Of a stretch of DNA of 64,000 bases, positions 1 to 64,000 are shown piece after piece. Numbering within the stretch: position 1 is the first letter of the stretch; each line of letters begins with the position of its first letter. A program made the translations under genes and the position numbers. Location: the NCBI RefSeq assembly GCF_017308015.1, contig NZ_JAFKFW010000019.1, positions 1 through 64,000 on the forward strand. Direction: 5' to 3'. A model generated the notes under the pieces. The model was not told where the DNA came from. It made no database searches and worked only from the letters and a program-made list of their open reading frames with translations. This DNA is from Allobosea sp. (GTDB lineage: Bacteria > Pseudomonadota > Alphaproteobacteria > Rhizobiales > Beijerinckiaceae).

Positions 1-1043
1 AAGGCGCCGGACCAGGCATGGTCGAGATCGAGACTCGCCTGCGGGTTCAGGGCGTGCAAGCGCGCCTGCAGGGCCTCGGTTTTCGCGGGACCGAGCGCCT
101 CGCGCCGGTCGGGATCGTCGAAATCCTCGTCCTCGCCGCCGAAGACGATGCGGCCATCCGTGGTCGTCCGGCAATAGCAGTAGTCCTCAGACGCCTCCCA
201 GACGAGCGCGTGACCGGGCCAGAGCGCTTGCGGCGCTTGCGGGACCGTCGCGATCGCCCAGCTCGACGCGACGCGGTGCAGGTCGTCGCTGACGATGTCC
301 GGCATGACATAGCCGGTGGCAAGCACGACATGGCCGGCCTCGATCACCCGTCCGCTTGCGAGGGTAACGGCGGCCGAGCGGCCGGCCCCGTCGAAAGCGA
401 CCGCCTCGTCGCGGATCAAGCGCGCGCCGCGCGTCACGGACACCGCGAGGAGCCCATGGCAGAGGCTGAGCGGGTCGGCCTCGGCCGAGCCAGGCGAGAC
501 GATGGCCGCCGCCCGGTCGAAGCCGAAGGCCTCGCGCAGGGCGGCATGCTCGACGAAGCTGCCGGGGAGCCCAGCCCGTTCGCGCAAGGCTGCCTCCTCC
601 AGAAGCTCGCGCGGGCCGCTTTCGCCTGCGGCGATATAGACGGTCTGGCGGGGTGCGAAGCCGCAAGGCAGGGCGAGATCGCCGACGAGCCTGCGCAGGC
701 CCTCGACCGCCTGGAAGCTCAAGCGGTAAACTTCGGCCGCAGCGGCAAAGCCATAGAACGCCGCGAGCTGGGACAGCCTGAGATCGATTTCCCATTGCAG
801 CATCGCGGTCGAGGCCGCCGTGCTGCCAAAGCCCTCGCGCTCCCGATCGATCAGCACGACATCGCGGCCCATCGCCGTCAGGTGCTCAGCAACGAGTGCG
901 CCGGTGATGCCACCACCGACGATCGCAACGTCGCAGCGCGTGTCGACTTCGAGTTCCCGCCCCATCGGGCGCTGCGGAAGCGGACGCCACGGTCCCTTTC
1001 CGGTGCGCAGATCGTCCTGGCGCGTGTCGCGCGGATCCAGCAT
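1..1043 (-). CDS. FAD-dependent oxidoreductase, DAO family (C-terminus off the left edge)
   Basis: Open frame of about 347 codons from ATG at 1043 to the window edge, so the C-terminal end is missing. A dinucleotide-binding glycine motif (VGGGITG) lies at residues 42-48 after an unusual 35-residue leader. The later region, with HALVWEASEDYCYCRTT and GGEDEDFDD, resembles the substrate-side domain of DAO/OrdL-type flavoproteins that oxidise amines or amino acids. Its ATG overlaps the stop of the upstream membrane-protein gene (TGATG at 1045-1041), which implies translational coupling. The substrate cannot be read from the sequence. Confidence 0.85.
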   Translation of the reverse strand, partial: MLDPRDTRQDDLRTGKGPWRPLPQRPMGRELEVDTRCDVAIVGGGITGALVAEHLTAMGRDVVLIDREREGFGSTAASTAMLQWEIDLRLSQLAAFYGFAAAAEVYRLSFQAVEGLRRLVGDLALPCGFAPRQTVYIAAGESGPRELLEEAALRERAGLPGSFVEHAALREAFGFDRAAAIVSPGSAEADPLSLCHGLLAVSVTRGARLIRDEAVAFDGAGRSAAVTLASGRVIEAGHVVLATGYVMPDIVSDDLHRVASSWAIATVPQAPQALWPGHALVWEASEDYCYCRTTTDGRIVFGGEDEDFDDPDRREALGPAKTEALQARLHALNPQASLDLDHAWSGA

Positions 1044-2092
1044 CACTCTGCCCTTGCCGGACCGATCCGGTCCGCCATCGTGGCGCCACGCTGGCCGAGC
1101 GGCCTCGGCCGCCCGGTCGTAGTGTCATGCGCCGTCTGGTGCTCCAGCTCAGCGTTGAGCTCGGCCCCGGCCAGCACGATCGTCGCCGAGAGCCAGAGCC
1201 AGGTCATGAACACCACGACCGTCGCGAGCGAGCCGTAGGCCGCCGTGTAGTTGCCGAGCGTCGAGACATACCAGGAGAAGGCATAGGAAGCTGCGCCCCA
1301 GAGAAGGGCCGCGGCGATGGCGCCGGGCATGACCCAGATGAAGCGTACGCGCTCGCGGCTCGGGCCGATCCAGTAGAGAACCGCGATCGAGAGCGTCGCC
1401 ATGACGAAGAAGGACGGCCATCGGACCAGCCGGATCAGGCGCTCCAGCTCGGAATGGAAGGGAAACAGCGCGGTCACCACCGGCAGGCTGGCGATGGCGA
1501 TCAAGGCAGCGGTGAGCAGGACGACGCCGCTGACGGTGGTGAGCAGCGAGATCGCGTTGAGCTTGAGGAAGCTGCGCTTCTCGGCCTCGCGATAGATGAT
1601 GTTGAGCGCGTCGAACAGCGCCTTCACCGCCGCATTGGCCGACCAGGTCGCAACGCCCAGGCTGATCCAGAAGGTCAGGGACAGGCTGAAGCCGGACTGG
1701 CTGGAAAGCCGCATCGCCTGCTCGTGGATGAGCTCGCGCGCGGCCTGCGGGAACATGGTCGTGACCGCATCGAGCTGCCCGGCGATGGTCGCAGGGTCGG
1801 TGAAATAACGGTAGATCGTGACCAGCAGGGACAGGGCTGGTACGAGCGAGAGGAGGGTGTAGAAAGCGACCGCACCGGCAAGCGAGGTCAGGCGGTTCTC
1901 GGCGACATTGCCGATGAAACGCAGCAGCACGTCCTTCCAGCCCAGCCAGGTCATCTGCAGCGGCGTCTTCGCCAACCGGCCGCGCACCGCCTCCTCGCGA
2001 CGACGCCCGAACTTGTCGGACAGCACTCCCGACAGATAGCCGAGCGCGACCCCGATCCCGGCCGCGCCCGTGATCCGTTTGAGGAAAGCCAT
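1043..2092 (-). CDS. YihY/BrkB family inner-membrane protein
   Basis: 349 residues. A soluble N-terminal stretch of about 65 residues is followed by the family signature (LTSLAGAVAFYTLLSLVPAL) and about six hydrophobic segments. The family was once called ribonuclease BN but consists of integral membrane proteins of unknown transport function. ATG at 2092 is preferred; an in-frame start at 2140 would add 16 residues without a better ribosome site. The stop overlaps the ATG of the downstream flavoprotein gene. Confidence 0.85.
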   Translation of the reverse strand: MAFLKRITGAAGIGVALGYLSGVLSDKFGRRREEAVRGRLAKTPLQMTWLGWKDVLLRFIGNVAENRLTSLAGAVAFYTLLSLVPALSLLVTIYRYFTDPATIAGQLDAVTTMFPQAARELIHEQAMRLSSQSGFSLSLTFWISLGVATWSANAAVKALFDALNIIYREAEKRSFLKLNAISLLTTVSGVVLLTAALIAIASLPVVTALFPFHSELERLIRLVRWPSFFVMATLSIAVLYWIGPSRERVRFIWVMPGAIAAALLWGAASYAFSWYVSTLGNYTAAYGSLATVVVFMTWLWLSATIVLAGAELNAELEHQTAHDTTTGRPRPLGQRGATMADRIGPARAE

Positions 2093-2140
2093 ATCCGGAT
2101 TCACGCTCCGCCGGTTGTTGCCATCGCAGCTTGAGGGCAA

Positions 2141-2272
2141 CCGGCGTCATCCGCAATCGTTCCGGCCCCGCCTCGCCCACGAGGCAACTTAGCCGATTGT
2201 TAACCTTAATGCTTCGTTATGACGGGGCGCAGCCGCGAGCGGCAGGCGCGGTCCCATCCTGCGGAAAGCCCG
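2141..2272. promoter_or_regulatory. Divergent promoter region between yihY-like and porin-like genes
   Basis: 132-base gap between divergently transcribed genes. It is visibly AT-richer near 2190-2220 (several TTAA/TTAACC tetramers), which is where promoters of both genes would be expected. No clear -35/-10 pair or operator could be assigned. Confidence 0.4.
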
Positions 2273-2977
2273 ATGACGAAGCTGTTCAGAACCGGCCTGA
2301 CGGGCCTCGCGATCCTGCTGTCGGGTGCAGCCGGAGCGGCCGACCTGCACAAGGTCGCCTTGCCGCCGGCGCCCGAGCTGCCCACGCTCTATTCCTGGAC
2401 GGGCTTCTATGCCGGCCTGCAAGGCGGCTATGCCTGGGGCAGCAACAAGGTGCGGATCGACACCGCCGGCGGAGGCTTCGCCCCGATCAGCTTCCGTGCC
2501 GGCGAGGATACGGCATTCGGCGGCGCCCATGGCGGCTTCAACTATCAGCTCGGCGGGGTAGTGCTGGGCATCGAGGGCGATGTCGAAGCGCTGAACAGCC
2601 GCAGCCGCTTCGACGGGATCGGCCTCTCCGCCCGCGTTAGCCAGGATTGGCAGGGCTCTGCGCGGGCGCGTCTCGGCCTCGCCTTCGACCGGCTGATGGT
2701 CTACGGCACCGGCGGCGTCTCCTTCACCGAATACGAGCGACGCGTCTTCACGGCCGGCGGCGGCTTCGGCGAGCGGCTGACCAGCGCGCGGACCGGCTGG
2801 AATCTCGGCGCGGGCGTCAATTTCGCCTTCACCGACAACCTGATCCTCGGCGCCGAATATCGCTACACCGATTTCGGGCGGAACCGCTTCGCCAGCTCCG
2901 GCGCCTTCCCGGGCCTCACCGGCTCGCAGGAACTGTCCAGCCACAGCGCCCGCGCCAGCGTCGCCTACAAGTTCTGA
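2273..2977 (+). CDS. Outer-membrane beta-barrel protein (Omp25/Omp31-like porin family)
   Basis: 234 residues. A Sec signal peptide (basic MTKLFR start, hydrophobic core, cleavage after SGAAGAA) is followed by the family opening SWTGFYAGLQGGYAWG and alternating amphipathic strands. It ends in VAYKF, the aromatic C-terminus expected for BAM-assembled barrels. The ATG at 2273 is chosen because the signal peptide begins there; an upstream in-frame start at 2219 would bury it behind 18 charged residues. Likely a small structural or immunogenic outer-membrane protein of the Brucella Omp25/31 type. Confidence 0.9.
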   Translation: MTKLFRTGLTGLAILLSGAAGAADLHKVALPPAPELPTLYSWTGFYAGLQGGYAWGSNKVRIDTAGGGFAPISFRAGEDTAFGGAHGGFNYQLGGVVLGIEGDVEALNSRSRFDGIGLSARVSQDWQGSARARLGLAFDRLMVYGTGGVSFTEYERRVFTAGGGFGERLTSARTGWNLGAGVNFAFTDNLILGAEYRYTDFGRNRFASSGAFPGLTGSQELSSHSARASVAYKF

Positions 2978-2984
2978 GGCTTCC

Positions 2985-3593
2985 TCAGAACCCCGTGCGC
3001 TGGCGGATGGCGGCGGCCAGCGTGCCGTCGTCGAGATAGTCGAGCTCACCGCCGACCGGCACGCCATGGGCGAGCTTGGTCACCTTCACAGGCAGATGCG
3101 CCATGAGGTCGGTGATGAAATGCGCCGTGGTCTGGCCGTCGACCGTGGCGTTAAGCGCGAGGATGACCTCCTTCACCACCGGATCGGAAGCGCGCGCCAC
3201 CAGCGCGTCGAGCGAAAGATGCTCGGGGCGCACGCCGTCGAGCGCCGAGAGCACGCCGCCCAGCACATGATAGCGGCCGGAAACGGCGCCCGAACGCTCC
3301 AGCGCCCAGAGATCGGAGATATCGGCGACGACGACGATGAGGGAATCGTCACGACGCGGATCGATACAGAGGCCGCAGGGGTCGCGGGTGTCGACATTGC
3401 CGCAGCGGGCGCAGACGACGATGCGCTCGCGCGCTACCGCCATCGCCTCCGAGAGCGGGCCGAGCAGCTGCTCGCGCTTCTTCACCAGATGCAGCGCCGC
3501 ACGCCGGGCCGAGCGTGGCCCGAGCCCCGGCAGCTTGGCCAGGAGCTGGATCAGCCTTTCGATCTCGGGACCGGCAATGGCGCGGGACATCAC
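2985..3593 (-). CDS. recR: Recombination mediator protein RecR
   Basis: 202 residues, standard RecR length. The N-terminal helix-hairpin-helix region ([19 protein letters not shown], residues 18-36) is followed by a four-cysteine zinc finger (CARCGN...CGLC) and a Toprim domain. RecR works with RecF/RecO to load RecA at gapped DNA. It closes the dnaX-ybaB-recR block, which is conserved across many bacteria and supports co-expression. Confidence 0.98.
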
Positions 3594-3627
3594 GCTACCC
3601 CGTCATTCCGGGCGGCTCGCGCCATAC

Positions 3628-3948
3628 TCAAAACAGCTTCATGCCCGGCGGGATCGGCAGGCCCTTGGTGATTTCGGCCATGCGCTCCTGCATGACGCGC
3701 TCGCCGCGGGTGCGGGCGTCGTTGGCGGCGGCGACGATCAGGTCCTCGAGGATCTCGCGCTCGTCCGGCACCATCAGGCTGGGATCGATCTTCACGCCCT
3801 TGAGCGCGCCCTTGGCCGTCATCGTCACCGTGACCATGCCGCCGCCGGCGCCGCCCTCGACCTCGATATTGTCGAGCTCGGCCTGCATGTCGGCCATCTT
3901 CTGCTGCATCTGCTGCGCCTGCTTCATCAGGCCCATCATGTCACGCAC
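3628..3948 (-). CDS. ybaB: YbaB/EbfC family nucleoid-associated protein
   Basis: 106 residues, family length. It begins MRDMMGLMKQAQQMQQKM and carries the central GGGMVTVTMTAKG strand region. YbaB dimers bind DNA and associate with the nucleoid. The start is GTG at 3948, chosen because a strong ribosome site (GAGGAGG) lies about eight bases upstream and RD-MMGLMKQ is the usual family N-terminus. It lies 22 bases downstream of dnaX in the same orientation. The frame continues upstream through dnaX in another phase, but that is an antiphase artefact. Confidence 0.95.
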   Translation of the reverse strand: MRDMMGLMKQAQQMQQKMADMQAELDNIEVEGGAGGGMVTVTMTAKGALKGVKIDPSLMVPDEREILEDLIVAAANDARTRGERVMQERMAEITKGLPIPPGMKLF

Positions 3949-3970
3949 GGGAAAATCCTCCTCAGGATCG

Positions 3971-5842
3971 TCAGAAATCGATGCCGTCGAAATCCGGCTC
4001 GGAATCGTCGAACAGGGGTTCGGCATCGGGCAGGTATTCGTCTTCAGCCGGTACGGAAGCCGCCATTTCGGCGGCCGCGATGGCGCGAGGGTCGCGGACA
4101 TCGACGATGCGCGCGCCGGGGAAGCGCTCCAGCACAGCCTTGACCGACGGGTGGGCCGCGGCGTCGCTCTCGCGCTGGTCCTTCGCGGCCGCCGCCTGCT
4201 CCCGCATGGTGGCGCCGCCCTCCTCGTTGACGACGGCGACCATCCAGGTCTGGCCGGTCCATTCCTTGAGGCGGCGGGAGAGGTCCTGCGCGAGAGTGCG
4301 CGAGGCGCCCTCGGCCAACGAGAATTCGATGCGGCCGGCCTCGAAACGGACGAGCCGGATATCGCGCTCCAGCGCGATCTTGAGCGTGATGTCGCGATGC
4401 TGCGAGGCGAGTGCGACGACATCCTCCAGCGAGGCGACGATCGCCATGGGTGCCGCGGCTGCGCGGGCGACCGGGGCGGGCGCCGGGTTGGCGCTGGCGA
4501 GGATCGGGCGGGCGGCGAGCGCGGTGTTGCCGCCGCCGGAGGGCGGGCGCGGCATCCCCATCCCATTGCCACCGCCATTGCCGGCGGGGGCAGAACCCAT
4601 GCCGTCGCGCAGCATCTTGAGCGCTTCGTCCGGCGTCGGCAGGTCGGCGGCATGGGCGAGGCGGACGAGGACCATGTCGGCGGCCATGACCGGCCGGTCG
4701 GCCTGCTTCACCTCGGCAATGCCCTTGAGCAGCATCTGCCAGGTGCGGGCGAGGATGCGGACCGAAAGGCGCTGGGCGAAATCGCCGCCGCGCACCCGCT
4801 CGGCCTGGGCGAGACTGTTGTCCTTCACCGCCTCGGGCACGAGCTTGAGGCGCGTCACCAGATGGGTGAACTCCGCGAGGTCGTTCAGCACCACGACCGG
4901 ATCGGCGCCGGCATCGTATTGCGCCCGCAATTCGCCGAGTGCAGCGGCGATGTCGCCCTTCATCACCGCTTCGAAGAGATCGATGACGCGGGCCCTGTCG
5001 GCGAGGCCGAGCATCGAGCGGATATCGTCGAGCGTGATGCGGCCGGCCGCATGCGCGATGGCCTGGTCGAGGATCGAGAGAGAATCGCGCACCGAGCCCT
5101 CGGCGGCGCGGGCGATCGCCGCGAGCGCCTCCTGCTCGGCATCGACGCTTTCGGCCCGGCAGATATTGGCGAGGTGATCGACCAGCATGTCGGATTCGAC
5201 GCGGCGCAGGTCGAAGCGCTGGCAGCGCGACAGCACCGTGATCGGAACCTTGCGGATTTCCGTCGTCGCGAAGATGAACTTCGCATGCGGCGGCGGCTCC
5301 TCCAGCGTCTTCAGGAACGCGTTGAAGGCGCCGGTCGAGAGCATGTGCACCTCGTCGACGATATAGACCTTGTAGCGCGCCGAGACCGGCGCATAGCGCA
5401 CGGCGTCGTTGATCTGGCGGATATTGTCGACGCTGTTGTTCGAGGCCGCGTCGATCTCCATCACGTCGATATGGCGCCCCTCGATGATCTCGCGGCAATG
5501 GATGCCGAATTCGCGCAGATCCGTGGTCGGGCTGCCCTGCCCGTCCGGCGTCTGGAAGTTCAGCGCGCGCGCCAGAATGCGGGCGGTCGTGGTCTTGCCG
5601 ACACCGCGGACGCCGGTCAGCATCCAGGCCTGCGGGATGCGGCCGGCCGCGAAGGCGTTGGTCAGCGTGCGCACCATCGCTTCCTGGCCGATCAGGTCGC
5701 CGAAATGCGCCGGGCGATATTTTCGTGCGAGCACGCGATAGGGCGCGGGCGCCCCCGTGGCGGCGGCTTGCGGCGCTGGCACCGGATCGAAACCGGCAAA
5801 TCCCGGTTCGTCAGCAGAGGCGGCGTCGATCTGGTCGGTCAT
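3971..5842 (-). CDS. dnaX: DNA polymerase III subunit gamma/tau
   Basis: 623 residues. The clamp-loader AAA+ domain begins with YRVLARKYRP, has a Walker A (GVRGVGKTTTA, about residues 78-88) and the sensor-type region DEVHMLS. A long Ala/Gly/Pro linker then leads to a tau C-terminal domain ending in acidic residues. The ATG at 5842 (MTDQIDAAS) is preferred over a TTG 12 codons upstream. I saw no A-rich slippery heptamer, so a separate gamma product by frameshifting is not indicated. Transcribed from the ffs side toward ybaB-recR. Confidence 0.97.
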   Translation of the reverse strand: MTDQIDAASADEPGFAGFDPVPAPQAAATGAPAPYRVLARKYRPAHFGDLIGQEAMVRTLTNAFAAGRIPQAWMLTGVRGVGKTTTARILARALNFQTPDGQGSPTTDLREFGIHCREIIEGRHIDVMEIDAASNNSVDNIRQINDAVRYAPVSARYKVYIVDEVHMLSTGAFNAFLKTLEEPPPHAKFIFATTEIRKVPITVLSRCQRFDLRRVESDMLVDHLANICRAESVDAEQEALAAIARAAEGSVRDSLSILDQAIAHAAGRITLDDIRSMLGLADRARVIDLFEAVMKGDIAAALGELRAQYDAGADPVVVLNDLAEFTHLVTRLKLVPEAVKDNSLAQAERVRGGDFAQRLSVRILARTWQMLLKGIAEVKQADRPVMAADMVLVRLAHAADLPTPDEALKMLRDGMGSAPAGNGGGNGMGMPRPPSGGGNTALAARPILASANPAPAPVARAAAAPMAIVASLEDVVALASQHRDITLKIALERDIRLVRFEAGRIEFSLAEGASRTLAQDLSRRLKEWTGQTWMVAVVNEEGGATMREQAAAAKDQRESDAAAHPSVKAVLERFPGARIVDVRDPRAIAAAEMAASVPAEDEYLPDAEPLFDDSEPDFDGIDF

Positions 5843-5930
5843 GCGGACTGGTTTCGCCAATCGGGAGGCGAGGGTCAATGGCGCCGCGCCGGTCCCAGGC
5901 TTTGGTCCGGCGCTTTATCGGGCGCATGAG

Positions 5931-6030
5931 GTGGGAGGCTGGACGAAGACCCGTTCGGTCTCGTTAGGGCTGCTTCCTTCCGGACCTGACCCGGTTGGCG
6001 AGTGAGACGTCCCTCGCCAACCTCCCGCCC
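5931..6030 (-). ncRNA. ffs: 4.5S signal recognition particle RNA
   Basis: On the minus strand the universally conserved SRP domain IV motif GTCAGGTCCGGAAGGAAGCA is readable around 5991-5972. The flanks can pair end to end (GGGAGG near 6027-6022 with CCTCCC near 5939-5933), giving a hairpin RNA of about 100 nt. A position just upstream of dnaX is common in alphaproteobacteria. End points are estimated from the pairing and are uncertain by a few bases. Confidence 0.95.
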
Positions 6031-6122
6031 GCTATATCGGGGATGTCCGCGTGAATCGCAAGCTGGCATCGCAGGAGCCGCGAAGCTTCGTCGCAGCGGG
6101 CGTCAAATCTGCCAGTTTGGCG

Positions 6123-6151
6123 TTGACTTGGTGTCGTCCATCCGTCATAAG
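6123..6151 (+). promoter_or_regulatory. Candidate sigma-70 promoter for rpmH-rnpA-yidC
   Basis: TTGACT at 6123-6128 and CATAAG at 6146-6151 are separated by 17 bases, about 120 bases before the rpmH start. Both hexamers match the housekeeping consensus in most positions. Confidence 0.5.
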
Positions 6152-6269
6152 CCCGCGACCTGCGCAGCCGAAAGGCGGCGCCGACCCTTATCGCATGACA
6201 GGCTCGGTTGGCCATGCTTTCCCCGGAAAGCCGCGGCCGTCGTGCTCATAAAGGCCCCGGAGACGGACC

Positions 6270-6404
6270 GTGAAGAGAACCTATCAACCCAGCAAGCTGG
6301 TTCGCAAGCGCCGCCACGGCTATCGCGCCCGCATGGCGACCAAGGGTGGCCGCAAGGTCATCGCCGCTCGCCGCGCCCACGGCCGCAAGCGCCTGTCGGC
6401 CTGA
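6270..6404 (+). CDS. rpmH: 50S ribosomal protein L34
   Basis: 44 residues, typical of L34. It begins (V/M)[20 protein letters not shown] and ends GRKRLSA, with the very basic composition of the family. The start codon is GTG at 6270 with a GGAG-type ribosome site about eight bases upstream. It heads the conserved rpmH-rnpA-yidC order. Confidence 0.97.
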
Positions 6405-6458
6405 CGAGCCCTGGCGCGTGACGACAGCGCGCCGGTTTCGGAAGACAGGCCAACCGCC

Positions 6459-6875
6459 ATGCGCCTCGCCCGTCTGACGCAACGCAAAGAATTTCTGGCG
6501 GCGGCCGAACACGGCCGCCGTTTTCGTTCGTCCGCCTTCATGGCGCAGGTGCGCGATGCCGCGCCAGACGAAGTCCGCAAGGACGGCGAACCCGTGGCTT
6601 TGAGGCTCGGCCTCACCGCTTCGCGCAAGACCGGCAACGCCGTGAAGCGCAACCGCATCCGCCGCCGCCTGCGCGAGGCGGCCAAGCAGGCGCTCGCCAG
6701 CCAGACAGAACGCCCCTGCGACCTCGTGATCGTCGCGCGCTCCGAGGTGCTGACCGCGCGATTTAAGACGCTCGTCGCCGATCTTTCGATTGCCATCGAC
6801 CGGGCAAAGCCTCACAAGCCGCATGCCGACCGGCGCCGCCCGCACCCCAAGCGCGGCACGCCGGCGCAAGCCTGA
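6459..6875 (+). CDS. rnpA: Ribonuclease P protein component
   Basis: 138 residues. It has the N-terminal [18 protein letters not shown] region and the RNR signature ([17 protein letters not shown]) that contacts the RNA subunit during pre-tRNA 5' processing. It is 54 bases behind rpmH. A basic, proline-rich C-terminal tail of about 20 residues exceeds the core fold. No yidD gene separates it from yidC, unlike in many proteobacteria. Confidence 0.97.
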
Positions 6876-6919
6876 CCCCGCCAGCGCCTTACCGGACCAA
6901 GCGAGATCCGTTTCCGACC

Positions 6920-8782
6920 ATGATGAAAGAAGACAACCGCAATCTGCTTCTCGCGATCGTCATGTCCGTGGTCGTGCTGCTCGGCTGGCAGTTCTTCTAC
7001 GGCGTGCCGCAGATGGAAAAGCAGAAGCAGGCCGCGCAGCAGGCCCAGAGCCAGCAGGCGCCCGGCACGTCCGGCTCCGCTCCGGCACCTTCCACGCCCG
7101 GCCAGCCTACAGGCTCCGCCGCCCCAGGCACCACAGCCCCGCAGCAGATCGGCACCCGCGAGCAGGCGCTGGCGGCGAGCCCCCGCGTCAAGATCGACAC
7201 GCCCAAGATCGCCGGCTCGCTCTCGCTGACCGGTGCGCGCATCGACGACGTCTCGCTCAAGGCCTATCGCGAGACCGTGGACCCGAAGAGCGCGAACATC
7301 GTCCTGCTTTCGCCGGTCGGCGGCCCGAACGCCTACTATTCCGATTTCGGCTGGGTCGCAGCGCCCGGAACCGCCGTTTCTCTGCCGAACGCGACGACGG
7401 TCTGGACCGCCGACAGCCAGACACTGACCCCAGCCAAGCCGGTGACGCTGAGCTGGGACAACGGCCAGGGCCTGACCTTCAAGCGCATCGTCAGCGTCGA
7501 CGACAACGCGATGTTCACGATCCGCGACGAGGTCGAGAACAAGGGCTCTACCGCCGTCACCCTGTTCCCCTATGGCCAGATCGTCCGCCAGGGCAAGCCG
7601 ACGACACTCGGCTACTACGTGCTGCATGAGGGCCTTGTCGGCAATCTCGGCGAACAGGGCCTGCAGGAATACACCTACGACAAGCTCGACAAGGAGCCGC
7701 TGCTCTCGCCTGGCACCACCGGCAAGTCCTGGAAGGACGCGGTCGGCGGCTTCGTCGGGATCACCGACAAGTACTGGGCCGCCGCGGTCATCCCCGACCA
7801 GCAGCGCAAGTACGAAGGCCGCTACTCCGCCGTGCAGACAGGAACCGGCCATACCTACCAGGCCGATTTCCTCGGCGAGAGCGTTGCGGTCGCACCGGGC
7901 GCCACCGCCTCCTCGAACGCCCGCATGTTCGCCGGTGCCAAGGAAGTCGCGGCCATTGACGGCTATGAGAAGAACCTCGGCATCAAGCGCTTCGAGCTCC
8001 TGATCGACTGGGGCTGGTTCTATTTCATCACCAAGCCGCTCTTTTTCGTGCTCGACTGGATCTACAAGCACATCGGCAATTTCGGTGTCGCGATCCTGAT
8101 CGTCACCGTCCTGCTCAAGACCCTGTTCTTCCCGCTCGCCAACAAATCCTACGCCTCGATGGCGAAGATGAAGGCGCTGCAGCCGGAAATGACCGCGATC
8201 CGCGAGCGTTATGCCGACGACAAGATGAAGCAGCAGCAGGCTCTGATGGAGCTGTACAAGACGCAGAAGATCAACCCGGTGGCCGGCTGCTGGCCGGTGC
8301 TGCTGCAGATCCCGGTGTTCTTCGCGCTCTACAAGATCCTGTTCATCACCATCGAGATGCGGCACGCGCCGTTCTTCGGCTGGATCCACGACCTCGCGGC
8401 GCCCGACCCGACGAACCTGTTCAACCTGTTCGGCGCGCTGCCCTTCACGCCTCCCGCCATGCTGCATCTCGGCCTATGGCCGATCATCATGGGCATCACG
8501 ATGTTCATCCAGATGAAGATGAACCCGGAGCCGCCGGATCCGGTGCAGAAGATGATGTTCACCTGGATGCCGGTGTTCTTCACCTTCCTGCTCGGCTCGT
8601 TCCCGGCCGGCCTGGTGATCTACTGGAGCTGGAACAACCTGCTCTCGGTGATCCAGCAGGGCTACATCATGCGCAAGAACGGGGTGAAGATCGAACTCTT
8701 CGACAACCTCAAGGGCATGTTCGGCAAGAAGCCGGCAGCCGCAGGCGGCGCGCCCAACCCCGCCAACAGCAACAAGAAGTGA
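6920..8782 (+). CDS. yidC: Membrane protein insertase YidC
   Basis: 620 residues. The first transmembrane segment ([20 protein letters not shown]) is followed by an Ala/Gln/Pro linker and the large periplasmic P1 domain. The conserved C-terminal insertase core begins near residue 360 ([19 protein letters not shown]) and includes [20 protein letters not shown]. The protein inserts Sec-dependent and Sec-independent inner-membrane proteins. It is followed at once by a strong intrinsic terminator, so it probably ends the rpmH operon. Confidence 0.98.
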
Positions 8783-8787
8783 GTGAT

Positions 8788-8818
8788 CGAAGGGCGGGGT
8801 TTCCCGCCCTTCGCTTTT
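8788..8818 (+). terminator. Intrinsic terminator after yidC
   Basis: Perfect 11-bp stem CGAAGGGCGGG (8788-8798) / CCCGCCCTTCG (8803-8813), a four-base loop, then CTTTTG. It sits five bases after the yidC stop. Confidence 0.85.
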
Positions 8819-8834
8819 GAAGGCCTCCGCCCCG

Positions 8835-9467
8835 ATGCCATTGCCCGATCCGAGCACGCGCCATCCGATCCCCGGCTGGAAGGGCACGGCCTTCCTGAAG
8901 ACGGTGGTCGACCATCCGCTGATCGAAATCGGCGACTACAGCTACTATGACGACTCGCGCGGGCCGGAGCATTTCGTCGCCCGCTGCGTGCGCTATCATT
9001 TCGACTTCATCGGCGACCGCCTGATCATCGGGAAGTTCGTCGCGATCGCGCAAGCGGCGCAGTTCATCATGAACGGCGCCAACCACCCGATCGGCGGCTT
9101 CTCGACCTTCCCCTTCCAGATGTTCGGCCTCGGCGATCCCGAGAGCCTGAAGCGGCCCGGCCCGAACAATCGCGGCGACACGGTGATCGGCAACGATGTC
9201 TGGATCGGGCGCGAGGCGGTGATCATGCCGGGCGTGACGATCGGCGACGGCGCGATCATCGGCACCCGGGCACAGGTGACCAGGGACGTCCCGGCCTACG
9301 CGGTGGTCGCCGGCAATCCCGGCCGGATCGTCAAGATGCGCTTTCCGTGCGATATCGTCGCGGAGTTGCTGGCGATCCGCTGGTGGGACTGGGATGCCGA
9401 CAGAATCGCGCGCCATATCGACGCGATTCAGGGCGCCGATATCGACGCGCTGCGCAGGGCCGTGTAG
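8835..9467 (+). CDS. CatB-related O-acetyltransferase (Vat/XAT type, left-handed beta helix)
   Basis: 210 residues. The hexapeptide-repeat domain ([20 protein letters not shown] onward) forms a left-handed beta helix. [15 protein letters not shown] carries the histidine used as catalytic base in xenobiotic acetyltransferases such as CatB and Vat. It would transfer acetyl from CoA to a hydroxyl acceptor. Family members include true chloramphenicol or streptogramin enzymes and many uncharacterised chromosomal relatives; a resistance role is not shown here. ATG at 8835 is preferred to TTG at 8817, which lies in the terminator. Confidence 0.88.
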
Positions 9468-9477
9468 GCAAGGCATC

Positions 9478-10143
9478 ATGACCACATCGACGACAAAGCC
9501 CTATGACGCCGAGGAGATCGAGGCGGCCCGCAAGCTCTTCGAGGGCCCGTGGGATTTCGTCTGGGCCTCGACCAAGATCGACGATCTGCCGCCGATGCGC
9601 GGTCAGGAGATCGCCTTCGCCGGGCGGTCGAATGTCGGCAAGTCCAGCCTGATCAACGCGCTGACGCGGCGCAACTCCCTGGCCCGCACCTCGCATACGC
9701 CCGGCCGGACCCAGCAGCTCAACTTCTTCCGACAGGTCGACCATGACGAGCGCCTGACCATCGTCGACATGCCGGGCTACGGCTATGCCGCCGTCGGCAA
9801 GGAGAAGGTCGCGGCCTGGACCCGGCTGATCCATGACTATCTGCGCGGACGCTCCAACCTGATGCGCGTCTATGTACTGATCGACGCCCGCCACGGCATC
9901 AAGGACGTCGACGGCGCCGTGCTGGAAACGCTCGACAAGGCCGCCGTGTCCTATCAGGTCGTGCTGACCAAGGGCGATGCGTTGAAGAAGGCCGACCAGC
10001 AGTTCATGACCGAGGCGACCTATGACGAGATCAAGCGCCGCCCGGCCGCCTTTCCCGAAGTGCTGCTGACCTCCAGCGAGACCGGGCTGGGAATCCCGGA
10101 ATTCCGCGCCGCGATCGGCCGCGTGCTGGCGGAGCACGGCTGA
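9478..10143 (+). CDS. engB: Ribosome biogenesis GTPase EngB/YsxC/YihA
   Basis: 221 residues. TRAFAC GTPase motifs are in order: G1 GRSNVGKSS, G3 DMPGYG and G4 TKGD. The N-terminal F-GPWDFVWAS region is typical of alphaproteobacterial EngB. It acts in assembly of the large ribosomal subunit. The ATG at 9478 lies ten bases after the acetyltransferase stop and gives the family length; an upstream in-frame start would overlap that gene. Confidence 0.95.
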   Translation: MTTSTTKPYDAEEIEAARKLFEGPWDFVWASTKIDDLPPMRGQEIAFAGRSNVGKSSLINALTRRNSLARTSHTPGRTQQLNFFRQVDHDERLTIVDMPGYGYAAVGKEKVAAWTRLIHDYLRGRSNLMRVYVLIDARHGIKDVDGAVLETLDKAAVSYQVVLTKGDALKKADQQFMTEATYDEIKRRPAAFPEVLLTSSETGLGIPEFRAAIGRVLAEHG

Positions 10144-10149
10144 GCCCGC

Positions 10150-10536
10150 ATGACCGCGACCCGCCTGCATCTGGCCCTTGCCGCGCTGATGGGCTTCGCC
10201 GGCGTCGCCTTGCTGGCGGCCGCGGCCCATGTCGCCGCCGATCCCGGCCATGTCCAGATCGCCGGGCAGATGCTGCTGTTCCATGCCTCGGTCGTTATCG
10301 GCGCGACGGCGGCGCGACGGGGCGGCCATCTCCACGACCTGCTGGCGCGGGTCGCGCTCTCGGCGATCATCGTCGGCGCGTGCCTGTTCTCGGCCGATCT
10401 CGCCCGGCGCGGTTTTGGCGGCACGGCGCTCTTTCCCCGCGCGGCACCGACCGGCGGCTGGTTCATGCTCCTTGGCTGGCTCGGGTTGGCTGTAGCCGCG
10501 GTTCTGTCAAAGCCCCCCGCGGATCGAGCCTATTGA
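10150..10536 (+). CDS. DUF423 family small membrane protein
   Basis: 128 residues with four predicted transmembrane helices. The DUF423 hallmarks are a gene start with LAALMGFAGVALLAAAAH, a mid-protein FHA and the GG-LFP-AAPTGG-FMLLGW region. It is five bases behind engB, hence probably co-transcribed. Function is unknown. Its 3' end overlaps the end of the convergent small gene by seven bases. Confidence 0.85.
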   Translation: MTATRLHLALAALMGFAGVALLAAAAHVAADPGHVQIAGQMLLFHASVVIGATAARRGGHLHDLLARVALSAIIVGACLFSADLARRGFGGTALFPRAAPTGGWFMLLGWLGLAVAAVLSKPPADRAY

Positions 10537-10712
10537 GGCATGCAGGTCATGCCATTGCGCTGCGCATTGGCGATGCAGTTTGCCTTGCTGGCATAACCCT
10601 CCGTTGAGGCCCCAACGATACGCCCGTTCGAGGCGATCCGGCGCCATCGCCATTCGTTACCGGACGGATATATTTCCCACCTGTCCCCGCTCCGGTCGGT
10701 GCAACTGCTCAT
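10530..10712 (-). CDS. Small YegP-like protein (DUF1508 domain)
   Basis: 60 residues. The motif pattern EIYPSGNEWRWRRIASNGRIV followed by STEGYASKANC matches one DUF1508/YegP repeat, a small beta-rich fold of unknown function. Two cysteines near the ends (C4, C57) and one in the centre (C46) are unusual for the family. Convergent with and slightly overlapping the DUF423 gene. Confidence 0.75.
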   Translation of the reverse strand: MSSCTDRSGDRWEIYPSGNEWRWRRIASNGRIVGASTEGYASKANCIANAQRNGMTCMPQ

Positions 10713-10878
10713 TGGATCTCTCCCTGTCTGCGAATCGACGTCTCCGCAACCAGTTAACGTGTATTTCCAATTTTACGCAATCTATGGTTGTGTTTTTGCA
10801 GCCATTCTTCCGCAGCCACGCAAGTTCGGGTAGAAGCGCGGCCGCCCCTTTCCCTGCGGCCGCGCGGAGCCTGCCCGA

Positions 10879-11775
10879 ATGACCGACCATCCCAACCTGA
10901 CGCCGTCGCAATCCGCCGAACTCCTGGTGCAGGCACTGCCGCATATGCAGCGCTACGACCAGGAAATCATCGTCATCAAATACGGCGGCAACGCCATGGG
11001 CGACGCGGCCACCGCCGAGGATTTCGCCGAGGATATCGTGCTGCTCGAGCAGTCCGGCCTGAAGCCGGTGGTCTGCCATGGAGGTGGCCCGCAGATCGCA
11101 GCGATGCTCAAGAAGCTCGGCATCCAGTCCGAGTTCAAGCAGGGCCTGCGCGTCACCGACGAGGCAACTGTCGAGGTCGTCGAGATGGTTCTGGCCGGCT
11201 CGGTCAACAAGGAGATCGTCGGCTACATCACCCGCGAGGGCGGGCGCGCCATCGGGCTCTGCGGCAAGGATGGCAACATGGTCACCGCGCGCAAGGTGAC
11301 GCGCACCGTGGTCGATCCCGATTCCAAGATCGAGGAAATCCTCGATCTCGGCTTTGTCGGCGAGCCCGAGAAGGTGAACACGACCGTGCTCGACGCGGTG
11401 CTGAAGGCGGAACTGATCCCGGTTCTGGCCCCAGTCTGCGCCGCCGCGGACGGCCAGACCTACAATGTCAACGCCGATACCTTCGCCGGCGCCATCGCCG
11501 GTGCGCTCAACGCCAAGCGCCTGCTGCTGCTGACCGACGTGCCCGGCGTGCTGAACAAGGACAAGCAGCTCATCCCCGAGCTGACGGTCGAGGAATGCCG
11601 ACACCTGATCGCCGACGGCACGATCTCCGGCGGCATGATCCCGAAGATCGAAACCTGCATCTACGCGCTGGAAAAGGGTGTCGAGGCCGTCGTCATCCTC
11701 GATGGCAAGGTGCCGCATGCGGCGCTGATCGAGCTCTTCACCGATACCGGCGCCGGCACGATCATCCGGCGCTGA
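10879..11775 (+). CDS. argB: Acetylglutamate kinase
   Basis: 298 residues. Amino-acid kinase fold with the phosphate-binding KYGGNAMG, the substrate region CHGGGPQI and the C-terminal [10 protein letters not shown] motif. It phosphorylates N-acetylglutamate, the second step of arginine synthesis. The N-terminal helix (residues 1-27) is the extension found in arginine-inhibited hexameric enzymes, so feedback inhibition by arginine is likely (inference). Other arginine genes lie at 49.9-54.5 kb. Confidence 0.97.
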
Positions 11776-11790
11776 AGCACACGCGCTCAA

Positions 11791-11900
11791 TCATCCCGGG
11801 TGACTGAAAGGGCACCCGGAATCCATGCCAGAACCTTGATCGCAGGGCTCCGAAATGGATACTCGATCGGCGTCGCTGACGCCGCTTGTCCGGAATGACG
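11791..11900. repeat. REP-like inverted repeat, copy 1
   Basis: Begins TCATCCCGGGTGACTG and ends CTTGTCCGGAATGACG, so the outer arms are inverted (CGTCAT-CCGG). It is related to the copy at 14065-14178. Occupies most of the gap between argB and the nucleotidase gene. Confidence 0.75.
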
Positions 11901-11985
11901 GCGGTGAAGGTTTCAAGAGCTGCGCGATTAAGCACCCACCAAGGACTTGCGGCGCAGACTTCGGCTCGCCACATCTCAGAGTCCC

Positions 11986-12726
11986 ATGAAAACACTCGCA
12001 GACACACCGGCCGCGCCACCACTCCTGACGACAGATGCCTTCGCGCATGTCGACCACTGGATCTTCGATCTCGACAACACACTCTACTCGCATGAGAGCC
12101 GTGTCTGGCCGCAGGTCAACGAGCGGATCACGCTGTTCCTGCAGGAATTGTTCGGGCTCGACGGCCTGTCCTCGCATGCGCTGCGGCAATATTACTATCA
12201 CCGCTACGGCACGACGCTGAAGGGGCTGATGGAGGAGCATCGGATCGATCCCGACCAGTTCCTCGATTTCGCCCATGATATCGACCTGACGCTGCTCGAG
12301 CCGGATCCGAACCTCGGGGCGGCGCTGGCGGCCCTGCCCGGCCGCAAGCTTATCCTGACCAATGGCTCGGTCGGTCATGCCAGGAATGTCGCCGGCAAAC
12401 TCGGCATCCTCGACCAGTTCGAGGATATCTTCGATATCGTCCATGCCGGCTTCCTGCCGAAGCCTGAACGCGCGACCTACGAGAATTTCCTCGCCAAGCA
12501 CTCCGTCGACCCCGGACGCGCCGCGATGTTCGAGGATATCGAGAAGAACCTCATCGTGCCGAGCGATCTCGGCATGAAGACCGTGCTGATCGTGCCCAAG
12601 ACGCCCGACCCTTTCCGCGAGGACTGGGAGCAGGTCGCGAGCGATGCCGGCCATGTCCATCACGTCACCGCCGACCTCACCGGCTTCCTGACGCCGCTCG
12701 GTCGCTCGGACGAACGCCAGGCCTGA
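11986..12726 (+). CDS. HAD-family pyrimidine 5'-nucleotidase
   Basis: 246 residues. HAD motif I FDLDNTLY, motif II LTNGS, and motif III/IV in KPERATYENF...MFEDIEKNL. The conserved H-WIFDLDNTLY and C-terminal region match the SDT1/PHM8-like bacterial pyrimidine 5'-nucleotidase subfamily, which dephosphorylates UMP/CMP-type substrates. ATG at 11986 is chosen; a start 13 codons upstream adds an unlikely basic leader. Confidence 0.85.
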   Translation: MKTLADTPAAPPLLTTDAFAHVDHWIFDLDNTLYSHESRVWPQVNERITLFLQELFGLDGLSSHALRQYYYHRYGTTLKGLMEEHRIDPDQFLDFAHDIDLTLLEPDPNLGAALAALPGRKLILTNGSVGHARNVAGKLGILDQFEDIFDIVHAGFLPKPERATYENFLAKHSVDPGRAAMFEDIEKNLIVPSDLGMKTVLIVPKTPDPFREDWEQVASDAGHVHHVTADLTGFLTPLGRSDERQA

Positions 12727-12770
12727 GCGGGAGAGCTTTTCTTCCACCCGCCTTCCTTGGAAAAGGAAAT

Positions 12771-12832
12771 TCCGTTCTTCTTTACGAACCTCTTGGGAGC
12801 TGATACTGCTCTTGTCCGTTATAAAGAACGGA
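12771..12832 (+). promoter_or_regulatory. Structured 5' leader before metZ
   Basis: TCCGTTCTT (12771-12779) is complementary to AAGAACGGA (12824-12832). The enclosed 44 bases contain a second possible hairpin (GAGC/GCTC). The base of the stem lies 11 bases from the metZ ATG, so the structure could occlude the ribosome site. It does not match the SAM-II consensus. Confidence 0.45.
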
Positions 12833-12843
12833 TCGAGAGTTCC

Positions 12844-14040
12844 ATGCCGGCACCGGACAACGCCGCAGCCAAGCTGCATCCCGAGACCCGCCTCGTCCAT
12901 GACGGCATCCAGCGCTCGCAGTTCGGCGAGACCTCAGAGGCGCTGTTCCTGACACAGGGCCATGTCTACGACAGCGCCGCACAGGCCGAGGGCCGCTTCC
13001 TGAACACCGATCCCGGTTTCCAGTACGGCCGGCTCGGCAATCCCACGACGGCGATGCTGGAGGAGCGCATGGCCTCCTTCGAGGGTGCCGAGGCCTGCCG
13101 CGCCACCGCGACCGGCATGGCGGCCGTCACCGCTGCGATGATGGCCCCGGTGCGGGCCGGCGACCATGTCGTGGCGGCGCGCGCGCTGTTCGGCTCCTGT
13201 CGCTACATCATCGAGGACCATCTGCCGCGCTACGGCGTCGAGACGACGCTGGTCGAAGGCACCGACCTCGATGCCTGGCGCCGGGCGATCCGGCCCAACA
13301 CCAAGCTGTTCTTCCTGGAATCGCCGTCGAACCCGACACTCGAAGTGCTCGACATCGCGGCCATCGCGGCCATCGCGAAGGAGGCCGGCGCAAAACTCGT
13401 CGTCGACAATGTCTTCGCCACACCGCTCTACCAGCGCCCCCTCGAGCTCGGCGCCGATATCGTCGTCTATTCCGCGACCAAGCATATCGACGGCCAGGGC
13501 CGCTGCCTCGGCGGGCTGATCCTCGGCTCGAAGGCGCTGATCGAGGCCGATATCCAGAATTTCCTGCGCCAGACCGGCCCGGTGCTCTCGCCGTTCAACG
13601 CCTGGGTGATGCTGAAGGCGCTGGAGACGCTGCCTTTGCGCGTCGGCAGGCAGGCCGAGAACGCGACCAAGGTCGCCGACTGGCTGGCCGCGCAGAGCAA
13701 GCCGACCAAGGTGATCTTCCCCGGCCACAAGAACCACCCGCAGGCCGAGATCATCAAGCGCCAGATGAGTGGCCCCTCGACCATGATCGCCTTCGAGGTG
13801 CCCGGCGGCAAGACAGGCGCCTATCGCCTGCTCGATGCCTGCAAACTGATCCGGATCTCGAACAATCTCGGCGACGCCAAGAGCCTGATCGTCCATCCGG
13901 CGACGACGACGCATCAGCGCTTCACCCCGGAAGTGCGCGCCGCGATGGGGGTCAGCGATGGGCTGATCCGCCTCTCGATCGGGCTCGAGCACCATGACGA
14001 CCTGATCGCCGACCTGGAGCAGGCGCTGGCGAAGGTTTGA
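12844..14040 (+). CDS. metZ: O-succinylhomoserine sulfhydrylase
   Basis: 398 residues. Cys/Met-metabolism PLP family: N-terminal PETRLVHDG, YGRLGNPT, and the PLP lysine in YSATKHIDGQGR. The GQGR context and LKALETLPLRV agree with the MetZ branch, which makes homocysteine directly from O-succinyl- or O-acetylhomoserine and sulfide. ATG at 12844 gives family length; the frame stays open upstream through the structured leader. It stands alone between two repeats or hairpins. Confidence 0.93.
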   Translation: MPAPDNAAAKLHPETRLVHDGIQRSQFGETSEALFLTQGHVYDSAAQAEGRFLNTDPGFQYGRLGNPTTAMLEERMASFEGAEACRATATGMAAVTAAMMAPVRAGDHVVAARALFGSCRYIIEDHLPRYGVETTLVEGTDLDAWRRAIRPNTKLFFLESPSNPTLEVLDIAAIAAIAKEAGAKLVVDNVFATPLYQRPLELGADIVVYSATKHIDGQGRCLGGLILGSKALIEADIQNFLRQTGPVLSPFNAWVMLKALETLPLRVGRQAENATKVADWLAAQSKPTKVIFPGHKNHPQAEIIKRQMSGPSTMIAFEVPGGKTGAYRLLDACKLIRISNNLGDAKSLIVHPATTTHQRFTPEVRAAMGVSDGLIRLSIGLEHHDDLIADLEQALAKV

Positions 14041-14064
14041 GGGCTTTTCCGCACGAACCTCCAC

Positions 14065-14178
14065 CGTCATCCCGGGCGGAGCGAAGCGGAGACCCGGGAT
14101 CCATTCCGGAGCGCTACCGATAGAGGTTCAGGCATGGGTCCCGGATCGGCGCCGCTTCGCGGCTTGTCCGGGATGACG
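14065..14178. repeat. REP-like inverted repeat, copy 2
   Basis: Long imperfect palindrome: CGTCATCCCGGGCGGAGCGA at the left and CTTGTCCGGGATGACG at the right, with arms of roughly 45 bases including CCCGGGATCCAT and its counterpart ATGGGTCCCGGATC. Located between metZ and hisB. Confidence 0.85.
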
Positions 14179-14270
14179 GCGGCGGGTTTGAACAAGGTCG
14201 CCCCTGTGGCCATCGCCGCCAGCCCCTGCTAAAGCGGGGCCGTTTCCCGCTAAAGGCTTGAGAGGCCAGC

Positions 14271-14858
14271 ATGCGTTCGGGCGAAGTGAAGCGCCGCACC
14301 AACGAGACCGATATCGCGGTCTCGCTCCTGATCGACGGCACCGGCAAGGCCGATATCGCCACCGGCGTCGGCTTCTTCGACCATATGCTCGACCTCTTCG
14401 CCCGCCATTCGCTGATCGATCTCACGGTCAAAGTGAAGGGCGACACGCATATCGACGACCACCATTCCGTCGAGGATGCCGGCATCGCCATGGGCGAAGC
14501 CCTGAAGCAGGCGCTCGGCACGAAGAAGGGCATCCGCCGCTATGCCGATGTGCACCTGCCGATGGACGAGACGCTGACCCGCGTCGCCGTCGATGTCTCC
14601 GGCCGCCCGTTCCTGGTCTTCCGCACCGAGTTCAAGACGCAGAAGATCGGCACCTTCGATACCGAGCTGGTGCGCGAGTTCTTCCAGGCCTTCGCGATCA
14701 ATGCCGGCATCACGCTGCATGTCGAGACGCTCTACGGCGACAACGCCCACCATATCGCCGAAAGCTGCTTCAAGGGGCTGGCGCGGGCGCTGCGTCAGGC
14801 GCTGAACGTCGATCCGCGCGAGGGCGACCGCGTGCCCTCGACCAAGGGCGCCTTGTAG
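14271..14858 (+). CDS. hisB: Imidazoleglycerol-phosphate dehydratase
   Basis: 195 residues, the monofunctional length. It shows the two metal-binding histidine motifs HHSVEDAG (about residues 64-71) and DNAHHIAES (about 161-169). It dehydrates IGP to imidazole-acetol phosphate. It is first of a plus-strand histidine cluster, with a GAGAGG ribosome site eight bases before the ATG. Confidence 0.97.
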
Positions 14859-14867
14859 GAGGTCTCG

Positions 14868-15356
14868 ATGGCATTCTACACCGTCATGACGCCGCCGCCC
14901 GACGGCGGCGACCGGCGCGAGGAGATCGAGCAGGCACGCCTCATCCCCGAGAGCTTCGCCTTGGGTGCCTTCCTGCTCACAGGGCTATGGCTTCTGGGCA
15001 AGCGGCTGTGGCTGGCCACCCTGATCTTGATGCTGGCCTGGATCGCCATCTTCTATGTCCAAACCCGCTTAGGCCTGCATCCGACCGCGCTCGGACTGAT
15101 CTACTGGTCGATCGCGCTGTTCCTGGGCATCGAGGGGAACAACCTCGTCGTCCGCAAGCTTGCCCGCAAGGGCTGGCGGCTCGCCGATGTCGTCGAGGCC
15201 CGCAGCCTGCCCGAGGCCGAGCGCCGCTATTTCGAGCGGGCGCTGGCCGGAGAAACGACGATGCCACGCGCCGAAGCTGCTCCGCCCGCAGCGGCGGTGC
15301 GGCCAAGCGGCCCGCTGCCGATCATCGGGCTGTTTCCGGAGGCCCGGGGACGATGA
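14868..15356 (+). CDS. DUF2628 membrane protein in the his cluster
   Basis: 162 residues. N-terminal [10 protein letters not shown], then [18 protein letters not shown] and two or three further hydrophobic segments, then a Pro/Ala-rich tail. A DUF2628 protein between hisB and hisH is recurrent in Rhizobiales, yet no histidine role is known. It has an AGGAGG ribosome site overlapping the hisB stop, and its TGA overlaps the hisH ATG. Confidence 0.85.
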
Positions 15357-16009
15357 GCCAGAGCGTCGCGATCATCGATTACGGCTCGGGCAACCTGCAC
15401 TCGGCCGCGAAAGCTTTCGAGCGGGCTGCGGCGGAAGCCGGCATTCGCTCGACCATTCATGTCACCAGCGACACCGACGTGGTGCGCGCGGCCGATCGCA
15501 TCGTGCTGCCGGGTGTCGGCGCCTTCGCCGATTGCCGGCGCGGGCTCGATGCGGTGCCGGGCATGGTCGAGACGCTGGAAGAGATCGTGCGGGGCAAGGG
15601 CCGTCCCTTCCTCGGCATCTGCGTCGGCATGCAGCTCCTCGCCTCGCGCGGGCTGGAATACACGATCACACAGGGCCTAGGCTGGATTCCCGGCGACGTC
15701 ACGCTGATCAAGCCGAAGGACGAGGCCCTCAAGATCCCGCATATGGGCTGGAATACCCTGCACAAGCAGGACGAGCATCCGCTGCTCGACGGCATCGAGA
15801 CCGGCCCGCAAGGGCTGCACGCCTATTTCGTCCATTCCTATGCACTCGCGGCCGAGCGCTCGCAGGACGTGCTGGCCCTGACCGACCATGGCGGGCCTGT
15901 GACGGCGATGGTCGCGCATGGCAATGTCGCCGGCACGCAATTCCACCCCGAGAAGAGCCAGAAGCTGGGGCTGAAGCTCATCACGAATTTCCTGAGCTGG
16001 GCACCATGA
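15353..16009 (+). CDS. hisH: Imidazole glycerol phosphate synthase, glutaminase subunit
   Basis: 218 residues. Class I glutamine amidotransferase with nucleophile Cys in GICVGMQLL and the His/Glu pair in QFHPEKSQ. It supplies ammonia to HisF. The start overlaps the DUF2628 stop, and its own stop overlaps the hisA start (both ATGA), so the genes are translationally coupled. Confidence 0.97.
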
Positions 16010-16737
16010 TCCTCTTTCCCGCAATCGACCTGAAGGAAGGCCGCTGCGTCCGCCTCAAGCAGGGCGACATGGCACAGGCCACGATCTTCAACGACGATCC
16101 GGCCGCGCAGGCCGCCGATTTCGAGGTCCAGGGCTTCCAGTGGCTGCATGTCGTCGATCTCGACGGCGCCTTCGCCGGCAAGCCGATGAACGCGGCCGCG
16201 GTCGAGGCGATCCTGCAGCGCGTGGCGTTTCCGGTCCAGCTCGGCGGCGGCATCCGCGACATGAAGACGGTCGCCGGCTGGCTGGAAAAGGGTATCCGCC
16301 GCGTCATCATCGGGACGGCAGCTGTGCGCGATCCCGGCTTCGTGCGCGAGGCGGTGAAGGCTTTTCCGGGCCAGGTTGCGGTCGGCATCGACGCGCGCGA
16401 CGGCTTTGTGGCCGTGGAAGGCTGGGCCGAGACCTCTTCGCTCGCAGCGGCCGATCTCGGCAAGCGCTTCGAGGATGCCGGGGTTGCTGCGATCATCTAC
16501 ACGGACATCGCCCGCGACGGCATGCTCCAGGGCATCAACTGGGAAGGCACGATCGCGCTGGCGCAAGCCGTCTCGATCCCGGTGATCGCCTCGGGCGGGC
16601 TGGCCTCGATGGCCGATATCGAGCGGCTCTGCAACGACGACGCCGCAATCCTCGAGGGCGCGATCACCGGCCGGGCACTCTATGACGGGCGTATCGATCC
16701 CACGGCCGCCCTGAAGCGGCTGGCGCGGGCGGCCTGA
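16006..16737 (+). CDS. hisA: ProFAR isomerase
   Basis: 243 residues, TIM barrel. The first catalytic aspartate is in [17 protein letters not shown], and the half-barrel phosphate motifs are QLGGGIRD and IASGGLAS. It converts ProFAR to PRFAR. The gene starts inside the hisH stop and ends three bases from the convergent carbonic anhydrase stop. Confidence 0.97.
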
Positions 16738-16740
16738 GCC

Positions 16741-17457
16741 TCAGATCAGCTTCACCTTGCCGGTCGCGAGATCGTAGACTCCGCCGGCAATCGTCAGCTT
16801 CTTCTCCGCGACGCGTTGGGCGATGATCGGCCCTGCCGTCTTCAGGCGTTCGACGTTGAGCAGGACATTCGCCTCCGTCGCTTCCGCGAGCAGGTCGGCG
16901 GCGCCGGCTTTCTGTACCGCCTCGACAGCCGGGCGGATCGCGCTGACCAGCGCCGGGAGGTGGCCAGGAAGCTGCGTTCCATTCTTGACGACATCGATGG
17001 TGGAGGCGATCGCACCGCAACGCGTATGCCCGAGCACCATGATCAGCGGCGATTGCAGGATGGCGGCACCGAATTCGAGGCTGGCGAGCCCATCCTCGTT
17101 GACGAAATTCCCGGCGACCCGGACGACGAACAGGTCGCCTGCGCTCTGGTCGAAGGCGAGCTCAGGCGCGACACGGGAATCGGCACAGCTCACGATCGAG
17201 GCGAAGGGATGCTGGGAACGTGCGCGCGCCGCACGGCCCGCGGAGAAATCACGCCGCCGCGGCTTGTTGGCGACATAACGGGCATTGCCCGCCATCAGGC
17301 GCTTGAGCGCCTCGTCCCCCGTCACCACAGTTCCGGTCCGGGCATCCGCCGGCGAGGCAAGCCCGGCCGCGCCAGCAGCAAAGCCAACACCGGCGGTCAG
17401 AAAGAAGCGGCGCGACAGGCCGGCCCGTCGGGCATCAGAAATGCAACGTTCGCACAT
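16741..17457 (-). CDS. Beta-type carbonic anhydrase with Tat signal
   Basis: 238 residues. The leader has a twin-arginine motif (SRRFFLTAG) and hydrophobic segment, so the folded enzyme is probably exported to the periplasm. Zinc ligands of beta carbonic anhydrases are visible: SCADSRV and GHTRCGA. It interconverts CO2 and bicarbonate. It sits on the opposite strand between hisA and hisF, interrupting the histidine cluster. Confidence 0.92.
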   Translation of the reverse strand: MCERCISDARRAGLSRRFFLTAGVGFAAGAAGLASPADARTGTVVTGDEALKRLMAGNARYVANKPRRRDFSAGRAARARSQHPFASIVSCADSRVAPELAFDQSAGDLFVVRVAGNFVNEDGLASLEFGAAILQSPLIMVLGHTRCGAIASTIDVVKNGTQLPGHLPALVSAIRPAVEAVQKAGAADLLAEATEANVLLNVERLKTAGPIIAQRVAEKKLTIAGGVYDLATGKVKLI

Positions 17458-17732
17458 GACAGCTCCCCCGCATCAGGACGGGAGGTTTCCCGTCGCTGGT
17501 CGCGCTAAACCTACCGATAATTCGTGAACAAGCGCTGCATCGCTCGCCGTGAATATTCCGGCCCGTGCGAATCTCGGACCGCAGTCTGCGCGAGGATCGT
17601 CGCGCCCCGCAGATTCATCGATGCAATAGCCATGGAACTCCCCTCCTCGGACTGCTATCAGTCCCCGCCAGCAGAGCCGGGCTGCCGCTGGCGATTGGTC
17701 GGCCCTGCGCCCCGCAGACAGCGATGCCGCCG

Positions 17733-18497
17733 ATGACCCTGAAGACCCGCATCATCCCCTGCCTCGACGTCAAGGACGGCCGCGTCGTCAAGGGCGTGAA
17801 GTTCCTCGACCTCGTCGATGCCGGCGACCCCGTCGAGGCGGCCAAGGCCTATGATGCGGCCGGGGCCGACGAGCTCTGCTTTCTCGACATCACCGCGAGC
17901 CACGAGGCGCGCGGCATCCTGCTCGACGTGGTCACCCGCACGGCCGAAGCCTGCTTCATGCCGCTCACCGTCGGCGGCGGGGTGCGCAAGGTCGAGGATA
18001 TCCGCGCGCTGCTACTTGCCGGCGCCGACAAGGTCTCAATCAACACGGCCGCCGTGACCAACCGCCAGTTCGTCAAGGAAGCGGCCGAGAAATTCGGCGA
18101 CCAATGCGTCGTCGTCGCGATCGACGCCAAGCAGGTGACTCCCGGCCGCTGGGAGATCTTCACGCATGGCGGGCGCAATGCCACCGGGATCGAGGCCGTC
18201 GCCTTCGCGCGCGAGGTCGTCTCGCTCGGCGCCGGCGAATTGCTGGTCACCTCGATGGATCGCGATGGCACCAAGGTCGGTTACGATCTCGGCCTGACGC
18301 GCGCGATCGCGGATGCGGTCTCTGTCCCGGTCATCGCCTCGGGCGGCGTCGGCGATCTCGACGATCTTGTCGCGGGCGTCGCGCAGGGCCATGCCTCGGC
18401 CGTGCTCGCTGCCTCGATCTTCCATTTCGGCACCTACACGATCGGCCAGGCCAAGGCACATATGGCGCAAGCCGGGCTCAGGATGAGGCTGGACTGA
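17733..18497 (+). CDS. hisF: Imidazole glycerol phosphate synthase, cyclase subunit
   Basis: 254 residues. Catalytic aspartates lie in [16 protein letters not shown] and TSMDRDGTK, with phosphate motifs TVGGGVR and IASGGVGD. It joins PRFAR with HisH-derived ammonia to give IGP and AICAR. ATG at 17733 ([11 protein letters not shown]) matches the common family start; ATG at 17724 would add three residues. Separated from hisA by the carbonic anhydrase, so it needs its own promoter in 17458-17732. Confidence 0.96.
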
Positions 18498-18498
18498 G

Positions 18499-18819
18499 AT
18501 GGCCGGATTCACCCTCTCCGATCTCGAGGCCCGCGTAGCCGAGCGCGCCGCCGCCTCACCCGAGGAATCCTGGACGGCGAAGCTCTTGGCCGCCGGTCCC
18601 GAACGCGCCGCCAAGAAATTTGGCGAAGAGGCGGTCGAGGCCGTGATCGCAGCCGTGAAGGGCGATCGCGCCGAACTGATCGCCGAGAGCGCCGACGTGC
18701 TCTATCATCTTTTGGTTGTGCTTCGGGCGCGCAATGTTGCATTGCAAGACGTCTTGAGCCAGCTTGAGGCCCGCACGGCCCGCTCCGGGCTGGCGGAAAA
18801 GGCGTCCAGACCCCGGTAG
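18499..18819 (+). CDS. hisE: Phosphoribosyl-ATP diphosphatase
   Basis: 106 residues. All-alpha NTP-PPase fold with [22 protein letters not shown] and the metal-binding [10 protein letters not shown] motif. It is the second step of histidine synthesis. It starts one base after the hisF stop and is not fused to HisI. Confidence 0.95.
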
Positions 18820-18900
18820 CTTGCCGGCGGAGTTGCGTGAGGACGGACCCGGCAGGATGACCCTCCCTTGAACCTCGAAGCCTGGATTGCGGGTCGCGTC

Positions 18901-19875
18901 ATGGACCAGCGCCTGATCTCCACTCCCCCGGATCGCGACCTCGTCTCGCCCTATCGCGCCTTCTCACGGGATGAATGGGCGCATCTGCGCGCCGATGCGC
19001 CCCTTACGCTTTCGGTCGACGACCTCGCCAAGCTGCAATCGCTCAACGACCCGATCTCGCTCGACGAGATCGTCGCGATCTACCTGCCGCTGTCGCGCCT
19101 GCTCTCGCTCTATGTCGCGGCAACACAGGGGCTGTTCAAGGCGACGCAGCGCTTCCTGATGGCCGAGTCCGAGCCCAAGGTGCCCTATATCATCGGCGTC
19201 GCCGGCTCGGTCGCGGTCGGCAAGTCGACCACCGCGCGCGTGCTCAAGGCGCTTCTTTCGCGCTGGCCGAACACGCCGAAGGTCGAGCTCGTCACCACCG
19301 ACGGCTTCCTGCTGCCCAATGCCGAGCTGGAGCGGCGCGGGCTGATGGGACGCAAAGGCTTCCCGGAAAGCTATGACGGGGCCGCCATCCTGCGCTTCCT
19401 CTCCGACGTCAAGGCCGGCAAGCCGCGGGTGACCGCGCCGGTCTATTCGCACCTCGTCTACGATGTCGTGCCCGGCGAGACGGTGACCGTCGAGCGGCCG
19501 GACATCCTGATCCTCGAAGGACTCAACGTCCTCCAGCCGAGCCGGATGCCGAAGGACGGCACGGTGATCCCCTTCGTCTCCGATTATTTCGACTTCTCGG
19601 TCTATCTCGATGCCGACGAGAACGACCTGCATCGCTGGTACGTCAACCGCTTCATGACCCTGCGACAGACGGCCTTCCGCGATCCGCGCTCGTTCTTCCG
19701 GAAGTATGCGGAAATCGGTGAGGAGGAAGCGCTCGCGATCGCCGAGAAGCTGTGGACCGGCATCAACCTGCCGAACCTGCAGGACAACATCCTGCCGACG
19801 CGCCAGCGCGCCAGCCTGATTCTGACCAAGGGCGCGAGCCACCGCATCCAGCAGGTCGCCTTGCGCCGGCTGTGA
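18901..19875 (+). CDS. coaA: Type I pantothenate kinase
   Basis: 324 residues. The N-terminal [13 protein letters not shown] region, P-loop [21 protein letters not shown], and C-terminal [14 protein letters not shown] are hallmarks of bacterial PanK-I. It phosphorylates pantothenate, the committing step of CoA synthesis. ATG at 18901 is used; a TTG 11 codons upstream is possible. The hisE-coaA adjacency is common in Rhizobiales. Confidence 0.96.
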
Positions 19876-19897
19876 TGTCGCTTCGCGTCTTCCGCCC

Positions 19898-19996
19898 CGT
19901 CATCGCGCGCGCAGAGAAGCAGTCCAGGGGAACCGGGCCGAACCCGTCTACGCCACGGCCTCGGAATGGCTTCGTCGCCACGCTCCGCGCCATGAC
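19898..19996. repeat. REP-like inverted repeat (GCGCAG-GAAGC type)
   Basis: Left end CGTCATCGCGCGCGCAGAGA, right end GCTCCGCGCCATGAC, with AAGCAGTCCAGGGG and GGAATGGCTTCGTCG as inner arms. It is the kind of ~100-base intergenic element with terminal GTCAT/ATGAC repeats found in many copies in related genomes. It belongs to a different subfamily from copies 1 and 2. Confidence 0.7.
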
Positions 19997-20037
19997 ACTT
20001 TTTCGTCACAAGGCAGATCTCTCGGACGGCTGACGCC

Positions 20038-20484
20038 ATGGAAGCCCTCGCATCGCTCGGTGGCATGGCAGCCGCCGCCTTCGTCGCGGCGACGCTGCTG
20101 CCGGCGCAGTCGGAGGCCGTCTTCGTCGGGCTGCTGGCAGCCGGACACGTCGATCCGGTCGCGCTGTTCTTGACCGCGAGCATCGCGAACACGGCCGGCT
20201 CGATCCTCAACTGGTGGCTCGGCCGATTGATCGCACGCCATGGCGTCGACAGGCTGCCGACCCGTCTGCGGCCCGATCCGAAACGCATTGTCCAGGCACA
20301 GGCTCTCTTCGCGCGTTTCGGCTGGCCGTCCCTGCTGCTGGCCTGGCTGCCCATCGTCGGCGATCCGCTGACTTTCGTCGCGGGCACGCTGAACTACCCG
20401 TTCCTCCGCTTCACCCTTCTCGTCCTGATCGGCAAGGCCGGGCGCTATGCGGCACTCTGGGCCGGCTGGGCTAGCCTCGCCTGA
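20038..20484 (+). CDS. YqaA family membrane protein (DedA/SNARE-associated type)
   Basis: 148 residues, about four hydrophobic segments. LLPAQSEAVFVGLL, the N-W-LGR helix region and FGWPSLLLAWLPIVGDPLTFVAG-L are typical of YqaA, a short relative of the DedA envelope proteins. A membrane-homeostasis role is suspected for the superfamily; no substrate is visible. Confidence 0.8.
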   Translation: MEALASLGGMAAAAFVAATLLPAQSEAVFVGLLAAGHVDPVALFLTASIANTAGSILNWWLGRLIARHGVDRLPTRLRPDPKRIVQAQALFARFGWPSLLLAWLPIVGDPLTFVAGTLNYPFLRFTLLVLIGKAGRYAALWAGWASLA

Positions 20485-20602
20485 CTATCGTGGCTTCGCC
20501 CGAGGGCTTCTGCGAAAACTTCCCTATGGTCACGCGCATACCATTTGCGAAACCGGCCGGGCCGGGCTACCAGCGAAGACGTCCGTCCAAGGAGATTTGA
20601 CT

Positions 20603-20953
20603 ATGAGCATTCAGCGTATCGGCGTCGGCCCGCGCATGTCCAAGGCCGTCGTGCACGGCAACACCGTCTATCTGGCCGGCCAGGTCGCGGACAAGGCGGC
20701 CGGCAAGAGCGTCGGCGAGCAGACCGCCGACATCCTCGGCATCATCGACGGCCTCCTGGCCGAAGCCGGCACCGACAAGTCGAAGCTGCTGATGGTCAAC
20801 ATCTGGCTTTCCGACATCTCGACCTTCGCCGAGATGAACGCCGTCTGGGACAAGTGGGTCGTTGCCGGCGCCACGCCGGGCCGCGCCACGGTCGAGGCCA
20901 AGCTGGCCGCGCCGCAGTTCACCGTCGAGATCGCGGTCATCGCGGCCAAGTAA
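20603..20953 (+). CDS. RidA family protein (YjgF/YER057c/UK114)
   Basis: 116 residues. RidA fold with GNTVYLAGQVA, KLLMVNIWLSD and GATPGRATVEAKLA; the arginine of the last motif is the substrate-contacting residue in active imine/enamine deaminases. The ATG at 20603 has an AAGGAGA ribosome site; longer frames upstream lack one. It is followed by a strong hairpin at 20962-20997. Confidence 0.92.
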   Translation: MSIQRIGVGPRMSKAVVHGNTVYLAGQVADKAAGKSVGEQTADILGIIDGLLAEAGTDKSKLLMVNIWLSDISTFAEMNAVWDKWVVAGATPGRATVEAKLAAPQFTVEIAVIAAK

Positions 20954-20961
20954 GCCGTTCC

Positions 20962-20997
20962 GGATCGTCGCGCTTCCACACGGGCGCGCGACGATCC
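20962..20997 (+). terminator. Strong hairpin after ridA
   Basis: Perfect 12-bp stem GGATCGTCGCGC (20962-20973) / GCGCGACGATCC (20986-20997) with no U-tract. It could be a terminator of unusual type or an mRNA-stabilising stem between two co-transcribed genes, because a ribosome site follows within 15 bases. Confidence 0.55.
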
Positions 20998-21026
20998 GCG
21001 ACACCGGACCGGAGCGGGAGGCGACC

Positions 21027-22415
21027 ATCAGCCAGACCGACCAGATCGCTCCGCTCCTGGCGCGCGTCGCCGGGCGCCGTGGCATCGCGCCACTGGCGCT
21101 GGCGGCAATGATCGGGGATTGGCTGCGTCGTCCCGGTTCCGCCCCGCCGGGCGAAAACCTGCTGGATCGCAAAGCCCTCGATTTCCTAGCGCTGGCCAAG
21201 CGTCTCACTGCGCCATTGGGCGATACGGAGATCCAGCGGCTGCGCGGCGAAGCGGCGGATGCCATTGCTGCCGGCCGTTTCGCCGACGCCGACAAGAACC
21301 TCGCCCAAGCCGAATTGCACGCCATCGGCGGCTCCACCGACCTTTCCGCGCTCCCGCTCGAACGGCGGCTGCTGATCGGCGAGAACCGCGCCGACCGCGC
21401 CGCGTTGAGCTTCCTGCGCACGACCTCCGAGGCCTATCGCGAAGCCGCCGCGCGCTATGGCGAAGCGTCCGCCTTGATCGGCCTCGCCGAGGTCGACCGC
21501 AGCCGCGATACCGCGCTCGAGCAGGCGAAGGTGCTCGCCCGGATCAGCGAGGATTTCGGCGGCCGCGAAGGCTATGATGGCTCGATCGCCGCCCTGCGCC
21601 GGTTGCTCGAAGGGCTCGACAGTCTCGCCGATACCATCGCCTTCGCCGGGGCCCAGGAGGCGCTGGCCGCCACGCTCGACAAACTCGCAGCCATCAGTGG
21701 CGATGTCAGGCTGCTCGACGAAGCCCTCGCCCATTGCCGGGCCGGGCTGGAGGATCTGCGCCATGACGAGGCGCCCGCTCTCTGGCGCGCCCTGAAGCTG
21801 CGCTTCGGCAAGCTCGCGGTGAACCTCGGCGTTTCGCACAAGGACGACAATCTGCTGGAGGAAGCCGTCGCGACCTACGCTACCGCGCTCGCCGTCTGGA
21901 AGCGCAGCGACGACGAAGCACGCTGGCTCGAAGCCGAGTACATGATCTCCCGCGCCCGGGCCACACTCGGCCGCCGCCGCAGCGACCTGTCCCTGCTCGA
22001 GCGCGCCTTCAACGGCCTCAACCGCGTCGCCCAGGCAACCGATCGCGGCCACGATCCCATGCGCTGGGCCGGACTTCAGGATCAGATGGGCGGTGTGCTG
22101 GCGGCGATGGGCGAACGCTACAGCGAATCCGTCGTGATCGAGGAGGCGATCGCCGCCTTCGCGGCGGCGTTGGAGGAGTATCGCAAAGAGCGCACACCGC
22201 TGCTCTGGGCGCAGACATCAGCCAACCAGGCCGAAGCCATGCTACAGCTCGCCCGGCGCAACAAGGACAAGGTCCTGGCGCAGCAGGCGCTCACCCAGTT
22301 GATGGGTGCGACCGAGACCGCTCTCCAGGCGGCCAATGGCGGTGCAGTCGCCACCGACCTGCAGAAGCGGCTGGCAGCCGCCGGCACGACCGCCGCCAAG
22401 CTGATCGCCGGCTGA
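21027..22415 (+). CDS. Alpha-helical repeat (TPR-like) hypothetical protein
   Basis: About 462 residues if translation starts at ATC 21027, or 435 from the first ATG at 21108. Composition and periodic A/L/W patterns (such as EEAVATYATALAVWKR and EEAIAAFAAALEEYRKER) indicate repeated helical hairpins of the TPR class; no signal peptide or membrane segment. Function not recognised. A textbook ribosome site, GGAGCGGGAGG, ends five bases before ATC 21027, and no ATG, GTG or TTG lies near it in frame. Confidence 0.7.
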   Translation: MSQTDQIAPLLARVAGRRGIAPLALAAMIGDWLRRPGSAPPGENLLDRKALDFLALAKRLTAPLGDTEIQRLRGEAADAIAAGRFADADKNLAQAELHAIGGSTDLSALPLERRLLIGENRADRAALSFLRTTSEAYREAAARYGEASALIGLAEVDRSRDTALEQAKVLARISEDFGGREGYDGSIAALRRLLEGLDSLADTIAFAGAQEALAATLDKLAAISGDVRLLDEALAHCRAGLEDLRHDEAPALWRALKLRFGKLAVNLGVSHKDDNLLEEAVATYATALAVWKRSDDEARWLEAEYMISRARATLGRRRSDLSLLERAFNGLNRVAQATDRGHDPMRWAGLQDQMGGVLAAMGERYSESVVIEEAIAAFAAALEEYRKERTPLLWAQTSANQAEAMLQLARRNKDKVLAQQALTQLMGATETALQAANGGAVATDLQKRLAAAGTTAAKLIAG

Positions 22416-22433
22416 AGCCTCCGGCCCCGAGCC

Positions 22434-23582
22434 TCAGCGCGGACGCCGCGACGCCAGCCGTTCCAGCGCCGCGTCGAGGGTCGTGTCGCGCTTGGCGAAG
22501 CAGAAGCGGACGACGTTCCTGACCGCACCCTCGGCATAGAAGGCGCTCACGGGGATCGCGGCGACGCCGCCTTCGGTCACCAGCCTCCGGCAGAAATCGA
22601 CGTCGTCGCTTTCGCCGAGCGGGGCAATGTCGACATTGAGGAAATAGGTGCCGGCGCTCGGCAGCACCGCGAAGCCGAGATCGCGCAAGCCGGCCGCGAA
22701 GCGGTCGCGCGAGCGCTGGAAATCGGTGCGCATGCCCTCGAAATAGCCGTCCTCCTTGCCGAGGCCATAGGCCACCGCGGCCTGCAGGTTCGGCGGCGTG
22801 GTGAAGGTGAGAAACTGATGCGCCTTGGACAGAACGCGCATGATTGCGGGTGCGGCCATGACAAGCCCGACCTTCCAGCCGGTCAGCGAGAAGATCTTGC
22901 CGGCCGAGGAAATCTTGACGGTGCGCTCGCGCATGTCCGGACGCCCGAGCACCGAGGCATGACGGTGCCCGTCGAAGACGACATGCTCCCAGACTTCGTC
23001 GCAGATCGCGATCGCATCGTGGCGGACGCAGAAATCGGCAAGCAGGTCGAGATCTGCCTTGCAGAAGATCGTCGCGGTCGGGTTCAGCGGATTGTTGAAC
23101 AGCACGACCCTCGTCTTCGGCGAGAAGGCTTTTGCCAGCGCCTCCTCGGTCAGACCGAAATGCGGCGGGGTCAGCGTCACGAATTTCGGGATGCCGCCGG
23201 CACGCCGCACCAGCGGCAGATAGGCGTCGTACATCGGCTCGAACAGCACGACCTCGTCGCCGGGCGTGATCAGGGCCATCAGCGCGCCGGCAATGGCCTC
23301 TGTCGCGCCCGAGGTCACCATGACCTCGGTTCCCGGGTCGAGATCGAGACCCTGCCAATGCCGGTAATGTTTCGCCGCCGCCTCGCGCAACTCCGGCAGG
23401 CCCATCATCGGCGGATACTGGTTCCAGCCGTCGACCACCGCCTCGGCCGCCTTTCGGCGGACATCGAGCGGACCGGGGTCGTCAGGAAAGCCCTGCCCGA
23501 GATTGACCGCGCCGGTCTCCCGGGCGAGCTGCGACATCACCTCGAAAACGGTGGTGGGGAGGGCGGAGAGGATCGGATTCAT
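22434..23582 (-). CDS. Class I/II aminotransferase (MalY/YbdL-like or kynurenine/methionine type)
   Basis: 382 residues. Fold-type I PLP enzyme: NLGQGFPDDPGP at the N-terminus, TSGATEAI, NNPLNPTA, CDEVWEHVVFDG and the PLP lysine in ISSAGKIFSLTGWKVG. These signatures place it with the broad aminotransferases acting on methionine, glutamine or kynurenine. No neighbouring gene fixes the substrate. Convergent with the helical-repeat gene, 18 bases apart. Confidence 0.9.
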   Translation of the reverse strand: MNPILSALPTTVFEVMSQLARETGAVNLGQGFPDDPGPLDVRRKAAEAVVDGWNQYPPMMGLPELREAAAKHYRHWQGLDLDPGTEVMVTSGATEAIAGALMALITPGDEVVLFEPMYDAYLPLVRRAGGIPKFVTLTPPHFGLTEEALAKAFSPKTRVVLFNNPLNPTATIFCKADLDLLADFCVRHDAIAICDEVWEHVVFDGHRHASVLGRPDMRERTVKISSAGKIFSLTGWKVGLVMAAPAIMRVLSKAHQFLTFTTPPNLQAAVAYGLGKEDGYFEGMRTDFQRSRDRFAAGLRDLGFAVLPSAGTYFLNVDIAPLGESDDVDFCRRLVTEGGVAAIPVSAFYAEGAVRNVVRFCFAKRDTTLDAALERLASRRPR

Positions 23583-23689
23583 CGCGGTCGGATCGGCTCG
23601 GCAAAGGCGGGAGCCGTGGCTTTAGCATGCCGGGCCTGCCTGCGCACCCAATGGAAAAGCGATCTGGCCGGGTGACAGAAAATAGCGAA

Positions 23690-23727
23690 TGATGAATGTT
23701 GACATTCGTCAGCGTTCAGTATCTATT
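23690..23727 (+). promoter_or_regulatory. Operator and promoter upstream of cobQ
   Basis: TGATGAAT-N6-ATTCGTCA at 23690-23711, one mismatch from a perfect palindrome. TTGACA (23699-23704) lies inside it, with a weak -10 (TCTATT, 23722-23727) after 17 bases. Arms and spacing match the palindrome before the tetR gene at 25510-25531, so the TetR-type regulator probably represses this promoter. Confidence 0.65.
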
Positions 23728-23735
23728 GAGTCGCA

Positions 23736-23804
23736 GCCGGCCTTCGGCGGACGCCTGTTGCGACTTCGCCCCTTTGGCGCAGCAGGATGCCGCAGAAGGC
23801 CGGC
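23736..23804 (+). promoter_or_regulatory. Folded leader RNA before cobQ
   Basis: GCCGGCCTTC (23736-23745) pairs with GAAGGCCGGC (23795-23804), ten perfect base pairs. Inside, CCTGTTGCG can pair with CGCAGCAGG (one G-U). The element lies downstream of the proposed promoter and 124 bases before the cobQ start. Not a match to any riboswitch I know. Confidence 0.4.
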
Positions 23805-23928
23805 GAACCTTGTCAGGATGGTGCAAACCATCTCCCGGCATGCGAGCTCCGCGCCAAGCTCTTCCCGTGCCCTTGCCTGAAGATTGCCGGCGGTTTCCGC
23901 ACCGATGCGAACTGCGCTAAGCAGGCGC

Positions 23929-25410
23929 ATGGCCCGCCCCCCCGTTCCCGCGATCATGATCCTCGGCACCGGCTCCAATGTCGGCAAGTCGCTGATCGTC
24001 GCCGGCTTGTGCCGGCTGTTCGCGAATCGCGGCCTGAAGGTGCGTCCGTTCAAGCCGCAGAACATGTCGAACAATGCAGCGGCGACCCAAGCCGGTGAGA
24101 TCGGCCGCGCGCAGGCCCTTCAGGCCCGCGCTGCCCGTATTGCTCCCCATCCCGACATGAATCCGGTTCTGCTCAAGCCCGAAGGCGAGCAGGGCAGCCA
24201 GATCATCCTGCAAGGCCGCGTCGCCGGCCGGCTCGCCTCGCGCGATTTCGCCCGGCGCGGGGATTTCATGCCGCAAGTGCTCGACAGCTTCGAACGCCTG
24301 AGCGCGGGCGCCGATCTCATGATCGTCGAGGGCGCGGGATCACCGGCCGAGACGAACCTGCGCGCCCGCGACATCGCCAATCTTGGCTTCGCGCGTGCCG
24401 CCGACGTCCCGGCTGTCCTGATCGGCGACATCGACCGTGGCGGCGTGATCGCAAGCCTGGTTGGCACGCATGCGGTGCTCGACGCGGAAGACCGCACGAT
24501 GATCCGCGCCTTCGCGGTCAATCGGTTCCGGGGCGCGGTTGAATTGTTCGCGCCCGGCGTCGCGACGATCTCGGAGGCCACCGGCTGGCCCTGCCTGGGC
24601 GTCGTGCCATGGTTTGCCGATGCCGTGCGCCTGCCGGCCGAGGACGGACTCGACATCCACTCTGGGCGGAAAGCCGGCGCCCGGATCAGGATCGCCGTGC
24701 CGGTGCTGCCGGGCATCGCCAATTTCGACGACCTCGATCCACTCAAGCTGGAAGGCGATGTCGACCTTGCCATGATCGGGCCGGGGCAGCCGCTGCCGGG
24801 CGATGCCGACCTCATCATCCTGCCGGGCTCCAAGACGACATTGCGGGACCTTACCGCGCTGCGCCGGGAGGGCTGGGACATCGACATCCTCGCCCATCGC
24901 CGCAGGGGCGGGCACGTCCTCGGGCTCTGCGGCGGCTACCAGATGCTCGGACACGTGGTGCGCGACCCGCTCGGGCTGGAGGGACCGCCGGGAGAGGCGC
25001 CGGGCCTCGGCCTGCTCGACGTCGAGACGACGCTCGACGCTGACAAGACTGTCCGCGAAGTTGATTTCATCGATACCGGAAGCAGCGCTCGAGGCCGGGC
25101 CTACGAGATCCATCTCGGCCGGACGGAGGGCACCGACACGACCCGGGCGCCTTTCCGGGTCGTGGGGCGGACCGAGGGCGCAGCGAGCCCGGACGGGCGG
25201 GTCGCTGGCAGCTATCTGCATGGCATCTTTGCTTCGGACGCGGTGCGCGGCGCCTGGCTCAAGGCTATCGATGGCGAGAGGCGCGTGTCTCACCTGCTTT
25301 ACGAGGATGCCGTCGACGAAACGCTGGATGCACTTGCAGCGCATCTGGGCGAACATTTCGATACCGAAACCCTGCTCGACCTCGCCCGGACGCGCATTTC
25401 CATGAGGTAG
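23929..25410 (+). CDS. cobQ: Adenosylcobyric acid synthase (glutamine-hydrolysing)
   Basis: 493 residues, normal length. N-terminal dethiobiotin-synthetase-like domain (GTGSNVGKSLIVAG, KPQNMSNNA), then a class I glutamine amidotransferase domain with nucleophile region LCGGYQMLG and the catalytic histidine in GSYLHGIFAS. It amidates four carboxylates of adenosylcobyrinic diamide in B12 synthesis. Solitary here: no other cob gene lies in the window. A TetR gene follows on the same strand with a matching operator. Confidence 0.96.
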   Translation: MARPPVPAIMILGTGSNVGKSLIVAGLCRLFANRGLKVRPFKPQNMSNNAAATQAGEIGRAQALQARAARIAPHPDMNPVLLKPEGEQGSQIILQGRVAGRLASRDFARRGDFMPQVLDSFERLSAGADLMIVEGAGSPAETNLRARDIANLGFARAADVPAVLIGDIDRGGVIASLVGTHAVLDAEDRTMIRAFAVNRFRGAVELFAPGVATISEATGWPCLGVVPWFADAVRLPAEDGLDIHSGRKAGARIRIAVPVLPGIANFDDLDPLKLEGDVDLAMIGPGQPLPGDADLIILPGSKTTLRDLTALRREGWDIDILAHRRRGGHVLGLCGGYQMLGHVVRDPLGLEGPPGEAPGLGLLDVETTLDADKTVREVDFIDTGSSARGRAYEIHLGRTEGTDTTRAPFRVVGRTEGAASPDGRVAGSYLHGIFASDAVRGAWLKAIDGERRVSHLLYEDAVDETLDALAAHLGEHFDTETLLDLARTRISMR

Positions 25411-25509
25411 GCGATTTCGGGAACTTCGACCGCGCCTGCGGCTTTCCCACTAGAGAATCGCGGGAGGTTTGATGCACATCAAGGCAAAAGTCTTTATTCG
25501 CCATTATGT

Positions 25510-25531
25510 TGACGAATGATGAAATTCGTCA
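25510..25531. promoter_or_regulatory. Perfect palindromic operator before the tetR gene
   Basis: TGACGAAT-N6-ATTCGTCA: perfect 8-bp arms at 25510-25517 and 25524-25531. It overlaps a possible -35 (TTGACG, 25509-25514) with TAACAA 17 bases later. Same architecture as the site at 23690-23711, consistent with autoregulation. Confidence 0.75.
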
Positions 25532-25583
25532 TAACAACCAATTCTTCACCGCTTCCGTTTGAAACAACCCAGCCGGCGACGCC

Positions 25584-26180
25584 GTGAGCAACCCCGAACG
25601 CGATACCAGGCAGATCATCGTCGACACCGCCGAGCGCTTCTTCCGCGATATCGGGTACCAGAAGACGACCGTAGCGGACATCGCCAAATCCTTGCGGATG
25701 AGTCCCGCCAACGTCTATCGCTTCTTCGATTCGAAGAAGTCGATCAACGAGGCCGTACTCGAGCGCTACAAGCGCGAGCAGGAAGAGGCGATCGCGAAGA
25801 TCGCCGATGAAGATCGGCCGGCCGCCGAGCGGCTGCGCGACATCCTTGCTGCCTCCTACCGCCTGAACGCGGCCCGCTTCGCCGGCCACGCCCGGATGCA
25901 GGAAATGGTCTGCGCCGCGATGGAGGAAAGCTGGGACGCGATCATCGCCCATATCGAGCGCTTCGACATGGTGCTGCGCCGGGTCGTCGCCGACGGCATC
26001 GAGCGCGGCGAGTTCCGGCCGATGGAGCCGGCCCATGCCACGGGCTGCATCCGCACGGCGATGATCCGCTTCATGCATCCGCTGCTGATCACGCAATGCG
26101 AATGCATTCCGGGCCCCACGCCGGACGAGATGATCGCCTTCGTCCTCAGCGCGCTGGAAGCAAAACCCCAGGCTCGCTAG
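25584..26180 (+). CDS. TetR/AcrR family transcriptional regulator
   Basis: 198 residues. The N-terminal helix-turn-helix is TTVADIAKSLRMSPANVYRFF (about residues 28-48), preceded by the AERFFRDIGYQ helix. The C-terminal helical ligand domain contains a cysteine pair (QCEC). The start is GTG at 25584. A perfect palindrome 53 bases upstream and a near-identical one before cobQ suggest control of its own gene and of cobQ (inference). The ligand is unknown. Confidence 0.92.
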   Translation: MSNPERDTRQIIVDTAERFFRDIGYQKTTVADIAKSLRMSPANVYRFFDSKKSINEAVLERYKREQEEAIAKIADEDRPAAERLRDILAASYRLNAARFAGHARMQEMVCAAMEESWDAIIAHIERFDMVLRRVVADGIERGEFRPMEPAHATGCIRTAMIRFMHPLLITQCECIPGPTPDEMIAFVLSALEAKPQAR

Positions 26181-26261
26181 GTTTCTTGGCTCGAAATGCC
26201 CCGGGGCGATCCTGACCCGACGCGTTGACAAGCCGCCGAGGGAGCGGGATACCGCGCGGTC

Positions 26262-28226
26262 ATGGCCATCCTGCCCAAACAGAATCTCAAGAAGCTCGCG
26301 GTCGTCCTGCATGACCTCGCCGTCACGGCGCTGGCGATCTGGCTCGTCTTCGTCGTGCGGTTCGAAGGCGCTCAACTCGAAGAACATCTGCGCTACCTGC
26401 CGCGCTTCCTGCCCTTCTTCGTGGCCTATGCCGGGCTGGTCTACTGGCTGTTCTCGCTCTACCGTTCCAAATGGCGCTTCGCCTCGCTGCCGGACCTCTC
26501 GAACATCGTCAAGGCGGTGTCCGTCCTGACGGTTTCCCTGCTCGTGGTCGACTACGTGCTCGTCGCGCCAAATTTCTACGGCGCCTTCTATTTCGGCAAA
26601 ATTTCGATCGCACTCTACTGGCTCGTGCAGGTCGCGCTGCTCGGCGGTCCACGCCTCGCCTATCGCTATTTCAAATATGCGCGCTCGCGGACCACAGCCG
26701 TGCGCGAGGCGAACCTGCCGGCACTGCTGCTGGGACGCGGCGTTGAAGTGGAGATGGTGATCCGCGCCATGGAGACCGGCACAATGCGACGCCTCCGGCC
26801 CGCCGGCATCCTGTCGCCGCGCGCCGATGATCTCGGCCAGTCGATCCGTGGCGTGCCGGTGCTCGGGCTGCTCTCCGAGATCGAACGGATTGCCGGCGAG
26901 GCCGTCGAGCGCGGCGAAGCGTTCCGCCGCATCGTCGCCACGCCCTCAGCGCTGCTGCCGGAGGCGCAGCCGGAGGCATGGCTCGCGCGAACGCGCAAGC
27001 TCGCCTTGCCGATTTCCCGCATCGACAGCCTGGGAGAGGGCGTGCGCGACGCCGAAGTCGCACCGCTCGAGATCGAGGATCTGCTGGTGCGTTCGACCGC
27101 CACGATCGACCGCGAACGGCTGGGTTCGTTCCTGAAGGGCAAGCGCGTCATCGTCACCGGCGGCGGCGGTTCGATCGGCTCCGAGATCTGCCTGCGCTGC
27201 GCCGCCTTCGGCGCCGCCGAGCTGCTCATCGTCGAAAGCTCGGAGCCCGCCCTGTTCCAGATCAGCGAGCAGCTTTCGGTGCAGGCTCCCGACACCTCCG
27301 TGTCCGGCGTGCTGGCCGATGTGCGTGACCGCGAGCGCATCATGCCGCTCTTCGCCGCCTTCAAGCCCGACATCGTCGTCCATGCGGCGGCGCTCAAGCA
27401 TGTCCCCTATCTGGAAGCCGACTGGAGCGAGGGCATCAAGACCAATATCTTCGGCTCGGTGAATGTCATCGATGCCGCCGTCGCGGCGGATGCCCGAACC
27501 TTCGTGATGATTTCCACCGACAAGGCGATCGAGCCCGTCTCGATGCTCGGCGCGACCAAGCGCTTCGCCGAGATCTATGCTCAATCGCGCGATGCCGAAC
27601 TCGTCGCCGCTGATTCCGGCATCCGCCTCGTCGCGGTGCGATTCGGCAATGTTTTGGGTTCGGCCGGCTCGGTGGTGCCGAAATTCAAGGCACAGATCGC
27701 GCGGGGCGGGCCCGTCACGGTCACAAGCCCTGAGATGATCCGCTATTTCATGACGATCCGCGAGGCCTGCGACCTCGTGCTCACAGCCGCCTCCCATGCC
27801 CGTTCCAGCGAGGCCGAGGCGGAGCGGGCCGCCGTCTATGTGCTCAAGATGGGTCAACCCATGCGGATCATGGATATGGCCGAGCGGATGATTCGACTGG
27901 CCGGCTTCGAGCCCGGCGAGGATATCGAGATCGTCGTCTCCGGCGTGCGGCCGGGCGAGCGGTTGCATGAGATCCTGTTCGCCCAGGACGAGCCGATGGC
28001 CGAAACCGGCCTCGACGGCGTGATGGCCGCCAAGCCGATCTTCGCCGGCCGCGCCCGAATCGAAACCTGGCTGACGCGACTTGCAGCGGCGGTGAAAGCC
28101 AACGACCAGGCCGCGGCCAATGCGGTTCTCGACGAGGCGATCCCGGATTTCAGCCTGCGCGACTCGAAGCGGCCAGACGCATCAGTCCCGCCTTCGTCTC
28201 AACCTGCGGCCGCCAGCCGGCACTGA
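26262..28226 (+). CDS. WbpM/CapD-type membrane-bound nucleotide-sugar 4,6-dehydratase
   Basis: 654 residues. Four or so N-terminal transmembrane helices (residues 12-130), a CoA-binding-like domain, then an extended SDR domain with TGGGGSIGSE and the M-x3-K catalytic form (PVSMLGATK) characteristic of WbpM/FlaA1 dehydratases. It would convert UDP-N-acetyl sugars to 4-keto-6-deoxy intermediates for surface polysaccharide. It runs 77 bases into the convergent SDR gene, and the overlapped tail is low-complexity, unlike the family core. Confidence 0.92.
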   Translation: MAILPKQNLKKLAVVLHDLAVTALAIWLVFVVRFEGAQLEEHLRYLPRFLPFFVAYAGLVYWLFSLYRSKWRFASLPDLSNIVKAVSVLTVSLLVVDYVLVAPNFYGAFYFGKISIALYWLVQVALLGGPRLAYRYFKYARSRTTAVREANLPALLLGRGVEVEMVIRAMETGTMRRLRPAGILSPRADDLGQSIRGVPVLGLLSEIERIAGEAVERGEAFRRIVATPSALLPEAQPEAWLARTRKLALPISRIDSLGEGVRDAEVAPLEIEDLLVRSTATIDRERLGSFLKGKRVIVTGGGGSIGSEICLRCAAFGAAELLIVESSEPALFQISEQLSVQAPDTSVSGVLADVRDRERIMPLFAAFKPDIVVHAAALKHVPYLEADWSEGIKTNIFGSVNVIDAAVAADARTFVMISTDKAIEPVSMLGATKRFAEIYAQSRDAELVAADSGIRLVAVRFGNVLGSAGSVVPKFKAQIARGGPVTVTSPEMIRYFMTIREACDLVLTAASHARSSEAEAERAAVYVLKMGQPMRIMDMAERMIRLAGFEPGEDIEIVVSGVRPGERLHEILFAQDEPMAETGLDGVMAAKPIFAGRARIETWLTRLAAAVKANDQAAANAVLDEAIPDFSLRDSKRPDASVPPSSQPAAASRH

Positions 28227-29079
28227 GCAGACGCTCCGGCCGGGCGACGATACTGCCTGTCAGCTTGCTGAAGGTCTCGTCGCGGCCGGCGAGGTGCGCC
28301 AGCCATCGCAGCCAGGCTTCGGGCACAGGCAGCAGACCCGGGCCGCGCCCCAGACCCGCACGCATCGCCGCAAGCATATTGGAAACGCTGATCGGCTCGG
28401 GATCGGAGAGCACATAGCTCCGCCGGGCCGGACAGGCCGGCGTCAGCGCGAAGAGGATGGCACTGGCGAGATTTTCGACGGCCAGCAGCGAACGCGGCGC
28501 CTTGAGCCCGCCGAAAGGCAGGGGCACGGGCAAGCGAGCCAGCCTGAGCAGGGCTGCCATGTTGGCCTTCACGCCCGGTCCGTAGATCAGCACCGGTCGC
28601 AGCGTGATCCAGTCCAGGCCAAATTCGGCCAGCCCTTGCTCCGCCGCGAGTTTGGAGCGGCCGTAGGCATCACCGGGCGCGGGCCGCATCTCCTCGCTCA
28701 GCGGCGGGCCGTCGAAGGCATCTGTCAGAGCCTTGATCGAGGACAGATAGACGAAACGCTGCGCCCCGGCCCGCTCGGCTGCGCTGGCGAGCTCCAGCGT
28801 CGCCTCGGTGTTGATGCGCCGGTAGAGCGCCTCGTCGAGTCCCGGGCCGGCATGGGCGAGCCCGGCCATGTGGACGACATGGTCGATCCCCTCCACGGCG
28901 GCGCGCCAGTCGACCGGTGCCGAAAGATCACCGGTCACGACGGCTTCTGCGCCCGAGGGGACCGGTCTCGGAACGCGCTGAGCGAGGCGAGGCCTGTAAC
29001 CGGCTTTGATCAGCGCCGCGACGACGTGCGGCCCGACAAAGCCGCTTGCGCCGGTAACGAGAATCCGCTTCTCAGCCAT
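28150..29079 (-). CDS. NAD-dependent epimerase/dehydratase (SDR), nucleotide-sugar type
   Basis: 309 residues. Rossmann motif GASGFVGPHVV, HMAGLAH, the catalytic YGRSK and downstream LRPVLIYGPG are typical of extended SDRs. With the WbpM-like and WbpL-like neighbours it probably reduces or epimerises a 4-keto sugar (WbpV/WbpK-like role, inference). The ATG overlaps the end of the upstream WbpL-like gene by eight bases. Confidence 0.88.
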   Translation of the reverse strand: MAEKRILVTGASGFVGPHVVAALIKAGYRPRLAQRVPRPVPSGAEAVVTGDLSAPVDWRAAVEGIDHVVHMAGLAHAGPGLDEALYRRINTEATLELASAAERAGAQRFVYLSSIKALTDAFDGPPLSEEMRPAPGDAYGRSKLAAEQGLAEFGLDWITLRPVLIYGPGVKANMAALLRLARLPVPLPFGGLKAPRSLLAVENLASAILFALTPACPARRSYVLSDPEPISVSNMLAAMRAGLGRGPGLLPVPEAWLRWLAHLAGRDETFSKLTGSIVARPERLLSAGWRPQVETKAGLMRLAASSRAG

Positions 29080-30085
29080 GCCGCGGCCCTTTCGCGAAAC
29101 GGCGCAGCAGGAGGCCCGTCATAGCGGCAGCGAGGGCGAGGCAGACGAACTGGACGGGCAGCGCCGGCCAAGCCAGCGAAACGCCCGCGATTGCGGTAAG
29201 CGCGAGATTGAGCAGGGCGACCCGACCGACAACCGCGATCACGGTGAAGCCGTTCGTCGTCGCCTGCTGGTAGAAATGCGAGCGATGCGCTTCCCAGACC
29301 TTCTCGCCACGAGCTAGGCGCCGCAGCAGCGTGATCGTCGCGTCAGAGATGTGATAGAGCGGCAGGATCAGCGCGGCGGCGAAGGCGCCGGAGCCGGCGA
29401 GACGATAGAGCAGATAGGCGGTAACGAGCCCGATCGGCAACGAGCCGACATCGCCGAGGAAGAGGCGTGCCACCGGCCGGTTGAAGGGCGCGAAGCCGAG
29501 TAGGCCGCCGCAGAGTGCCGCAGCGAGCCAGCCCGTCACCGGATCGATCATGCCCGCGGCTCCGGCGAACGCCAGTGTCGCCGCCAGCGGCACCATACCG
29601 GCGACGGTGATCCAGTCGAGCCCGTCCATGAAGTTGACGAGGTTGACGAACCAGACCCCCGCGAGCAGCGCCAACGCGCGTTCGACCGAAAGCGGCAGGA
29701 ATTCAGGAAACAGGCGCAGTTCCGGTGCGGCGCGAAACAGCACGAAGCCGACGCAAACCGCCTGCAGTACCAGCCTCACACTCGCGGGCAAGGGCCGGAT
29801 GTCATCCCAGGCACCGACGATGCCGAGCCCCATCGCCGCAAGGGCGAGAACCATGACGGCGCGAGCCGCCTCGGCCCCAACAGGAGCGAGCCAGAACGTC
29901 ATGCCTAGCGCCAGGAAGGCCCCGGCGAGAACGGCGATGCCGCCGCCTTGCGGCGTCGGAATCTTGTGACTGGACCGGGCATTCGGCCGCGCCAGCGCAT
30001 AACGCAGCAGGAGCGGGCGCAAGGCCACGCACAGCACCGCCGCCAGAACGGCGGCGGCAGCACAGATCATCAGAGATCGGAACAC
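29072..30085 (-). CDS. MraY/WbpL-type undecaprenyl-phosphate glycosyl-1-phosphate transferase
   Basis: About 337 residues, roughly ten transmembrane helices. PNPT-family motifs: ARPNARSSHKIPTPQGGG, AWDDIRPL, NFMDGLDWI, LGDVGSLPIG and the cytoplasmic HRSHFYQQA. It attaches the first sugar phosphate to undecaprenyl phosphate for O-antigen or similar glycans. The start is uncertain: GTG 30085 is given, with TTG 30124 and ATG 30070 possible. Confidence 0.92.
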   Translation of the reverse strand: MFRSLMICAAAAVLAAVLCVALRPLLLRYALARPNARSSHKIPTPQGGGIAVLAGAFLALGMTFWLAPVGAEAARAVMVLALAAMGLGIVGAWDDIRPLPASVRLVLQAVCVGFVLFRAAPELRLFPEFLPLSVERALALLAGVWFVNLVNFMDGLDWITVAGMVPLAATLAFAGAAGMIDPVTGWLAAALCGGLLGFAPFNRPVARLFLGDVGSLPIGLVTAYLLYRLAGSGAFAAALILPLYHISDATITLLRRLARGEKVWEAHRSHFYQQATTNGFTVIAVVGRVALLNLALTAIAGVSLAWPALPVQFVCLALAAAMTGLLLRRFAKGPRHG

Positions 30086-30177
30086 GCTGTCCAAAGTGCC
30101 CGCACCATAGTCGAGGCGGCGCAAAAGCCTAGAGGCCAGCCTGCCTTATCCGCCTTAGCCGCGTCCGCCGCGCCGGA

Positions 30178-30627
30178 CTATCGCCGGAAGCCGATCAGCA
30201 CGCCATCTGCGCCAAGCTGGAGTTGCAACCCCTGGCGGCGGGTCGCCAGCTTGAGCGTCACGCCCTTGTCGTTACGCAGCCAGGTGGTCCCGCGGCCGGC
30301 AGGGCCGACGGCCCAGCCTTCCTTGAGCTGGACATAGGGACCGGCGAAATCGGAGACGTGGCGAAGCCCGTAGACCGTGCCGGAGGCGACCGAGCGCGAA
30401 GCGCCGATCGAACCGATGCCAAGCCCGCCCACCGTGATCGGGTAAGAGCGACCCTGGTAGCGCAAGGTTCCGCCGCCCGCCTCGCCGGAGGCGATGAAGC
30501 CGGCCTGGACCTGCTCTATGCGTACGGTTCCCGTCGACGGGCCGAGCGAGCGCTGCTGGGCCATGGCCGGCGCAGCCAGCATCAGAACGGCGGCGATGGT
30601 CGTGGTGGTCTGCCTGATCGTCTTCAT
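30178..30627 (-). CDS. Secreted hypothetical protein
   Basis: 149 residues. A clear Sec signal peptide (MKTIRQ, hydrophobic core, cleavage after APAMAQ) leads a glycine-rich beta-type domain (GGLGIGSIGASRS, YGLRHVSDFAGPYVQ, NDKGVTLKL). I do not recognise the family with certainty; similar small envelope proteins occur in Rhizobiales. Presumably periplasmic or outer-membrane-associated. Confidence 0.75.
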   Translation of the reverse strand: MKTIRQTTTTIAAVLMLAAPAMAQQRSLGPSTGTVRIEQVQAGFIASGEAGGGTLRYQGRSYPITVGGLGIGSIGASRSVASGTVYGLRHVSDFAGPYVQLKEGWAVGPAGRGTTWLRNDKGVTLKLATRRQGLQLQLGADGVLIGFRR

Positions 30628-30762
30628 GTCCTGCTCCTTCAGCCGAATCGGCGGCGTAGCGGATCAACCCGCGAAACGCGGATTCGATCCCGCGACGGGA
30701 GCGGGATTGTGCCGGTCAGGACCGACGGTGGAGAATCGGGCCGTGGTGCGCGCCCGGACATC

Positions 30763-32121
30763 TCACTTGCCGACCTTCTCGTTGCGCAGGGCGTTGGCGA
30801 CCTGATCGACCAGGCGGCGCGGATCCGGATGGCCATCATATTCGATGACGCCGACATTCAGCGTGTTCTTGAGGACCGTCTGACCGTCGATCGAGAAATG
30901 CGTCGCCGCATAGCTTTCGACGATGCTGCGGGCGAAGACCGCCGCCTCCCCCGCATCGCTCCCGACGCGGATGATCAGGAAGGTTTCCCGGCCCATGCTG
31001 AAGACCGTGTCACTCGATCGCACCGCGTTGAGCAGCATGGCGGCCGTCTGCTGGACGACGGTGTCGGCGCCGGCTTCGCCGAGGCGGGCCCGCAGCGTCT
31101 CGAACCGGGAGATCTCGAGCATGATCATCGAGAACGGGCGGCTTGTCCGCCGGCGCAGCGCGATCTCGCGGGAGACGACAGCCCTGAGATAGCGGCGATT
31201 CAGCAACCGCGACAGCGGATCCCTGGCGCCGCCCATGTCGAAGGAATGGCTGAACTGGACGCTCAGGAGATTGTTGATCTGGCCGGCGATCAGCCTGATC
31301 TCCCGCAGATGCTCATGGCTGCAGGGGGCGTCCCGGCCATCATGCAACTGCCGGATATGGGAATCGGCCTGATCGATGAGCCGGGCGATCGAGGCATATT
31401 CCGCGGTCCGGCCGAACAGGAGGTTCGCCCGGTGGGAAAACCATAGGCCGAACTCGGAACGGCTGAGCGGCAGGATTCCCGCGGTCTCGCCGGCAATATG
31501 GGAGCCGAAGAAGACGGCCTGCACCCATTCGGCGAGCGACGCTTTCTGCTTTTCCCGTTCCGCGCGGAAATCGTGATCGATCGACACCTGTCGAAGCGCT
31601 TCTTCGGCGCGCAGGTTGCGGTCGAGCCCGTTGATATGGGCTGCGGTAATCGCTGCCGTCGCGATGTCGATGACGCCGGAGACATAGAGCGCGGCCTGGG
31701 CGAATTCGTCGCGCGACAGCCGGGTATGCTTGAGATTGTTCTGGATGCCGCGCTTGAACGCACGCGCCGCGAGCATACTCAACGGTGTCGGTATCTGGAT
31801 CCGAGCATGTGTCGATCCAATTTCGGACTGACGCATGAGGAAGAGCGCCGGTTCGATCGGCTCCCGAGGGAAGATTTCGACGAGCCATTGCGACATGGCA
31901 CCCCGGAAGCGCCTGGCGAGCCCCTCGCTGTCGAACAAAGCCTGGACCCGCGCATGACGTGCGAGGTGCGTCCAGAGCTCGTCGACCAGTTCGCCAGCGA
32001 AGTGCTTGACGGTGCTCGCCACCATAACACGTACCGGCGCAGGGATACTGCCGACCAAGGCTGCAATCTCAACCTTAAGTTGCACGAAATCTTCGTCTTC
32101 CCAGAGCGCTGCGCTCAGCAT
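30763..32121 (-). CDS. Globin-coupled DosC-like protein with degenerate GGDEF domain
   Basis: 452 residues. Residues 1-165 resemble the globin sensor of DosC/YddV, with the proximal heme histidine at about H105 in STHARIQIP. The middle domain matches DosC (LPLSRSEFGLWFSHR), and a GGDEF-type domain starts near residue 298 (DPLSRLLNRRYL). The signature is GRETF (residues 377-381) instead of GGDEF, and the metal-site aspartates (IIDVD in DosC) are replaced in MLEIS. It is probably an O2/NO sensor that no longer makes c-di-GMP (inference). Confidence 0.88.
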   Translation of the reverse strand: MLSAALWEDEDFVQLKVEIAALVGSIPAPVRVMVASTVKHFAGELVDELWTHLARHARVQALFDSEGLARRFRGAMSQWLVEIFPREPIEPALFLMRQSEIGSTHARIQIPTPLSMLAARAFKRGIQNNLKHTRLSRDEFAQAALYVSGVIDIATAAITAAHINGLDRNLRAEEALRQVSIDHDFRAEREKQKASLAEWVQAVFFGSHIAGETAGILPLSRSEFGLWFSHRANLLFGRTAEYASIARLIDQADSHIRQLHDGRDAPCSHEHLREIRLIAGQINNLLSVQFSHSFDMGGARDPLSRLLNRRYLRAVVSREIALRRRTSRPFSMIMLEISRFETLRARLGEAGADTVVQQTAAMLLNAVRSSDTVFSMGRETFLIIRVGSDAGEAAVFARSIVESYAATHFSIDGQTVLKNTLNVGVIEYDGHPDPRRLVDQVANALRNEKVGK

Positions 32122-32452
32122 TTCGTGTTATCCGGCAGAATAGAGGCTCCTAATGAGGTCAATCGATAGTATCGTATAGTTATAAAACGACAAAAAGCCT
32201 GTGCCAAGCTCATTAAGTAACCGTTAACACCGGTTAACGAGTTAATGTTCCCGTGCAGAAAAACTTGAGAAAATGCAACAAAATTAACATAAACCGCCAT
32301 GATTCTGACAGGTACGGTGTTCGATTCGTCAATTTTTCCTGCGCCATTAAGAGTGATTGCCAAGCCCTTAATCGTTCTCGTTAATGCCTCCGTTCGTTAA
32401 TTAACTTGATTTGAGCTTTGTTCCCTGCGTCACATCGTGCCAGGGACGGACA
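32122..32452. promoter_or_regulatory. AT-rich divergent promoter region with CtrA-type box
   Basis: 331 bases between the globin-GGDEF and chemoreceptor genes, with about ten TTAA tetramers. TTAA-GTAACCG-TTAAC at 32213-32228 is a perfect TTAA-N7-TTAAC CtrA box. An overlapping palindrome CGTTAAC-ACCG-GTTAACG follows at 32222-32239. Confidence 0.6.
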
Positions 32453-34270
32453 ATGGCCATCAACCTCTTCAGCAAGGACAGCGCCGCGGCCCAGATCGCG
32501 GCGATCCATCGATCGCAGGCCGTGATCGAGTTCGACATCACCGGCAAGATCCTTTCCGCCAACGGCAACTTCCTCGCGGCGACCGGATATCAACTGACGG
32601 AGATCGTCGGGCAGCCCCACGCCATCTTCCTGCGCAAGGACGAGGCCCAATCGCCGGCTTACAAGATGTTCTGGAATGCACTGCGCCAGGGAGAGCCGCA
32701 GGAGGGGCAATTCCTGCGCATGAGCAAGGACGGCGCGCCGCTCTGGCTCCAGGCGATCTATGCGCCCGTACTCGGGCGCGACGGCAAACCGACCAAGATT
32801 GTCAAGTTCGCTACTGACATCACTGCTCAGAAAGCCGAAATCGCCAACTCTGAGGCGCAGATCGCCGCGATACGCACGTCGCAGGCCGTCATCGAGTTCG
32901 ATCTCGAGGGGACCATCCTCGACGCCAATGACAACTTCCTGAAGGCCGTCGGATACCGCCTCGACGAGATCAAGGGCCGTCATCATCGCCTGTTCATCGC
33001 GCCCGAGCAGCACCAGTCCGACGAGTACAAGCGCTTCTGGGCCAAACTCGGCCGCGGCGAATATGACGAGGGCGAGTATCTGCGCATCGGAAAGGGCGGG
33101 CGCCGGATCTGGATCCAGGCGACGTACAATCCGATTCTCGATTCGACGGGGCGGCCATACAAGGTGGTGAAGTTCGCCTCGGACATCACGGAACGACGCC
33201 TCGAACAGGAGGCCCTCCAGCTCACGGTCGCGGAGACGCAGCAGGTCGTCGCGGCGGCGAAGCAGAAAAACCTCCATCCGCGTATCGACACGGCCGGAAA
33301 GGATGGCGATCTGCGCAATCTCTGCGAGGGCGTGAACGCACTGATCGAGACGCTCTGCGATGTCGTGACGACGACGGCCGGCATCTCCGACACGCTCACG
33401 GCCGGCTCGTCGACGATCAACCAGGACAGCCACAATCTCGCGCAGCGGACCGAGGAACAGGCCAGCAGCCTGGAAGAGACGGCGGCAACGACCGAGGAAC
33501 TCGCAGCTTCCGTCAAGCAGAGCGCGACGCGGGCGCAGGACGCGACGACGCTGGGCGAGAAAGCCAATGCCATCGCCAATCGCGGTGGCGACATCGTCAC
33601 CGCGGCCATCGCGGCAATGGAACGCATCGAGCGCGCCTCCGCCAATATCGCGGAGATCATCAACGTCATCGACACGATCGCCTTCCAGACCAATCTTCTG
33701 GCGCTCAACGCGGCCGTCGAGGCGGCCCGCGCGGGCGAGGCGGGGCGCGGCTTCGCGGTGGTGGCCTCGGAAGTCAGGGCGCTGGCCCAGCGCTCCAGCG
33801 ATTCAGCCAACGACATCAAGAAGCTGATCACCAACTCGGCCGAGGAGGTCGGCATCGGCGTGAAGCTCGTCCGGGAAGCCGGCACCGCTCTGACCGAGAT
33901 CGTACAATCGTCGCGGCAGGTCTCCATCGCGCTGGCAGATATCTCGACCGCCTCGCAGGAACAGGCGAACGGGATCGAGGAAGTCGCCAAGGTCGTGGCC
34001 CATCTCGACGAGATGACGCAGCAGAACGCCACGATGGTCGAACAGAGCCACGCGGTTGCCGGCACGCTGGAGGATTCGGCGAAGCGGCTGCAGTCGCTCG
34101 TCACCTCGTTCCAGCTTCCGCTGGACCGGCTGACCGAAAAGGCGGGCGCGATCGCCTTCACCCGGCCGGCCTGGGAGGATGCCGAGCCGGCGCCGACCGC
34201 GCCCGCCCGACTACAGCGCAAGGTACTGCGCGCGATGAATGGCGGCCGCGACGACTGGTCGGAATTCTGA
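32453..34270 (+). CDS. Soluble methyl-accepting chemotaxis protein with two PAS domains
   Basis: 605 residues, no transmembrane segment, so a cytoplasmic receptor. Two PAS domains repeat the same opening (residues 12 and 134: [13 protein letters not shown]), each ending in a PAC motif ([20 protein letters not shown]). A short HAMP-like linker leads to the MCP signalling domain with hairpin tip region [22 protein letters not shown]. The extreme C-terminus DDWSEF fits the xWxxF CheR/CheB docking pentapeptide. ATG at 32453 follows AGGGACGG. Confidence 0.95.
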
Positions 34271-34365
34271 CGTCAACTGCCGCGACAGCCCATTTCTTCA
34301 ACCGGAGGCAGGCCGCATCACGACGACCGTGGCGGCATCGCCCTGGCCATCACGAGACCAGTGCC

Positions 34366-34755
34366 ATGAAGCAAGATGACCTCAATACCTGCATCGCCGG
34401 GCTGGCCAGCGCCCAGATCAGTCTCTTCGGTATCCTGTTCAAGCATCTCGAGAACAGGCTGGGCAGCGAGATCCGACGTGACTTCGCCGAAGAGCTCGGG
34501 CGGATCACCGATATTGCCGACCAGAGCGGACAGCCGATCCAGCCCTTCCAGCGGATCATCTTCGAACAAGTCGCCGACTGGTTGAAATCGGCGGAACGCG
34601 GCTGGACGCCGGTCGTGATCGACGGCGCCAAGGGAGTGCCGCAGGCAGGGCCGGCGACATCAAAAGACCACAATGGAGCGCTAGGAATGCCAAACGAATC
34701 GATTGATTCGACCGGCCCGCTGCAACATGCGCGGAGCCCGACATTCCACTCCTGA
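34366..34755 (+). CDS. Hypothetical small protein downstream of the chemoreceptor gene
   Basis: 129 residues. The first 75 residues look like a helical domain (LASAQISLFGILFKHLENRLG); the rest is low-complexity. No family recognised and no strong ribosome site. Possibly co-transcribed with the receptor gene 95 bases upstream. Confidence 0.4.
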   Translation: MKQDDLNTCIAGLASAQISLFGILFKHLENRLGSEIRRDFAEELGRITDIADQSGQPIQPFQRIIFEQVADWLKSAERGWTPVVIDGAKGVPQAGPATSKDHNGALGMPNESIDSTGPLQHARSPTFHS

Positions 34756-34848
34756 ACAATCCAACGCCGCTTTGCGACATGCCTCCATCGGCATTCCGCC
34801 CGGCGGCCTTGCAGGCAGTGCGGCTACGCCGCGCGCCACTGGACCGAT

Positions 34849-35007
34849 ATGAAAAGCAAAATCCACTACGACTACAAAAAAAATCAAACCCCTGGCGCAT
34901 CCACCTCGAGAGCACCGCTTCCGAAGGCCCCGCCCAACTGGAAACCCCAGCCATGCGGCCTTTCCCGCGAAGAGCTGCGCAGAATCGTCGCCCAGATCAT
35001 GGGCTGA
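34849..35007 (+). CDS. 52-residue small protein with SREELRRIVAQIMG tail
   Basis: Short open frame from ATG 34849. A Lys/Asn-rich start is followed by PPNWKPQPCGLSREELRRI, where a Trp/Pro/Cys segment precedes an amphipathic C-terminal helix. Small proteins ending in a CGLSREELR-IV-type helix occur in Methylobacterium/Bosea relatives (from memory, function unknown). Coding use is plausible because the AT-rich start gives way to ordinary high-GC third positions. Confidence 0.5.
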   Translation: MKSKIHYDYKKNQTPGASTSRAPLPKAPPNWKPQPCGLSREELRRIVAQIMG

Positions 35008-35337
35008 GAAGAAAGCCACGAACCTCGACGAGACCGGGCGGCCCGCCGCCACCTGACGCAATCCAGCAGAATAGCGGTGAGGCCCAACCCAAGGAGCGCG
35101 GCATCCGTGCCCTTGCCCCGCTCCGGAAGATGTCCTTCGATCCGACCTGCCCATCGCGGTTCCGGGAGGAGGCGATCCAGCGTGAACAGCGACACCTGGC
35201 CCGGGGCGCGGCGTCAAACCATCGGGTTGGCCAGTTGATGGGCCGCCGCGGATCATCTACCCGAGGTCGAGCGGCATCATGCCATCCAAGATGCTGCGCA
35301 ATGGCCTTTGGAGCCGTTCTGGGGCTAGCCGCATTCG
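35008..35337. other. Gap with nothing recognisable
   Basis: 330 bases between the small gene and the flavoprotein gene. No convincing open frame, RNA, palindrome or promoter was seen. Confidence 0.5.
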
Positions 35338-36546
35338 ATGCCGATCGAGCGTTACGACACTGTCATCCTGGGGGCCGGCGCTGCCGGAATGATGTGCGCT
35401 ATCCATGCCGCATCGCGCGGCGGGCGTGTTCTGATCGTCGATCACGCCAAGGCCCCCGGCGAGAAGATCCGCATTTCCGGCGGAGGCCGCTGCAACTTTA
35501 CCAATATTGGCACGAGCGCCCGCAACTTCCTGTCGAATAATCCGCACTTCGCAAAATCGGCGCTTGGCCGCTACACGCAGCACGATTTCGTCGCGCTGGT
35601 CGAGAAGCACGGCATCGCCTATCATGAAAAGACCCTCGGACAGCTCTTCTGCGATGATTCCGCCAAGGATATCATCGCCATGCTGATGGCCGAGATGGCG
35701 CACGCAGCCTGCGAGCTGCGTCTCAGGACGACCCTGGAAAGCCTCGAGCGGCTGGATGACGGCTTTGCGGTTTCGCTGGGGGGCGATGGAGCCGCAAAAA
35801 TCCGATGCCGGCAGTTTGTCGTTGCATGCGGAGGAAAATCGATCCCGAAAATGGGTGCATCCGGCCTCGGCTATCAGATTGCCGGCCAGTTTGGTCTGTC
35901 GGTGACCGAAACCCGCCCGGCCCTGGTGCCGCTGACCTTCGGCGAAGATCTTCTTACCGGCTTCCGGGACCTTGCCGGCGTCGCCGCGGATGCGCGAGTC
36001 TCGTGCGGCAGGGCCGCGTTCGATGAGGCGCTTCTGTTCACGCATCGCGGACTTTCCGGCCCGGCGATCCTGCAGATTTCATCCTATTGGCGCGAGAAGG
36101 ATCCGATCAGGATCGCGTTCCTGCCGAAGCACGATGTCTTCGCCGACCTGCGCCGGTCCCGACAGGAAAACGGGCGCAGAAGCATCGCGAACACGCTCGG
36201 CGATATTCTGCCCAAGCGATTGGCGCTGCATTTCGCGGACGCGCATGGCTGGACAGGCCCTATCGGCGATGCCAACGACAAGAAGCTTGCCGCGATCGCG
36301 TCCGCCATTCAGGGCTGGGACGTCATGCCGATCGGATCGGAAGGGTATCGAACCGCGGAAGTCACGCTTGGCGGCGTCGATACCGCCGGACTGAATTCAC
36401 GGACGATGGCGGCAAGGGCGGTCGACGGCCTGTATTTCATCGGAGAAGTGGTCGACGTCACCGGCTGGCTGGGCGGCTACAACTTCCAATGGGCATGGTC
36501 GTCGGGCTGGGCTGCAGGGACCGCCATCGCCGAACGCACTGGCTGA
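35338..36546 (+). CDS. HI0933/YhiN family flavoprotein
   Basis: 402 residues. FAD-binding Rossmann motif GAGAAGMMCAIHAA at the N-terminus, then the family signature GEKIRISGGGRCNFTN, a mid-protein ACGGKSIPKMG, and the C-terminal GEVVDVTGWLGGYNFQWAWSSG. HI0933-like proteins are conserved FAD/NAD(P)-dependent oxidoreductases of unclear physiological role. It stands alone on the plus strand, convergent with the accessory catabolic cluster. Confidence 0.93.
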   Translation: MPIERYDTVILGAGAAGMMCAIHAASRGGRVLIVDHAKAPGEKIRISGGGRCNFTNIGTSARNFLSNNPHFAKSALGRYTQHDFVALVEKHGIAYHEKTLGQLFCDDSAKDIIAMLMAEMAHAACELRLRTTLESLERLDDGFAVSLGGDGAAKIRCRQFVVACGGKSIPKMGASGLGYQIAGQFGLSVTETRPALVPLTFGEDLLTGFRDLAGVAADARVSCGRAAFDEALLFTHRGLSGPAILQISSYWREKDPIRIAFLPKHDVFADLRRSRQENGRRSIANTLGDILPKRLALHFADAHGWTGPIGDANDKKLAAIASAIQGWDVMPIGSEGYRTAEVTLGGVDTAGLNSRTMAARAVDGLYFIGEVVDVTGWLGGYNFQWAWSSGWAAGTAIAERTG

Positions 36547-36623
36547 GATGCCGCGCCGCGCAGATCACTCACCGCTGTTGCACCCGTCTCAGCCCCGGGC
36601 GGGGGAAGTTTCAGCGTCCCCAT

Positions 36624-37787
36624 CTACGACACGCCCCGCGCTGCTCCAGGCTCGAGGCGGAGAGAGGTGAATTCCGCACGCAGAGCTTCGGACTGAGCAC
36701 CGAGAGCTGGAACCCGGCCGAACTGCGGAGCCCTGTTCCCCTCGACGATCGCGGCAGGTGCGATGACATCGATCTCGCCGGCCGGGGTCGAAATCGGCAC
36801 CTTGCGCAGATGCGGGTGCCGGGACAGGTCTTCGACCGTGTTTAGCCGCCCGTATGCCAAGCCTGCCGCCTCCAACTCACGCATTGCTTCGTCGCTGGTC
36901 AGGCAGGCAAAGCGGGCACTGATGACAGCGTCGAGTGCGGCCCGGTTCCCGAGGCGCTCCATATTGTCGGCATAGCCTGTCCTGCGCGTCAGATCGGGCT
37001 GTTTCAGAAACTCTTGGCAGAAGCGGACCCATTCGCGGTCGTTCTGGACCGAGAAGATGACTTCCTTGCCGTCGGCGCAGCGATATCCGCCGTAGGGGGC
37101 CAGGGATGGGTGGTTAACGCCGGCGCGCGCGGTGTGATACCCGCTGTAATCGTGCTGGAGCACGGGAACGTTCATCCAATCGGCGATCGCATCAAACAGG
37201 GATACCTGGATACTGGCCCCCTCACCGGTCCGCTCGCGCTGGAGCAGCGCCAGAAGGATCGCGTTCAGGGCGGTCATGCCGGCGGAGATGTCGCAAACCG
37301 ATACGCCCACGCGAGCGGGGCCATGCGCAGTGCCGGTGATCGCGCAAAGCCCGGTTTCAGCCTGGACGATGAGGTCATAGGCTTTCAGATGCGAGAAGGC
37401 CCCTTCATCCCCGAACCCGGAAATGTCGCAGGTTATCAGCTTCGGAAAGCGCTCGCGCAGCTCGGCCGAACCGAACCCGAACTTGGCGATGCTGCCCGGC
37501 TTCAGATTCTGAATGAAGATGTCGGCCTGCCTGACCATCGCGTCGAGCACCGCCCGATCGTCCTGCTGTGTCAGGTCCAGGCAGATCGATTCCTTGCCGC
37601 GGTTGAGCCAGACGAAATAGGCGCTCTGTCCACGGACGAGCTTGTCATAGTTGCGCGCGAAATCGCCCTCCGGGCGCTCCACCTTGATCACCCGTGCGCC
37701 GGCATCCGCAAGCCGCGACGATGCATATGGTGCTGCAACAGCCTGCTCGACGGCGACGACCGTAATGCCTTCAAGAATTTTGGTCAT
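36624..37787 (-). CDS. CaiB/BaiF family CoA-transferase, possible mesaconate CoA-transferase
   Basis: 387 residues. Class III CoA-transferase: NRGKESICLDL, and the catalytic aspartate at about D138 in LKAYDLIVQAETG. It moves CoA between acids through an aspartyl-CoA thioester. Its ATG overlaps the stop of the methylaspartate ammonia-lyase gene (ATGA), so mesaconate is the most natural acceptor (inference; mesaconate CoA-transferases of this class are known in the methylaspartate cycle of haloarchaea). It is last in the cluster. Confidence 0.88.
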   Translation of the reverse strand: MTKILEGITVVAVEQAVAAPYASSRLADAGARVIKVERPEGDFARNYDKLVRGQSAYFVWLNRGKESICLDLTQQDDRAVLDAMVRQADIFIQNLKPGSIAKFGFGSAELRERFPKLITCDISGFGDEGAFSHLKAYDLIVQAETGLCAITGTAHGPARVGVSVCDISAGMTALNAILLALLQRERTGEGASIQVSLFDAIADWMNVPVLQHDYSGYHTARAGVNHPSLAPYGGYRCADGKEVIFSVQNDREWVRFCQEFLKQPDLTRRTGYADNMERLGNRAALDAVISARFACLTSDEAMRELEAAGLAYGRLNTVEDLSRHPHLRKVPISTPAGEIDVIAPAAIVEGNRAPQFGRVPALGAQSEALRAEFTSLRLEPGAARGVS

Positions 37788-39067
37788 AACGAGACCGCCA
37801 TGTTCGTCTTCGGAAAGCGTCGCGATCGCCGATACTCCAGCGTCGCGAGCAGGCGACTTTGTTCATTGCCGACGATCGAGATGGCCTCGTCGACGCCCAT
37901 CCCCGGCTTGGCGAGCATCATATCGGCCTGGGTCGCGACGGCGACATGCACGGCAGCCCTCGCGGACAGATCGGTTTCGGCGCAACTTCCACCGACATAG
38001 GCGCCGACGCCCTGTTCCTTGCAGAGCAGCACCGCGCGCGCGGTATCCGCGACCGATCCGACGTCGGGCATCTTGATCTGCACCAGATGAGCCGCCTTCG
38101 CTTCCGCGAACAGTTTTATATCCTCCAGCGTGTTGCAGCGCTCATCGACGACCACCTTAACGTTCGTGCCCCGCGCCTCCAGAAGGCGAACGATCTCTGC
38201 ATAGGCTTCGAGCTGAGCGGACATCGATCCGAAATCGGCAGGGCATTCGATATGGAGCCCGAAGCCGGGCACATCATCCGCGACGCGGGCCATGAAATCC
38301 GCGATCCTCGCCGCATCGAGGCCGATCTCGAGGCCGATCCAGCCATAGACATCGAAATGCAGGATCGGCCGATAGCCGGCTTCGCCGATCTCGCCGGTTC
38401 GGTTTGCGACCCATTTGACGAAGTCCCGGAAGGTGGCCCCGGACGGGCCGAACTTCTCCCGGGAATTGATCAGTCCATGGGGCAGGATATCGACCGATTT
38501 CAGGATCATCTTGTCGACGTTGATCTCGCGCGCGTCACCACTCTGCGCGAAGATCGGGACCGCCCTGGACGGAAGCGGCAGGCTGAATTCGGCGCAGACG
38601 ATTTCGGCGAGGGTTACGCCTTTGACATGCGCGGTCGCGCGCAGGAGCGCCTGGCTGACGCCGTATTCGACGGCCAGCGGAAGCCGGCGGCCAGCGTGAG
38701 GCGCGAACACCTCCGCACATGCCGCGAGGAAGCCGGACATGTCGGCGTCGAGCAGGCGAGGCACCATGACGCTGGCGATCAAGGCCTCGATAGCCTCGGG
38801 CTGGAAGAACGGGTCGCGCCCGGCCGCCCCGGAATATTGAACACTCATCATATCGCCCCAGACGATCGCGTCATCGGCCAGGACGAGGCCGATGCTCAAC
38901 GAACGCGAAGGCATCCGGATCGAGGTGAAGCCCGGTGTCAGGACCTGGCCGACATAGCAGGCGCCGTCCTGAACGGCGCCGGCACGAATAGCGGCCTGGT
39001 CGTCGTAGAAGAAGCTGCCATTGCCTCGGGCCAGGATGACATCTTTGATTTTGAATCGGCTCGTCAT
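37784..39067 (-). CDS. Methylaspartate ammonia-lyase
   Basis: 427 residues, enolase-superfamily length. Catalytic histidine in DILPHGLIN (about H197) and lysine in QIKMPDVG (about K332) correspond to His194/Lys331 of the characterised Citrobacter enzyme. Metal ligands are D239 (HFDVYG), E274 (HIECP) and D308 (VVDER). It eliminates ammonia from L-threo-3-methylaspartate to give mesaconate. No glutamate mutase (glmES), the usual source of the substrate, is nearby. Translationally coupled to the CoA-transferase. Confidence 0.93.
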   Translation of the reverse strand: MTSRFKIKDVILARGNGSFFYDDQAAIRAGAVQDGACYVGQVLTPGFTSIRMPSRSLSIGLVLADDAIVWGDMMSVQYSGAAGRDPFFQPEAIEALIASVMVPRLLDADMSGFLAACAEVFAPHAGRRLPLAVEYGVSQALLRATAHVKGVTLAEIVCAEFSLPLPSRAVPIFAQSGDAREINVDKMILKSVDILPHGLINSREKFGPSGATFRDFVKWVANRTGEIGEAGYRPILHFDVYGWIGLEIGLDAARIADFMARVADDVPGFGLHIECPADFGSMSAQLEAYAEIVRLLEARGTNVKVVVDERCNTLEDIKLFAEAKAAHLVQIKMPDVGSVADTARAVLLCKEQGVGAYVGGSCAETDLSARAAVHVAVATQADMMLAKPGMGVDEAISIVGNEQSRLLATLEYRRSRRFPKTNMAVSL

Positions 39068-39123
39068 AGCGGATGTCCGTCAGGAAGATCGGGGCGGTCG
39101 GTTCTGGGACACGGGATGCATCT

Positions 39124-40056
39124 TCAGCGTATGCTTCGGTCACCGGGAGCCGGATTCCCGTTGCCGGCCGGGCTCGCCCCGTAGCTGCGGGCCGCCGCCA
39201 GTATCTGGCAGGCGCGACGCAGCACCGGCGCATCGATCATTCTTCCATCGAGACCGACCGTGCCGGAACCGGCGCGTTGTGCAGCCTCCGCCGCTTCGAC
39301 CACCCGCGCAGCCTGCTCGATAAGGGATGACGACGGCGCGAAACCATGATTTGCGATCGCGACCTGCGCGGGATGGATGCAGAGAGTCCCGCGGAGCCCC
39401 GCCTCGCGCGAGCGACGGACGGACGCGCCATAGGCCTCGGTGTCCCTGAACTCGGTAATGGAGCCGAGAAGACCAAGCGGCCAGACATTCTTCAGGGCCG
39501 CAGCCAGCACCAGCCGATGCTTGATCGCAACGATCGTCTCGGAATCCGGCTCGCAGAGGAGATCCGCCGCCAGATCCTCGTCGCCGCAGGCCATGGCGAC
39601 GACGCGGGGAGATGACGCAATTTCTTCCATCCGCGCAACGCCGCCGGCCGTCTCGATCAGTGGCACGAGCCTGGTGTGCCCCTCGGGCAAACCGAGCCGC
39701 GCCTCGGATTCGGCAACGGCCTCGCCGATCAGGGCCAGGTGCTCGGCGCTCGATGCTTTCGCAACCACGAGCGCGCTGACCTGCGCGGAGACCGACGCTT
39801 CGATATCGCGGATGGCCAGCGGCAGCGGCCGGTTGATCCGCACGAGAACGTTTCGACCAGCCGAGCTCAGATCTGCGACCATGCCCGGAACCTGCGCCCG
39901 GGCATCCGCCTTCTGCCCGGGCAGGATCGCGTCTTCCAGGTCGATTATGATGGCATCGGCGTCAGAAATCCTGGCTTTTGCCACGAAGCGGGCCTTGTTC
40001 GCCGGAACGAACAGCAGGGAGCGCCAGAATATGGTATTATGGCACTCTAACGACAT
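39124..40056 (-). CDS. HpcH/HpaI-CitE family lyase (acyl-CoA C-C lyase)
   Basis: 310 residues. RSLLFVPANKARFVAKA, IDLEDAILPGQK and VPLIETAGGV are CitE/malyl-CoA-lyase landmarks, including the metal-binding Glu/Asp. Such enzymes split citryl-, malyl-, citramalyl- or methylmalyl-CoA. Downstream of mesaconyl-CoA hydration it would release pyruvate plus acetyl-CoA or glyoxylate plus propionyl-CoA (inference). ATG at 40056 is chosen; a tiny out-of-phase ATG-TAG frame overlaps it behind a GAGAGG site. Confidence 0.87.
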   Translation of the reverse strand: MSLECHNTIFWRSLLFVPANKARFVAKARISDADAIIIDLEDAILPGQKADARAQVPGMVADLSSAGRNVLVRINRPLPLAIRDIEASVSAQVSALVVAKASSAEHLALIGEAVAESEARLGLPEGHTRLVPLIETAGGVARMEEIASSPRVVAMACGDEDLAADLLCEPDSETIVAIKHRLVLAAALKNVWPLGLLGSITEFRDTEAYGASVRRSREAGLRGTLCIHPAQVAIANHGFAPSSSLIEQAARVVEAAEAAQRAGSGTVGLDGRMIDAPVLRRACQILAAARSYGASPAGNGNPAPGDRSIR

Positions 40057-40276
40057 CCAAACATAAATCCTCTCAAGCTGCCAACAATTGCTCAAATTAA
40101 TTTAGAATTTTGCTCTAAAATCTGATCTCTCAACAAGTAAACATGGTCATCTTCTGAATAAATACTTTATATCATTGATAACAACACTCTGAAGAAAAAG
40201 CTGTGCTCCCGCTGCGCGATATCGCTCCACGAATGCTGCACATCGATGGCGAGGCTGTTCGAGCGGCTCATGCGAC
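40057..40276 (-). promoter_or_regulatory. AT-rich promoter region of the lyase-MAL-CoA-transferase genes
   Basis: 220 bases, strikingly AT-rich between 40070 and 40200. Contains the inverted repeat TTTAGA-N7-TCTAAA at 40101-40119, about 45 bases upstream of the lyase start, suitable as an operator. It probably gives the three downstream genes their own promoter. Confidence 0.5.
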
Positions 40277-41821
40277 TTAGACCATGACTTCGATGAGGAA
40301 CGGGCCCGAACGGCGCAGACTCGCCTGCAGAAGATCGATCAGCCGCTCCGCTGTCTCGGCGCGCGCGCCTTCGACACCCATTCCCCCTGCAAGCTTGACC
40401 CAGTCGAGATCCGGGCTGCCGATATCGAGCATCGCGCGCGCCGTCTTGCCGGGATTGAGCGCCCCCACATTGATGAGCTCGCCCTCGAGGCTGGCATAGG
40501 ACCGGTTGGAGAAGATGATTGTCGTGACGTCGAGCGTTTCGCGCGCCTGAGTCCAGAGCGCCTGCAGCGTATACATTCCGCTGCCATCGGCCTGGAGGGA
40601 GATGACCTTGCGGCCGGGGCAGGCGATGGCGGCCCCGGTCGCCAGAGGCATGCCGATGCCGATGGAACCGCCATTGAGCTGCAACCAATCATGTGGCGGG
40701 GCCGAGAAGCTCGCCGGGTAGATCGCACGTCCGCAACTGATGCCCTCGTCAACGACGATCGCGCCTTCCGGAATCAGCGCAGCAATGGCCGCGCCAATGC
40801 TCTCGACGGTGATCTTCCCGGCAGGCAGCGCGGCGGGAGCTTGCGGCGGCACAAGCGCCGCCCGCCCTGGGGCATTCAGTTCGCTAGCGAGACGCGCGAG
40901 CGCATCCACACAATCCTCGGCCGGCGAGGCCAGCACGTGGGTTGAGCTGCCGGGAGGAGCGATCAGGCTGGGCATTCCCGGATAGGCAAAAAACGCCACG
41001 GGCTGCTGAACGCCGACGAGGATGATATGCTTGAACGCACTCAATTCCTGCAGGGCCAGTTGGAGCGGATAGGGCAACCGCCTGATCGGCGCCCTGCCGG
41101 CGCCACGCTCCATGCGCGGATTCGAACTTGGCGCCAGGAGCTTCGCCCCCGTGGCTGCGGCAATGCGGCTTGCGACATCGAGCGGAGCGGCGCGCAACGC
41201 CCGTCCCCCCAAGAAGATCAGTGTCGGCTCGCCGGATCTCAGGGCTTTCGCTGCGGCGGAGACCGCAGCCGCATCGACGATCCCAGCGGGCTTCACTGGA
41301 CGGGGGGCAGCCACGCCGGTCGCGTCGTTCCAGGCCGTATCGGCCGGCAGGATCAGCGTCGCGACCCCGCCGGGAGCCGACAGGGCGGCGGCGACAGCAT
41401 CGGCCCCGTCATCCGCGACGTAGCGTGCATCGGTCGATGTTCTCACCCAGTCGGACATCGGGCGAGCCACCCCTTCGACGTCCGAGGTGAGCGGCGCATC
41501 GTAGCTGCGATGATGAACCGCGTGATCTCCGACAATATTGACCAGAGGCGTCCTGGCTTTTCGGGCATTGTGGAGGTTGGCCAACGCATTGCCCAGCCCC
41601 GGCCCGAGATGCAGCAAGGTCGCTGCAGGCTTGTCGGTCATGCGGCCATAACCGTCGGCGGCACCGGATGCGACCCCTTCGAACAGCGTCAACACGCAGC
41701 GCATCCCGCCGACGCGATCCAGCGCGGCAACGAAGTGCATCTCCGATGTACCGGGATTGGCGAAACATGTGTCGACCCCGCCCTTGACCAGGGTTTGGAC
41801 CAGACTTTCAGCGCCGTTCAT
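40277..41821 (-). CDS. Thiamine-diphosphate enzyme, acetolactate-synthase-like large subunit (IlvX type)
   Basis: 514 residues. The N-terminal domain starts NGAESLVQTLVKGGVDTCFANPGTSE, with the catalytic glutamate in LTLFEGVASGAADGYGR. The C-terminal ThDP motif is QADGSGMYTLQALWTQ...FSNRSY (ADG for GDG). It is closest to short ALS-like or benzoylformate-decarboxylase-like enzymes acting on 2-oxo acids. In this cluster it could decarboxylate or ligate a 2-oxo acid released by the lyase (inference). No small regulatory subunit gene is adjacent. Confidence 0.88.
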   Translation of the reverse strand: MNGAESLVQTLVKGGVDTCFANPGTSEMHFVAALDRVGGMRCVLTLFEGVASGAADGYGRMTDKPAATLLHLGPGLGNALANLHNARKARTPLVNIVGDHAVHHRSYDAPLTSDVEGVARPMSDWVRTSTDARYVADDGADAVAAALSAPGGVATLILPADTAWNDATGVAAPRPVKPAGIVDAAAVSAAAKALRSGEPTLIFLGGRALRAAPLDVASRIAAATGAKLLAPSSNPRMERGAGRAPIRRLPYPLQLALQELSAFKHIILVGVQQPVAFFAYPGMPSLIAPPGSSTHVLASPAEDCVDALARLASELNAPGRAALVPPQAPAALPAGKITVESIGAAIAALIPEGAIVVDEGISCGRAIYPASFSAPPHDWLQLNGGSIGIGMPLATGAAIACPGRKVISLQADGSGMYTLQALWTQARETLDVTTIIFSNRSYASLEGELINVGALNPGKTARAMLDIGSPDLDWVKLAGGMGVEGARAETAERLIDLLQASLRRSGPFLIEVMV

Positions 41822-41932
41822 CTTGCGGACCCACGATCAGAAGGAATGCAGCCGGACGCCATCTCCCGAAGGGGACAGCGATGCCGTCGGCGGGAGGCGG
41901 CCAATGCCAAGCTGCCTCCCGCGCTCGCCGGC

Positions 41933-43195
41933 CTATTGGTCGGCCGACTGTGTCAGGTAGTCGTAGGAGGACAGCAGATGAACGCGCAGCACGGCGAGGT
42001 ACTCCGCTTCCGTCACGTGCTCGTCGGCACGCCCCATGGTGACCGGCGAAGGCCCGTAGAGATAAGCGGGAACATTTTCCCAGCGCCAGTAACGGCTGTC
42101 CGAACCGCCGAGCGACGACATCGGGATCGGGCGCTTGCCCGTCGCGGCCTCGGCGTTGTCGCGAATGATCGTCATCATCAGGCTTTCGGGGTCCGCCAGG
42201 CTGCCTGGATAGGAGTGGGTTGCGATCAGCTCCCATTCGGCGTCGTTCTTGGTGCAAACCTCGACGACTTCTTCATGCACCTTGTCGAAATCGATGCCGA
42301 CCGGAATGCGGATATCGATCTCCACCGAGCATTCGTGCGGAATCTGGTTGACCTTCAGCCCGCCCTTCACGACGCCTGGATTGAACGTCATGCTGCGCAC
42401 GACGTCGGCGGCGCCCGGGCCCATGCCGGCTTCCAATGTGGCGATCGCCTCAGGGGTCGTCAGCAACCGCGCAATGTTCTCCGGCAGCGTCGCCGGACGC
42501 ATGTGAAGCCGCCGGTCGAGCTCGGAGATGATCGTCGCGATGATCTTGTTGGGATTGCGGGACAGGTGCGGATAGCCGCCATGGCCCCCCGGCGCCCGAA
42601 CCGTGATCAGATATCGGCGGGTTCCCTTTTCCATGAAGCGGACATTGTTGAGCCCCGAGGGTTCGCCGTTCAGGCAGCAATCGCCGAGAACCTCATCCCG
42701 CAATGTCTCGAGCAGCCAGCGGGTGCCGAGCGCTCCGCCGGTCTGTTCGTCGGAGACGGCGGTCAGGGTGAGTTTACCGGGAAGCTTGTCCCTGATGTCG
42801 TGCAGCCAGGCGTAGGTGAGGACCGCTGCGGCCGTTCCGGCCTTCATGTCCGCCGCACCCCGGCCGAATATCTTGCCGTCACGACGATCGCCCGACCAGC
42901 CGGTCTCGTCCAAGGGCGGGAAGACATCGATATGACCATTGAGAACGAGATGCTTACCGCTGCGGCCGCCCTCGAAGGTGCCGACGACATTGGGAAGATG
43001 GGGAGCGGCCGCCTCGAAGCGCCAGGGAGCGCCGGCCTTGTCCAGATAAGCACCGATATGGTCGGCCGCCTCGGTCGTATCCCCCGGCGGGTTGGCGGAA
43101 CGGGACCGCAGGAAGCCCCGCAGAAAGGCAATGGCTTCTTCGGCGTCGGTCTCGAGACGTTGAACCAGGGCTTCGCGAACGGGATCGCTCATCAT
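41933..43195 (-). CDS. M20 family metallohydrolase (ArgE/DapE/ACY1 type)
   Basis: 420 residues. Di-zinc motifs: LNGHIDVFPP, GRGAADMKAG, and the general base region SDEQTGG, with a dimerisation lid domain beginning near GTRRYLITVRAPGGHGG. It hydrolyses N-acyl or peptide bonds of small substrates. ATG at 43195 is chosen for the AAAGGA site upstream; the frame stays open for 64 more codons. Within the island it may release the free amino acid used by the ammonia-lyase (inference). Confidence 0.88.
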   Translation of the reverse strand: MMSDPVREALVQRLETDAEEAIAFLRGFLRSRSANPPGDTTEAADHIGAYLDKAGAPWRFEAAAPHLPNVVGTFEGGRSGKHLVLNGHIDVFPPLDETGWSGDRRDGKIFGRGAADMKAGTAAAVLTYAWLHDIRDKLPGKLTLTAVSDEQTGGALGTRWLLETLRDEVLGDCCLNGEPSGLNNVRFMEKGTRRYLITVRAPGGHGGYPHLSRNPNKIIATIISELDRRLHMRPATLPENIARLLTTPEAIATLEAGMGPGAADVVRSMTFNPGVVKGGLKVNQIPHECSVEIDIRIPVGIDFDKVHEEVVEVCTKNDAEWELIATHSYPGSLADPESLMMTIIRDNAEAATGKRPIPMSSLGGSDSRYWRWENVPAYLYGPSPVTMGRADEHVTEAEYLAVLRVHLLSSYDYLTQSADQ

Positions 43196-43651
43196 GTCAT
43201 TCCTTTTGTCGTGCCGTAAAACGATCTGCGGGGGGCCGTGAATTCGCGTGCTCGCCGCAATCCGGTGATTTTCCGATATGCCGGGGGTCAGCTTCCGGTC
43301 TTCCGGTACGGCCGGGAGGACGCGAAGCTCGCAAGCATCGCTGCGATCCCCGCTTCCCGCGATCCCGTCCGGGAACTCCTTCGGCACCCGCTCGTCTCAT
43401 CGCAGACTGGGCGCTCCCCGGAGCGCCGAGGTCCGCGCCTTCCGCGATACCCAACTCGCCCAAGATCGGCTGGATAGGCGGCCTGGAGCCTCCCGGGCAA
43501 AGATGGCGCTGTCATCCGCAGGCCGCAGCAGGATGACCAGGTACCGTGAGCATCCGAGATTTGCGTCATATCCAGAGCGTTCATGATGAGTTTGAGCGGC
43601 AACAACCGGGCCTGCGGGTGACGACCGTCATCCGCAGGCCCGTCGAGTCGC
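43196..43651. other. Gap between M20 and binding-protein genes
   Basis: 456 bases. Contains a hairpin at 43608-43641 (separate entry). Open frames exist on both strands but show no recognisable domain, so I see no gene; it may be decayed sequence. Confidence 0.5.
43608..43641 (-). terminator. Hairpin after the ABC transporter genes
   Basis: GGGCCTGCGG / CCGCAGGCCC arms (10 bp) enclosing an inner TGAC-gacc-GTCA-like stem, 10 bases past the binding-protein stop on the minus strand. No U-tract follows. It may terminate or attenuate transcription between transporter and enzyme genes. Confidence 0.55.
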
Positions 43652-44491
43652 TCAGTTCAGCGGCTTGCTGTTGACCATGGGCACCGGGATGGCGTTCGCT
43701 TCCATCCCCCATTTCGCCAGGATGGCCTTGTATGTGCCGTCCGCCATGATGTCTTTCAGCGCGCCGGCAATGCCATCGCGAAGCGCAGCATCCTTCTTGG
43801 TAAAGGCCATGCCGAGCAGCGCCTCGGTGAAGGGCTTGCCGATTGCGATGAAGGTGTTCGGTTCGGTCTGGAGCATGTAGGGAACCGTCTCGCTTCCCTG
43901 CGCCGCAGCATCGATGCGCCCCTGCCGGAGCTGTGTCCTGGCATCAGCCGAGCCTTCGGTGCCGACGATCTTGATCGCAGGCTTGCCGGCGGCCTCACAA
44001 TGGGCCGCGCTCCACTTTGCGATTTCGGCCGGGAAGGTCGTGCGCCGGCTGGACCCCACCGATTTGCCGCAGAGATCCGTTTCCGACTTGATCTCGGCTG
44101 CGCGATCGGCCCGGGTATAGAACTGTGCGCCCGACGTCAGATAATTCACGAAATCGAGCGTCTCGCGCCGGCTCGGAAGATCGAACATGCCACTCATGAT
44201 CATGTCGACACGTCCGGTCGCCAGGGAGTTGAGCTGCTGCTCAAAGCCGATTTCTTCCCATTTGAGCGTCAGACCCAGCCTTTTACCGAGCGCCTCTCCG
44301 ATATCGATATCGATGCCGACGAGCTTACCCGTCTTGGTGTCCTTGAACTCCATCGGCGGATACAACGGCGCATTGGCGATGGTGATCGTCTTCCGGTCCA
44401 GTTGCGGCGCGGAAGCGCTCTGGGCAAATGCCGGCATACTCATCGACGAGAGCAGAACGCAAGCGGCGCCATAGACAGCAATTTTCATCAT
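43652..44491 (-). CDS. ABC transporter substrate-binding protein (polar amino-acid family, SBP_bac_3)
   Basis: 279 residues. Signal peptide (MKIAVYGAACVLLSSMSMPAFA) then the family-3 fold: PLYPPMEFKDTKTGKLVGIDIDI and ATGRVDMIMSGM. It would deliver an amino acid or dicarboxylate analogue to the permease. A strong AAGGAGG site precedes two adjacent ATGs; 44488 may be the true start. The ligand cannot be read, but the cluster suggests a methylaspartate-like or N-acylated substrate. Confidence 0.92.
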   Translation of the reverse strand: MMKIAVYGAACVLLSSMSMPAFAQSASAPQLDRKTITIANAPLYPPMEFKDTKTGKLVGIDIDIGEALGKRLGLTLKWEEIGFEQQLNSLATGRVDMIMSGMFDLPSRRETLDFVNYLTSGAQFYTRADRAAEIKSETDLCGKSVGSSRRTTFPAEIAKWSAAHCEAAGKPAIKIVGTEGSADARTQLRQGRIDAAAQGSETVPYMLQTEPNTFIAIGKPFTEALLGMAFTKKDAALRDGIAGALKDIMADGTYKAILAKWGMEANAIPVPMVNSKPLN

Positions 44492-44520
44492 GTTCCTCCT
44501 TGGTGAACTTGTTTTCCAGA

Positions 44521-45303
44521 TCAGGATCTGACCGCGGCGATGAACTCTCTGGTTCTCTGCTGCGCCGGATTTTCGAGCACCGCGCGCGCATCGCCGATCT
44601 CCACGATGCGGCCATGATCCATGAAGGCCACGCGATGGCCGACCTCGCGCGCGAAACCCAACTCATGCGTCACGACGATCATGGTCATGCCGCTGGCCGC
44701 GAGATCACGAATGACTTTCAGCACGTCTCCCACCAGTTCGGGATCGAGCGCCGAAGTTGGCTCGTCGAACAGGATCAGTTGCGGGCGCATCGCCAAAGCA
44801 CGCGCGATCGCCACGCGCTGCTGCTGGCCGCCCGATAGCTCGGCGGGATAGGCATCCCGCTTTGCAGCCAGGCCGACGCTGTCCAGCAAGGCGAGAGCGT
44901 GCTCGCGGGCGGCCTTGGGATTTTCGTTGAGAACACGGATAGGCCCGACAGCAATATTCTCTGCGGCCGTGAGATGCGGGAACAGGTTGAACCTCTGGAA
45001 GACCATCGCCGTCTTGCGGCGCTGGCGAGCCAGCTCAGCATCCTGCAGCGGGTAGAGCTTGTCCGCCGACCGGCGATAACCAATCATCTCCCCGTCGATA
45101 AAAATTGCCCCGCCTTCAATGCGCTCGAGCAGATTGATGCAACGCAGCAAGGTGCTCTTGCCCGAACCGGATGGGCCGATGACACACAGGACTTCGCCGC
45201 GTTCGACGGAAAGGCTGACATCCTTCAGAGCCTCGAAATGACCGAAACTCTTTTTGGCGCCGGAGACGACGACGAGAGGCTCGCCAGTTTTGGAGTGCTT
45301 CAT
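44521..45303 (-). CDS. Polar amino-acid ABC transporter ATP-binding protein
   Basis: 260 residues. Walker A GPSGSGKST, Q-loop MVFQRFNLFPHLT, signature LSGGQQQRVAIARAL, Walker B ILFDEPTSALDP and the H-loop THELGF. These are typical of GlnQ/HisP-type importers. It lies ten bases after the permease gene and 29 before the binding-protein gene. ATG at 45303 gives the standard N-terminus. Confidence 0.95.
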   Translation of the reverse strand: MKHSKTGEPLVVVSGAKKSFGHFEALKDVSLSVERGEVLCVIGPSGSGKSTLLRCINLLERIEGGAIFIDGEMIGYRRSADKLYPLQDAELARQRRKTAMVFQRFNLFPHLTAAENIAVGPIRVLNENPKAAREHALALLDSVGLAAKRDAYPAELSGGQQQRVAIARALAMRPQLILFDEPTSALDPELVGDVLKVIRDLAASGMTMIVVTHELGFAREVGHRVAFMDHGRIVEIGDARAVLENPAQQRTREFIAAVRS

Positions 45304-45313
45304 GATGCATCCA

Positions 45314-46159
45314 TCACTTCTTATGGTTGATTGGCCGGATGCCACGATCGAAATGGCGCTCAATCCAGATCTGTATCAAGCTCAGAATCGTCACGACGAT
45401 GACGTACCAGATAGCCGATACGATCAGCAGCTCGATTACACGATTATTCGCGTAGTAAACTGTTTGAGCACTATAAAGTATCTCGCTGAATTGAATAACG
45501 CTAGCCAGGGATGTAAGCTTCACCATCCCGATGAATTCGTTCCCGATTGGAGGAACAATTACACGCATTGCCTGAGGCATGATGATGTAGCGAAGCATCA
45601 TCATGCGCGTCATGCCGATCGACTGCGCTGCTTCGTATTGGCCGCGGTCGACAGAAAGCAGGCCTGCCCGAACGACCTCAGCCGTGAAGGCACCTTGCTG
45701 AATCCCAAGCCCGAGAAGAGCCGCGAGGAACGGCGTCATCACCGAAACGGTCTTGACTGAGAACAGCCCCGGAATCCCAAAATTGGGGAATATCAACGCC
45801 AGGTTGAACCAGATCAGAAGCTGCAGAAGAGCAGGGACGGCCCGAAAGAACCAGATATAACCGATCGCGACATTTCTCAGGACGAGATTGTCGGAAAGCC
45901 GCATGATGGCGAATATGACGCCGAGAGCGATGCCGACCACCATGGCGAGAATGGCCATGACGACGGTGTTCACCAACCCGGTCAATATTGCAGGGAATGT
46001 CAGAAATTCCGCGACATAGCTCCACTCGATCTGACCGACGGCAAAAGCGTGGGCGATCCCAGCGAGAGCAAGACAAATGCAGAGTACAGCAAATATTCTA
46101 CCGTAGTTCCTCGGCGTTACAATGGTTAAGCCGCTTATGTCGTAGGATGTTTTCTGCAT
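45314..46159 (-). CDS. Polar amino-acid ABC transporter permease
   Basis: 281 residues. About five transmembrane helices with the HisM-like signature (AFTAEVVRAGLLSVDRGQYEAAQSIGMT and the EAA loop). One permease gene only, so the transporter is probably a homodimeric permease. ATG at 46159 has a GGGGAGAG site. First gene of the transporter set, about 145 bases after lysR in the same orientation. Confidence 0.92.
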   Translation of the reverse strand: MQKTSYDISGLTIVTPRNYGRIFAVLCICLALAGIAHAFAVGQIEWSYVAEFLTFPAILTGLVNTVVMAILAMVVGIALGVIFAIMRLSDNLVLRNVAIGYIWFFRAVPALLQLLIWFNLALIFPNFGIPGLFSVKTVSVMTPFLAALLGLGIQQGAFTAEVVRAGLLSVDRGQYEAAQSIGMTRMMMLRYIIMPQAMRVIVPPIGNEFIGMVKLTSLASVIQFSEILYSAQTVYYANNRVIELLIVSAIWYVIVVTILSLIQIWIERHFDRGIRPINHKK

Positions 46160-46293
46160 ATCTCTCCCCGGACGGATCGGCACGAGCCGCCCAAACCAGT
46201 TACGGTTGTTCCGTACTTTCAAAAGCCGGCAGGCTCAGTTGGGGAGAGTGTCTCGATTTTTTATCTGTTCGCAAAATACGGATTCTTACTGGG

Positions 46294-46316
46294 GGGTATA
46301 GGCGCTATCTATACCC
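46294..46316. promoter_or_regulatory. Palindrome GGGTATAG-N7-CTATACCC (LysR-type operator candidate)
   Basis: Perfect 8-bp arms at 46294-46301 and 46309-46316 with a 7-base spacer. It overlaps the lysR stop codon and lies about 135 bases upstream of the permease start. Includes the A/T-rich dyad expected for LysR-type binding sites (TATAG-N7-CTATA). Confidence 0.6.
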
Positions 46317-47267
46317 TGTAACCTCCTCACTCAGACGCCCGAGCCACAGGGAGTTCCGGACAAGTTCGGCGGAAACGTCGACAGCCAGCCGTGCCACCTC
46401 GGCTGTGGCCCGCGAGCTTGTATGGAGGGGATTGTTGGCGAGGTAGATCGTGCGGCGGAGAGCGGGGTCCTGAATGGGAACGAGCATCAGATCTCCGCGT
46501 GCGACTTCACGCTGAACGGCTGTCTGCGGAAGGATCGAGAAGCCGGAGCCTCGCAGAACCAGATCCTTGATCGGGTTCAACGAGTCCATCTCGACAGCGA
46601 TATTGAACGTCAATTGATGTTCCCGCGCACAGCGGTCGATCAGCGTTCTCAGCCCATGGCTGGGACTCGGCAGGATCAACTCGAGATTCTGGCAGTCGCG
46701 GAAGGTAATAGGAACCTGGGCGACCCCCCCGGGACCGGCAGGATCCGGCCAGCAATCCGGCGCGGTGACGAGATACAACTCCTCGGTCAGGATCGGCAAC
46801 GCGTTGAGCCGCGGGTTATGGATATCGTAGAGCATCCCGAGATCGATCGACCCTTCGAGCAGCCAGCGTTCGATGTAGCCGCTCATGGCGTCCATTGCGC
46901 GAAAGCGGATTTCGGGGAACTCGATCCGGATGGTTTCCGCCAGCGGCACCGAGAGAACCATACTCACGGAACTCGGCACACCGAAGCGAACCGCTCCCCG
47001 AACCGTACGCGCCAGATTGCTCAGGTCGGCGACAAGGGTCTCGGTTGCGGTGACGATCGGCCCGCCGCGCTCAACCAGGAACTGACCGGCCTCGGTCAAG
47101 GAGACGCCCAAGGGCGACCGATGAAGCAGTTGAATGCCGAGCTCTGCTTCGAGCTTGATGATGTACTGGCTCAGCGAAGGCTGAGCAATTCCGATCGTTC
47201 GCGCGGCCGCGGAAAGGGAACCGGTTTCCGCGATGACCAGGAAGTATCGAAGCTGACGGATGTCCAT
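46305..47267 (-). CDS. LysR family transcriptional regulator
   Basis: 320 residues. N-terminal winged helix-turn-helix (MDIRQLRYFLVIAETGSLSA, AQPSLSQYIIKLEAELG) and a periplasmic-binding-like effector domain. It heads the accessory cluster in the same orientation, so it probably activates the transporter and enzyme genes with a pathway intermediate as co-inducer (inference). Confidence 0.94.
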   Translation of the reverse strand: MDIRQLRYFLVIAETGSLSAAARTIGIAQPSLSQYIIKLEAELGIQLLHRSPLGVSLTEAGQFLVERGGPIVTATETLVADLSNLARTVRGAVRFGVPSSVSMVLSVPLAETIRIEFPEIRFRAMDAMSGYIERWLLEGSIDLGMLYDIHNPRLNALPILTEELYLVTAPDCWPDPAGPGGVAQVPITFRDCQNLELILPSPSHGLRTLIDRCAREHQLTFNIAVEMDSLNPIKDLVLRGSGFSILPQTAVQREVARGDLMLVPIQDPALRRTIYLANNPLHTSSRATAEVARLAVDVSAELVRNSLWLGRLSEEVTGYR

Positions 47268-47333
47268 GTGATCAGTCCCCCATGTTTCAACGAGCTTCCG
47301 TTCGGCGACCCCGGCCAGCGCGTCCCACCCATG

Positions 47334-47798
47334 TCATGCGCCGTGGTTCCGTCTGCGCCGGCTCGGCAGCGCTGACAACCTGCAGCAGCGACGGGGATGC
47401 CCATCGCGCACGCAATGCTGGGGCACCGCAGAGCAGATGACGGCGAAAGCCCTGCCGCTGACGCCGTGCACGATGACGATCCATTCGCAATCACGGATTT
47501 GTCGCGGCGGAGAGCTGGGACCGACATAGGTATCGCCGCGCGCGCCGCCGGGAATCTTTGCGAAGCTTTTCCCATCGTGGGAAACGGTGCCGCCACCGTG
47601 GCTATAAGCCGGAGCCTGATGGTCGACCATGCAAAGGTCCAGCAACCTGGTGCCGGCAGGAATGCCGCCAACGGATACTCGCAAGTTGGTCGGAGAGAAT
47701 TTTCGCGCTTGCGGAAAGAGTGCGACCCGTCTCGGGAGCAAGCCGAGGAGCGTGCGGGCATCAGTGAATGGCACATCGGCAAGCTGGAAGGCGGCCGG
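47334..47798 (-). pseudogene. YbhB/YbcL (PEBP-like) protein, probably truncated
   Basis: A coding-like frame with PAGTRLLDLCMVD, SHGGGTVSHDG and YVGPSSPP resembles the PEBP fold (Raf-kinase-inhibitor-like proteins: ApaGT-L-v--D, GGG-V, GPCPP). The N-terminus merges at about 47800 with the antisense of an integrase remnant, and the last 40 residues do not look like the family. Best read as a decaying gene at an insertion junction. Confidence 0.45.
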
Positions 47799-47817
47799 GG
47801 CGGTCACCGAGGCCGAG

Positions 47818-47967
47818 GACGCCAGCGCCGGGCTCGACACGATCCGCGGCTCGATCGGCCATGCCCAGGCCACGACGACGGCGCGTTATTCACGCGGCGC
47901 CATCGGCAAGAGCCGCAAGGTCGCACAGGCGCGAGTCGCGCTCCGCGGCGAGCAGAACAACCACTGA
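47818..47967 (+). pseudogene. C-terminal remnant of a tyrosine recombinase (phage-type integrase)
   Basis: About 49 residues ending at 47967. The segment IRGSIGHAQATTTARYSRG contains the GH...T-TARY core with the catalytic His and Tyr of integrases. No N-terminal or Arg-box portion was found upstream. It lies 65 bases from the 3' end of tRNA-Gly, the usual place for an island integrase. Confidence 0.65.
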
Positions 47968-48032
47968 ACAGGGGTTGGGGAACGCGAATTTAGCGGCAGG
48001 CCGCCACAACATGCTGAAGCTTCAAGGGAAAT

Positions 48033-48107
48033 TGGAGCGGGCGATCGGGATCGAACCGACGACATTCAGCTTGGGAAGCTGACGTTCTACCACTGAACTA
48101 CGCCCGC
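48033..48107 (-). tRNA. tRNA-Gly (anticodon CCC)
   Basis: Minus-strand cloverleaf: acceptor arms GCGGGCG / CGCCCGC, D-arm region GTTCAGTGGTAGAAC, anticodon stem TCAGC/GCTGA with loop TTCCCAA, T-arm GGTTCGATCCC, 3' TCCA encoded. A truncated integrase is adjacent on the 3' side. Confidence 0.95.
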
Positions 48108-48222
48108 ATGCCCTCCACGCTGGCGAAGCAGCGCGCGGCAGGCCCGCGTTCATAGCGGGTCCGAAGCCGGGTGTCATCCGGGAATCGCCAGCAAGCGCGA
48201 GAGGACCGAAGCCGGTGTCCGC

Positions 48223-49311
48223 TCACCCCTTGAAGTGCTTGGACAGCTTCAGGGCCTGGCCCTGGTAGTTCGACTTGAGATCGGCGCCGTAGAGTGCCTC
48301 GGGGCGGGCCGCCATGCTTTCATAGACGAGGCGGCCGACGATCTGGCCGTCCTCGATGATGAAGGGAACGTCGCGGGAGCGGACCTCGAGCACGGCGCGG
48401 GCTCCCTGGCCGCCGGCTGCGCGGTGGCCGAAACCAGGGTCGAAGAAACCGGCATAATGCACGCGGAATTCGCCGACCAGCGCATCGAAGGGCGTCATTT
48501 CGGCGGCATAGTCCGGCGGGACATGCACCGCCTCCTTGGAAGCGAGGATGTAGAACTGGCCGGGATCGAGGATCATGCTGCCAGAGCCGTCATCATGGAT
48601 CGGCTCCCAGAAATCGGCGGCACGATAGGCACCCACACGATCGACATCGATCAGCGCCGTGTGGTGCTTGCCGCGATAGCCGAGCAGACCGTCGAAACCG
48701 GAGAGATCGACGCTGACGGCGACACCACCCTGGAAGGAGGGCTCGGCCGCGCTGACCAGCGTCTCGCGCAGGTGGATCTCGCCGAGCGCGCGGTCGTCAA
48801 GCCGGGTTTCGCCCGCACGAAAGCGGATCTGCGACAGGCGCGAGCCGGAGCGAACCAGCACCGGGAAGGTGCGCGGCGAAATCTCCATGAAGAGCGGGCC
48901 TTCATAGCCGTCCTCGACCAGATCGAATTCGCGGGCACGGTCGGTGATGACGCGGGTGAAGACGTCGAGCCGGCCGGTCGAGCTCTTCGGGTTGGCGGCG
49001 GCGCGCAGGCCCTTGGGCAGGCGCAGGCCTTCCATCAGTTCGGCGATATAGACGCAGTCCGTCTCAAGCACCGCGCCTCGCGTCAGATCGATCTCGTGCA
49101 ACGAGAGATCCTCGATCCGGCTGCGCACCGTGCGCCCCGGACCCGGCAGGAACGAGGCGCGGACGCGGTAGGCCCGCGCACCCAGGCGCAGATCCAGGCT
49201 CGCGGGCTGGATCTGCCCCTCGGCCGGCGGCCGGGCGAGCGTGATCGCACCCGCCTCGATGAAGGCACGGATGGAGCTGTCGGGCTGGATGCCGGGCTTG
49301 AAGGTCAGCAT
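48223..49311 (-). CDS. dcd: Two-domain 2'-deoxycytidine 5'-triphosphate deaminase
   Basis: 362 residues, about twice the length of E. coli Dcd. The N-terminal half has QPASLDLRLG and PKSSTGRLDVFTRVITD; the second half repeats the trimer dUTPase-like fold (FDPGFGH). This long form is characteristic of Rhizobiales. It deaminates dCTP to dUTP for thymidylate synthesis. Confidence 0.9.
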   Translation of the reverse strand: MLTFKPGIQPDSSIRAFIEAGAITLARPPAEGQIQPASLDLRLGARAYRVRASFLPGPGRTVRSRIEDLSLHEIDLTRGAVLETDCVYIAELMEGLRLPKGLRAAANPKSSTGRLDVFTRVITDRAREFDLVEDGYEGPLFMEISPRTFPVLVRSGSRLSQIRFRAGETRLDDRALGEIHLRETLVSAAEPSFQGGVAVSVDLSGFDGLLGYRGKHHTALIDVDRVGAYRAADFWEPIHDDGSGSMILDPGQFYILASKEAVHVPPDYAAEMTPFDALVGEFRVHYAGFFDPGFGHRAAGGQGARAVLEVRSRDVPFIIEDGQIVGRLVYESMAARPEALYGADLKSNYQGQALKLSKHFKG

Positions 49312-49505
49312 GCGCGTTCCGCAGGGGATAATCGATCATAGCTAGCGAAGCAGACCCTGAAGGCCAAGCATGGTGGATGCGAGGCATGCATGGGCCAGCG
49401 GGTTGTCCACGCCAGAATCACCGCAGCCCCGCATTGACGCTGGCGCCGGACGGCCGATAACACATCAGAGCGGCAAGACCGCGACCGGCCAAGGCGGAGC
49501 CTTCG

Positions 49506-49898
49506 ATGTACCAGGCCCAGACGCATGGCGTGCGTGTGACCGCGGCGCCGCGTTTCATGGATGCGGAATCCTCGCACGCGCAGGGCCGCTATTTCTGGGC
49601 CTACGCGATCGAGATCGTGAACCTCTCGACACAGACCGTGCAGTTGATGACCCGGCACTGGTTCATCACCGACGGACGCGGCGAGGTCCATGAGGTGCGC
49701 GGCGAGGGCGTGGTCGGCAAGCAGCCTGTGCTGCGACCTGGCGAGAGCTTCCACTACACCTCGGGCTGCCCGCTGACGACGCCTGACGGCTCGATGCACG
49801 GTTTCTACGCCATGCAGGACGAGAGCGGCACGATCTTCGATGTCGAGGTACCGCTCTTCCCGCTCGATTCCCCCTATGTGAAGAAGGTTCTGCATTGA
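49506..49898 (+). CDS. apaG: ApaG protein (Co2+/Mg2+ efflux-associated)
   Basis: 130 residues, normal length. Fibronectin-III-like fold with YFWAYAIEIVN, RHWFITDGRGEVHEV, the loop GEGVVGKQPVLRPGESF and SGCPLTTPDGSMHGFY. Its stop overlaps the TTG start of argE (TTGA). Confidence 0.96.
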   Translation: MYQAQTHGVRVTAAPRFMDAESSHAQGRYFWAYAIEIVNLSTQTVQLMTRHWFITDGRGEVHEVRGEGVVGKQPVLRPGESFHYTSGCPLTTPDGSMHGFYAMQDESGTIFDVEVPLFPLDSPYVKKVLH

Positions 49899-51073
49899 CC
49901 GCCTCCGCTCCTGCCGGGCAGCGCCATACGCCGCTCGAGATGCTCGCCCGCCTCGTCGCCTTCGACACCGTAAGCGACAAGTCCAACCTGGCCCTTCTCG
50001 ATTTCGTCGAGCACTACCTCGCCGGCTGGGGCGTATCCTCCGTGCGCTTCCCGAACGAAACCGGCGACAAGGCCGCCCTGTTCGCGACCGTCGGCCCGCA
50101 GGATCGCGGCGGCATCGTTCTCTCCGGCCATACCGATGTCGTCCCGGTGGCCGGCCAGGCCTGGAGCCGCGACCCGTTCACGCTGCATGTCGAGGATGGC
50201 AAGGCCTATGGCCGCGGCGCCGTCGACATGAAGGCCTTCCTGGCGCTCGGGCTCGCGCTGGTGCCGGATTTCCTGGCGGCGAACCTGAAGACGCCGATCC
50301 ACCTCTTCCTGTCCTATGACGAGGAGGTGACCTGCCTCGGCGTGGTCGACGGCATCAATGCCATGGGCAAGACCCTGCCGCGACCGCGCGCCGTCATCGT
50401 CGGCGAGCCGACCATGCTCGACATCTGCGACGCGCATAAGGGCGTGCGGACCTTCCAGACCGTGGTAAAGGGCTTTGCAGCGCATTCCTCCAAGCCGCAA
50501 CTCGGCGCCAGCGCCGTCCATGCCGGCGCGCTGCTCGCGGCCGAACTCGACCAGATGGCGGAGGACGCCAAGCAGCGGCCGGACACGAGCGGCCGCTTCG
50601 ACCCGCCCTATGACACCATCCATATCGGCACGTTCCATGGCGGCATCGCCCGCAACATCCTGGCCGATCGCAGCGAGATCCTCTGGGAGATCCGGACGGT
50701 GCCGAGCTCCGACCCCGAGGCCGGCCCGGCCCGCTTCGCCAAGGTGGCCGACAAGGTGCTGGCGCGGATGCGTTCGACCGCGCCGAGTGCCGCGATCGAG
50801 ACGCAGATGACCTCGGACGTGCCGGGACTGGCGCCCGATCCCGGCTCGGAGGCCGAGCGGCTCGCGATGCGGCTCTCCGGCCGCAACCACACAATCGCCG
50901 TCGCCTATGCCACCGAGGCCGGCCATTTCCAGCATGCGGGGCTGCCCACCGTGGTCTGCGGCCCCGGTTCGATCGACCAGGCGCATCAGCCGGACGAGTA
51001 CATCACGCTGGAGCAACTGGCCGCCGGCGAGACCTTCATGCGCAAGCTGATGGCGGAGTGCCAGGCGGGGTAG
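49895..51073 (+). CDS. argE: Acetylornithine deacetylase
   Basis: 392 residues. M20 di-zinc motifs SGHTDVVPVAGQAW, GRGAVDMKAF and YDEEVTCLG; the catalytic acid is in DEEV. It releases ornithine from N-acetylornithine. The start is TTG at 49895, overlapping the apaG stop; the second-residue context gives the usual N-terminus (TPLEMLARLVAFDTVS). The apaG-argE pair converges on hslO-argF-argD. Confidence 0.9.
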   Translation: MTASAPAGQRHTPLEMLARLVAFDTVSDKSNLALLDFVEHYLAGWGVSSVRFPNETGDKAALFATVGPQDRGGIVLSGHTDVVPVAGQAWSRDPFTLHVEDGKAYGRGAVDMKAFLALGLALVPDFLAANLKTPIHLFLSYDEEVTCLGVVDGINAMGKTLPRPRAVIVGEPTMLDICDAHKGVRTFQTVVKGFAAHSSKPQLGASAVHAGALLAAELDQMAEDAKQRPDTSGRFDPPYDTIHIGTFHGGIARNILADRSEILWEIRTVPSSDPEAGPARFAKVADKVLARMRSTAPSAAIETQMTSDVPGLAPDPGSEAERLAMRLSGRNHTIAVAYATEAGHFQHAGLPTVVCGPGSIDQAHQPDEYITLEQLAAGETFMRKLMAECQAG

Positions 51074-51253
51074 AGCGCGTCATGCTCGGGCCGGTTCTCC
51101 AGCGATCGGCCTGCACAGAACGTGGCATTGAAGCGCCGGAAACCCACTGCCCTAGGGTGAGGGGTCGGCCGCTCACCGTGCTTGCCGTGAGGTGGTCGCT
51201 GCGCAGCGGTGAGACAGAGTTTCGCTGGTCCAGGGGACTACACCTCACCCCTG

Positions 51254-51276
51254 CTCCTCTCCCTACGGGAGAGGAG
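51254..51276. terminator. Bidirectional hairpin between argE and hslO
   Basis: Perfect 10-bp stem CTCCTCTCCC / GGGAGAGGAG with a three-base TAC loop, 20 bases past the hslO stop. No long U-tract. The 220-base gap between the convergent genes otherwise shows only repeat-like sequence. Confidence 0.55.
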
Positions 51277-51295
51277 TCGCGTCGCGGTTCGAGTA

Positions 51296-52303
51296 TTATT
51301 CCGAACCCGCCGCCTGCCCCTCCTCAACCTCGGCCGGGTCGAAGGAATAGCGCCGCGAGCAGAATTCGCAGGTGACGCCGAGCTTGCCGTCATCGGCGAT
51401 CATCGCCTTGCGATCTTCCGGCGCGAAGCCGCGCAGCATCGACAGAACGCGCTCGCGCGAACAGCGGCAGGCCTCGTGCACGACGACCGGCTCGAAGACG
51501 CGGGCACCGCGCTCGTGGAACAGGCGATAGAGCAGGCGTTCGCTCTCCAGCGTCGGGTCGAGCAGTTCGTGATCCTCGACCGTCTCGACCAGCGAGCGGG
51601 CCTCCGCCCAGGCATCGTCGGCGATGCCGTCAGGATCGGTGCCGCCCAGGATCTGATGGCCCTCGGGCGCGTCGCCCGGATGCATGTCGGCCGCGCGCAG
51701 GCGGTCCGGCGAATGCGGCATGAACTGCACGAGGATGCCGCCGGCCCGCCATTGCGGGCGCCCGCCCGTCGTGACGGTGCCGACGCCGAGCCGAACCCGC
51801 GTCGGAATCTGCTCGGACTGGCGGAAATACTGATGCGCGGCCTCTTCGAGACTCTGGCCCTTCAGCGCGACGATGCCCTGATAGCGCGTCGTGGCCGAGC
51901 CCTGGTCGACGGTCATGGCGAGATGGCCCTCGCCGAGCAGCTCGCCGGTCGAGACCTTGTCGAGCGCGATCGCCTCGACGAGCCTGGCCTCGTCGATCTG
52001 GGCGACGGCGCGGAAATTGTCGGGCGCGTTGAAATCGACCACCATCATGGAAATGGCGCCGTCGCTCTTGGTCTGGAGCTGGAAGCGGCCCTCGAATTTC
52101 AGTGCCGTTCCGAGCAGGACGGTGAGTGCAGCCGCCTCACCGAGCGCGCGCGAGACGGGCTCGGGATAGGCGTGGCGTTCGAGAATCGTGTCGATCGAAG
52201 CGCCCAGCCGCACGACGCGGCCGCGCACGTCGAGATCGGGCACGGCGAAGGGAATGACCCGATCGTCGAGCCCGGCGGTGCTCATGGTGTCGTCCACGGC
52301 CAT
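51296..52303 (-). CDS. hslO: Redox-regulated chaperone Hsp33
   Basis: 335 residues. N-terminal chaperone domain, and a C-terminal zinc-binding redox switch with four cysteines: CRCS near residue 269 and CEFC near residue 309. Oxidation releases zinc and activates holdase function. The ATG overlaps the argF stop (TGATG at 52305-52301), so it is coupled to arginine genes, a frequent order in Rhizobiales. Confidence 0.96.
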   Translation of the reverse strand: MAVDDTMSTAGLDDRVIPFAVPDLDVRGRVVRLGASIDTILERHAYPEPVSRALGEAAALTVLLGTALKFEGRFQLQTKSDGAISMMVVDFNAPDNFRAVAQIDEARLVEAIALDKVSTGELLGEGHLAMTVDQGSATTRYQGIVALKGQSLEEAAHQYFRQSEQIPTRVRLGVGTVTTGGRPQWRAGGILVQFMPHSPDRLRAADMHPGDAPEGHQILGGTDPDGIADDAWAEARSLVETVEDHELLDPTLESERLLYRLFHERGARVFEPVVVHEACRCSRERVLSMLRGFAPEDRKAMIADDGKLGVTCEFCSRRYSFDPAEVEEGQAAGSE

Positions 52304-53223
52304 CAGGCCGCCACTCCGCCGAAGCACCAGGCGAGAATGCCCTTCTGCGCATGCAGGCGGTTCTCGGCCTCGTCGAAGACGGCCGATTGCGGGCCGTCCA
52401 TGATCGCGTCCGTGACCTCCTCGCCGCGCGAGGCCGGCAGGCAGTGCATGAAGATCGCGTCCTTCTCGGCGCGCTGCATCAGCCTCTCATCGACCTGATA
52501 GGGCCGCAGCAGGTTGTGGCGGGTGCCTTCCTCGTCGCCCATCGAGACCCAGCAATCGGTGATGACGCAGTCGGCGCCCTCGACCGCTTCCTCGGGCCGG
52601 TTCGTCAACTTGATCTTCGCGCCCTGCTTTCTGGCCCAGGCGATCAGGGCCGGAGGTGGCGCCAGTTCCTCCGGCGTCGCGACGGCCAACTCGAAATCGA
52701 GCCGGCCGGCGGCATGAACCCAGGAGGTCAGCACGTTGTTGGTATCGCCGGTCCAGGCGATGCGCTTGCCCTCGATCGCTCCCTTGCGCTGCTCGAAGGT
52801 CATGACGTCGGCCATCACCTGGCAAGGATGCTGGCGCTTGGTCAGGCCGTTGATCACCGGGACGGTCGCGTATTTCGCCATCTCGACCAGCGAGTCGTGA
52901 TCCAGGATGCGGATCATGATCGCGTCGACATAGCGCGACAGCACGCGCGCAGTGTCCGCGATGGTCTCGCGCTCGCCGAGTTCGATCTCGTGGCCTGCGA
53001 CCATCATCGGCGATCCCCCGAGTTCACGGATGCCGACATCGAAGGAGACGCGCGTGCGCAGGCTAGGCTGCTCGAAGATGGTCGCGACGACCTTGCCCTC
53101 GAGCAGGCGATCTCCGGCGGCGGCGGGGGTACGGCGTCGCGCCTTGATCTCCTCGCCCGTGCGCAGGATCGCGCGCAGCTCGCTGCCGGAGAAATCGGAG
53201 AGATCGAGGAAATGGCGCGTCAC
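52303..53223 (-). CDS. argF: Ornithine carbamoyltransferase
   Basis: 306 residues. Carbamoyl-phosphate site SLRTR (in [12 protein letters not shown]), HPCQ, the ornithine loop [10 protein letters not shown], and HCLP. Normally the first motif is STRTR; here the first Thr is Leu. Ornithine specificity is supported by the SMG loop and by the argD neighbour 42 bases upstream. It makes citrulline. Confidence 0.95.
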
Positions 53224-53265
53224 GGGCGCTTCCTTCGCTTCGCTGGTGTGGGGGCTGGGGTGAGC

Positions 53266-54486
53266 TTATTCGGCGGCCGGGCGCTTCAGCGCGGCCTCGA
53301 CGGCGGATGCCGCCTTGTCGAGACGCGACACGGCCTCCGCGATATCAGCTTCGGTGATGATCAGCGGCGGCAGCAGGCGCACGACATTATCGCCGGCTCC
53401 GACGACGAGCAGGCCCTGGGCACGCGCCTCGTTGACGAAATCGGTGTTCGGCGTGTGGAGCTTGAGGCCGAGCATCAGGCCCTCGCCGCGGATCTCGGCG
53501 ATGACACCAGGATGCTTGTCCTTGAGCTCGGCCAGCGACTGCTTGAGCCGGAGCGCAATCTGACCGACGCGCTCGATGAAGCCGGGCGCCAGCACCACGT
53601 CGAGCACGGCATTGCCGACCGCCATGGCGAGCGGATTGCCGCCGAACGTGGTGCCGTGCGTGCCGAGCGTCATGCCCGAGGCCGCCTCCTCCGTCGCGAG
53701 GCAGGCGCCCATCGGGAAGCCGCCGCCGATGCCCTTGGCGATCGACATGATGTCGGGCGCGACGCCATACATCTCATGAGCGAAGAACTTGCCGGTGCGG
53801 CCGACGCCGGTCTGGATCTCGTCGAAGATCAGCATCAGGCCCTGCTCGTCGCAGAGATCGCGCAGGAGCTTCAGGAAGCGGGCCGGCACGGAGCGCAGAC
53901 CGCCCTCGCCCTGGATCGGCTCGATCATCAACGCGGCCGTCTCCGGCGTGATCGCGGCACGCAGCGCCTTCTCGTCATCGAAGGGCACCTGATCGAAGCC
54001 GTCGACCTTGGGGCCGAAGCCGTCGATGTACTTCTGTTGACCACCGGCGGCGATTGTCGCCAGCGTGCGGCCGTGGAAAGCACCCTCGAAGGTGATGATG
54101 CGGTAGCGTTCGGGATGGCCCTTCGCGGCATGGTATTTCCGCGCCATCTTGATGGCGCACTCGTTCGCCTCGGCACCCGAGTTGGTGAAGAAGACACGCT
54201 CGGCGAACGTCGCCTCGCAGAGTCGCCGCGCCAGCCGCTCGCCATCCGGCGCGCCATAGAGATTCGAGGTGTGCCAGATCTTGCCTGCCTGCTCGGTCAG
54301 CGTCTTGACGAGATGCGGATGGGCGTGGCCGAGCGCGTTGACCGCGATGCCGGCGCCGAAATCGAGATAGCGGGTGCCATCGGCCGTAATCGCCCAGGGG
54401 CCCTCACCGCGCTCGAAAGCGACGGGGGCACGGGCATAGGTCGGGACGAGTACGGACTGGCTGGCGGAAACTGGGGCGGGAGCCAT
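53266..54486 (-). CDS. argD: Acetylornithine aminotransferase
   Basis: 406 residues. Class III PLP aminotransferase: [52 protein letters not shown] and the PLP lysine in [17 protein letters not shown] at 54486 gives the common N-terminus; an upstream in-frame start would add 28 residues. First gene of argD-argF-hslO. Confidence 0.95.
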
Positions 54487-55030
54487 GAGACGAAGATCCT
54501 CGCGAAGGGGACGGGGTGAGATCGGATTGGCGCTGGACGGTGAACGACGATCCGGGGATGGACGCTGCATGATGCAGCCATGATGCGACCCGGCGGCGAC
54601 GTTATCGTCGCACCCAGCTCCGGACCTCTCGTCGCGCCGTCATCCGCATCGTCGGAACCTTGATCCGCCAAACATAAGCGCCGCCCGATCGAGGGCGGCG
54701 TCACCTTGTGGATAAATATGCTTAAGGCGGCCGCGACTGTCAATTGAATGCCGCTGGGACAGTGTTGCCGAAAGGATTCGCTTGACCTTGCAATCGCGAA
54801 TCGTCTGGGGAAAAGCCCAATTCGGATTCGCCGACTCTTGTTCGCGAGTCACCGCAGCTTGTATGGTCGTCTTCGTCAGATACGACATTTCGTGCGGCGC
54901 CTCCTGTACCGTCTGTTGCGGCAGCAACGGCTTTGTCCCTGCGACGGAGCCGCCGGTCCCGGATTCCGTCACGAAGCGCCCTTAAAGGCAGGCTCCGCGA
55001 GGGGCCGGCCGGACAAGACAGGTGATGCGG
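54487..55030. promoter_or_regulatory. argD/gcrA divergent region with GANTC cluster
   Basis: 544 bases. GANTC sites (CcrM methylation sequence) lie at 54775, 54798, 54825, 54833, 54846 and 54962, six within about 190 bases on the gcrA side. No coding frame looks real on either strand. The part nearer argD (54487-54720) shows no clear operator. Confidence 0.65.
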
Positions 55031-55579
55031 ATGAACGAAGCCGGAGCATGGACGGAAGAGCGCGTCGAGCAGCTCAAGAAGCTCTGGAGCGACGGGCTGA
55101 GCGCCAGCCAGATCGCCGCCGAGCTGGGCAGTGTCACGCGCAACGCGGTGATCGGCAAGGTCCACCGCCTCGGCCTCTCGGGCCGGGCCAAGAGCGCGGC
55201 GCAGCCCGCCGCGCCACGCAACAGCGCCCCGCGCAAGGCACCCGCCCGCTCGCCGAGCCATCCGATGGCCGGCGCAGCCTCCGCCCCGACGCGCGGCGCC
55301 CATGCGCTTGCGCCGGAATTCGCCCCCGAGGCGGAGATCGAGGTCGAAGCTGCACCGCTGCCGTCCGAGGACGTTGTGATTCCGTTCTCGGAGCGGGTCA
55401 CCATCATGGACCTGCGCGAATATATGTGCCGCTGGCCGATGGGCGATCCGACGACTCCGGAATTCCGGTTCTGCGGTGCACGTTCGCAGACCGGCCTGCC
55501 CTATTGCAGCCACCATGCCCGCATCGCCTATCAGCCCGCGGCCGACCGGCGGCGGGACCGGAGCAGGGTCCGGGCCTGA
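55031..55579 (+). CDS. gcrA: GcrA cell-cycle regulator
   Basis: 182 residues. The N-terminal GcrA domain reads AWTEERVEQLKKLWSDGLSA then AELGSVTRNAVIGKVHRLGLSGR. A Pro/Ala-rich linker and a C-terminal MCRWP-GDP...FCG-...YC--H motif follow, the sigma-70-interacting part. GcrA acts with CcrM-methylated GANTC promoters in alphaproteobacteria. ATG at 55031 is preferred (ACAGG eight bases upstream); ATG 55025 is possible. Confidence 0.93.
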   Translation: MNEAGAWTEERVEQLKKLWSDGLSASQIAAELGSVTRNAVIGKVHRLGLSGRAKSAAQPAAPRNSAPRKAPARSPSHPMAGAASAPTRGAHALAPEFAPEAEIEVEAAPLPSEDVVIPFSERVTIMDLREYMCRWPMGDPTTPEFRFCGARSQTGLPYCSHHARIAYQPAADRRRDRSRVRA

Positions 55580-55603
55580 ACGGCTTCGGAGCATCGAGTA
55601 GGG

Positions 55604-55631
55604 AAAACCGGCCTCGAAGGCCGGTTTTTTA
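55604..55631. terminator. Bidirectional intrinsic terminator between gcrA and aapM
   Basis: Stem AAAACCGGCC / GGCCGGTTTT with loop TCGAA, flanked by T-run on the plus strand and the A-run on the other side. It serves both convergent genes. Confidence 0.9.
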
Positions 55632-55661
55632 TTGCCTGAGATCGAAGGGGGCCGCGCCGCC

Positions 55662-56705
55662 TCACAACCTCCGCTTCTTCTCCAGCGAGCGGCTCCAGCG
55701 CGAGAGAGCGAAGCAGATCAGCCAATAGATCGCGCCTGAGAAGGCATAAGCTTCCATGTTCATGCCGACCCAGTTGGGGTCGGCGAGCGACGCCTGAGCG
55801 ACGCCGAGCAGATCGAGGATCGAGACAACCAGCACCAGCGTCGTGTTCTTGATCAGAGCGATGAATTCGTTGGTCATCGCAGGCAACGAGATGCGTAGCG
55901 CCTGCGGCAGCACGATCAGACCCGTCGCCTTCCAGTAGTTGAGGCCGAGAGCGGTCGCCGCCTCGCGCTGGCCCTTGGGCAGGGCCTGCAGGCCGCCGCG
56001 CACAGCTTCCGCCATGTAGGCGGCGATGACGAAGCCGAGACCGATGACGGCGCGCGCCAAGCGGTCTATGCCGATGCCCCCCGGCAGGATCAAGGGCAGC
56101 AGCAGCGAAGCCAGGAAGATCACAGCGATGATCGGCACGCCACGCCAGAACTCGATGAAGATGACACTGATCAGCCGGATGATCCTGAGTTCCGATTGCC
56201 GGCCGAGCGCGAAGATAATGCCGAGCGGGATCGCGATCAGGCTCGAATAGATCGAGATGAACAGGGTGAGCATCAGCCCGCCCCATTCGCGCGTCTCGAT
56301 GTAGCGCAGGCCGAAACCGCCCGAGAGCAGCCAGATGCCGAGCGGCGGCAGGGCGACCAGCATGGCGAGGCCGAGCTTCAGCCTGAGACGCTGCGGCGCC
56401 AGGACAATCGATGCGATCCCCAGCACGAAGGCGATGCCGGCAATGTCGACGCGCCAGCGCTGGTCGACCGGGTAGAGCCCGTACATGAACTGGCCGAAGC
56501 GGGCGCGGATGAAGACCCAGCAAGCGCCGCCGGGCGCGCAATCGGCGCGCGTCGAGCCGGCCCAGGTCGCATCGATCACCGCCCAGCGGATCAGCGGAAT
56601 GCCGACCCAGGCGATCAGGACGACCAGCACCATCGAGACGAAACCCGTGAAGGGCGTGGCGAAGAGGCGTTCGCGCCAGATCGAGAGGGAGGATGCGCGG
56701 GTCAT
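55662..56705 (-). CDS. aapM: General L-amino acid ABC transporter permease AapM
   Basis: 347 residues. Several transmembrane helices, with the permease signature GFVIAAYMAEAVRGGLQALPKGQREAA and QALRISLPAMTNEFIALIKNT. Together with AapQ it forms the heterodimeric channel of Aap-type importers. The start overlaps the aapQ stop (ATGA). The expected ATPase gene aapP does not follow; gcrA converges instead. Confidence 0.92.
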   Translation of the reverse strand: MTRASSLSIWRERLFATPFTGFVSMVLVVLIAWVGIPLIRWAVIDATWAGSTRADCAPGGACWVFIRARFGQFMYGLYPVDQRWRVDIAGIAFVLGIASIVLAPQRLRLKLGLAMLVALPPLGIWLLSGGFGLRYIETREWGGLMLTLFISIYSSLIAIPLGIIFALGRQSELRIIRLISVIFIEFWRGVPIIAVIFLASLLLPLILPGGIGIDRLARAVIGLGFVIAAYMAEAVRGGLQALPKGQREAATALGLNYWKATGLIVLPQALRISLPAMTNEFIALIKNTTLVLVVSILDLLGVAQASLADPNWVGMNMEAYAFSGAIYWLICFALSRWSRSLEKKRRL

Positions 56706-57871
56706 CGCGTCACCAGGGCGATGCGGGCGTTGTACCAGTTCATCAGCGCGGAGACGACGAGGCCGATGACCAGATAGACGGCCAGCGTCATGGCGATGAT
56801 CTCGATCGCCTGGCCGGTATTGTTGAGCGCCGAGCCCATGAACAGGCTGACCACGTCGGGGTAGGCGATCGCGGCGCCGAAGGACGAGTTCTTGAGCACG
56901 TTGAGATACTGGTTGGTCAAGGGCGGGGTCATCACCCTCAACGCCTGCGGAATCACGACGAGGCTGAGGATACGGCCGGGCCGCAGGCCCAGCGCCGAGG
57001 CGGCCTCGGTCTGCCCCTTCGCCACCGATTCGATGCCGCCGCGCACGATCTCGGCGATGAAGCCGGCGGTATAGGTGACCAGCGCCGCGAGCAGCGCCAC
57101 GAATTCAGGGATGACGACGAAGCCGCCGCGATAGTTGAAGCCGCGCAGCACGGGGATGTCCCAGCGCGTGGCAAGACTGGCCCAGACGATGGCGAGCGCC
57201 GGGACGACCACGATCAGGCCGATGCCGATCGCGAGCAGCGGTGCGTCCTGCCCGGTGCGGTCCTTGCGCCTGTGCGCCCAGGCGCTGGCCAGCCAGTAGC
57301 CGAGCCATGACAGCAGGATCGCCAGCGCCGCCCAGCGGAAATTGCCGGGCGCATCCGGCAGCGGAATGGTGAGGCCGCGATTGTTGAGGAAGGCGACGCC
57401 AAACAGGCCGATGCTCTGGCGCGGTTGCGGCAGGGCGGCGATGACGCCGAAATACCAGAACAGCACGAAGAACAGGAGCGGGATGTTGCGGACGAACTCG
57501 ATATAGGCGCCCGCGATGGTCGAGAGCAGCCAGTGCGAGGACAGGCGCGCGATGCCCAGCGCGAAGCCGAGCAGCGTCGCCAGCACGATCGCGATCACCG
57601 TCACCAGCATGGTGTTGGCGACACCGACCCAGAACAGGGCGAAGATGTCGTCTGACTGGGTATAACCGGTGAGGACGAAGGGCACCTCGATGCCCGATGT
57701 CCGCCAGAGGAAATCGAAGCCCGAGGCGATGCCGGCCTTGACCATGTTCTCCGAGGCGTTGCGCACGAAGAACCCGGTCAGACCGACGAGCAGCACGATC
57801 ACGGCGATCTGGTAGAACCAGTCCCGGACGCGCTTGTCGTTGACGAGGGAGAGAAAGCTGCTCACGGCCAC
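56702..57871 (-). CDS. aapQ: General L-amino acid ABC transporter permease AapQ
   Basis: 389 residues. The N-terminal region VRDWFYQIAVIVLLVGLTGFF and IEVPFVLTGYTQSDD are Aap/Bzt-type. About eight transmembrane helices, with the permease loop GFIAEIVRGGIESVAKGQTEAASALGL near the C-terminus. Overlaps aapM and lies 114 bases behind aapJ. Confidence 0.93.
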   Translation of the reverse strand: MAVSSFLSLVNDKRVRDWFYQIAVIVLLVGLTGFFVRNASENMVKAGIASGFDFLWRTSGIEVPFVLTGYTQSDDIFALFWVGVANTMLVTVIAIVLATLLGFALGIARLSSHWLLSTIAGAYIEFVRNIPLLFFVLFWYFGVIAALPQPRQSIGLFGVAFLNNRGLTIPLPDAPGNFRWAALAILLSWLGYWLASAWAHRRKDRTGQDAPLLAIGIGLIVVVPALAIVWASLATRWDIPVLRGFNYRGGFVVIPEFVALLAALVTYTAGFIAEIVRGGIESVAKGQTEAASALGLRPGRILSLVVIPQALRVMTPPLTNQYLNVLKNSSFGAAIAYPDVVSLFMGSALNNTGQAIEIIAMTLAVYLVIGLVVSALMNWYNARIALVTR

Positions 57872-57890
57872 CTCGATCGAGGTTCGCGGA

Positions 57891-57969
57891 CGTCATTCCC
57901 GGGCGTGGCCCGGGAATCTCGTGACGCTTGGGCTGGATTCCGGGATCGCCGGGTCAAGCCCGGCGATCA
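57891..57969. repeat. REP-like repeat between aapJ and aapQ
   Basis: CGTCATTCCCGGG-N5-CCCGGGAA followed by a perfect stem GATCGCCGGG (57944-57953) / CCCGGCGATC (57959-57968). On the aap mRNA this would be a stable structure just after the binding-protein gene, a classic site for retroregulation. Confidence 0.7.
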
Positions 57970-57985
57970 GGAGCCTTGGCTGCTC

Positions 57986-59017
57986 TCACTGGAAGGGCGG
58001 GGTGAAGAGCAGACCGCCCTTGGTCCAGAGCTGATTCTGGCCGCGCTCGAGCTTCAGCGGAGAGCCCATGCCGACGGTGCGCTCATAGCTCTCGCCGTAA
58101 TTCCCGACCTGCTTGATGGCATTGTACATCCAGTCGTTCGAGAGCCCCATCATCGCACCGAAGCCACCCTCGGCGCCGAGCAGGCGGCGGACTTCCGAAT
58201 TCTTGGAATTCGCCTTCATCTCGTCGACATTCTTGGAGGTGACGCCGAGCGCTTCCGCCGCGATCGTGCCGTTCAGCACCCAGCGCACGATGAGCTGCCA
58301 GCGCTCGTCACCCCAGCGCGTCACCGGTCCTTGCGGATCGTTCGAGATCGGCTGGGTCAGGATGACGTGCTCTTCCGGGTTCTTCAGCTTGGCACGCTGG
58401 CCGGCGAGCGCGCCGACGCCGGCGGTGTAGGCGTCGCAGCGGCCCGCATCATAGGCGGCGATGGCGTCGTCGTTCTTCTGGAAATTGGTGATGGTGGTCT
58501 TGAGATTGCGCTCGCGGAACCAGTCGGCGGCGTTCTTCTCCTCGGTGGAACCGGCGGCGACGCAGACCGAGGCGCCGTCGAGATCGGCCGCCGTCTTGGC
58601 ATTGGCCGACTTGCGGACGATGAAGGTCTGGCCCTCGTAGAAGTTGATGCCCTGGAAGTTGAGGCCGAGCGTCGCGTTGCGCGAGAAGGTGATGGTCGAG
58701 TTGCGCGAGAGCACGTCGACCTGGCCCGATTGCAGGATCGGCCAGCGCTGCTGCACCGAGGTCGGCGTGTATTTCACCTTGCTGGCGTCGCCGAGCACCG
58801 CGGCGGCCAGTGCCTTGCAATAATCGACGTCGAGCCCGCTCCACTCGCCCTTGTCGTTGGCGAAGGAGAAGCCGGGCAGGCCGAGATGCACGCCGCATTC
58901 GAGATTGCCCCGCGCCTTGATGGCGTCCAGCGTCGGGCTCGGCGCCAGTTGCTGCGCCTGCGCCATCGAAATTCCCGCGGTCAGCAGAACCGCTGCTCCC
59001 AAGATCCTGAAGGTCAT
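57986..59017 (-). CDS. aapJ: General L-amino acid ABC transporter substrate-binding protein AapJ
   Basis: 343 residues. Sec signal peptide cleaved after ISMAQA, then TLDAIKARGNLECGVHLGLPGFS, a family hallmark, and GQTFIVRKSANAKTAADLDG. The length (longer than SBP_bac_3 of the island) and the aapQM neighbours fix the assignment. It binds a broad range of L-amino acids in the periplasm. Confidence 0.94.
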   Translation of the reverse strand: MTFRILGAAVLLTAGISMAQAQQLAPSPTLDAIKARGNLECGVHLGLPGFSFANDKGEWSGLDVDYCKALAAAVLGDASKVKYTPTSVQQRWPILQSGQVDVLSRNSTITFSRNATLGLNFQGINFYEGQTFIVRKSANAKTAADLDGASVCVAAGSTEEKNAADWFRERNLKTTITNFQKNDDAIAAYDAGRCDAYTAGVGALAGQRAKLKNPEEHVILTQPISNDPQGPVTRWGDERWQLIVRWVLNGTIAAEALGVTSKNVDEMKANSKNSEVRRLLGAEGGFGAMMGLSNDWMYNAIKQVGNYGESYERTVGMGSPLKLERGQNQLWTKGGLLFTPPFQ

Positions 59018-59114
59018 GTCCGTCTCCCCGAAGCCGTCGGCGGCTTTCTGTGTTTGGAGAGCAACTATGCAACAGGCGCCGGCAAAGCGGTAGCGGCGGA
59101 AATGCCAATCCGCG

Positions 59115-60158
59115 TCAGTTGCCGAAGATGGTGTTGAGCTGGCTGCCGACCATGACGAAGGTGGTACGCTTCGACATCTCCTTCAGGCGGACGGCGCCGA
59201 TATAGGTCATGGCCGAGCGCACCCCGCCCATCAATTCCTGCATCGTGCCTTCGACCGGGCCGCGATAGGGCACCTCGACGGTCTTGCCCTCGGAGGCGCG
59301 ATATCTCGCGACGCCGCCGGAATACTTGTTCATCGCCGTGTCGGAGGACATGCCGTAGAAGGTCATCGCGACCGGCACCTGCTCGCCATCGCGCTCCTCG
59401 TAGCGGATATCACCCTCACATTCGTCATGGCCGGCGAGCATGCCGCCCATCATCACGAAATCGGCGCCGCCACCATAGGCCTTGGCGACATCGCCGGGCA
59501 CGGTGAGCCCGCCATCGCCGCAGACGAAGCCCTTCAGGCCATGAGCGGCATCGGCGCATTCGATGATGGCGGAGAGCTGCGGATAGCCGACGCCGGTTAT
59601 CTTGCGCGTGGTGCAGACCGAGCCCGGTCCGATGCCGACCTTGACGATGTCGGCGCCGGCCAGGATCAGTGCCTCCGTCATGTCGCCGGTCACGACATTG
59701 CCGGCCATGATCGCCGCGTCCGGAAAGGCGGCGCGCGTCGCCTTGACCGTGTCGACGAATTTCTCGGTATAGCCGTTGGCGACATCGAGGCAGATCTTGG
59801 CGATCGGCGACCGGGCGTGGACGGCCTTCAGCTTGTCATGATCGGAATCCGTGGTGCCCAGCGAATAGAAGGCGTTGACCGAGCCCGGTTCGCGGAAGAA
59901 GGCGATCAGCTCCTCGGCGCTGTAATGCTTGTGCAGGGCGACCATGGCTCCGTGCGTCAGCAGCGCGCGCGCCATCGCCATGGTGCCGACGACGTCCATG
60001 TTGGCGGCGATCAGCGGAAAACCCTTCCACTCCTTGCCGGTGTGGGTGAAGCGGAACGAGCGCTCGACATCGACCTCGGCGCGGCTGCCCAGCGTCGAGC
60101 GCTTCGGGCGGATCAGAACGTCGCGGAAATCGAGCTTCGGGTCGTTTTCGATGCGCAT
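59115..60158 (-). CDS. guaC: GMP reductase
   Basis: 347 residues. IMPDH/GMPR TIM barrel: [20 protein letters not shown] start, catalytic cysteine in [18 protein letters not shown], and [11 protein letters not shown]. It lacks the CBS insertion of IMP dehydrogenase, which favours GMP reductase. It reduces GMP to IMP. ATG at 60158 matches the family N-terminus; an upstream frame adds 17 residues. Confidence 0.93.
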
Positions 60159-60268
60159 GATCGGGCCTCTGGCTGTCGCTGCCGCGCGAACAAGCGGGGC
60201 GGCACGCACGCGGGAGAGGCGTGCGCCGATTCATAGCGTCCGGGACGCGAGCCGCGCAATCCCGCCTG

Positions 60269-61351
60269 TCAGGCCGCAGCGGGCGGCGGGCTCGTCCGGG
60301 CGTTCTTGCGGATCGTGTAGAGCGTCGCGCCGATGACGACGGCCGCGCCGAGCCAGGTGGTGAGCTCGGGAATCTCGGCGAAGAAGACGAAGCCGGTGAA
60401 GCTCGCCAGCAGCAGGCGGCTGAAATCGAGCGGTGCGAGCGCTGCCGCCTCGCCGACCTGATAGGCACGGGTTATCAGCCATTGTCCGGCCGTACCGAAC
60501 AGGCTGAGCGTGATCAGCCAGAACCATTGATCGGACGTCGGCGGCTGCCACCAGGCCCAGGCGGGCACTGCCAGGAGAATGATCAGAACGAGACCCTGAT
60601 ACAGCAGGATCGTATCGGTACGCTCGCTCGCGGCGAGCTTGCGGACGCTGACCGTAATGGCGGCGCCACAGATCGCGCCGGCAACCGCGAGCAGGGCATA
60701 GATATCCAGCCCCTCCGAGCTCGGCCGCAGCATGATCAGCACGCCGGCGAAACCGATCACCGTCGCCGTCCAGCGCCTGACATCGACGACTTCCTTGAGG
60801 AAGAGCACCGCCGCTATGGTGACGAAGAGCACCTGGCTGAACCCGATCGCCGTCGCCTGGGCCAGCGGGATCTTGATCACCGCCGTAAAGCCGCAGAGCA
60901 TCGAGAGCAGCGTGACCACGCTGCGGAATATCTGCAGACCGAGCCGGTCGGTATGCAGGGCGCGGCGCAGACTGCCGGCGGCGAAGAGCAGCAGGATCGC
61001 GGTCATGATCACCTGCCGGATCAACAGGATCTGTACGAGCGGGATCCCTTGTCCGACATGCTTGATGCCGGCGACCATCACGGCATAGACGAGCAGCGCG
61101 GCGAACATGAAAACCGAGCCGCGCAGATTCGGGCTGGCACCACGCCACCAAGAGCGCAGATGCTGCCCGCGGCTTTCGAACCAGCCGGGCGGGGCCGTCC
61201 TGGCGCCGGCAGGCGGCTCGCACTCGACGATTTGGGCGGGATGGGGCGAATCCGGCTCGGAAGGCGAGGCAACGGCCTGTTCGTGCCATGCCGGGACATC
61301 GCCTTCGAACCCCGGCCGCCCGTGCCGGCGGGACTGCCGCTCGTCGTTCAT
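60269..61351 (-). CDS. DMT superfamily transporter (two EamA domains)
   Basis: 360 residues. An unusual hydrophilic N-terminal extension of about 80 residues precedes ten transmembrane helices in two EamA repeats (CGFTAVIKIPLAQATAIGFSQ; LLASFTGFVFFAEIPE). Family members export metabolites or amino acids; the substrate is unknown. ATG at 61351 has GAGG five bases upstream, and longer frames look non-coding. Confidence 0.88.
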   Translation of the reverse strand: MNDERQSRRHGRPGFEGDVPAWHEQAVASPSEPDSPHPAQIVECEPPAGARTAPPGWFESRGQHLRSWWRGASPNLRGSVFMFAALLVYAVMVAGIKHVGQGIPLVQILLIRQVIMTAILLLFAAGSLRRALHTDRLGLQIFRSVVTLLSMLCGFTAVIKIPLAQATAIGFSQVLFVTIAAVLFLKEVVDVRRWTATVIGFAGVLIMLRPSSEGLDIYALLAVAGAICGAAITVSVRKLAASERTDTILLYQGLVLIILLAVPAWAWWQPPTSDQWFWLITLSLFGTAGQWLITRAYQVGEAAALAPLDFSRLLLASFTGFVFFAEIPELTTWLGAAVVIGATLYTIRKNARTSPPPAAA

Positions 61352-61527
61352 CACCCTCAACCAATGGTCGGCGGCCGATGAACGGCCCGGCATTTCATCC
61401 CTGCCGCAAATCATTGAGGAAACGCTGCAATTCGGCCAATGACAATGCGGCATGGCCGCGTTGTCCCGGCCGCGCGACGCGCAGGGGCGACATACCCCGG
61501 GCGGGCTGTGCAACGATGAGAGCAGCC

Positions 61528-61632
61528 TCTAGAGCAGTTCCGCGATTCCCTGAATCGCGGAACTGCCTCGAGTTTTCATTTCATCGCATTTTCTTACCGC
61601 GAACCAGCATCCGCCTCGCTCGAAAATGCTCC
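61528..61632. repeat. Composite interspersed repeat
   Basis: First part: perfect inverted repeat GCAGTTCCGCGATTC (61534-61548) / GAATCGCGGAACTGC (61552-61566), a 15-bp stem. Second part (61588-61632): CGCATTTTCTTACCGCGAAC then CGCTCGAAAATGC, which I recognise as a dispersed element in Rhizobiales. Located between the DMT transporter and AbrB-family genes. Confidence 0.8.
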
Positions 61633-61731
61633 AGGACGAACCCGAAAGGGATCCCGCCGATTGACGCTTCCAGCCCGCCTCTCTTCCCGCCTCCAGACCA
61701 TCGCAACAGGCCGGCGCGGCGGAACGCGGCG

Positions 61732-62838
61732 ATGAAGGTCCTGCTCGACGATTTCCTGGGCGGGCTCAAGGCGCTTGCTCCCCGCCGCTTCCCCTATCGG
61801 CGCTTCGCCCTGGCGCTGGCGCTCGGCGGGCTCGGCGGCTGGCTCTTCGTGCAGGCCCGTTTGCCGCTGCCCTGGATGCTCGGTTCGATGGTGTTCTGCA
61901 CCTTTGCCGCCCTGGTCCGCATGCCCGTGGCGGCGCCGGCGGTGATCCGCCCCCCGATGACAGCGGTGATCGGCGTGATGCTCGGCGCCTCGTTCAGGCC
62001 GGAGGTGGTTTCGCAACTGCCGAACTGGCTGCCGACGCTCGCCGGGCTCGTGCTGTTCATGGTCGCCTGCGGGCTGTGTTGCGTCACCTATTTCCGTCGT
62101 GTCGCCGGGTTCGATCCGGTCACTGCCTTTTTCTCGGGCATGCCGGGCGGTCTGATCGAGATGGTCACGGTCGGCGAGGAGAAGGGCGGCGACGCCCGCA
62201 TCATCGCGCTCATCCACTCGGCCCGCATCCTGCTCGTCGTGATGACCCTGCCCTTCATCGTGCAGTGGATCGGAGGCGTTACGCTGGGCGGCGGGCGCGT
62301 CGCCGGCCCTTCGCTGTCGCAGACGCCGCTCGGTTCCGAACTCTGGCTGATCGGCTGCGGCATCGCCGGCGTGATCATCGGGCACTGGCTGCGGATGCCC
62401 GCGAAGTATCTGCTCGGCCCGATGCTCGCCAGCGCAGTCGTGCATATCACGGGGCTCAGCGCCGCAATGCCGCCCTCGGAAATCGTCAACGCGGCGCAAC
62501 TCGTGCTGGGTGTGACGATCGGCTGCCGATTCATCGGGACTGCACCGCGCATCATCCTGCGCGTGCTGGTGCTCTCTGTAGGCTCGACCGCGATCCTGCT
62601 GGCCTTGACGCTGGGCTTCGCCTGGCTCGTCGCGCTGGTCTCCGTGCACGGCCATGTCCCGCTGATCCTCGCCTATTCGCCCGGCGGCCTCGCCGAGATG
62701 AGCCTGATCGCGCTGGCGCTCCATACCGAAGTCGCCTTCGTGGCGGCCCACCACATCATCCGCGTCTTCCTGGTGATGGTCTCTGCCGGGCCGATCTTCG
62801 GCCTGATCGGCCGCCGAAACCGGGTCGCGGCGGAATAG
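61732..62838 (+). CDS. AbrB family membrane transporter
   Basis: 368 residues, about ten transmembrane helices in two AbrB-duplication repeats. GGLGGWLFVQARLPLPWMLG, FFSGMPGGLIEMV and the repeat-2 counterpart YSPGGLAEMSLIAL are typical. The AbrB/AimA family was linked to ammonia-oxidation or toxic-compound protection in a few cases; the substrate here is unknown. Confidence 0.85.
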   Translation: MKVLLDDFLGGLKALAPRRFPYRRFALALALGGLGGWLFVQARLPLPWMLGSMVFCTFAALVRMPVAAPAVIRPPMTAVIGVMLGASFRPEVVSQLPNWLPTLAGLVLFMVACGLCCVTYFRRVAGFDPVTAFFSGMPGGLIEMVTVGEEKGGDARIIALIHSARILLVVMTLPFIVQWIGGVTLGGGRVAGPSLSQTPLGSELWLIGCGIAGVIIGHWLRMPAKYLLGPMLASAVVHITGLSAAMPPSEIVNAAQLVLGVTIGCRFIGTAPRIILRVLVLSVGSTAILLALTLGFAWLVALVSVHGHVPLILAYSPGGLAEMSLIALALHTEVAFVAAHHIIRVFLVMVSAGPIFGLIGRRNRVAAE

Positions 62839-62844
62839 ACGCTC

Positions 62845-64000
62845 TCAACCCAGAGCTGCGGCGAGGCCTTGCGCGAGACCGTTCGCGAGCGCCGCGCGCT
62901 GGCCCTTCATGAAGGCCGCGCCGTCGACGCGCTGACGATCTCCCGTGCGGATCGCCGCGACGCGCTCCATCAGGGCCCGGGCAAAATCTCCGGCCGTATC
63001 GGCAAGCGTGAAATTGGCGGGCAGCTCCGTGAAACCGCGGCAGGACAGGGTCGTGGCGACTGCCGGAAGGCCGAGCTGCATCGCCTCGATCGTCTTGAGC
63101 TGCACGCCTGTTCCGGCCCGGCTCGACAACGCGACGAGCCGACAGGAGCGTAGAAAGCCTTCGGCCGAGGGCACGCGCCCGACCAGCCTCACATTGGGCG
63201 ACGCCTGCAGCTCAGGCGGCATGCGGCCGGCAACGGCGATCCGGATATCCGCGGGGAGAAGCGGGCCGATCTCGCGCAGGAACCACTCGAGGCCGATGAG
63301 GTTGGGGCCCCAGGTCCAGGTGCCGATCAAGCCGATGTCGAAGATCGGGGGCTCGCAGCGATCGTCGGACTGCGTCCCGACGGGGTCGCTGGAGACCAGC
63401 GGCAGGACACAGGATTTTTCCCGATAGGCGAGGCCAAGCGCCTGCCGGTCCTCCTCAGCCAGCGTCCAGATGAAACGCGCTTCGCCCCAGAGCCGTCGCT
63501 CCAGCCGTTCCAGCAGCCGCGCCTCGCGGCCGTAGAGCCGGCGCAGCAGCGGGTTTCCGGCATGCCCCGCATTCTGGCGGGCCGAGACATGCTCGATATT
63601 GTGCTCGACGAGAATACAGGGCGCGATCCCAAGCAACTCGGGAAAAGCACCGGGCAGCATCACCGAATTCAGGACCAGCGCATCGAAAGGCCCGTGCGCC
63701 CGGATAGCCTCGACGAAGCGCCCGGCTCCGGCGAGCCTGAGTTTCGCGCTGGCCACCGGCAACCCGAACCGGACGGCGGCGGACAGCCAGCGCAGCTTCC
63801 GAGCGGTCGGCGCCACCGCGTTCTCGATATCGGTCTCTGCGACCACGATCGCCTGCGCCGGGTCGGCCGGGATCTCGCCGGGGCGGAGGAAACCGATCGC
63901 GACGACATCGTGACCCGCCTCGCGCAGCGCCGAAAGGATCGCCGCATTGGCGATCTCGAAGCCGGTATCCGGCCGGGCGACGGGGATGAGCGAGGTCAGG
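62845..64000 (-). CDS. Glycosyltransferase (GT4/GT1 type), N-terminus beyond the right edge
   Basis: About 385 residues in the window, open to the edge. The N-terminal Rossmann part (SLIPVARPDTGFEIANAAILS) and C-terminal sugar-nucleotide domain (GLIGTWTWGPNLIGLEWFL, SSRAGTGVQLKTIEAMQLGLP) show a GT-B fold. The EAMQLGLPAVAT motif holds the usual glutamate that contacts the donor. Likely surface polysaccharide synthesis; specificity unknown. Confidence 0.85.
   Translation of the reverse strand, partial: LTSLIPVARPDTGFEIANAAILSALREAGHDVVAIGFLRPGEIPADPAQAIVVAETDIENAVAPTARKLRWLSAAVRFGLPVASAKLRLAGAGRFVEAIRAHGPFDALVLNSVMLPGAFPELLGIAPCILVEHNIEHVSARQNAGHAGNPLLRRLYGREARLLERLERRLWGEARFIWTLAEEDRQALGLAYREKSCVLPLVSSDPVGTQSDDRCEPPIFDIGLIGTWTWGPNLIGLEWFLREIGPLLPADIRIAVAGRMPPELQASPNVRLVGRVPSAEGFLRSCRLVALSSRAGTGVQLKTIEAMQLGLPAVATTLSCRGFTELPANFTLADTAGDFARALMERVAAIRTGDRQRVDGAAFMKGQRAALANGLAQGLAAALG

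Follow-up and report, generated by a model that had tools for sequence, protein, structure and literature searches.

A candidate catabolic island around a 3-methylaspartate ammonia-lyase gene in a genome with no detected glutamate mutase E

Background

The haloarchaeal methylaspartate cycle includes a 3-methylaspartate ammonia-lyase (MAL), a CoA-transferase and a lyase of the CitE-like family, and the same combination is encoded in the 64,000-nucleotide stretch of Allobosea sp. DNA analysed here (hereinafter, the window). Among the open-access matches listed, the only rhizobial MAL mentioned is a gene-table entry for Neorhizobium galegae, so far as the available portion of the source goes (PMC4417242); in the available portion of PMC11237726, the MAL term appears in the reference list only. 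In the mesaconate pathway, as laid out in the accessible part of PMC4682846, mesaconase, a CoA-transferase and citramalyl-CoA lyase act in this order, the promiscuous class I fumarases are a known mesaconase family, and the published clusters feed the route from glutamate.

The gene block and its boundaries

As the earlier note on this DNA had described, positions 36624-47267 contain nine minus-strand genes, from lysR to the CaiB gene; all nine are intact open reading frames (ORFs), and their families were confirmed. The features of the segment are as follows.

36559..48031, no strand: genomic island, a segment of approximately 11.5 kb missing from one same-genus genome
36624..37787, minus: CaiB/CoA-transferase family III (PF02515, CoA_transf_3, 348 bits)
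37784..39067, minus: 3-methylaspartate ammonia-lyase, MAL (TIGR01502, 598 bits, cut-off 286)
39124..40056, minus: CitE-like lyase, HpcH/HpaI (PF03328)
40277..41821, minus: ThDP-dependent enzyme (PRK07586, 766 bits, cut-off 363)
41933..43195, minus: M20-family amidohydrolase (PF01546, PF07687)
43652..44491, minus: periplasmic solute-binding protein, family 3, SBP_bac_3 (PF00497)
44521..45303, minus: ABC transporter ATPase, polar amino acid type (profile matches)
45314..46159, minus: ABC transporter (BPD) permease, polar amino acid type (profile matches)
46305..47267, minus: LysR-type regulator (PF00126, PF03466)
48033..48107, minus: intact tRNA-Gly(CCC) (ARAGORN), its 3' end at the island boundary

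The island lies between a gene for an FAD enzyme and tRNA-Gly(CCC), which is also present in the congeners L232 and L233. In L232, the flanks of the segment align only 16 bp apart by blastn (window 35234-36558 with L232 15071-16390, 85%; window 48032-48186 with L232 16407-16562, 89%). Nine congeners were searched for such an empty site; comparison of the three whose dCTP deaminase orthologue was close (89-93%) showed it in one. No attachment-site repeat was found at the island edges, and the ORFs beside tRNA-Gly had no supported match to an integrase family; an integrase remnant suspected there by eye was dropped, the best match having an E value of 0.38. The GC3 is at most 0.780 in all nine block genes and in 4 of the 43 remaining called genes of the window that exceed 400 bp, and this contrast, together with the absence of the segment from one congener, indicates that the block is not a chance assemblage. 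Given the gaps of 456 bp (M20 start to the end of the solute-binding protein gene) and 220 bp (CitE start to ThDP end), the nine co-directional genes need not form one transcript; the numbers of promoter-like sites (2, against 2.7 expected) and terminator-like sites (3, against 8.1) do not exceed chance.

The encoded proteins

The MAL, a single copy in its genome, scores about twice the curated TIGR01502 cut-off, which places it in this family, and its best PDB matches are 1kko and 1kcz. It retains, in CaMAL numbering, Q73, Q172, H194, D238, E273, D307, Q329, K331, C361, L384 and M389, so that the catalytic Lys331 and His194, the metal ligands, the substrate contacts and the methyl pocket are all conserved except for T360, which is replaced with serine. 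According to the available part of PMC7241714, the T360S mutant of CaMAL has native-like kinetics, and the L384A mutation lowers kcat 1760-fold. The window MAL thus looks genuine, with predicted activity on 3-methylaspartate. The MAL and CaiB ORFs overlap by 4 bp (37784-37787), so translational coupling, as previously suggested, is plausible.

A CaiB family transferase and a CitE-type lyase occur together in the block, at the family level, as in mesaconate utilisation. The CaiB protein scores 207 bits with the succinyl-CoA:mesaconate CoA-transferase model NF041294 (cut-off 700) and is therefore not that equivalog. The CitE-like protein, with the likely start codon at 40056, is a probable (S)-citramalyl-CoA lyase; its nearest relatives among those compared, in Shinella L049 (60%) and Mesorhizobium AR07 (63%), are each encoded no more than a few kb from a gene for a class I fumarase. 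It scores 146.8 bits against the RipC cut-off of 375, which does not identify it as RipC/Ccl of itaconate degradation.

The ThDP enzyme is probably a 2-oxo-acid decarboxylase or carboligase. The designation as acetolactate synthase-like in the earlier note falls away, as nothing beyond the NCBIfam name ties the enzyme to acetolactate, and the closest solved structures by sequence are benzoylformate decarboxylases. The same genome encodes two further copies (70% and 54%), and the neighbours of its relatives vary from genome to genome.

The start of the M20 gene is more probably at 43195 than at 43387: the first 72-86 residues of the longer ORF lie outside the family matches, and the relatives fit the shorter form. 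The protein is a probable N-deacylase; however, it lacks the usual C-terminal histidine, which we take to be a metal-site residue, so this activity is unsure. A second copy (46%) is encoded on contig C35 of the same genome, the neighbours differ in three other M20-bearing plasmids examined, and no relative was found in the viral contigs scanned.

In the solute-binding protein, the aspartate at the usual, presumably alpha-amine-binding, site of family 3 is replaced. The ATPase (likely start 45303) and the permease (likely start 46159, relatives aligning from residue 20-23 of the longer ORF) are, respectively, 66-72% and 61-75% identical to their counterparts in importers of Bosea, Shinella and Chelatococcus. 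An apparent permease match of 53% in Shinella L049 came down to 19 residues within a 32% match. Together, the importer and the M20 protein would serve the uptake and deacylation of an N-substituted aspartate-type compound. The LysR protein is only 31-33% identical to those of MAL clusters.

The MAL clade and its neighbourhoods

In the tree, built from the 85 of 103 MAL rows that remained after redundancy was cut at 93% identity, the window MAL belongs to a distinct, mostly rhizobial clade; long branches beyond this clade drew a warning from the program. Two peptide patterns drawn from the clade itself yielded 95 loci, of which the best 80 were taken as clade loci, so that the clade is defined by its own members. 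For the neighbourhood counts, the window, a second copy and 11 rows from outside the clade were set aside, which left 72 loci. These are mostly from Mesorhizobium and are not independent; 48 are at least 20 kb long, and contig ends hide some neighbours. The reference proteins came from the window, L009-L011, L016, L027, L049, L142 and others, so loci such as L011, L027 and L049 were matched to their own proteins. The 26 non-MAL loci used for comparison are not random, having been collected through their M20, ThDP or solute-binding proteins, and mutase-bearing comparators were drawn from a plasmid collection.

Among the 72 clade loci (from the best 80 of 95), CaiB is encoded near MAL in 66 and adjoins it in 68 when fragments are counted, an SSADH-type dehydrogenase is present in 59, a class I fumarase near MAL in 49, CitE in 48, an aminotransferase in 29, and a mutase in none; the only one of these found in the comparison loci was the aminotransferase (1/26). 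Window-type M20, ThDP, permease and solute-binding proteins (at least 40% identity over at least 40% of the length) occur in none of these 72 loci, which contain only distant permeases (27-32%) and M20 pieces (30-31%), so a role in a different pathway is possible for the importer, M20 and ThDP genes. The MAL-CaiB pair recurs, but the nine-gene set was not found elsewhere, which goes half of the way to what the earlier note had said would refute its proposal.

The absence of glutamate mutase, as previously claimed, was borne out on a broader scale: subunit E (PF06368), the only subunit sought genome-wide, was not found in the window's own genome, rated 100% complete, or in 45 of the 46 clade genomes searched (chosen from the best 80 of 95 loci), and all three positive-control plasmids were detected. 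The exception is Mesorhizobium AR07, with a mutase-E-like gene on another contig. Public annotation of the clade MAL genes carries the term anaerobic glutamate catabolism; because the clade, mostly legume symbionts, appears without the mutase, this label is probably wrong.

The window's genome encodes one class I fumarase (contig C18) and a class II FumC, with no class I fumarase in the island. The C18 enzyme shares only 30% identity with the mesaconase candidates of the rhizobia, and no C5-acid link was seen among its called neighbours. Since the genome has no close copy of the rhizobial-type aminotransferase (best 48%) or SSADH (best 37%), the window unit does not amount to the rhizobial pathway as such. 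AtuA and DUF4387 were considered as needed partners and rejected, being near MAL in only 1 of the 72 clade loci (from the best 80 of 95); they are linked in Shinella L049 and Mesorhizobium AR07, as well as in mutase-bearing Prevotella. The two copies in the window's genome lie with ABC importer genes, not with MAL; a distant member of the CaiB family (28%) is also encoded near one of the two.

Proposed route and alternatives

We propose that the importer takes up an aspartate-like, probably N-substituted compound, from which the M20 protein would strip the N-substituent, yielding 3-methylaspartate. MAL, for which the sequence evidence is good, would convert this to mesaconate and ammonia; the C18 class I fumarase could then hydrate mesaconate to (S)-citramalate. 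From gene context and the known mesaconate pathway, CaiB would transfer CoA onto citramalate, and CitE would split citramalyl-CoA into acetyl-CoA and pyruvate. The substrate of the ThDP enzyme might be a 2-oxo acid, such as pyruvate or else the acyl part that is set free, and LysR presumably controls the unit. The gain would be ammonia, acetyl-CoA and pyruvate, with no part played by glutamate mutase. The replaced aspartate of the solute-binding protein and the neighbours of the importer relatives, given below, count in favour of this route. That the block is a horizontally acquired catabolic island and, jointly, serves this N-substituted-3-methylaspartate route has, in our judgement, an even chance of being correct.

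It is possible, though somewhat doubtful, that two unrelated modules make up a mosaic island, MAL-CaiB-CitE as an end route for C5 dicarboxylates and LysR-importer-M20(-ThDP), brought together by acquisition rather than by a common pathway, the latter serving another N-substituted aspartate or amino-acid derivative. Beside the lack of window-type feeder proteins in the MAL loci, this would fit the GC content of the permease gene (0.52, against 0.60-0.66 in the other eight) and the context of the relatives. On two plasmids, the importer relatives have genes for an ArgH-like lyase and MmgE/PrpD as neighbours, and no MAL occurs in the stretches examined; a Bosea plasmid (L105) carries a 47% M20 relative beside a related importer and MmgE/PrpD, without MAL there (context was examined for three related-importer plasmids, of 110 with a solute-binding protein match and five with an M20 match); and the nearest ThDP relatives (67-70%) reside in operons with amidohydrolase-like and arginine-deiminase-like proteins and GABA aminotransferase. 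However, one insertion holds all nine genes, which run in the same direction and have a low GC3 in common, and MAL needs a source of 3-methylaspartate that no other island gene offers. The EDDS lyase is ArgH-like. The same importer relatives, two of which lie in clusters resembling those for iminodisuccinate/EDDS degradation, would also suit a MAL working as a C-N lyase whose substrate lacks the 3-methyl group, namely aspartate or an N-substituted form of it. For the epimerase of such degradation, the link to the MmgE/PrpD family is given in the available part of PMC7347537. Against this highly unlikely reading, every one of the 74 clade rows (from the best 80 of 95 loci), that of the window among them, retains the methyl-pocket leucine (L384), and fumarate would be of little use to CaiB and CitE.

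As regards the order of steps, the earlier note envisaged mesaconyl-CoA as an intermediate, with the hydratase missing. Indeed, none of the nine genes encodes a mesaconyl-CoA hydratase. The island lacks a class I fumarase, and CaiB, with its 207 bits, might make mesaconyl-CoA, to be converted by a hydratase encoded elsewhere to citramalyl- or methylmalyl-CoA and cleaved by CitE. We find this decidedly unlikely: the score is far from the 700-bit cut-off, the mutase-linked clusters of Rhizobium sullae and Ensifer include a class I fumarase (that of Gemmobacter, a more distant fumarase-type hydratase), and, because a class I fumarase lies near MAL in so many clade loci, hydration of free mesaconate before CoA transfer, in the order mesaconate, (S)-citramalate, citramalyl-CoA, acetyl-CoA plus pyruvate, is the likelier course. 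Ordinary glutamate degradation with a mutase encoded elsewhere, for which the mutase-linked MAL-CaiB-CitE clusters of other alphaproteobacteria and the AR07 gene could be adduced, is extremely improbable given the mutase searches, and glutamate was discarded as the source.

The feeder substrate of the MAL unit is, then, probably not made from glutamate; the undetected mutase, the distinct clade and the frequent SSADH and aminotransferase genes point to an undescribed one. Some Bradyrhizobium and Mesorhizobium loci contain a DoeA-like M24 hydrolase, M20D amidohydrolase, Lrp, class III aminotransferase and aldehyde dehydrogenase, neighbours that resemble ectoine breakdown. A general, rather unlikely extension of our preferred route is that, in rhizobia and some other alphaproteobacteria, MAL is the last module of a catabolic route in which an undescribed compound gives 3-methylaspartate without the mutase, and that the window genome acquired this module with another entry, the importer and an M20 hydrolase for N-substituted 3-methylaspartate; if true, the expected substrate of the rhizobial route is a C-methylated compound of the ectoine or 2,4-diaminobutyrate type, degraded via 3-methylaspartate semialdehyde. 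A natural compound yielding 3-methylaspartate presumably awaits discovery, its chemistry being delimited by the gene context to a testable extent.

Comparison with known systems

The haloarchaeal methylaspartate cycle (PMC5592240) is assimilatory, not catabolic, and its mutase and mesaconyl-CoA hydratase are missing from the window block. With the mutase pathway of clostridia and the E. coli O157 fumD cluster, as the accessible part of PMC4682846 presents it, the window shares MAL and would share mesaconate as the branched C5 intermediate and the same end, pyruvate plus an acetyl unit. That route uses a class I fumarase mesaconase, as the relatives of the window probably do, whereas the island itself has none; the clostridia employ a citramalate lyase complex in place of the CoA-transferase and CitE-like protein; and the window genome, with no detected mutase, adds the importer, M20 and ThDP enzyme. 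The importer-ArgH-MmgE/PrpD clusters of Shinella and Chelatococcus plasmids encode importer proteins 55-75% identical to those of the window, with no MAL, CaiB, CitE or ThDP enzyme annotated in the stretches examined, and the Shinella ArgH-like and MmgE/PrpD proteins, as iminodisuccinate/EDDS markers, have no match in the block.

The catabolic island around MAL stands, but the core is not undescribed, as the earlier note had it: MAL-CaiB-CitE is annotated with the mutase and a fumarase-type hydratase in Gemmobacter (L015), Rhizobium sullae (L016) and Ensifer (L017). These clusters share the core and LysR with the window but have the order MAL-CaiB-CitE instead of CitE-MAL-CaiB, possess mutase genes, and encode MALs 42-48% identical to that of the window, outside its clade. 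The mutase-free clusters of Mesorhizobium, Bradyrhizobium, Sinorhizobium, Microvirga and Shinella belong to the window's clade (62-78% identity) and, like the window, have CaiB, nearly always after MAL, and, in two-thirds of the loci (48/72, from the best 80 of 95), CitE. Many include the SSADH-type dehydrogenase, class I fumarase, class III aminotransferase and Lrp that the window lacks, whereas the window has M20, ThDP and another importer. MAL, CaiB and CitE form a known kind of C5 unit.

Structure and setting of the block

All nine of the minus-strand genes claimed by the earlier note are intact ORFs lying at the coordinates that it gave, and family scans assigned them to the CoA_transf_3, methylaspartate ammonia-lyase (MAL), CitE-like, ThDP, M20, SBP_bac_3, ABC ATPase, permease and LysR families, with a 4 bp overlap between the MAL and CaiB genes.

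35338-36546: FAD-enzyme gene preceding the block
36624-47267, minus strand: the nine-gene block

The block is real, its MAL carries the marks of the family, and it is an island. In congener G448, the end of the FAD-enzyme gene adjoins tRNA-Gly(CCC), and the dCTP deaminase gene lies beyond. Window positions 35234-36558 and 48032-48186 align with positions 15071-16390 and 16407-16562, respectively, of the corresponding congener stretch (L232), so that the flanking alignments are separated by 16 bp in the congener versus 11,473 bp in the window. Nine congeners were searched, and the three with a close dCTP deaminase orthologue were read. G451 has both tRNA-Gly and the deaminase gene, followed by different DNA, and G444 aligns from the deaminase side only, the tRNA not being called in that stretch; because G448, G451 and G444 differ here, the insertion site is variable. 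The GC3 values of all nine block genes fall between 0.645 and 0.780, and just four of the 43 other genes are at or below 0.78. Neither an attachment repeat at the island boundaries nor an integrase with a supported family match was found at the island. An ORF at 47629-47967 adjoins tRNA-Gly and its end resembles a tyrosine-recombinase tail, the family match being unsupported.

The lyase and its mutase-free clade

A single MAL copy was found in the window genome. Matches at E 1e-20 or better occur in seven of the 397 genomes sampled from the order, this one included, two of the seven having divergent copies only (37-39% identity); the 19 other genomes of the same family listed in this sample yielded no match. 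The window MAL matches those of Citrobacter and Clostridium and (in CaMAL numbering) keeps Q73, Q172, H194, D238, E273, D307, Q329, K331, C361, L384 and M389. Position T360 is Ser in the window MAL and in 72 of 74 clade rows, and Thr in all five mutase-linked rows; N362 is Ala in the window MAL and Asn in the same five. One study (PMC7241714) reports native-like kinetics for T360S and loss of most activity for L384A, so that, on this account, Ser at 360 is no argument against the MAL reaction. Judged by its residues, the window enzyme is probably a true 3-methylaspartase.

Five MAL-like proteins (36-39% identity) are encoded in L018, a Rhizobium sp. 007 plasmid, and in L023 and L024, loci of genomes G087 and G211. 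Q73 and Q172 are mostly lost in these proteins and the methyl-pocket Leu partly so; in L024, they adjoin M24, aminotransferase, SSADH-type dehydrogenase (SSADH) and Lrp relatives. They are, perhaps, a different lyase family.

Maximum-likelihood analysis of 85 MAL rows places the window protein in a 15-row subclade (support 100/96) nested within a 74-row clade (support 100/100, stem 1.13), outside of which all five mutase-adjacent rows fall. The absence of glutamate mutase, as originally proposed, held: a search for subunit E gave no match in the window genome or in 45 of 46 clade genomes, and only Mesorhizobium AR07 had one (395 bits, on another contig). All three mutase-carrying plasmids that served as positive controls were detected.

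Neighbours were counted at no less than 40% identity over at least 40% of length. The 72 clade loci contain CaiB (66), SSADH (59), class I fumarase (49), CitE (48) and class III aminotransferase (29), with no glutamate mutase beside MAL in any; the 26 comparison loci, fetched for M20, ThDP or solute-binding protein rather than at random, contain one aminotransferase and none of the other five. CaiB immediately follows MAL in 68 of the 72, fragments included. The dehydrogenase is found downstream of MAL in 48 loci and upstream in the other 11 (eight of them Bradyrhizobium, three metagenome-assembled genomes); its link with MAL thus outlasts rearrangement. Twelve loci have neither SSADH nor aminotransferase; both are missing from the window, and the copies in the window genome are distant (best 37% and 48%, respectively). 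Of the co-occurrence of MAL with CaiB, CitE, ThDP and M20 that the earlier note proposed as a check, the CaiB and CitE part stands, but window-type M20 and ThDP, like the permease and solute-binding protein, were found in none of the 72 loci, where the permeases and M20 pieces present are all remote (27-32% and 30-31%, respectively).

On a Mesorhizobium plasmid (L009, 3744-8111 and 18164-22172), genes for alanine racemase, D-Ala-D-Ala ligase, PanD, a biotin-carboxylase-like (ATP-grasp) protein and a PLP enzyme flank MAL; an ATP-grasp cluster of this type is seen again in 13 loci.

Candidate substrates

In Bradyrhizobium Tv2a-2 (L027), MAL-CaiB is preceded by a DoeA-like M24 protein, an M20D amidohydrolase, Lrp, an aminotransferase and a dehydrogenase. 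DoeA is the best model for the M24 protein (423 bits, cut-off 613); the M20D protein scores 315 bits with DoeB2 (cut-off 550) and higher, 349, with CpsA, likewise below that model's own cut-off. These proteins are relatives of ectoine enzymes and at most putative ectoine enzymes themselves. M24 hydrolases resembling one of three references and M20D proteins each occur in six of the 72 clade loci, so the ectoine-like context is a minority one. Aminotransferases about 88% identical to that of L027 are found on Rhizobium and Sinorhizobium plasmids, mostly of nodule or legume isolates among the matches listed; one such plasmid, of R. leguminosarum, groups Lrp, aminotransferase and aldehyde dehydrogenase. 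The boldest reading is that the clade feeder substrate would be a C-methylated ectoine- or diaminobutyrate-like compound, for which one search of the open-access literature returned nothing.

Two rhizobial plasmids (L214, 11881-26314; L215, 5247-30805) combine the aminotransferase with genes for ectoine-like M24 hydrolases, aldehyde dehydrogenase and CoA-transferase, the R. tropici cluster additionally having M20, EutB, EutC and thiolase; these genes would form a putative catabolic cluster, and the stretches read contain no annotated MAL.

Three plasmids, from Chelatococcus, Shinella and Bosea, encode importer proteins 53-75% identical to those of the window; they are the ones read for importer context out of 110 with a solute-binding protein match and five with an M20 match. 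In Chelatococcus and Shinella, genes for LysR, an ArgH-like lyase, MmgE/PrpD and a polysaccharide deacetylase are among the neighbours, whereas the Bosea neighbours are M20 (47%), LysR and MmgE/PrpD; on three further M20-match plasmids that were read, the neighbours differ. EDDS lyase is ArgH-like. This enzyme converts fumarate to N-substituted aspartates (PMC12363623), and iminodisuccinate epimerase is an MmgE/PrpD protein (PMC7347537). The window solute-binding protein has Gly, inside a QGSE motif, at the alpha-ammonium Asp position, and also an SRR motif. In amino-acid binders, the Asp at this position holds the alpha-ammonium group. Both motifs are shared with the Chelatococcus protein and one of two Shinella proteins; the Bosea protein has SRR and QGNE. 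These motifs are suggestive of a ligand with several carboxylates and no free alpha-amine, which might fit an N-substituted aspartate and the M20 hydrolase.

The M20 protein (41933-43195) lacks the C-terminal His that usually binds metal and has Gln after the catalytic Glu, features partly common to its subfamily.

The ThDP enzyme, described originally as ALS-like, does belong to PRK07586, a family that NCBI calls acetolactate synthase large subunit, yet its best solved relatives are benzoylformate decarboxylases. The window genome has two more copies. The 70% copy (L189, 1678-18389) shares an operon with genes for an ABC importer, for a protein resembling amidohydrolases (its G207 orthologue scores 107 bits with TIGR01891, below the cut-off, 154) and for one resembling arginine deiminases (PF02274), after which come genes for GABA aminotransferase, an M20 of the allantoate-amidohydrolase type and two dehydrogenases. 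The set of importer, amidohydrolase-like, arginine-deiminase-like, ThDP and GABA aminotransferase genes is common to two other genomes; the window genome alone was seen to have the dehydrogenases and a further amidase.

Comparison with mutase-linked clusters

In Shinella (L049, 6905-8613), Mesorhizobium AR07 (L197, 38709-41531) and Prevotella (L212, 7721-9442), AtuA and DUF4387 genes are close to those for class I fumarase and for CitE or MAL, and could represent an overlooked partner in mesaconate metabolism.

The mutase-linked clusters of Rhizobium sullae and Ensifer have the order GlmS-GlmL-GlmE-MAL-CaiB-CitE-LysR-fumarase, and that of Gemmobacter is GlmS-GlmE-MAL-CaiB-CitE-LysR with a fumarase-type hydratase. 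The single class I fumarase of the window genome lies on contig C18, is 30% identical to the rhizobial ones and has no recognised C5-acid genes beside it; the genome also encodes a class II FumC. Because the mutase-linked clusters carry a fumarase or hydratase and the window genome has a class I fumarase, we prefer hydration before CoA transfer to the earlier proposal of CoA activation straight after ammonia loss; the specificity of each enzyme after MAL is one that we infer. The end route is of an already known kind, and a supply to MAL without a mutase would be a new variation on it.
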